IMG/VR virus record: IMGVR_UViG_3300025840_000289 | Coordinates: 1 to 22,174 of that record | Length of the DNA stretch: 22,174 nt | DNA from: a virus | Strand: one strand, 5' to 3' | In this document: positions 1-22,174 of the stretch, piece after piece | Layout of the letters: the number at the start of each line of letters is the position of its first letter | Numbering within the stretch: position 1 is the stretch's first letter | Program-made: the position numbers and the translations under genes | The notes under the pieces: model-generated | What the model was told of the DNA's origin: nothing | The model's input: only the letters and a program-made list of their open reading frames with translations | Database searches by the model: none

Positions 1-1
1 C

Positions 2-202
2 TACCACAAATTAAAAGATCACCCGTACCTCGTCCGTTCCAACTCCTCCAACCTGCTGGGATCATTGACCGACTCAATCCTGTTCCCCGTGCTGGCATTC
101 GGAGGATTCCCCGTTTGGATCATTGCAGGACAGTTTGCAGCAAAGTGTGTGGGTGGATTCATCTGGAGTCTGGGAATCAACAAGCTCCGCACAGCAGAAT
201 GA
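2..202 (+). CDS. VUT/YhhQ-like queuosine-precursor transporter, C-terminal part (5' truncated by window edge)
   Basis: An open frame enters from the left edge and ends at TGA 200-202, giving the last 66 residues of a protein. What is visible is membrane-protein-like: a short hydrophilic start, a hydrophobic segment around residues 25-43 (LFPVLAFGGFPVWIIAG) and a second one with AGQFAAKCVGGFIWSLG, then a basic tail. The pattern RSN-S-LLGSLTDSILFPVLAFGG followed by AGQF-AK--GG recalls the C-terminal end of the VUT family (YhhQ), which imports 7-deazaguanine precursors such as preQ0/preQ1. The stop overlaps the next start as ATGA, so the two genes are probably translationally coupled, and that next gene looks like DpdA, the enzyme that would use the imported base. 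The family call comes from memory of the motif and from context, and only about a third of the protein is visible. Confidence 0.6.
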   Translation, partial: YHKLKDHPYLVRSNSSNLLGSLTDSILFPVLAFGGFPVWIIAGQFAAKCVGGFIWSLGINKLRTAE

Positions 203-945
203 TTCACTATCACGGGACGAGAATTGCCGCGAGTGATGATCAGGTCACAAGGATTTTGAAGTCCAGACATGCCTGTGTGTCCTATGCGGATCTGTCACAG
301 TTGTCAATTGTGCAAGAGGTTTGTCAGTCGTGGATGCTGGACAATGGGGCCTACAGTTTCTGGAACTCTGGCAAGACCACAGACTGGGAAGACTACTACA
401 AGTTTGTCAGTGATCTGAAGGACCCGTGCTGTGATTTCTGGATCATTCCCGATGTGATTGATGGGACAGAAGATGAGAACAATGAATTGATTGAGAACTG
501 TCCGTTGCCTGGAGGGACTCCAGTTTGGCATTTCAACGAATCACTGCAGAAGTTGGAGTGGTTGGCAGAACAATTTGAGAGAGTTTGTATTGGGACAACG
601 GCAGGTTTGTCCCCAAATTCAGAGAATTATTGGGTTCGACTGCACCAGGCCCTTGACCGCATCACAGACAAGGACGGGAAGACTGCAATCAAACTACATG
701 GATTACGGGCTTTACATCCAGAAATTTTCTGCAAGGTTCCCTTTGCATCCGCAGACTCTACAGCCGTAGGTCGGAACTTGAGTTTGAGCAGCAACTCCAT
801 TTTCAACAACTCCTCAACATTTGACAAATTGAGCATTCATGGCAGAGCAATGGTTTTGATAGATCGGATTGAATCGTTCAATGCTCCGAGGCATTGGGAC
901 CGTAATCACTCCAGTGTCCAGCTTGATTTATTCGGAGCACCCTAA
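199..945 (+). CDS. dpdA: DpdA-like 7-deazaguanine DNA transglycosylase
   Basis: A 248-residue protein. The ATG at 199 was chosen because it overlaps the upstream stop (ATGA); an in-frame TTG at 115 would run through the upstream gene. DpdA enzymes are relatives of tRNA-guanine transglycosylase that swap guanine in DNA for a 7-deazaguanine. Supporting motifs are MLDNGAYSFW near residues 46-55, matching the TGT/DpdA DSGGF/DNGA active-site Asp (D48). DFWIIPDVI (79-87) and PVWHFNES (108-115) are followed by CIGTTAGLSP (130-139). IKLHGL is then followed by FASADSTAVGRN (182-193), where D186 sits where TGT has its nucleophilic Asp before the R-N pair. Known phages pair DpdA with a YhhQ transporter, which fits the gene upstream. 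It overlaps the terminase start by one base (TAATG). A sequence-divergent DpdA subtype is likely; the exact base inserted cannot be read from sequence. Confidence 0.72.
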   Translation: MIHYHGTRIAASDDQVTRILKSRHACVSYADLSQLSIVQEVCQSWMLDNGAYSFWNSGKTTDWEDYYKFVSDLKDPCCDFWIIPDVIDGTEDENNELIENCPLPGGTPVWHFNESLQKLEWLAEQFERVCIGTTAGLSPNSENYWVRLHQALDRITDKDGKTAIKLHGLRALHPEIFCKVPFASADSTAVGRNLSLSSNSIFNNSSTFDKLSIHGRAMVLIDRIESFNAPRHWDRNHSSVQLDLFGAP

Positions 946-2321
946 TGCAACTCAGTGAACTGATCCTGACCTACGAACGGCATCCAGATCTCTTTGTCGA
1001 GGACCTCTTGGGCGTGACCCCCCAGGACTGGCAGCGGGAGGTGATGTCTGCCGTGGCAAAGGGACAGCGGAGGTGCAGCATCCGCTCTGGGCATGGAGTC
1101 GGAAAATCATCTTGTGCCAGTTGGCTCATGATCTGGTTCCTCCTGACAAGGTATCCGGTAAAGATCGTGGTCACAGCACCAACGGCATCGCAGTTGTTCG
1201 ATGCTCTCTTTGCAGAGTGCAAGCGCTGGATCAAGGAACTCCCCACCCCAATCAAATCGTTGCTGGAGATGAAGTCCGACCGGATTGAGCTGGGTTCTTC
1301 TCCGACCGAGGCATTCATCTCAGCCCGAACGAGCAGATCCGAATCCCCAGAATCCCTGGCAGGAGTCCATGCAGATCATGTGTTGCTGGTGGTCGACGAG
1401 GCATCTGGAGTACCGGAGTCGGTCTTTGAGGCAGCCTACGGATCGATGTCTGGGAAGGACGCCACAACAATTTTGCTCGGCAACCCCACCCGATCATCAG
1501 GGTATTTCTACGAAACGCACACAAGACTGCGGGACAGTTGGTGGACAAAACAGGTCAGTTGCTTGGATTCTCCCCTGGTCTCTCCAGACTTCATCCAAGA
1601 GATGGAACTGAAGTACGGTGCCCAGAGCAACGCGATGAAAGTGCGAGTATATGGTGAGTTTCCAACTGCCGAGGACGACACCCTGATCTCTCTGCATGCA
1701 GTCGAGCAGGCATCCAAGCGAGTAGTCGAACAACCGGAGGGAACCCCCGTAGTCTGGGGCCTGGATGTCGCACGGTACGGAGATGATGCGAGTGTCCTCT
1801 GCATCCGCCAGGGCAGACACCTCATCGAACTGCACAGCTGGAAGAAACTCTCATTGATGGAACTGTCAGGACGGGTGCTGGATCTCCTGAACAGTGCAGA
1901 CGAACCTCCAGAGGAGATCCTGGTGGACAGTATCGGATTGGGGGCAGGAGTGCTGGACCGACTGCGGGAACTCGACATCAGTGCCAGAGGGGTGAACGTC
2001 TCAGAGAGTCCAGCAATGGCAGACCGATATGCCAATCTCCGTGCAGAACTCTGGGACTTGACGAAGCAATGGTTCAGCGAGGAGGTGCAGATCCCGAATG
2101 ATGACAGTCTGATTGCAGACCTGACGGCCCCACGATACTCGTTCAATTCATCGGGGAAGATGATCGTGGAATCGAAGGCCGAGACCAAGAAACGTCTGGG
2201 CAGATCGACAGACTTTGCAGATTCGTTGGTGCTGACCTTTGCGAGTACAGCAGCAGGCGCATCTGGGCAATACCGGAGGAAGAAGAGAGGCCGCAGAAGG
2301 AATGTGGGAGGAGTGGTTTGA
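945..2321 (+). CDS. terL: Terminase large subunit (packaging ATPase and nuclease)
   Basis: A 458-residue two-domain packaging motor. The N-terminal ATPase has a Walker A motif SGHGVGKSS at about residues 48-56, an adenine-side glutamine region (TPQDWQREV, 25-33), Walker B VLLVVDEASG at 146-155 (D151, E152) and a coupling motif ILLGNPTR at 176-183. The C-terminal RNase H-like nuclease begins with GLDVARYGDDAS near 272-283, where D274 is the expected first metal ligand. It continues with VDSIGLGAGV and ends with a DFADSLVL motif carrying further acidic residues, then a basic tail (RRKKRGRRR). It docks on the portal, cuts concatemers and pumps DNA into the prohead. No small terminase is visible in this window. 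The ATG shares one base with the stop of the dpdA-like gene, so modification and packaging genes are co-translated. Confidence 0.95.
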   Translation: MQLSELILTYERHPDLFVEDLLGVTPQDWQREVMSAVAKGQRRCSIRSGHGVGKSSCASWLMIWFLLTRYPVKIVVTAPTASQLFDALFAECKRWIKELPTPIKSLLEMKSDRIELGSSPTEAFISARTSRSESPESLAGVHADHVLLVVDEASGVPESVFEAAYGSMSGKDATTILLGNPTRSSGYFYETHTRLRDSWWTKQVSCLDSPLVSPDFIQEMELKYGAQSNAMKVRVYGEFPTAEDDTLISLHAVEQASKRVVEQPEGTPVVWGLDVARYGDDASVLCIRQGRHLIELHSWKKLSLMELSGRVLDLLNSADEPPEEILVDSIGLGAGVLDRLRELDISARGVNVSESPAMADRYANLRAELWDLTKQWFSEEVQIPNDDSLIADLTAPRYSFNSSGKMIVESKAETKKRLGRSTDFADSLVLTFASTAAGASGQYRRKKRGRRRNVGGVV

Positions 2322-2395
2322 GTTCCAACTTTTTCCAACCAAATTCCAACTAAATCCCCCAGTAATTTATACATATATATATAGGAGCAATTGGA
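2322..2395 (+). promoter_or_regulatory. AT-rich intergenic region with phased TTCCAAC repeats; possible promoter or operator
   Basis: One of the few real gaps between genes. It holds three copies of TTCCAAC starting at 2323, 2333 and 2344, so they are about one helical turn apart. An AT-alternating tract follows at 2367-2383, containing TATACA and TATATATA, then a Shine-Dalgarno sequence AGGAG (2383-2387) eight bases before the dcd ATG. The phased repeats resemble a binding array for a regulator, with the TA tract acting as a -10 box or an easily melted site. No good -35 box is visible. Promoter function is inferred. Confidence 0.35.
2323..2350 (+). repeat. Three direct repeats of TTCCAAC
   Basis: TTCCAAC occurs at 2323-2329, 2333-2339 and 2344-2350, all on the same strand with 10 and 11 base spacing. 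The copies lie in non-coding DNA just after the terminase stop codon. Confidence 0.6.
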
Positions 2396-2917
2396 ATGGT
2401 CCTTTCTGACGAGAAACTGATGGAATTGATCCACTCTGGCTACATCCCTTCAGATGTCCATTTGGGGCCCTGTTCTGTGGATCTGACTCTTGCCGAGGAC
2501 TACCTGGTGCCGCACTTGCCGGAAGATCGTCCCTACCTCACAATTACGGAAGACTACCCCCACAAGTTGGCCCCAGTTGAGACCTTTGTTCTTTACCCAC
2601 AGAAGTTTGTGTTGGCCTCAACGAATGAACTGATCAAGATTCCAGATCACATGTGCGCAGTCGTGCATGGGAGATCGAGTGTGGGACGTCTGGGCATCCA
2701 GGTACAGAATGCAGGTTTCATTGATGCTGGATTCACCGGACAGATCACCCTCGAGCTGGTGAACCAATCCAATGCTCCAGTGTTGCTGAAACCCAACATG
2801 CGAATCTGCCAACTGGTGATGCACAATCTACATGGACAGTCGAAGAGACCGTACCGAGGGAAGTACCAGGGACAGGTGGGTCCCACTCCATCGCGGATCA
2901 AGGAGGACGAAGAATAA
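2396..2917 (+). CDS. dcd: dCTP deaminase
   Basis: A 173-residue member of the dCTP deaminase/dUTPase superfamily, which deaminates dCTP to dUTP (some members also hydrolyse it to dUMP) to feed thymidylate synthesis in the infected cell. The family signature is very clear: HGRSSVGRLGIQ at about residues 91-102, then NAGFIDAGFTGQITLEL, in which the Glu of ITLEL is the catalytic residue of the family. It continues with MRICQLV and a C-terminal KYQGQVGPTPSRI nucleotide-binding tail. Length is slightly short of the cellular enzyme (about 190 residues), as usual for phage forms. AGGAG lies eight bases upstream. Whether it also acts as a dUTPase is not decided by the sequence. Confidence 0.93.
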   Translation: MVLSDEKLMELIHSGYIPSDVHLGPCSVDLTLAEDYLVPHLPEDRPYLTITEDYPHKLAPVETFVLYPQKFVLASTNELIKIPDHMCAVVHGRSSVGRLGIQVQNAGFIDAGFTGQITLELVNQSNAPVLLKPNMRICQLVMHNLHGQSKRPYRGKYQGQVGPTPSRIKEDEE

Positions 2918-2996
2918 CACACATTTAACTTGCATCTCCTGCAAAACCTTGCTGCAGTTTCCGGTAATCTGAGTAATCCGAATTATCTGGAGACAG

Positions 2997-3272
2997 ATGG
3001 CAATTACTTACCGAAACGAACGGTTTGCTGGGTACAACAAGGCCAAGCGAACCCCCTCCCATCCAAAGAAATCCCATGCGGTGCTTGCCAAGGAAGGAGA
3101 CACCGTCCGCTTGATCCGCTTTGGACAGCAGGGAGTCCAGGGTGCAGGGTCCAATCCCAAGACTAAGTCGGAGAAGGCCCGTCGAGCATCCTACTATGCC
3201 CGTCACAACGCCCAGGGCAAACCGACCTCCAAACTCTCTGCAAAATACTGGTCGCACAAAACAAAATGGTGA
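2997..3272 (+). CDS. Small basic phage protein, DUF6321-like
   Basis: A 91-residue, strongly basic protein. The central block with KRTPSHPKKSHAVLAKEG, IRFGQQGVQGAGSNPKT, ARRASYYARHNAQGK and C-terminal KLSAKYWSHKTKW is a pattern I recognise from many tailed phages as the DUF6321 family, whose function is not established. GGAG at 2989-2992 precedes the ATG. It lies before another tiny basic protein and the portal, a common position for this family. High charge and small size would suit a nucleic-acid-binding or head-internal protein, but that is inference. The 79 bases before it hold no gene. Confidence 0.82.
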   Translation: MAITYRNERFAGYNKAKRTPSHPKKSHAVLAKEGDTVRLIRFGQQGVQGAGSNPKTKSEKARRASYYARHNAQGKPTSKLSAKYWSHKTKW

Positions 3273-3273
3273 A

Positions 3274-3450
3274 ATGAAACCAGGACTCTACGCAAACATC
3301 CACGCAAAGAAAAAGAGAATCGCAGCACAGAAAGCTGCAAAGAAGGCAGGCAAAAATGTGAAAGTGGAGAGAATGCGAAAACCTGGATCTGCAGGCGCAC
3401 CAACGGCAAAGGCATTCAAACAATCCGCAAAAACGGCAAAGAAGAAATAA
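3274..3450 (+). CDS. Small Lys/Ala-rich phage protein
   Basis: A 58-residue protein starting MKPGLYANIHAKKKRI and ending in a Lys-rich tail (QSAKTAKKK). The ATG at 3274 lies one base after the preceding stop; longer in-frame starts would run inside the upstream gene. Small proteins with the opening GLYANIHAKKKR and a later KPG-xGAPT-xxAFK-xSAKTAK motif recur next to portal or scaffold genes in phages. Their role is unknown. The stop is directly followed by the portal start. Confidence 0.75.
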   Translation: MKPGLYANIHAKKKRIAAQKAAKKAGKNVKVERMRKPGSAGAPTAKAFKQSAKTAKKK

Positions 3451-5559
3451 ATGGCTGAATCCCCCACCCCGATGACTGCAGAAGACCTCAAAGCCTGGAT
3501 TGCTGGCACGATCCAAGACTCTGTGGACCACATTGACGATGAGGTCTCACCAGTCCGTGCCTCTGCATTCCGGTACTACCTCGGTGCCCCGTTCTCTGAC
3601 AGTGGAGACTCACCTGCAGAAGAAGATGGCAGATCTCAGGTCGTCAGTCGGGAAGTCCATGATGCTGTACACTCGATGCTCCCCTCTTTGATGCGGGTCT
3701 TCTTCAGTCATGACAAATCCTGTGAGTTCATCCCACGAGGACCTGAAGATGTCGCAGGTGCCGCACAAGCCACAGAGTTAGTCAGTTGGTATTTGGAACA
3801 GAGCAATGCCTACAGTGTCTTTGCAGATGCCATCAAAGATTGTCTGATCAAGGGCGAAGGCATCATCAAGGTTTGGCACGAGACGCAGTACGACATTCAA
3901 ACACGAGAACTGCAGGGCTTGGACGAGCTGCAGATCGGTCTGTTTGTGCAGGAAGGATATGAGGTTACGTCAAGCGAAGAGTTGGAAGATGCTCCAGGTT
4001 TGTATTCGGTCGTGCTGACGAAGCGAACTCCACGGGGCAAGATCCGGCTGGAGTGTCTTCCACCAGAAGAATTTTTGATCAACAGAACAGCTACCTCCTT
4101 GGATGATGCCAAGATCGTCGCGCACCGACAACTGCTGAGAGTCGGAGACCTGGTTGAACTCGGCTACCCCTACGAAACGATCATCGAGTACAAAGGATAC
4201 GAGGATGATTTTAGATCAAACGAAGAATGGAATCTGAGGCACCCGAACTGGCGGGAAGAGGACGACACCGACAGTGACCCTAGCAATCGATTAGTCCAGT
4301 ACGTTGAGAGTTTCGTGCGTGTCGATGCCGACGGAGATGGAGTGCCGGAACTGCGGAGGATCTGCACGATCGGCAACGCTCATGAGATCATCATGAACGA
4401 ACCTGTCGATTCTCACCCTTTCCTCTTGATCCGCAAAGATCCCTTACAGCACACCTGGAGAGGCATGTCTCTCTATGATGAACTCGCAGACATCCAACGG
4501 ATCAAGAGTGCAGTGATGCGGAACATGCTGGACTCTCTGTCTCTGTCCACCAGGCCAAGGATCTCCTATCTGGAATCTGCTGTGGACTGGGAGGATCTGG
4601 CGAATGACGAGGTCGGGGCACTGATTCCAATGCGACAGGCAGGCGCAATCCAGATGCTGGAAATGCCCTTTGTCGGAGCAGCCGCATTCCCTTTGTTGCA
4701 GTATTTGGATCAAGTCAAGGAGACCCGCACAGGGATCTCCAAGGCATCCCAAGGTCTTGATGCCGAGCATCTCCAGTCCACCACGAGCATTGCCGTTTCA
4801 GCAACACAGAAGGCAGCCCAGGCAAGGTTGGAACTGATCGCCCGAAACATTGCCGAGTCTGGTTTCAAACCGTTGTACAAGAGACTGCTGCAGCTCACCT
4901 TGTTGCACATGGACCAACCGACCGTCATGAGACTGCGAGGTGAATTCGTCCAGGTCGATCCCCAGAGTTTTGCAGACTACGATGTGCTGATCACCCTCCC
5001 ACTGGGACGAGGATCTGAAGAAGAGAGACGCCAAGCACTGCTGGGACTGCTGGAGAAACAGGAGATGCTGATTGCCCAGTACGGACCCATGAATCCGATC
5101 GTCGGACCAGAACAGTATTACCAGACTTTGCAACGTCTCTTTGCAGATCAAGGACTGGGTGCCGAGGCAGGATCATACCTCCGTCCTCCACAGCAGATGC
5201 AAGCTCTCTTGCAACAACAAATGCAGCAAGTGATTGCACAACAGAACGAAGAACCAAAACCCTCACCAGAGGAGATGCTGGCTCAGGCAGAGATCCAGAG
5301 GAAACAGCTCGAGGTTGCCCAACGTGCCGAGGAGATGAAACGAGAGGACGACAGGAAGAGGGACGAGATGGAAGCAGAACTCTTCCTCAAATTGAAGGAA
5401 CTCTCCTTCAAGTACCAGCAACCGATTGATGCCTCCCCACTGCTGGATGCCCTGACCCGAAACCGTGAGCTGGAACGAGTGGACCAGGTGAGACAACAGC
5501 AGTTGTACGAACAGCAGTTCCAGGCACCTCAACCCCCACCAGGACAGATGCCCGCATGA
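3451..5559 (+). CDS. Portal (head-tail connector) protein
   Basis: A 702-residue protein, a size typical of podovirus/P22-like portals, which form a dodecameric ring at the head vertex for DNA entry and exit. Recognisable portal features are the N-terminal helical block with SREVHDAVHSMLPSLMRVFF, the conserved KGEGIIKVWHE wing motif, PPEEFLINRTATSLDDAKIVAHR, and HPFLLIRKDPLQHTWRGMSLYDELADIQRIKSAVMRNMLD, the long helix region before the crown. The last 130 residues are Gln/Glu-rich and strongly coiled-coil (LLQQQMQQVIAQQ, then KREDDRKRDEMEAELF), resembling the barrel of P22-type portals. It starts immediately after the preceding stop and overlaps the next gene by ATGA. Confidence 0.9.
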   Translation: MAESPTPMTAEDLKAWIAGTIQDSVDHIDDEVSPVRASAFRYYLGAPFSDSGDSPAEEDGRSQVVSREVHDAVHSMLPSLMRVFFSHDKSCEFIPRGPEDVAGAAQATELVSWYLEQSNAYSVFADAIKDCLIKGEGIIKVWHETQYDIQTRELQGLDELQIGLFVQEGYEVTSSEELEDAPGLYSVVLTKRTPRGKIRLECLPPEEFLINRTATSLDDAKIVAHRQLLRVGDLVELGYPYETIIEYKGYEDDFRSNEEWNLRHPNWREEDDTDSDPSNRLVQYVESFVRVDADGDGVPELRRICTIGNAHEIIMNEPVDSHPFLLIRKDPLQHTWRGMSLYDELADIQRIKSAVMRNMLDSLSLSTRPRISYLESAVDWEDLANDEVGALIPMRQAGAIQMLEMPFVGAAAFPLLQYLDQVKETRTGISKASQGLDAEHLQSTTSIAVSATQKAAQARLELIARNIAESGFKPLYKRLLQLTLLHMDQPTVMRLRGEFVQVDPQSFADYDVLITLPLGRGSEEERRQALLGLLEKQEMLIAQYGPMNPIVGPEQYYQTLQRLFADQGLGAEAGSYLRPPQQMQALLQQQMQQVIAQQNEEPKPSPEEMLAQAEIQRKQLEVAQRAEEMKREDDRKRDEMEAELFLKLKELSFKYQQPIDASPLLDALTRNRELERVDQVRQQQLYEQQFQAPQPPPGQMPA

Positions 5560-7691
5560 GACCTCAGAGGTACGGATCTAGACGAAGAGCAGTACAACAA
5601 CAACCAGGTCTGCTGGATGACTGGGAACTGCTGGACTATCTGGGTCTAGTTGCTCCCATGATGCCAACTGCCTTGCTTGGAGATCCTTTCAGTCCAATAG
5701 AAGCAATGGCAGGAGAAGACTCTGACATCAAACGATATCAACAGAATTATTTTGATATTACTCAAGGCAATCCTGCTCGGTACAAAGACTTGCCTATCTT
5801 TAATCCTGCAGATTATCCAGGGAAGACTATTGCTCCAATCAAGGCAGATTTGACGACTGGAGGGAAGACTTACACAGGGATTGACTCATCTAAGATTGAC
5901 GATCCTGTCCCGATGATGGGTGGCCCTGAGTATGTGGTTGAACCTGGCAGAGAGTCTTTACTATTCCCTGAAGAGGCAATTGCAAACAGTAAAAGCAACA
6001 CAACCTCTATGTGGGCATCAAGTCCTAAAAAAGCATTGTTAGGAGGGCAAAGTAAATTACCTCCAACAAAAGGAGGTGCTGACTTTGTGACTGTTCATGC
6101 ACTTAGTCAGGATGCTCATAAATCTAATCAATCATTGATGGACAGCACATTACGGACTGTTGGTGCATATGTCCGAGATGGACGGATTAGTCCTAATGAT
6201 ATTGTAGAATTGAACAAATTGATCCGAGTCCAAGTGCCAGACTTCCCTGGGTTAGAAGACCCCAGTTCATATGAAAAAACGGGACAGATGACCTTTGACC
6301 AACGTGCAAAAATTTTGAACATTTTGGCAAAACCAGGTGCTGAGAAATACAACGTTCCGCCAATTTCAAAAATTTTAAATGAAACTCGAAGTGCGGAATT
6401 TCATGGAACTAGAAAGAATCAACCGATGCTTGTCTTGAAACCACATCGAGACGCACAAGGCAACTTGATTCCTTTACGATTAGGTCGAGACACAGAGGCA
6501 CTGCACAACTCTTACGGTAAGGGGTTCGCAGGCGAGGTCGTTGGACGATTTGCAGCACCCGTTGCTCCAGATGCCTTGTATCCAGATTTTTATCGAGAAA
6601 AACGATCTGCAGGTAAACTAGACAAAAATATTGATTGGGAATTGGCCGACAGGTCTCAACCTGTTCAGACGATCAATCAAGAAGTGATCAGTAGAACAAG
6701 AGCAACACCTTATCAATATATACGCTCACCACGACAAGCAGAGTTGGCAATTGAGGCAGGTCTAGGAAAATTCCGAGATTCAAAGGCCAAGGTAGATGAT
6801 GGAGGAGTTTCTCCTGCAGATTTTTCTCGCCAGTTGCGATCTTCTCCAGCATCTGCGGCACTAACACAATATTCAGAGAAGGATCTGAATAAAAAAATAA
6901 AATCTGGGGAGATGGAACTTTTCCAATTAGGCAAGGATTCTAAAATTGGATTCGGTCTGCAGTATGGTCAAAGTTATTTAAATGATTACGGTTTTGATTC
7001 TCCGGTTTTGTCTTCTGACGATGTGCGGATTGTTTCTGTGTTCAACAACGAACCTGGGGCAAGTGGGGTAGGAGGACCAGGCACAATGTTAAAGGCGTTG
7101 TCAAAAGGTGGGAATGTCCTTGATGCCTATGCAGTCCCAACACCAGAGAACCCGTCAGGGTTCCTTCCTAAAGTTTATGAAAAGTTTGGATTTTCTGAAG
7201 TTGGCAGAATCCCATTTAGTCGAGAATTTTTCATTGAGGACATGGAGAAAGCTGGAAAAAATGGGAAACAAGCGTATAATGATTTAGTAGAATTTTGGTT
7301 AAGCACTGGCTGGAATCCCACAATGGGAGAACCAGACATTGTGATCATGAAATATACTGGAGATCCAGATGTTAGATCAAACCCAGTCCGAGAATTTTTT
7401 GAACAGGGTCGTCTCGGTGTTAGGTCTGGAAGAACAAGGATCAACACCGCAGCAGTGGCGAGTGTTGGTGGACGAGTTGGAGGATTTGCTGGAGACACGG
7501 TCACCGGATCAAATATCCGACCAGATGATCCAAGGATCATGGAAGGTCGCAACCCACCTGCATCCCGTGGACGGTTCCCTGCGTTATTAGATGAGATCAT
7601 TAACCTCTCCAATCAAGATGTTTACAATCTTGGCCTAGATAAGTACGACGTTAAAGCCCTTAGAAACAAATTAACTTCCTTGCTTTTTTAA
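5556..7691 (+). CDS. Large phage protein with GNAT-like region and possible ART-like motif; likely virion or ejected protein
   Basis: A 711-residue protein overlapping the portal stop (ATGA). I do not recognise a single family for it. Around residues 490-560 is a block with VRIVSVFNNE, GPGTMLKALSKGG, LDAYAVP and FLPKVYEKFGFSEVGRIPF. YEKFGF is the hallmark of motif B in GNAT acyltransferases, and similar GNAT-like blocks occur in multidomain phage polypeptides. Around 282-330 the sequence FHGT, a Gly-Arg-Asp, then LHNSYGKGFAGEVVGRF is reminiscent of ADP-ribosyltransferase folds, but the catalytic triad cannot be assigned with certainty. The N terminus has a hydrophobic stretch (LLDYLGLVAPMMPTALLG). 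From about 5730 the DNA is visibly more AT-rich than its neighbours, suggesting separate ancestry. Its position after the portal is where MuF-type or injected proteins are often encoded. Confidence 0.55.
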   Translation: MRPQRYGSRRRAVQQQPGLLDDWELLDYLGLVAPMMPTALLGDPFSPIEAMAGEDSDIKRYQQNYFDITQGNPARYKDLPIFNPADYPGKTIAPIKADLTTGGKTYTGIDSSKIDDPVPMMGGPEYVVEPGRESLLFPEEAIANSKSNTTSMWASSPKKALLGGQSKLPPTKGGADFVTVHALSQDAHKSNQSLMDSTLRTVGAYVRDGRISPNDIVELNKLIRVQVPDFPGLEDPSSYEKTGQMTFDQRAKILNILAKPGAEKYNVPPISKILNETRSAEFHGTRKNQPMLVLKPHRDAQGNLIPLRLGRDTEALHNSYGKGFAGEVVGRFAAPVAPDALYPDFYREKRSAGKLDKNIDWELADRSQPVQTINQEVISRTRATPYQYIRSPRQAELAIEAGLGKFRDSKAKVDDGGVSPADFSRQLRSSPASAALTQYSEKDLNKKIKSGEMELFQLGKDSKIGFGLQYGQSYLNDYGFDSPVLSSDDVRIVSVFNNEPGASGVGGPGTMLKALSKGGNVLDAYAVPTPENPSGFLPKVYEKFGFSEVGRIPFSREFFIEDMEKAGKNGKQAYNDLVEFWLSTGWNPTMGEPDIVIMKYTGDPDVRSNPVREFFEQGRLGVRSGRTRINTAAVASVGGRVGGFAGDTVTGSNIRPDDPRIMEGRNPPASRGRFPALLDEIINLSNQDVYNLGLDKYDVKALRNKLTSLLF

Positions 7692-7711
7692 CTAAAAAGG
7701 CAGGGATTTTT
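7682..7711 (+). terminator. Weak hairpin with T-tract at the end of the 711-aa gene
   Basis: GCTTTTTT (7682-7689) can pair with AAAAAGGC (7694-7701) around the loop AACT, and a TTTTT run follows at 7707-7711. The stem overlaps the TAA stop and is mostly A-T, so it may be only a weak terminator or pause site, or chance. Confidence 0.25.
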
Positions 7712-7733
7712 GCGTTCAAAATTTAAGGAACCC

Positions 7734-7835
7734 ATGCCCAACCCGATGAAATTCAAACCCTGTCCCACCTGCCCAGCACCAAAGGTCTGTGCAAAACTCG
7801 GCAGGTGTATCAAACAACAGAAAGGCAGAAGATGA
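7734..7835 (+). CDS. Tiny Cys-rich phage protein (33 aa)
   Basis: ATG at 7734 is preceded by AAGGA (7724-7728 region) and opens a 33-residue frame ending at TGA 7833-7835, which overlaps the next start as ATGA. The protein has four cysteines in a C-x2-C-x5-C-x5-C arrangement (CPTCP, VC, RC) and a basic tail, which could hold a zinc ion. Similar tiny Cys proteins are seen near scaffold genes in related phages, as far as I recall; no function is known. The ribosome site, coupling to the next gene and Cys spacing make it a credible gene despite its size. Confidence 0.6.
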   Translation: MPNPMKFKPCPTCPAPKVCAKLGRCIKQQKGRR

Positions 7836-8074
7836 GTGACCCTACAATACGCATAGGTGATGCTGCCAAGAAAATCCTGCAGGAAGATGCCGTGAGGCAA
7901 GCATTTGACGATCTCAAGTCTGGCCTAGTCCAGCAATGGATTTCCGGTAAGACTGCAGAAGATCGAGAGCACTGCTGGTATGCGTATCATGCCGCAACCA
8001 ACCTGCAGAACGAACTGAACGCCCAGGTCCAGCGGAGTATCCGCAGGAAGAAACAAACCAAAACAGAGGAGTGA
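7832..8074 (+). CDS. Small helical phage protein, unknown function
   Basis: An 80-residue protein beginning MSDPTIRIGDAAKKIL. The ATG at 7832 was chosen because it overlaps the upstream stop; an in-frame alternative at 7805 lies inside the small Cys gene. It is mostly amphipathic helix, with a central LVQQWISGKTAEDREHCWYAYHAATNLQNELNA region cut here only by its Gly, and a basic C-terminal tail (RSIRRKKQTKTEE). Short proteins with a WxxxxTxxxREHCWYAYHA-type pattern occur before the scaffold gene in several phages. I cannot assign a role; a head-assembly accessory is plausible from position. Confidence 0.75.
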   Translation: MSDPTIRIGDAAKKILQEDAVRQAFDDLKSGLVQQWISGKTAEDREHCWYAYHAATNLQNELNAQVQRSIRRKKQTKTEE

Positions 8075-8079
8075 TTTAG

Positions 8080-9069
8080 ATGAGTGAATATGCGGATTCC
8101 GTGAATGTCCCAGCAGAGACTGACGGAGCACCCCAGACCCCTGATATGTTGGTAGCTGACAAGTTCGATGATTTACTTGGCACTCGACCAAACCCGCAGA
8201 CCGAAGAAGTTGACGAACCTCAAGACGAGTACGAAGACGATGTACAAGACACACAAGAAGAAGAACAAGAAGAAGTAGAGGTCCAAGCAGAACCTGAACT
8301 CTACAAAGTAATCATTGATGGGGAGGAGGTCGAGGTCTCCCTCGATGAGCTGCAGAAGGGATACAGCAGACAGAGTGACTATACCCGCAAGACCCAGCAA
8401 CTCGCACAGCAAAGAAAAGAGGCCGAGGCACTGCAACAGGACTATGCTCAACGGGTTCAGCAACTCAATCAGTTTGCCCAACAGATTCAGCAGCAACCGG
8501 ACATCCCAGAACCTGCTTGGACTGCAGATCCACAAGCCTGGGAACGTCTGCGACACGAAGATCCAGTTCAGTTTGTGCTTGAAAAGGATGCAGCACGGGA
8601 CCGACAGTTGGCACGACAGGAACGTGCCCAGCAGATGCAGTACCTGCAATCAGAACAACAGCAGTTGCAACAGCAACAGTTTGCCCAGCATCTCGAAACC
8701 GAACGACAGAATCTGTTGGAGTTGATTCCAGCATGGACCGATAAAGAGACCGCAAAGACCGAGAAGGCCGAGATCCGTAAGTTTGCTCAAGAGAAATTTG
8801 GTCTGACCGAGCAAGACCTCTCTGCAGCATACGACTCCCGCCTTGTCGCAATTTTGTACTCAGCCTGGCAAGCGAACAAGACTACCTCGCAGGCCAAGCA
8901 ACAACTGAAGAAGAGTCCTGAATCGACTGTGAAAACAGCACCGAAGATGGGCCGGAATTTTACCCCAACCGATGAAGGTGCATCACGACTCAAAAAGTCA
9001 ATGCAACGCCTACAGAAGTCTGGGAAGAACCAAGACGCAGTTGCAGTGTTTGATGCGTTATTGCGTTGA
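8080..9069 (+). CDS. Capsid scaffolding protein
   Basis: A 329-residue protein with the classic make-up of a scaffold: an acidic disordered N terminus (EEEQEEVEVQAEPE around residues 60-73) and a short motif YKVIIDGEEVEVSLDELQKG (74-93) that is common at the start of phage scaffold cores. A long Gln/Ala-rich coiled coil follows to about residue 210, then a helical C-terminal part ending in a basic segment (SRLKKSMQRLQKSG) that would contact the capsid shell. It directs capsid assembly and is lost or cleaved before maturation. AGAGGA at 8065-8070 precedes the ATG. It lies immediately before the capsid gene, the usual position. Confidence 0.88.
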   Translation: MSEYADSVNVPAETDGAPQTPDMLVADKFDDLLGTRPNPQTEEVDEPQDEYEDDVQDTQEEEQEEVEVQAEPELYKVIIDGEEVEVSLDELQKGYSRQSDYTRKTQQLAQQRKEAEALQQDYAQRVQQLNQFAQQIQQQPDIPEPAWTADPQAWERLRHEDPVQFVLEKDAARDRQLARQERAQQMQYLQSEQQQLQQQQFAQHLETERQNLLELIPAWTDKETAKTEKAEIRKFAQEKFGLTEQDLSAAYDSRLVAILYSAWQANKTTSQAKQQLKKSPESTVKTAPKMGRNFTPTDEGASRLKKSMQRLQKSGKNQDAVAVFDALLR

Positions 9070-9124
9070 ACCTGCAAATTTTTTTGCCCAATATGGGTAA
9101 TCTAGATTATTGGAGTAAGTCACA
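9070..9124 (+). promoter_or_regulatory. Capsid-gene leader with two small hairpins
   Basis: The 55 bases before the capsid gene hold a hairpin GCAAA/TTTGC with a TTTT loop (9074-9087) and then CCCA/TGGG (9087-9097). The palindrome AATCTAGATT follows, then GGAG (9112-9115) as ribosome-binding site. These could tune capsid expression or mRNA stability; no clear promoter boxes are visible. Confidence 0.3.
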
Positions 9125-10583
9125 ATGGCACTTCTAACGAATGCCTCCACCTCGTATGACATTAAGGCGTCGGGAACCGAGGAGGATGTAATTGATATTA
9201 AAGAGATTGTTTATAACATCTCTCCCACTGAGACCCCATTCGTCAACAGTGTAGGGACCCGCAACGTCTCAAACACCGTCTTTGAGTGGATCACAGAAGA
9301 GTTGTCCGCAACCTCAACCACAACCGACCTGGAAGGGGATGCCATCAGTGCAGCAGCAGCCTCACTGACCACCCGAAACAGCAACGTCTGCCAAATCATG
9401 TCGAGGGCAGTAGCTGTGACAGGGACTCAGTCTGCGATCAAACTCTACGGTGAACGACTTGCCGCTTAACTAGGGAACTAGTTATGAAAAACTCCGTGAA
9501 TTGCTGGGAAGTCCAGACCGGACAATCAGCAGCCAAGCCCAGAAATGGGAAGGTTCAACGACTAGCCGAAAGGCGTACACTCAAGCGAGTGGAAGTGCGG
9601 AGCACCCTGATCGGGTGAAGATATAGTCTGAACTGCCTGGGAACAGGTAGCAGTCCCGAATGGGACGGGTCAGGGAGTAGCGAACCTGATTGAACATATT
9701 GAAGACATCGCAGATGGCCCATCAGATGGCAAGACGCACCAAGGAACTCAAGCGCAGTGTCGAAGCGGCACTCTTGAGCAACCAGGCCCGCAACAATGGT
9801 GCTGCGGCAACAGCCCGAACGAGTGCAATGATTGGTGCCTGGTTGGACACCAACACCGACTTTGATGGTGGTGGTGCAGATCCGGTGACTCCAGGCTCAA
9901 CAGCCCGAACGGACTCTGGAGTTCAGCGAGCATTGACTGCCTCAATCATCAACACGGTGATGCAATCGTGCTACACGGAAGGCGGTGAACCAGATCGCTT
10001 GATGGTCGGACCTTTCAATAAGACCGTGGTTTCAACATTGACCGGACGATCTATTGCCCGTGAGATGATTGATTCCAACACTGCTGGTAGCAACGTAACC
10101 GTAAAATGTGCGGCCTGATCTGGGAACAGATCAGTGAAGAACCCTGTGAATTGCTGGGAACTCCCAAGCGGACAATCAGCAGCCAAGCCCAGAAATGGGA
10201 AGGTTCAACGACCATTCCGAAAGGAAGTAGGATCAAGCGATCCGAAGCGCAGGGCACCCCGAACGGGTGATGAGATGGTCTTCTCTTTACAGCAATGTAA
10301 AGCAGTCCGAAAGGACGGGTTGGTTTTAGCGTAACTAACTGAAAATAAAGGATTTGCTACAGACTTTGGAGACCTACAGGTCATGCCAAATCGATTCCAG
10401 CGAGAACGTGACGCTTTCTTGATCTCGCCAGAGTATGCCAAGGTTTCCTACTTGAGAAATTTCCAGGTCAGTACCCTCGGAAAGACTGCAGATGCTGAGA
10501 CCAAGCACTTGGTGGTCGAAATGGGTCTGGAGATGACTCAGGAAGCAGCTCATGCTGGGATCTTTGATCTGACCACTTCCTAA
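9125..10583 (+). CDS. Major capsid protein, SU10/DUF5309 family, split by two group I introns (join 9125-9451, 9702-10102, 10352-10583)
   Basis: Read directly, this region shows three short ORFs, none a complete protein. Joined at the predicted splice sites it is 960 bases, 319 residues, a normal length for SU10-type capsid proteins (DUF5309, HK97 fold). Exon 1 gives 109 codons, including YNISPTETPFVNSVG, LEGDAI and VTGTQSAIKLYG. Exon 2 continues KTSQMAHQMARRTKELKRS, SNQA, GAWLDTNT, GGEPDRLMVGPFNKTVVS. The Val codon is split GT/A. Exon 3 continues FATDFGDLQVMPNRFQRERD, YLRNFQ and EAAHAGIFDL. Every conserved block appears once, in order and in family spacing, and the reading frame is restored at both junctions. 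Unspliced message would stop at TAA 9467-9469. Scaffold upstream and an SU10-type adaptor downstream support the identification. Production of capsid therefore depends on two splicing events. Confidence 0.93.
9452..9701 (+). ncRNA. Group IA intron 1 in the major capsid gene (250 nt, no ORF)
   Basis: All group I elements can be placed. P1: exon CGGT 9448-9451 with guide GCCG 9461-9464, giving the splice-site U.G pair. P2: 9467-9473/9478-9484 with a GGAA loop. P3: CTCCG 9492-9496/CGGAG 9598-9602. P4: TGCTG 9502-9506/CAGCA 9527-9531. P5: GTCC 9511-9514/GGAC 9520-9523. P6: CCCA 9538-9541/TGGG 9546-9549, GAAA loop. P7: GACTA 9560-9564/TAGTC 9624-9628. P7.1: 9565-9574; P7.2: 9578-9591. P8: 9603-9607/9613-9617. 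P9: 9633-9639/9644-9650 with a GGAA loop. P9.1: 9653-9657/9662-9666. The core has the typical AATTGCTGGGAA, AATCAGCAGCC and AAGATATAGTC strings. P7.1/P7.2 mark subgroup IA. The terminal G is 9701. Exon AAG 9702-9704 can form P10 with CTT 9458-9460, abutting the guide. No endonuclease ORF is present. Confidence 0.95.
10103..10351 (+). ncRNA. Group IA intron 2 in the major capsid gene (249 nt, no ORF)
   Basis: Same architecture as intron 1 with compensatory changes. P1: CCGT 10099-10102 with GCGG 10110-10113 (U.G at the splice site). P2: 10115-10122/10127-10134, GGAA loop. P3: CCCTG 10142-10146/CAGGG 10250-10254. P4: 10152-10156/10177-10181. P6: 10188-10191/10196-10199, GAAA loop. P7: GACCA 10210-10214/TGGTC 10276-10280. 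P7.1: TTCC/GGAA 10215-10226. P7.2: GGATC/GATCC 10230-10243. P8: 10255-10259/10265-10269. P9: CTTTACA/TGTAAAG 10285-10302, GCAA loop. P9.1: GTCC/GGAC 10305-10316. The terminal G is 10351; using 10350 instead would create a TGA codon. P10 may form between exon ATTT 10352-10355 and AAAT 10104-10107. The core from P4 to P7 is almost identical to intron 1. No ORF is present inside. Confidence 0.94.
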
Positions 10584-10591
10584 TCCTTAAT

Positions 10592-10607
10592 AAAACTGCA
10601 GGTTTTT
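10592..10607 (+). terminator. Short hairpin with T-run after the capsid stop codon
   Basis: AAAAC (10592-10596) pairs with GTTTT (10602-10606) around TGCAG. It sits between the capsid stop (10583) and the next ATG (10611). The stem is only five mostly A-T pairs, so it may be a pause or processing site, or chance. Confidence 0.2.
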
Positions 10608-10610
10608 AGA

Positions 10611-10937
10611 ATGCTGACCAAACAGATTTTAGATCATACGGGCAACATCATGAGTGAATTCATCGTCGATGAAGTAGACTCACGAAACCTGCAGATTCAC
10701 CATAAGGTCACGCAGGATGTTGAGCCAACATTGAAGTTAGCCAAGGTCCTGCGTGACAACCAGCACCTTGATAATTTTGCAAACAAAGATTCCGGCTGGA
10801 AGAGAGTTGCCGAGATTCCCAGAGTTCTCTACGACCAACTCGCGCAGCAAGGGATCACCAGGGACAAGAAGAAGTTCAGAGCATGGTTGAATGATTATGC
10901 CAATCGTCCATTCCGAGTTTGGGAGGGACACCTATGA
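10611..10937 (+). CDS. Small conserved phage head protein, unknown function
   Basis: A 108-residue protein directly after the capsid gene. No strong Shine-Dalgarno precedes the ATG; only an AGG at 10600-10602 is visible. It contains KVLRDNQHLDNFANKDSGWK, VAEIPRVLYDQL and a C-terminal KKKFRAWLNDYANRPFRVWEG block. Proteins with this IP-x3-x2-QL ... WLND-x2-NRxFR ending follow the capsid gene in many marine podovirus-like genomes in my recollection, without an established role. The stop overlaps the adaptor start by ATGA. A head-completion or decoration role is only a guess from position. Confidence 0.75.
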   Translation: MLTKQILDHTGNIMSEFIVDEVDSRNLQIHHKVTQDVEPTLKLAKVLRDNQHLDNFANKDSGWKRVAEIPRVLYDQLAQQGITRDKKKFRAWLNDYANRPFRVWEGHL

Positions 10938-11554
10938 CGTTCGATGAATTGAAATCCAACATCGCAGACTGGCTCAATCGAACGGATCTGACCTCGGTCA
11001 TCCCGACCTTCATCACCTTGGCGGAAGCCAGGTTGAACCGACAGCTCAGGACGACCAATCAGTACACTCGTGCAGACATCTCAACGAGTGATCAGTACCT
11101 CTCGATGCCCTCCGACTTCCTAGAGATGCGGCATCTGCGGATGACCTCCCCGAAAGAACGGGACCTGGTGGAAATTGCAGCTCATTCGATCAATGAGTAC
11201 ACCGACACTAATTTCATTGCAGGACTGGCAGACTCGTATCCCAGATATTTTGTCTACGGCAATGCCTTGCGGATCATCCCCACCCCTGCAGAGTCGATCA
11301 CCTACGAAATGTTTTACTACGCCAAGATCCCCGCACTGAGTACAACCAATACAACGAATTGGGTCAGCACCTCTCACCCAGACGCATATCTCTACTACAG
11401 TTTGATGCAGGCCGCACCGTATCTGGGAGAGGATGAACGGATCGGAGTTTGGGCACAGCAGGCAGAACGTGCCGTTGCTGAGATCCAGGCATCAGATGAC
11501 CGAAGGAGAACGAAGGGGTCACGGCATAGTCTGAACTTCCAGGCCATGTCATGA
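10934..11554 (+). CDS. Head-tail adaptor, SU10-type
   Basis: A 206-residue protein. ATG 10934 is preferred over an in-frame TTG at 10919 because it forms the ATGA overlap used throughout the window and follows GGGAGGG. The opening MTFDELKSNIADWLNRTDLTS, FITLAEARLNRQLR, MPSDFLEMRHLRM, YFVYGNALRIIPTP, YEMFYYAKIPALS-TNWV and PDAYLYYSLMQAAPYLGED are characteristic of the phage adaptor family typified by SU10, which forms the ring joining portal to tail. Length fits. It overlaps the following gene by four bases. The combination with a DUF5309 capsid upstream is self-consistent. Confidence 0.85.
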   Translation: MTFDELKSNIADWLNRTDLTSVIPTFITLAEARLNRQLRTTNQYTRADISTSDQYLSMPSDFLEMRHLRMTSPKERDLVEIAAHSINEYTDTNFIAGLADSYPRYFVYGNALRIIPTPAESITYEMFYYAKIPALSTTNTTNWVSTSHPDAYLYYSLMQAAPYLGEDERIGVWAQQAERAVAEIQASDDRRRTKGSRHSLNFQAMS

Positions 11555-11736
11555 GCACCTCGATCAAATATGGGACGACCAGGTACGGGATCGGACCCTA
11601 TGTCAAACGGTTTGAGTTTGAACCTGAATCAGATCCGACTACGGATTGGACAGACCGAGCAGACACCACTGCAGAGATTTGGACGAAACGACCGGATACA
11701 CAACCAGAAGATTGGGTAAGTTATGGCTCTAAGTGA
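11551..11736 (+). CDS. Small virion-associated protein, unknown function
   Basis: A 61-residue protein starting at an ATGA overlap with the adaptor. It opens with IKYGTTRYGIGPYVKRFEF, a pattern (YG-x2-RYG-xG-Y) seen in short phage proteins between adaptor and fibre genes, and ends acidic and Trp-rich (DWTDRADTT, EDWVSYGSK). The end of this gene overlaps the next by 14 bases. Function is unknown; position suggests a neck or tail component. Confidence 0.65.
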   Translation: MSTSIKYGTTRYGIGPYVKRFEFEPESDPTTDWTDRADTTAEIWTKRPDTQPEDWVSYGSK

Positions 11737-12133
11737 TTCCCCTCCTACCACTACTCAGTATTCGATCACGCTTCCTGAAGTTGGGAAGAATAAAAACAAC
11801 TGGGGTGTAATTTTGAATGCTGCAATTGAGTCTGCAGCATCAAATCTGAAGAACGTGGATGACACCCTTGGAGACGCGGCAGACTCCGCGACTCCATCCT
11901 TGGCCTATCAACTGACTCAGGCAGTCACCAATGCGAGCACTGCTGCTTCCAACTCTGCAACTGCAATTACGGTTAGTAGTAAACTCACAAATAATGCCCT
12001 CGTTGCACTCACGAATGATGTGAACACAGCAGTGACCAATGCCGCGACTGCGTCCAGTAACGCAAGTGCTGCCAAGACTTCGGCAGATGCTGCACTGGTT
12101 CTCGCCAATGACGGATATTACGCAGCAAACTGA
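11723..12133 (+). CDS. Short tail-fibre-like protein with N-terminal anchor and Ala/Ser/Thr-rich shaft
   Basis: A 136-residue protein. Residues 12-32 have the anchor-like pattern YSITLPEVGKNKNNWG-x-ILN, shared in looser form with the next two proteins. The rest is an Ala/Asn/Ser/Thr-rich low-complexity region (TNAATASSNASAAKTSADAA) with regular heptad-like spacing, like the stalk of a trimeric fibre, ending abruptly in YYAAN. It might be a short whisker or the attachment half of a fibre whose distal part is the next gene. The stop overlaps the next start as TGATG, so the two are made together. Fibre assignment is an inference from motif and neighbours. Confidence 0.65.
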   Translation: MALSDSPPTTTQYSITLPEVGKNKNNWGVILNAAIESAASNLKNVDDTLGDAADSATPSLAYQLTQAVTNASTAASNSATAITVSSKLTNNALVALTNDVNTAVTNAATASSNASAAKTSADAALVLANDGYYAAN

Positions 12134-13131
12134 TGCCAACAACCAGCAGTTTCTACACAGATTTAGAGTACCCAACGGTCAACCAGGATGGTGACACCTG
12201 GGGCACTCTGACGAATGAATATCTCGATGGGTTGCTGACGAAACTCAAAAATCTGAGTGATCGGATCAATTCGGCAGGAGTGGGTTCAGATAGTGATCTC
12301 TCTCAGATCCTCAGAGACATTTCTCAGTATGAGAACATCAATGCCAGTATTCCGACAACGGTCAAATCTCTATTTGGCATCATCGACCTCAAGGCAGCAG
12401 ATACCTATTCTTACGCAACTGCCTGGAATGCGACCTACGACAGTTATCTGCAGGGATTCAGTCTAGTCCCTCCAGGTTCTGCTGCGGCAGTGCAAAGTTT
12501 TGACTACGACCTGCTGGCAGAAAAACTCAGACCCTTTGTTACCCAGGCAGAAAATAATATCTCTCAGGCGAACTCAGACATTGCGCATGTCAATGCGATC
12601 TTGGCACGACTGGCTGCAGGTGCCACTCTCCAACCTGTCTACATTCCCATCATTGGGGATTCTGGAGTTTCAGGGCAGTTGACGATCACAAAAAACGCAA
12701 ACGGTGCTCAGGAGAATATGAGCTTTGAACCAGATTCTGGTGATCACACCAACTGGCTGAATGCAACTTCCACTTTATTGGGAATTGGAGCAGGCACTGC
12801 CAATTCCAGTGATGCGACGAATGTCACCATTAGTTATGGAACCCTGATGTTCACAGAAGATGGATATGCCCTGCAAGAAACCTTTTCCGCCAGCACAGCA
12901 CTGTTCACGATCACCGAACTCTCAGGGTTTACTGTGGTTGGGACAAATAATTATTCTGTGCCTGGAGTGGAATCAGGAGCATTGACGGATTGGACGAACA
13001 CAGCTGGATTAAAACGAGTTCGATTTGCCTTCAATGGGCAACCGAACACTGGGGATCTTTCGGCAGGACAATCGAAGACGGTCTCCGCCTCTTTACGAAT
13101 GAGACAGTATTCTCAGAGGTATTTGTACTGA
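12133..13131 (+). CDS. Tail-fibre-like protein with N-terminal anchor
   Basis: A 332-residue protein starting at TGATG. The N terminus FYTDLEYPTVNQDGDTWG-x-LTNEYLDG (residues 6-35) carries the P-x-V-x5-D-x-WG-x3-N anchor signature common to phage fibres. Residues 35-170 are predicted helical and coiled-coil-like (LTKLKNLSDRI, LLAEKLRPFVTQAENNI, ARLAAG). The C-terminal part is beta-rich with Thr/Ser/Gly repeats (NGAQENMSFEPDSGDHTNW, FTITELSGFTVVG), resembling a distal receptor-contact domain. It overlaps the next fibre gene by one base. The precise role, attachment or receptor contact, is inferred. Confidence 0.7.
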   Translation: MPTTSSFYTDLEYPTVNQDGDTWGTLTNEYLDGLLTKLKNLSDRINSAGVGSDSDLSQILRDISQYENINASIPTTVKSLFGIIDLKAADTYSYATAWNATYDSYLQGFSLVPPGSAAAVQSFDYDLLAEKLRPFVTQAENNISQANSDIAHVNAILARLAAGATLQPVYIPIIGDSGVSGQLTITKNANGAQENMSFEPDSGDHTNWLNATSTLLGIGAGTANSSDATNVTISYGTLMFTEDGYALQETFSASTALFTITELSGFTVVGTNNYSVPGVESGALTDWTNTAGLKRVRFAFNGQPNTGDLSAGQSKTVSASLRMRQYSQRYLY

Positions 13132-14771
13132 TGGCAAATTTTACAGAAACGACGAACTACAGTTTCAAGAAACCCACAGTTGGAGCAGACACAGATCAGT
13201 GGGGCACGCACCTCAATGAGACCATCGACGGTGTCGATTCTCAACTGAAAACCCTGGCAGATTCGATCACATCCCAGCAGTTGGAACAGTTGGGGAACGT
13301 GGTCAATGTGACTCCGGTCGATGATCAGTTTCTCAGGTACAACGGAACAAATTGGACTGCTGAAACCGTCACGATCCCCGATCTGCTGAATGACCTCTCA
13401 AATGTTTCAGGGACCCCCTCCTCTGGGGATGTCCTAACGTACAACGGTTCTGCCTGGGCACCTGCCTCCGTCACCTCGGCAGCAGTCACAGATGGTTCTG
13501 TGACAAATGCCAAGCTGCATCCATCGTTGCAAACAGTAATTGGTAGGATCTTGGTGACAGATGATGATGACAGTCCTACCGATAATCAGATTCTGGTCTA
13601 CAGCACTTCAGATGCTGAGTGGCAGTATGCAGATCAGGCTGGTTCGACACTCCAGACGTTGACGGATGTCAGCACGACAGGTCTGAGTGATGGGGATCTG
13701 ATGAAGTATGACGGGACTGCAGGAGAGTTTGTTTTTATCGATGCAGCAGCTGCACGGACTTTGTTATCTGTAGATGTGAGTGGAACAGACAACTCTACCC
13801 CTGTGACCTTGAATGACAACTCTCACGACTACCTGACTCTCAGTTCGCAGCAAATCACCCTCGGCCCGATTGTATTGACGGATGACGTTTCAGGGACTCT
13901 CCCCATTGCAAATGGAGGGACCTCGGCAAGCACTGCTTCCGGTGCCAGGACTGCTCTAGGACTGGGAGGACTCGCAACTCAGTCCACAATCACAGAATCG
14001 CAGATCAGTGACCTGCAGTCCTACATTACTGCGAGTTCGACTGACACCCTGACGAACAAGTCTGGCAACATTTCCCAGTGGACGAATGATTCTGGGTATC
14101 TCACAGCAGAAACAAATGATCTGACCAACGTCTCAGGGACCCTCGGAACTGGAAATGGGGGAACAGGACTGACAGCAATCGGGACTGCAAACCAGGTCCT
14201 GGCAGTCAATAGTGGTGCGACTGGACTAGAGTTCCAAACGATCTCCATTACTGAATCCCAGATTTCGGATCTGCAGAGTTATCTGACTGCCGAGGTAAAC
14301 GATCTGAGTTCATCTGTGACTTGGGCCAATGTCCCAGATGCAAATATCACCCAATCCTCAGTAACTCAACACCAGGCTGCACTCTCCATCACAGAATCCC
14401 AAATCAGTGATTTACAGAGTTACTTGACTGCTGAGAGTAATGATCTTAGCAGTGTGGTCACTTGGGCAAACGTCCCTGATGGGAACATTACCGAATCCTC
14501 GGTCACCCAGCATCAAGCTGCACTATCAATTACTGAATCACAGATCAGTGACTTGCAATCCTACTTAACTGCCGAGGTAAACGATCTCGGAACAGCAGTG
14601 ACAGGCACACTTGGGACAGCAAACGGTGGGACAGGACTGACTGCGATTGGGACATCAGGTCAAGTGCTAAAGGTCAACTCTGGCGCAACTGCTCTGGAAT
14701 TCGCAGATGAATCAGGTGGGGGCGGAATCACAACAGGAAAGGCAATCGCAATGGCAATCGTATTTGGATAA
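13131..14771 (+). CDS. Long tail fibre with internal 47-residue repeats
   Basis: A 546-residue fibre. ATG 13131 is used because it overlaps the previous stop (TGATG); the longer in-frame start at 12990 lies within the preceding gene. Residues 8-30 carry the anchor NYSFKKPTVGADTDQWG-x-HLNETIDG. Then come beta-rich modules of the LSNVSGTPSSGDVLTYNGSAW type, typical of fibre shafts. Two copies of a GNGGTGLTAIGT-type block flank tandem repeats opening SITESQISDLQSYLTAE. The repeats start at residues 372, 419 and 466, the last incomplete. The C terminus is short and Gly-rich (ESGGGGITTGKAIAMAI), so the receptor-binding tip may be supplied by the next genes. Related ITESQISDLQ-x-YL repeats occur widely in phage fibres. 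Confidence 0.82.
   Translation: MANFTETTNYSFKKPTVGADTDQWGTHLNETIDGVDSQLKTLADSITSQQLEQLGNVVNVTPVDDQFLRYNGTNWTAETVTIPDLLNDLSNVSGTPSSGDVLTYNGSAWAPASVTSAAVTDGSVTNAKLHPSLQTVIGRILVTDDDDSPTDNQILVYSTSDAEWQYADQAGSTLQTLTDVSTTGLSDGDLMKYDGTAGEFVFIDAAAARTLLSVDVSGTDNSTPVTLNDNSHDYLTLSSQQITLGPIVLTDDVSGTLPIANGGTSASTASGARTALGLGGLATQSTITESQISDLQSYITASSTDTLTNKSGNISQWTNDSGYLTAETNDLTNVSGTLGTGNGGTGLTAIGTANQVLAVNSGATGLEFQTISITESQISDLQSYLTAEVNDLSSSVTWANVPDANITQSSVTQHQAALSITESQISDLQSYLTAESNDLSSVVTWANVPDGNITESSVTQHQAALSITESQISDLQSYLTAEVNDLGTAVTGTLGTANGGTGLTAIGTSGQVLKVNSGATALEFADESGGGGITTGKAIAMAIVFG
14244..14590 (+). repeat. Tandem 141-bp (47-codon) repeat in the fibre gene, about 2.5 units
   Basis: Units begin at 14244, 14385 and 14526 with an exact 141-base period; the last unit is partial. 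The protein repeat is highly conserved while many third codon positions differ, so the duplication is not recent or has been under protein-level selection. A more distant related start of a unit occurs near 13990. Confidence 0.85.
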
Positions 14772-14774
14772 AAA

Positions 14775-15134
14775 ATGGCAGCACCTAATATTGTTTCAGT
14801 TGGTACGATCACAGGGAAAACGGCAGTCCAGGCAATCGGGACGAGTGCCACGGCAATCGTTACGAATTCAGCAGCATCTGGAAAAGTTTTCAAACTAAAC
14901 ACATTACTAATCAGTAATGTCGATGGATCTGCGAGTGCAAATGTGACGGTCGATCTGTACAGATCCAGTACGGCTTACCACATCATAAAATCTGCACCCG
15001 TCCCTGCAGGTTCAACTCTGGATATTTTAAGCACTACGAGTGTGTACTTGGAAGAAGGGGATGCCATTCGGCTAACTGCCAGTGCTGCTAGTGATCTGGA
15101 GGGGATCGCTAGTTACGAGGAGATTTCAGAATGA
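14775..15134 (+). CDS. Small beta-rich phage virion protein
   Basis: A 119-residue protein with MAAPNIVSVGTITGKTAV at the start, SGKVFKLNTLLISNVDGS, VTVDLYRSSTAYHI and YLEEGDAIRL near the end. This pattern is familiar from many cyanophage and marine podophage virion proteins, always encoded among fibre genes. It looks like a single beta-sandwich domain and might be a decoration or fibre-tip attachment protein. There is no clear Shine-Dalgarno; the ATG follows the fibre stop by three bases and the stop overlaps the next start by ATGA, suggesting it is co-translated with the fibre genes. No enzymatic motif. Confidence 0.75.
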   Translation: MAAPNIVSVGTITGKTAVQAIGTSATAIVTNSAASGKVFKLNTLLISNVDGSASANVTVDLYRSSTAYHIIKSAPVPAGSTLDILSTTSVYLEEGDAIRLTASAASDLEGIASYEEISE

Positions 15135-15964
15135 GTTACATTGGGGGAAATACCAATCCAGGTAATTATATCGGCAGTCATCCGGTTATAGGTATCGCCA
15201 GCAGCTTTCCGAGTTTCCGTAATCGGATTATCAATGGCAATCTAAGCAACCCAATCAACCAACGAGGTGCTGGATCAATAACTGCGTCAACAGGCTATAC
15301 TTATGATCGTTGGTACTACGATGGATCAACTTATTTGTATCAGGCCATTGAAGACAAAAACGTCAACAATGGGACGTATGTAATTAGTTGGGAAGGTTCT
15401 GGAATCAATGCTGCGTGGAAGGTTTCCACAGACACTACTGCTAATAACGGCCCAGATGCTACTTCTGGATTCACAAGCGTTTCCAATGGTGGAACATTTA
15501 CGGTGAATGAAGGCACAGAATACAGTAAGCATTTGTGGATAAGATTCGATGGAACACTAGCCAATCTAGATAAAGTAATGGTGGAAGAAGGCACAGTCGC
15601 AACTCCTTTTGAGCATCGGCCCATTGGGACAGAGTTGGCGTTGTGTAAACGTTATTACCAGAAATCATTCGCATTAACTCAGACTCCAGCACAAAACGAC
15701 TCAAATAATCATTTCAATTTTTCTCTCGCAGCAGATGGTGCTAGCAATGGCACTACATCGTATATTTTCCCCGTTGAGATGAGAGCAGCACCCACAATTA
15801 CTACATTTAATCCCTATGCTGCTAATAATAATTTTCGAAAACCAAATTCTTTAACAGATTACAGTGTTTCAGTGACTAGTACATCTAAGCATTTTTTGTT
15901 TTACAGTACAAGCAGTGGGACAGTCGCACTTAGTGGACATTTTACAGCAGCAGCGGAGTTATAG
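15131..15964 (+). CDS. Receptor-binding tail protein
   Basis: A 277-residue protein. Recognisable pieces are FRNRIINGNLSNPINQRG and YTYDRWYYDGS near residues 30-63, a common phage fibre/tailspike module with a jelly-roll carbohydrate-binding fold in relatives. VEEGTVATPFEHRPIGTELALCKRYYQKS follows near residues 150-178, a conserved linker in the same group of proteins. The C-terminal 100 residues (after KRYYQKS) are Ser/Thr/Asn-rich and would form the variable receptor contact. The DNA is somewhat AT-richer here than in the capsid genes, as is frequent for exchangeable host-range modules. It starts at an ATGA overlap. Host receptor unknown. Confidence 0.82.
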   Translation: MSYIGGNTNPGNYIGSHPVIGIASSFPSFRNRIINGNLSNPINQRGAGSITASTGYTYDRWYYDGSTYLYQAIEDKNVNNGTYVISWEGSGINAAWKVSTDTTANNGPDATSGFTSVSNGGTFTVNEGTEYSKHLWIRFDGTLANLDKVMVEEGTVATPFEHRPIGTELALCKRYYQKSFALTQTPAQNDSNNHFNFSLAADGASNGTTSYIFPVEMRAAPTITTFNPYAANNNFRKPNSLTDYSVSVTSTSKHFLFYSTSSGTVALSGHFTAAAEL

Positions 15965-16138
15965 ATGTATCAAAAAACTAGTAAAATTATGGGGATTGAA
16001 AATGCCGTGAAACGGTTAGAAGACAACGCCTTTATCCCATTCGACCCAGCAAACACAGACTACAAAGCATATTTGCAATGGTTAGCCGAAGGCAATGAAC
16101 CACTCCCTGCTGATGAACCAGAAGGAGAAACAGAATGA
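15965..16138 (+). CDS. Small fibre-associated protein, XkdW-like motif (57 aa)
   Basis: ATG 15965 follows the receptor-binding gene's TAG directly. The 57-residue product has IPFDPANTDYKAYLQWLAEGN-like content, with DPAN-xDY-x2-YL-x-WLAEGN-xP being a motif I know from small proteins or domains encoded right after fibre genes (XkdW-like, or the tail of fibre-assembly chaperones). The C terminus is acidic and Pro-rich (PADEPEGETE). It could be a chaperone or a subunit of the fibre. The stop overlaps the next gene as ATGA. Confidence 0.65.
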   Translation: MYQKTSKIMGIENAVKRLEDNAFIPFDPANTDYKAYLQWLAEGNEPLPADEPEGETE

Positions 16139-16407
16139 AACTAATACTTTTACTCCCACTCGCACTACTCGGATGTAGCGACTACCCAGCTTCTGAGGGA
16201 AACGATAGCGAAGCGAACCCGATTGAAATTCATATCAACATTGACACTCAAAACAATCTGACTGATCCAGCGGATAACGATTCAATGCAGGTTGATGTGG
16301 ATTCAAACAGTGACAGTGATTCTAGCAGTGACAGTGATTCTAGCAGTGAGGCAACCATTGATAACAGCACAGGTTTGATTTATTACGAATTTAAAATGAT
16401 CAACTGA
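16135..16407 (+). CDS. Small acidic lipoprotein with Ser-Asp repeats, likely lysis-associated
   Basis: A 90-residue protein with a short lipoprotein signal peptide, MKLILLLPLALLGC. The LLGC lipobox puts the lipidated Cys at residue 14. The mature part is extremely acidic and low in complexity, including a Ser/Asp run (SDSDSSSDSDSSSE, residues 59-72), and ends IYYEFKMIN. Its place at the head of a lysis cassette suggests an outer-membrane spanin component, or an exclusion lipoprotein that blocks superinfection. It has no Pro-rich mature part like lambda Rz1. The signal is seen in the sequence; the role is inferred. Confidence 0.6.
   Translation: MKLILLLPLALLGCSDYPASEGNDSEANPIEIHINIDTQNNLTDPADNDSMQVDVDSNSDSDSSSDSDSSSEATIDNSTGLIYYEFKMIN
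16309..16344 (+). repeat. Perfect 18-bp tandem duplication in lipoprotein gene
   Basis: AGTGACAGTGATTCTAGC occurs at 16309-16326 and again at 16327-16344, followed by the partial copy AGTGA. It encodes Ser-Asp-Ser-Asp-Ser-Ser. Perfect identity suggests recent slippage. Confidence 0.85.
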
Positions 16408-16416
16408 GACCCAGCA

Positions 16417-16704
16417 ATGCCAACAGAAGCAACGGGAATAGTATCGATAATCAATGAGGTCGGAGTAGTGACTGCTGCCCTTTGTTTTTCTGCATGGCTT
16501 GTGGTTTATCTCCTCAAGGGGTTTGAGCGAGAACGAACCCAGTGGTTGACGAAAGATGATCTAGCAGACCAAGAATTACGACTTTTAATGAAGGAGTCAA
16601 ATCAAGCTCTTACTGGGGTGTTGAAGGAAACAAACAGCACACTACTGGAAATGAAAATAGCAATCACCAAACTTGAGGAATCAATTAATAAAGGGACTCG
16701 GTGA
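16417..16704 (+). CDS. One-TM plus coiled-coil protein, candidate holin or inner-membrane spanin
   Basis: A 95-residue protein with one predicted transmembrane segment at about residues 14-35 (VGVVTAALCFSAWLVVYLL) and then a charged region. The C-terminal helix is heptad-like (LLMKESNQALTGVLKETNSTLLEMKIAITKLEESI), a strong coiled-coil candidate. This N-in-membrane, long periplasmic or cytoplasmic coiled-coil layout fits BhlA/class III-like holins, or an i-spanin that would pair with the lipoprotein just upstream. Location before the endolysin supports a lysis role. The next gene starts at a GTGA overlap. Confidence 0.6.
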   Translation: MPTEATGIVSIINEVGVVTAALCFSAWLVVYLLKGFERERTQWLTKDDLADQELRLLMKESNQALTGVLKETNSTLLEMKIAITKLEESINKGTR

Positions 16705-17006
16705 AACTCCTCCTCCCTCTGTTACTTCTCAGTACGACAGCAGTTGCTACAGAGTTGGAATACAAAACCCACTTCCTCTTCACCTGGTCTAGCAGTTGTG
16801 TGCAGAAAATCCTCCCAGATTACCAACGCCAGGGGATGCCGTATGCGTTTGCCGTTAGTATGGCAAGTCAGGGTTGTGGATGTGTCATTGATGAGTTTCG
16901 TAAACATCACACCCAAGACGAGGTGCTGGGGTTTAGTGATGATGAGAGGATGGAGAGATCCATGTACTACACACGAATCTGTGTAGGTGAAATTAAGGAG
17001 ATGTGA
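16701..17006 (+). CDS. Secreted small four-Cys protein in lysis cassette, unknown function
   Basis: A 101-residue protein that starts at GTG 16701 (GTGA overlap with the previous gene), preceded by AGGG. The N terminus MKLLLPLLLLSTTAVATE is a classical Sec signal peptide with an AVA cleavage site after residue 16. The mature 85 residues have exactly four cysteines (C33, C59, C61, C94), which could form two disulfides in the periplasm, and aromatic and charged surface patches. I do not recognise the family. Its place between the holin-like gene and the endolysin suggests work in the envelope during lysis or superinfection control. The stop overlaps the next start as TGATG. Confidence 0.6.
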   Translation: MKLLLPLLLLSTTAVATELEYKTHFLFTWSSSCVQKILPDYQRQGMPYAFAVSMASQGCGCVIDEFRKHHTQDEVLGFSDDERMERSMYYTRICVGEIKEM

Positions 17007-17398
17007 TGTCAGTCAGTGAATCCAAAAATTTCAGTCGTGATGAATTGAAATGTAGTTTTTCTGGGGAGTGCGAGATTGAGGAAGATGCGCTTAACAGACT
17101 GCAGGCACTGCGGGAGGAGTGGGGGAAACCCATTAAACTGTCCTCTGCATTTAGAAGTTCTTCCCATCCGCGCGAGAGATTAAAACCAAATGGGCCAGGA
17201 TACCATCACGGGAAAAACGGAAATGGTGGGCAGGCATTCGACTGTCTTATTGCTGGGGAAGATGTCGTCCCTTTCATTGCTCTAGCGATCAAGCATGGAT
17301 TCCGAGGGATTGGGGTCTGTCAGTCTCCTAAAACCGAATGGAATCAGAGGTTTATCCATATTGATACACGAGACAAATACGCTTGTTGGAGTTACTGA
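17006..17398 (+). CDS. Endolysin, peptidase M15-like
   Basis: A 130-residue protein. ATG 17006 (TGATG overlap) is chosen over the upstream in-frame GTG at 17003. The family pattern is LRALREEWGKPIKLSSAFRS at about residues 33-51 (here with QALREEWG), then HHGKNGNGGQAFD (about 66-78), in which the His and the Asp of AFD would be zinc ligands. RFIHIDTR near 115-122 supplies the third ligand His. These are the hallmarks of M15 D-Ala-D-Ala carboxypeptidase/L-Ala-D-Glu endopeptidases used as phage endolysins to cut peptidoglycan. There is no signal peptide, so it needs a holin. The C-terminal WSY ending is usual for the family. Confidence 0.85.
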   Translation: MSVSESKNFSRDELKCSFSGECEIEEDALNRLQALREEWGKPIKLSSAFRSSSHPRERLKPNGPGYHHGKNGNGGQAFDCLIAGEDVVPFIALAIKHGFRGIGVCQSPKTEWNQRFIHIDTRDKYACWSY

Positions 17399-17550
17399 TG
17401 GAATGGTTAGAAATGATTAACTCAGCAGTTGATTCCGGGGGAGTCGAGCTGATTCTGACTGCAGTCGGACTTCCTGCTGCAGCCGTCGGAGTGGGGATCT
17501 ATCGCAAGGTCAGGAAGACTAAAAAAATGAAGGAGCAGATCCTTGGCTAA
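17398..17550 (+). CDS. Small one-TM protein, holin-like (50 aa)
   Basis: ATG 17398 overlaps the endolysin stop (TGATG) and opens a 50-codon frame that ends at TAA 17548-17550. The product MEWLEMINSAVDSGG is followed by a hydrophobic segment (about residues 17-34, ELILTAVGLPAAAVGVGIY) and a strongly basic tail RKVRKTKKMKEQ. One TM with a basic cytoplasmic tail is holin-like, and it sits beside the endolysin. It also overlaps the start of the next gene by eight bases, and that gene's ribosome-binding site lies inside it. Confidence 0.6.
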   Translation: MEWLEMINSAVDSGGVELILTAVGLPAAAVGVGIYRKVRKTKKMKEQILG

Positions 17551-19339
17551 ACGATTAGTAGAGATTGCTCTCCCGCCAGGGTTTGTGGACGGGACCCCTC
17601 GCATGATCAAACAAAGATGGATCTCAGGGAACCATGTCCGTTTCCGAGATGGACGACTCCGACCTATCGGGGGATGGCAGGAGTTCCCCCTCTCACGACA
17701 TTCTGAGACTCTGGACTCTGCCTGCAGAGGCCACCACCAGTGGAGGAATAACCTGGGAGTTGGGTTGATGGCCTTTGGGACTGCAGGATCTGGCGCACCA
17801 AATTATGGAAAACTCTACGCTGCAGAGATCGGCAATCCTGCCACATTCACAGACTCGACTGCAGATACCACCGATGGCAGTGATCAGATTACTGTGGATG
17901 ACGGAACTGCCTATGAGATTGGAGATTTGATTTCCGGTGCCGGAATTCCTGCAGGGTCATCAATCACCGCAGTTTCCACCAACACGATCACGATCAGTGA
18001 GACCGCAACGGCAACTGCAACGAACATCACCGTCACGGTCACGCCAACCCTATCAAGACAACGTCTGTATGACATCACCCCCCCTGGATACCAGGCAACA
18101 GGAGATTCCGAGTTTCGGCCTGGGATGGGATACTGGTATTACGGTGAAGGGTATGAGTATGGTTCTGTGTTCAATGGTGCGGGATCTGCCTCTTATTCCC
18201 GACTGGCGCACTTTTCTATGGATAATTTTGGCGAAAACCTGATCGGGTGCCAAAGCGGAGACAAGGGCATCTTCTACTGGCAAGGAGATCCTGCGACTGC
18301 TGCAGAAGAGATCACCACAACTAACGGATACACGGAGAATGCTCCGACTGCTGTTGCGGTTTTGGTCACCCAGGAACGTCATGTTTTGGCACTGGGTTCC
18401 GCAGGCGATGCTCGGCAGATCAAATGGAGTTCGCAGGAAACTGTTGATGTCTGGACCCCCAGTGCCACTAACACGGCAGGAGATCTGATTCTGCAGACCA
18501 CGGGCTACATCGTCTGTGCAAAAAGGGTCGTCGGAAACGTGCTGGTCTGGACATCCGTTTCTGTCCATCAACTGAATTATTTGGGACCTCCATTGGTTTA
18601 TGGAGTCAACAAACTCGCAGATGGTGCAGGGGTCTTCTCTCCTTACGCAATACACTCCAGTTCAGAGATCACCTGCTGGCTTAATAAATCTGGATTCTGG
18701 GTTTTCGATGGATACGCTCGACCCCTTGAGTGTCCGATTCAAGATCGGGTCATGAGAACAGTCGATTGGTCCCAGGAAGGACTGATCTATTCAGGTGGGA
18801 ATAGCGAATTTGGAGAAGTCTGGTGGTGGTGCCCTTCTCGGTCTGGGACTTCAGGAAGATGCTCGTACTATGTAGTTTACAACTATCGTGATGGAGTCTG
18901 GTACGACTCACTGCCTGACTCTGGGATCACCAGAAACTGCTGGATGGATAAGAATATTCTTAACTCTCCCATTGGAATCGATCCTTCAAATAATACCATC
19001 TACACCCATGAGTCCACAGATCCTGATCAGACTACGACGGCAGAAGCCGAAACGGGTGCAATCGACATCATGGCCGGGGAACGGTACAGCAGAATCAGCA
19101 AGATTTTCAGTGATTCAGATCAGGATGAAGCAGGTTCCATAAATTTCAGATTCTTTACTGCTTCCTCCGGTGATGCTGCAGAAATCGAATCTAGTGATTA
19201 TCCTCTTGAGGCAGACGGAGAAATTGATGTCCGACTGCAGGGTCGTCAAGTACGGTACAAGGTCACAGGGGCACTGACTGCAGGAGACTGGACCGTAGGG
19301 AACACTCGATTTGAAACACACATTGGAGGTCGTCGATGA
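17543..19339 (+). CDS. P22 gp10-like packaged-DNA stabilisation/neck protein
   Basis: A 598-residue protein using a TTG start at 17543. AAGGAG (17530-17535) is seven bases upstream and supports this start. The N-terminal MAKRLVEIALPPGF and HVRFRDGRLRPIGGWQEF pattern (V-x-FR-x-GR--x-x-GGW) is typical of marine phage relatives of P22 gp10, which sits between adaptor and tail needle or knob and holds DNA in the head. Repeated short beta motifs such as GYWYYG, HVLALGSAGD, ARQIKWSSQ, VLVWTSVSVHQLNYLG, GFWVFDGYARPL and YVVYNYRDGVWY suggest a beta-propeller. Residues 104-169 (GSDQITVDDGTAYEIGDLIS and following) look like an inserted Thr/Ser-rich beta domain. The end overlaps the next gene by ATGA. 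Confidence 0.78.
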   Translation: MAKRLVEIALPPGFVDGTPRMIKQRWISGNHVRFRDGRLRPIGGWQEFPLSRHSETLDSACRGHHQWRNNLGVGLMAFGTAGSGAPNYGKLYAAEIGNPATFTDSTADTTDGSDQITVDDGTAYEIGDLISGAGIPAGSSITAVSTNTITISETATATATNITVTVTPTLSRQRLYDITPPGYQATGDSEFRPGMGYWYYGEGYEYGSVFNGAGSASYSRLAHFSMDNFGENLIGCQSGDKGIFYWQGDPATAAEEITTTNGYTENAPTAVAVLVTQERHVLALGSAGDARQIKWSSQETVDVWTPSATNTAGDLILQTTGYIVCAKRVVGNVLVWTSVSVHQLNYLGPPLVYGVNKLADGAGVFSPYAIHSSSEITCWLNKSGFWVFDGYARPLECPIQDRVMRTVDWSQEGLIYSGGNSEFGEVWWWCPSRSGTSGRCSYYVVYNYRDGVWYDSLPDSGITRNCWMDKNILNSPIGIDPSNNTIYTHESTDPDQTTTAEAETGAIDIMAGERYSRISKIFSDSDQDEAGSINFRFFTASSGDAAEIESSDYPLEADGEIDVRLQGRQVRYKVTGALTAGDWTVGNTRFETHIGGRR

Positions 19340-19548
19340 TTCTCCCAAATCCCCCAGGGACCTATTTGCAGGCGTATTTTGCCCCAGTGCTCCAGCAGAT
19401 TGCTCGGTTACTCACAACCAGTTACCAAAAAGGATCTGATGTTGAGCTGAACGCAGACCAAAGATTAATTATTGTTTCGCCCAACGGGACCCGTTACCAG
19501 GTCAAGACGGATAACTCAGGGAATCTCTCCACTTCAGTAGTGAGTTAG
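19336..19548 (+). CDS. Small virion-associated protein, unknown function
   Basis: A 70-residue protein. The ATG overlaps the previous stop (ATGA) and GGAGG (19326-19330) precedes it. It opens MILPNPPGTYLQAYFAPVLQQIAR and has a C-terminal strand LIIVSPNGTRYQVKTDNSGNL, a pattern (SPNGTRY-x-VKVDNSGNL) seen in small phage proteins between gp10-like and internal-protein genes. It is likely a structural accessory; the function is not known. Confidence 0.7.
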   Translation: MILPNPPGTYLQAYFAPVLQQIARLLTTSYQKGSDVELNADQRLIIVSPNGTRYQVKTDNSGNLSTSVVS

Positions 19549-19550
19549 CT

Positions 19551-21845
19551 ATGATTCGACAAGACGGAAACGGGAATCAAAATCGAACAGGAAGATCAAA
19601 AGAATATGCTCAGTATATTCCTGCCGCAATCGCAACATGGGACTATTTAACCAACCAAGGCGGTCCAAAACAGTCAGGAACCCAGACCTCAACGCAACAG
19701 AACCTGCCAGATTATGCTGTGCCCTTTGCACAGAACACATTGGACATGGGTAGGTATTTTACGAATAACCCCAACTATCGTCCGAGGACCTTAGATCAGG
19801 ATTATTCAGGAATCCGAGGGTTCAATCCTGACGGATCTGCAGTCAGTCAAGTTGGACAGTTTGGGTTGAATCCTAGTTATCAAGTAAGACCTCCAGGCCC
19901 AGTGGCACCTCCACCAGATCGTTTCAACATCCTGCCAGGCATTAAGTACACCCCAGAGAAACCTGCAATGGAGGTTTTTGGTAAGGGTCAACTTAGTTTT
20001 GATCAGTATCAACAGTATCAAGGGTTGTTAGATCAAGGGATGAGTGAGGACGAGGCATTTAGTCAGGCAGGTGGTACTCCGTTCCCTAAACGACAAGGAC
20101 CTCTAGGGTCGAATTTCGGAGAAGTCACCAGTAGTCGAGGAGGAGGTCGGGTTGCAAGGGCTGATCCATCAGGAAGTGCAGGAACCGAAGGCATGACTGA
20201 ATATGAAGCAGAAGGGGGATACACCGGACCAGGATGGGATTTAGATGGTGACGGCAAGGGATACTACTACGATGGGCCAGGTGCAAATGAGTCAAATAAT
20301 GGTGGGAGTTCTGACACACAGACTCAGACACAGGCGAACATCCAAACCCAAGGGATGTCTCCTGAAGAGATCCAGGCATTGATTGACCAGAACCTCCAAC
20401 AGTTTGATCAGAACACAATCACTCCAGATGAAATGCCAACTCCGTTTCAATCGTATGATCGGCAACGGTTTACTGCCCCAGGAGCAGATACTGTTAGAGC
20501 AGAGGGGATTCTTGCAGGTAGATATGGTCAAAGATTTGGACCTAACGGAACAGACCCCTTTGCTGCTGCGAATCAAGCAGTGGGGAATGCGGCAAACTAT
20601 ACTTCAGGATTTCAAGGGACGACTGGCGGAATCGGAGGTCAGGCCGGAAACTACCGTGGATCTTTAGCCACGGCACAGGACCCTGGCATCTTCCAATCCA
20701 AATCCTACACGACCCCAGGACTGCAGAACACCTTCAGCAACCCAAATGCAGGTCTGACCAATGTGAATGCAGGGATGAGGAACGTCAATGCTGGACTCCA
20801 GTCCTCTCAGTACGGGAATGCGAACCGAGGATTGCAGGGTCCAGTGAACTATGAGCGGGATCAGTCGTTTGAGCAGTCCATGCAGAGATTCATGGACCCC
20901 TACACTGATCGAGTAGTCAACCAGACTATGCGCGATCTGGATCGAGTCCGTCAAATGCAGAATTCTGGGATCTCAGGATCAGCAGCACGATCAGGAGCAT
21001 TTGGGGGGTCTCGCTCCCAACTCGCACTGACAGAAAATAATCGGAATGTGGCAGACCGAACAGCCGCAGCGGTGGGGCAGTTACGATCTCAAGGTTTCCA
21101 GAATGCAGCTCAACTGGCGCAACAGGAAGCGATGCAACGGTTAGGACTGACTGCCAGTGATGTTCAAAATGTGCGGGGACTGCAGTCCCAAGGAAACCTG
21201 CAAGGACAACGACTGAGTGCGGATGATCTCCAGAATGTCCGAGGTCTGACTTCTCAAGGTGCTTTGGCAGCACAGGGGTTACGATCCCAGGGGGCACTCA
21301 ATGCTCAGAATCTCGGAGCACAAGGGGCACTTGCCGCACTAAATGCCAATGCGGGATTGTATGGTCAAGCTCTCGGCTTAAATGCAGGGATGGACCGAAC
21401 AGCACTTCAGGCCAATGCTGGTCTGTTGTCGAACGCAATGAGTCTCGATGCAGCAGACCTGCGGGACCGACGAGCAACTGCTAGTGACGAGGCAAAATTC
21501 AGTGAATTAGCAAATCGAGCTGCAGGTGCCTTGAATCTACAAGGGGGCACAGCACTGGGCGATTTGGCACAGATGGGAACTGCAGACGAACGACAACGGA
21601 TTGCGGATCTGGTGGCTTCTGGTCAAGCAGGAGATGCCAGAAACCAGCAGGATCTCGACTTCATTTATAACGAGTTTATGCGAGAGCAGGGATACCCCCA
21701 GGAACTGATTAACCTCCGTAATTCTGCGATTTCTCCAGCAACCGGATCAGTTGTGACTACTAGTTCCCCACTGTATGGTCAAAACCCACTGTTGCAGGCT
21801 CTGGGAATCGGATTGTCAGGGTACAGTTTACTCAATGATGAATAG
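19551..21845 (+). CDS. Internal virion / DNA ejection protein with Ala-Gln-Gly repeats
   Basis: A 764-residue protein. The N-terminal half is Pro/Gly/Gln-rich and disordered-looking, with a segment MSPEEIQALIDQNLQQFDQ near residue 270. From about residue 400 there are Asn-Ala-Gly repeats (NAGLTNVNAGMRNVNAGLQ). A conserved block follows with MDPYTDRVVNQTMRDLDR and ISGSAARSGAFGGSRSQL, which I recognise from internal or ejection proteins of marine podovirus-like phages (pattern MDPYT-x3-VD-x-T ... GAFGGSR). It is followed by repeated LRSQG/LQSQG units and a long Ala-rich helix. The C terminus has the motif MREQGYPQELINLRNSAIS, also typical of the group. It would be packaged and ejected to help DNA cross the envelope. 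Confidence 0.75.
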   Translation: MIRQDGNGNQNRTGRSKEYAQYIPAAIATWDYLTNQGGPKQSGTQTSTQQNLPDYAVPFAQNTLDMGRYFTNNPNYRPRTLDQDYSGIRGFNPDGSAVSQVGQFGLNPSYQVRPPGPVAPPPDRFNILPGIKYTPEKPAMEVFGKGQLSFDQYQQYQGLLDQGMSEDEAFSQAGGTPFPKRQGPLGSNFGEVTSSRGGGRVARADPSGSAGTEGMTEYEAEGGYTGPGWDLDGDGKGYYYDGPGANESNNGGSSDTQTQTQANIQTQGMSPEEIQALIDQNLQQFDQNTITPDEMPTPFQSYDRQRFTAPGADTVRAEGILAGRYGQRFGPNGTDPFAAANQAVGNAANYTSGFQGTTGGIGGQAGNYRGSLATAQDPGIFQSKSYTTPGLQNTFSNPNAGLTNVNAGMRNVNAGLQSSQYGNANRGLQGPVNYERDQSFEQSMQRFMDPYTDRVVNQTMRDLDRVRQMQNSGISGSAARSGAFGGSRSQLALTENNRNVADRTAAAVGQLRSQGFQNAAQLAQQEAMQRLGLTASDVQNVRGLQSQGNLQGQRLSADDLQNVRGLTSQGALAAQGLRSQGALNAQNLGAQGALAALNANAGLYGQALGLNAGMDRTALQANAGLLSNAMSLDAADLRDRRATASDEAKFSELANRAAGALNLQGGTALGDLAQMGTADERQRIADLVASGQAGDARNQQDLDFIYNEFMREQGYPQELINLRNSAISPATGSVVTTSSPLYGQNPLLQALGIGLSGYSLLNDE

Positions 21846-21854
21846 GAGAGTCTG

Positions 21855-22174
21855 ATGGCAATGTTACCCGAATACTATCCAGGTCTCCCAGAAGATCCAT
21901 ATATGGAATATCTGCGGAAGTTAGGACAGTTCCAACGATCTAGCAGTGATCTGCCGTATACCTCCCTAACGAATCTGCGGATCGAAAATCAATATCCAGG
22001 TGGTCGTCTGCCAGCACTTCCTGATGATCCTGTGGAAGTCATGAATCGCAACAGGGCATTACCTCAGTTCAACCGACTTGGTCCTCAATTCCCTGCTGCG
22101 TACTCAGAGAGTCCTGTGCCTGGTACAGCAGAGATGATGAGGGCAAGAGATTCACTGAATGATGATGCAGATCG
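21855..22174 (+). CDS. Virion-associated protein, unknown (3' truncated by window edge)
   Basis: ATG 21855 follows AGGAGAG (21844-21850) and begins MAMLPEYYPGLPEDPYMEYL; 106 residues are visible before the window ends. The composition is Pro/Arg/Gln-rich with repeated LP and PG motifs (GGRLPALPDDPVE, LPQFNRLGPQFP), like disordered N termini of internal virion proteins. I do not recognise a family from this part. It follows the ejection-type protein and may be a second internal protein. Confidence 0.6.
   Translation, partial: MAMLPEYYPGLPEDPYMEYLRKLGQFQRSSSDLPYTSLTNLRIENQYPGGRLPALPDDPVEVMNRNRALPQFNRLGPQFPAAYSESPVPGTAEMMRARDSLNDDAD

Follow-up and report, generated by a model that had tools for sequence, protein, structure and literature searches.

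The virus record IMGVR_UViG_3300025840_000289, analysed over its whole length of 22,174 nt (hereafter the window), carries three consecutive genes, A, B and C, whose products begin with one and the same module, and this trio is no chance duplication but is kept, with fixed roles, in close relatives. The explanation that we favour, at a probability of roughly 0.6, is that this WG module docks three dedicated, non-interchangeable appendages at the tail hub, likely with a 61-aa protein encoded directly upstream as its partner. The tail of a single virus may thus be equipped with several kinds of appendage. How environmental short-tailed phages dock such parts is in most cases obscure; here the rules would come down to a compact unit of about 45 residues, perhaps with the 61-aa partner, which occurs in many uncultured phages and of which one clade has a fixed set of three.

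All features of the locus lie on the plus strand. The head-to-tail adaptor ring protein (adaptor/tail tubular A, 10934..11554) was identified by phrog_2941 (E 1.3e-49), and a profile of seven relatives matched the head-to-tail adapter 9nwi (E 3.8e-26) and the SU10 adaptor 7z47 (E 9.8e-24) in the PDB. The 61-aa gene (11551..11736) follows, and gene A (136 aa, 11723..12133) starts 169 nt past the adaptor stop, which places it in the tail module, 3′ of the adaptor. Genes B (332 aa, 12133..13131) and C (546 aa, 13131..14771) are arranged in tandem with A and chained by overlapping stop and start codons: the A stop TGA at 12131–12133 meets the B start ATG at 12133, and the B stop TGA at 13129–13131 meets the C start ATG at 13131. 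The longest ORF around C opens at TTG 12990, but the start at 13131 is preferred because two relatives, L005 and L007, have a stop one codon before the same ATG. Two genes without the anchor module lie 3′ of C: D (119 aa, 14775..15134) and E (277 aa, 15131..15964), the latter resembling a tail-fibre family over the last 310 positions of that family (phrog_4492, E 1.5e-32). The gene following C in L005 differs from gene D of the window. A nozzle-like protein (17543..19339) matched phrog_3287 (E 1.2e-44) and the nozzles 8zkm/8zkk (E 5e-4), and its counterpart is named “phage stabilization protein” in three related records. Portal, scaffold, head, adaptor and nozzle genes of the LUZ24/phiM5-like kind are present in the order of that lineage, which suggests a short-tailed phage of this structural lineage, as outlined for podoviruses in the available part of PMC10386132.

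A, B and C each carry an N-terminal module of the P-x-V-x4-[DN]-x-WG-x3-N type. The common region spans about 41–46 residues at the extreme N-termini (hhalign E 1.5e-8, 2.6e-9 and 5.4e-6) and corresponds to approximately residues 7–50 of A (11741..11872, hhalign limits), 1–47 of B (12133..12273) and 1–48 of C (13131..13274); profile comparison found no likeness among the three proteins beyond the N-terminal ~45 residues. Aligned locally over their first 50 residues, the pairs scored 67 (A–B), 82 (A–C) and 91 (B–C), with means of 21–23 after shuffling, and none of 2000 shuffles per pair reached the observed score. The starts of A, B and C were also compared with the 61-aa gene, D, E, the adaptor and gene 10611, none of which exceeded z 2.7. 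A loose P..WG..N pattern occurs at six places in all six frames of the window, namely the three anchors and three others, two of which contain a stop codon while the third (13394) falls within C in another frame. Alignment, shuffling and hhalign thus bear out the proposal of the first-pass annotation that the genes at 11723, 12133 and 13131 share an N-terminal anchor motif. Its spacing needed correction: the pattern holds, but the gap from V to D/N is four residues rather than five, and the Y-to-P distance in gene B is one residue longer than the pattern states. Short, low-complexity protein starts could in principle look alike by chance, and the module is indeed short. This reading is refuted by the shuffles, by the profile E-values (down to 2.6e-9) and by conservation across 178 distinct anchors, in which P was kept in 177, G in 177 and N in 175.

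Predicted structures gave A and B the same outline. In the AF2 models, 21–23 residues of coil precede a helix that opens 1–3 residues before WG, and the anchor helices are of similar length (27 residues in A, 26 in B); the helices of A span residues 24–50 and 60–135. Confidence in the anchors was low (mean pLDDT 34–49 for residues 1–20, and 50 overall for the B model). The likeness of N-terminal structures that the annotation had put forward as a check is therefore matched in outline, at low confidence, by two of the three proteins. The opening of the helix just before WG would also suit a cap for trimerisation or folding of the coiled coil instead of a virion dock, particularly for so short a module whose docking partner is one that we infer; the likeness would then reflect only the way in which folding begins. 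This alternative is nevertheless quite unlikely. The module was N-terminal in all 105 matches examined, the profile match beginning exactly at the start codon in 97 and no more than three residues off in any of them, and the extended stretch before the helix is conserved too (N9 in 153/178; hydrophobic L/I/F/Y at position 12 in 177/178), which a cap would not need. No model covering the WG module was seen in Pfam or PHROGs, and the PDB held no relative of it at E 1. Four weak PDB matches (E 0.82–1.4) to a Golgi to ER traffic protein concerned the helix part only and were set aside. As a tail dock, the module would have three parts: roughly 22 extended residues, the conserved P-x-V-x4-[DN]-x-[W/Y]-G cap and a helix that forms a coiled coil.

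The trio was found in all 33 close-relative loci whose contig reaches C, while the more distant loci that reach the gene had one WG copy in 42/42. Many loci are near-duplicates, and the number of distinct anchor triplets is 23. The three bodies differ consistently within this clade. Gene A, an anchor followed by an A/S/T-rich coiled coil without a distal domain, is short and constant (123–152 aa) and conserved over its whole length, with a DSxTPSLAY block in 34/34 sequences; it is too short to hold a receptor-binding tip of its own. Matches of A orthologues to “fibritin neck whisker” (5/20, best 5e-5) were read as coiled-coil likeness. B (285–422 aa) consists of the anchor, a helical middle, where profile matches to Lpp and gp26 in the PDB lie (E 0.005–0.04, in the middle helix and just beyond), and a hypervariable distal half. 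The distal half (residues 161–332, 12613..13128) was delimited by block identity between relatives, mean pairwise identity per 20-residue block being 0.04–0.19 there versus 0.29–0.59 in residues 1–160. C (433–834 aa) bears a long, repetitive shaft of the tail-fibre type, and tail-fibre PHROGs were matched among its orthologues. The resulting pattern is mosaic: between the window and L005, the anchors are 96%–100% identical and the distal parts of B and C are replaced. The trio would set the module on three different trimeric appendages, A being a short constant stub, B a mid-length appendage and C a long fibre shaft. Judging from its sequence variation, the distal half of B is the probable receptor-binding part and probably carries host range, which makes it the part to watch in this respect.

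The relationships among the anchors suggest that they are old paralogues and not interchangeable copies. In a tree of about 46 columns, the A anchors formed one clade (FastTree support 0.989) and so did the B anchors (0.963), whereas the C anchors did not and were most like single-copy anchors. Paralogous anchors were hardly more alike within a genome than between genomes, and Y replaced W in the B anchor of 17/23 distinct loci but in none of the 23 A or 23 C anchors. Since the A and B clades are separate, likeness is hardly greater within a genome than between genomes and B has its Y, three fixed positions fit better than random mixing. The idea of one module duplicated ahead of different shafts, as first annotated, stands for a ~45-residue module on three different bodies, but not if “duplicated” means recent, interchangeable copies. 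Recent duplication was rejected in the clade, where the A and B anchors parted long ago into clades of their own, and also in L028, whose two anchors are near-identical as protein although blastn detected no more than two matches of 11 bases between them. The same observations bear on the possibility that A, B and C are alternative fibres competing for equivalent docking positions, so that a virion would bear a mixture of fibres. The sharing of a homologous module by all three proteins and the exchange of the distal parts of both B and C favour this; however, orthologue-specific anchors, the Y confined to B, the scarcely greater likeness within a genome and the lack of a distal domain for A to display make it quite unlikely. 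Dedicated appendages, with the three anchors occupying separate fixed positions on the tail hub, would agree better with these features.

The candidate partner is the 61-aa protein, which has a YG..YG N-terminus, a linker and three tryptophans 11 residues apart (W33, W44 and W55); among the 16 window proteins checked, a triplet of this kind was found only there. When a tryptophan array was defined as at least three W spaced 7–13 within the C-terminal 80 residues of the immediately preceding gene product, it preceded the WG gene in 35/35 clade loci, 34/42 distant loci and 39/83 others, and the control frequency was 17/1669 in other ORFs of 100 aa or more. Outside the clade the array is not universal: among the 83 profile-sample loci with an upstream ORF, 27 had only a W pair, which also occurs in 223/1669 other ORFs, and 17 had neither. 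In seven of the 42 distant loci there was none, and the WG gene trails the adaptor by 10–13 nt; therefore, the W protein is not always needed. The number of tryptophans was exactly three in 20/23 distinct clade loci and five in L118, L119 and L122, while at single-copy loci the upstream protein had 0–6 within its final 60 residues. The idea that the W repeat number equals the fibre number was rejected, given three or five W in clade loci and 0–6 in single-fibre loci. A profile of the W protein gave one PDB match, to a nanobody (E 0.38), which was read as chance. Because three tryptophans of this kind secure every trimeric short fibre of SU10, the 61-aa protein may, by analogy, be a separate dock peptide for the WG fibres, in which each W could hold one trimer chain as in the SU10 nozzle loop. 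A fuller version, a two-part dock in which this protein, with its ladder of W some ten residues apart, docks WG trimers in trans and organises dedicated A (constant), B (host range) and C (shaft), possibly even as mixed trimers, is a tentative proposal, and a doubtful one. If true, it would be a dock of which no such description for podophages appears in the accessible parts of the literature found.

Co-variation between proteins counts for the favoured explanation but may be plain linkage. For the upstream protein, A, B (residues 1–150) and C (residues 1–200), pairwise distances co-varied with Pearson coefficients of 0.47–0.94, the rank correlations being lower (0.17–0.71). The strongest value was between A after its anchor and B residues 49–150 (Pearson 0.94, rank 0.71); the anchors gave 0.54–0.73 (rank 0.27–0.53). 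Links to the adaptor were small for A (0.05) and B (−0.02), 0.34 (rank 0.40) for the W protein and 0.33–0.55 (rank 0.29–0.58) for C, with the C anchor reached in 2/2000 permutations. The nozzle as partner of the B anchor was rejected, since r fell from 0.71 over 11 loci to 0.40 (rank 0.0) without L102. These correlations, together with the slight adaptor links of A (0.05), B (−0.02) and C (0.33), could also point to a branched hetero-oligomer, in which the A, B and C anchors join, for example by each giving one chain to a trimeric coiled coil, and the three W of the 61-aa protein hold this mixed trimer as a single stalk with different arms. The fixed order and 1:1:1 gene set in all 33 uncut loci, the similar anchor helices of A and B and the prevailing three tryptophans fit such a structure. 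Linkage alone can yield the correlations, however, and the rank values are lower; moreover, three distinct loci have five W, and phages with a single copy get by on one type of anchor, with variable tryptophan numbers upstream. A branched complex is thus unlikely, and separate docking of the three appendages is retained as the better account.

The WG module is common in IMG/VR contigs and was found once per genome in each of 10 matched phage records, two of which are the same Ochrobactrum phage. Its bearers include Sinorhizobium phage phiM5 gp19, whose record notes “detected in phage particle proteome”, Ochrobactrum phage OH gp45 and Octadecabacter DB virus 2 gp12, and elsewhere it stands ahead of different fibre bodies (Gp34_trimer, Gly_rich_2 and several tail-fibre PHROGs). 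The phiM5 record carries no such note on particle detection for gp18, the protein encoded upstream of gp19. Gene A had no match in the phage collection. The titles and abstract openings found by literature searches made no mention of a WG module or a tryptophan-array dock protein. The motif lets fibre starts now called hypothetical be recognised. As in A, B and C, the module of the three named phages opens the protein, and their fibre genes lie 3′ of the adaptor gene and directly follow that of a protein with 3–6 W in its last 60 residues; in contrast, they have one WG gene per genome instead of three, and the upstream protein has 180–508 aa instead of 61.

Among characterised systems, LUZ24, of the related lineage, likewise has a short fibre gene (gp57, collar fibre) between the adaptor and nozzle genes (gp60 and gp56 by our own assignment), but the gp57 N-terminus is of another type (GDDHLRLIK), and both small proteins between adaptor and fibre lack tryptophan. 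SU10 (Kuravirus) offers the closest parallel for docking: according to the available part of its description (PMC9509320), three tryptophans of a nozzle dock loop, spaced 8 and 10 residues apart versus 11 and 11 here, hold the short-fibre trimer; short fibres whose N-terminal clamp residues lie near a helix are common to both, and the adaptors are homologous. The SU10 triplet lies in the nozzle loop, whereas here it is on a separate protein, and the nozzle protein of the window contains 17 W, with no triplet spaced 6–13 among them. No sequence homology was found between the W array and the SU10 dock loop, or between the WG module and the SU10 gp16 N-terminus (hhalign probability 0.1, single-sequence partner). 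Anchor-branched receptor-binding systems, as portrayed in the accessible parts of PMC6872550 (G7C, K1-5 and KP32) and PMC11414711 (Ackermannviridae TSP1-4), resemble this locus in having several receptor-binding proteins with conserved N-termini and swapped distal parts, and also include truncated anchor-bearing proteins without a receptor-binding domain. By hmmscan, which is less sensitive than the HHpred of PMC6872550, no gp10-like domain was detected in the window proteins A, B and C (no Pfam match over the cut-off), 23 B orthologues gave no Pfam match at 0.001, and no PHROGs match of A or B was gp10-like; phrog_677, “baseplate wedge tail fiber protein connector”, matched 2/23 C orthologues in the PHROGs scan (best 1.9e-6). 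In those systems, as far as the same parts tell, one protein combines the anchor with T4gp10-like branching domains and its companions have a short peptide or module of another sort, whereas here, with no second peptide type, A, B and C all carry the same homologous anchor.

All genes from the adaptor to C are chained by overlapping ends. The adaptor stop overlaps the start of the gene for a 61-residue protein (11551-11736) at 11551-11554, this gene overlaps gene A (start 11723, 136 aa) at 11723-11736, and TGATG overlaps join A to B (start 12133, 332 aa) and B to C (start 13131, 546 aa). The 22,174-base virus record also encodes terminase, portal, scaffold, head and nozzle-like proteins. The major head protein gene (9125-10583) is split by two group I introns (RF00028; 9442-9650, 91.9 bits; 10093-10302, 78.4 bits), and positions 9485-9629 are 82% alike to the corresponding segment of the second intron, the latter taken from the near-identical contig L006. 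Adjoining the packaging genes are a queuine tRNA-ribosyltransferase-like gene (1-945, open at the record start; phrog_887, E 5e-56) and a dCTP deaminase-like gene (2396-2917, E 5e-51). Two large proteins of 711 aa (5556-7691) and 764 aa (19551-21845) had no PHROG match at 0.001.

The first-pass annotation proposed a common N-terminal motif in A, B and C, and this was borne out by alignment scores, shuffles and profile comparison. When the first 50 residues were aligned locally, the three pairs scored 67, 82 and 91, values not reached in any of 2000 shuffles. With hhalign, the N-termini of the orthologue profiles aligned over 46 columns for A-B (E 1.5e-8, probability 95.5), 41 for A-C (E 2.6e-9, 96.2) and 46 for B-C (E 5.4e-6, 85.8), and no other alignment was obtained. 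The pattern originally written for the motif held in outline and was corrected in detail to P-x-V-x4-[DN]-x-WG-x3-N. For proteins with listed match positions, neither Pfam nor PHROGs gave a match at 0.001 over this module, and no solved structure matched it. The AF2 model of A (20 sequences) had a mean pLDDT of 76.5, with residues 1-15 below 50 and helices at 24-50 and 60-135; that of B (23 sequences) had a mean pLDDT of 50, with coil at 1-21, helices at 22-47 and 125-161, and low-confidence strands in the distal half. The expected likeness of the predicted N-termini was thus seen for A and B, in both of which coil passes into helix 1-3 residues before WG, the anchors being poorly determined as monomers.

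Scanning viral contigs with a profile of the module gave at least 600 matched stretches; 562 of those listed were confirmed and 80 loci were kept. Across the window and 90 loci, 80 sources carried one anchor copy, eight carried two and three carried three (the window and its near relatives L005 and L006), although copies may be missed in these counts as most sources are contig fragments. Of 105 hits, 97 had a start codon exactly at the beginning of the profile match, and in none was it more than three residues away. A 50-residue query with a single-copy anchor (L126) found 10 records in the phage collection, each with one place and with an Ochrobactrum phage appearing twice; with the limit relaxed to E 10, the C query found 12, of which four from Fusobacterium and one other were probably chance. 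One single-copy relative, phiM5 gp19, is annotated in its record as 'putative host-binding tail fiber' and 'detected in phage particle proteome'. The bodies behind the module differ, including Gp34_trimer (phage OH), Gly_rich_2 (ctvy9321) and various tail-fibre PHROGs.

A second sample of loci was drawn by adaptor protein, without regard to the fibres. The close group (at least 88% adaptor identity) comprised the window, L005 and L091-L124, many of them near-duplicate contigs (L091 and L006 come from one contig). Exactly three WG-anchored genes lay within 6.5 kb of the adaptor in all 33 close-group loci whose contig reaches C; other contigs ended inside B (L096, L123) or in the adaptor (L124). 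Among the 45 distant loci (L125-L169), 42 had exactly one such gene and the contigs of the other three ended too early. In this clade, the trio is fixed. With near-identical sequences removed, lengths were 123-152 aa for A (20 sequences), 285-422 aa for B (23) and 433-834 aa for C (23).

The three proteins diverge differently. In 20-residue blocks, mean pairwise identity was 0.40-0.70 along the whole of A, 0.29-0.59 in residues 1-160 of B and 0.04-0.19 thereafter, and a mixed 0.12-0.57 in C. Between the window and L005, A was 94% identical overall, B was 96-100% identical in the first 100 residues and 20-28% in residues 201-325, and C was 92-100% identical in the first 275 residues and patchy afterwards. 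The distal half of B (12613-13128) is almost unrelated among close relatives with a conserved B anchor and adaptor, and searches of 23 orthologues against Pfam and PHROGs gave no match to it at 0.001. A DSxTPSLAY block follows the anchor in 34/34 A, 0/34 B and 0/32 C proteins, and a six-frame search of loci outside the clade did not find it. In a tree of 178 anchors (ca. 46 columns), the A and B anchors each formed one clade (0.989 and 0.963); the C anchors did not, the smallest split with all 23 having 77 members, including A, B and single-copy anchors. Mean identity to single-copy anchors was highest for C (0.44), followed by A (0.35) and B (0.26). Of the 23 distinct B anchors, 17 have tyrosine in place of the conserved tryptophan, and these account for every tyrosine at this position in the 178-anchor alignment. 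Mean paralogue identities within and between genomes were 0.294 and 0.294 (A-B), 0.336 and 0.332 (A-C), and 0.301 and 0.286 (B-C). From the anchor tree, the tyrosine in B and these within- and between-genome values, we conclude that the duplications behind the three anchors are probably old and that the anchors are unlikely to be interchangeable.

Pairwise distances over 23 loci with distinct anchors inter-correlated at 0.47-0.94 for the 61-residue protein, A, B(1-150) and C(1-200). The adaptor was unrelated to A (0.05) and B (-0.02), with some correlation to the 61-residue protein (0.34), the C anchor (0.33) and the C middle (0.55), and the gene before the adaptor was unrelated to all (-0.01 to 0.08). 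Rank correlations were lower within the set (0.17-0.71), and those with the adaptor were 0.40, 0.29 and 0.58, respectively. The average difference was 7% for the adaptor and 37-48% for the anchors. Therefore, the stretch from the 61-residue gene to C behaves largely as a cassette, in which these correlations do not distinguish linkage from physical fit. A correlation between the B anchor and the nozzle was set aside, as it hinges on one locus.

The adaptor profile matched the solved adaptors 9nwi (phage Pa223, as named in a table of PMC13299392) and 7z47 (SU10), and the nozzle weakly matched 8zkm/8zkk. According to PMC9509320, the SU10 short fibre is a trimer suspended from a loop of the nozzle, in which tryptophans 839, 847 and 857 contact one chain each. 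Such a triplet is absent from the window nozzle and was found in one of 16 window proteins checked, namely the 61-residue protein (W33, W44, W55), which had no PHROG or Pfam match and one chance-level PDB hit. Proteins upstream of the anchor genes in many of the loci L001-L169 bear tryptophans every ca. 10-11 residues near the C-terminus. Counting at least three tryptophans spaced 7-13 residues apart in the last 80 residues, encoded directly upstream of the first anchor gene, the triplet was present in all 35 clade loci with an anchor gene and in 34 of 42 distant loci. Of the 87 profile-sample loci outside the clade, four lacked an upstream ORF; the other 83 comprised 39 with a triplet, 27 with a pair and 17 with neither. 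Among other plus-strand ORFs of at least 100 aa, 17 of 1669 had a triplet and 223 at least a pair. These loci are related to one another and the counts are not independent events. By eye, Y/F repeats replace tryptophan in six of the 17 loci without it (L037, L050, L055, L065, L071, L084); in these two-anchor loci the parts of the upstream protein are seemingly reversed, with Y/F repeats first and a YG-like part last. Two observations count against a SU10-like dock: in seven distant loci (L144-L147, L166, L168, L169), the anchor gene starts 10-13 nt after the adaptor, with no tryptophan-array protein between, and no sequence likeness to SU10 was found for the module or the array. A fibre dock resembling that of SU10 is therefore offered as an analogy for what the 61-residue protein might provide.

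Sets of receptor-binding proteins whose starts are conserved and whose ends are exchanged, some of them truncated and anchor-bearing, are well known (PMC6872550, PMC11414711). These systems rely on a single anchored protein that carries T4gp10-like branching domains, whereas A, B and C all bear the same anchor. In a weak test, the window's A, B and C showed no T4gp10-like domains; two of 23 C orthologues matched the 'baseplate wedge tail fiber protein connector' family. As a reading of how the trio docks, the novelty would lie in the separate tryptophan protein.
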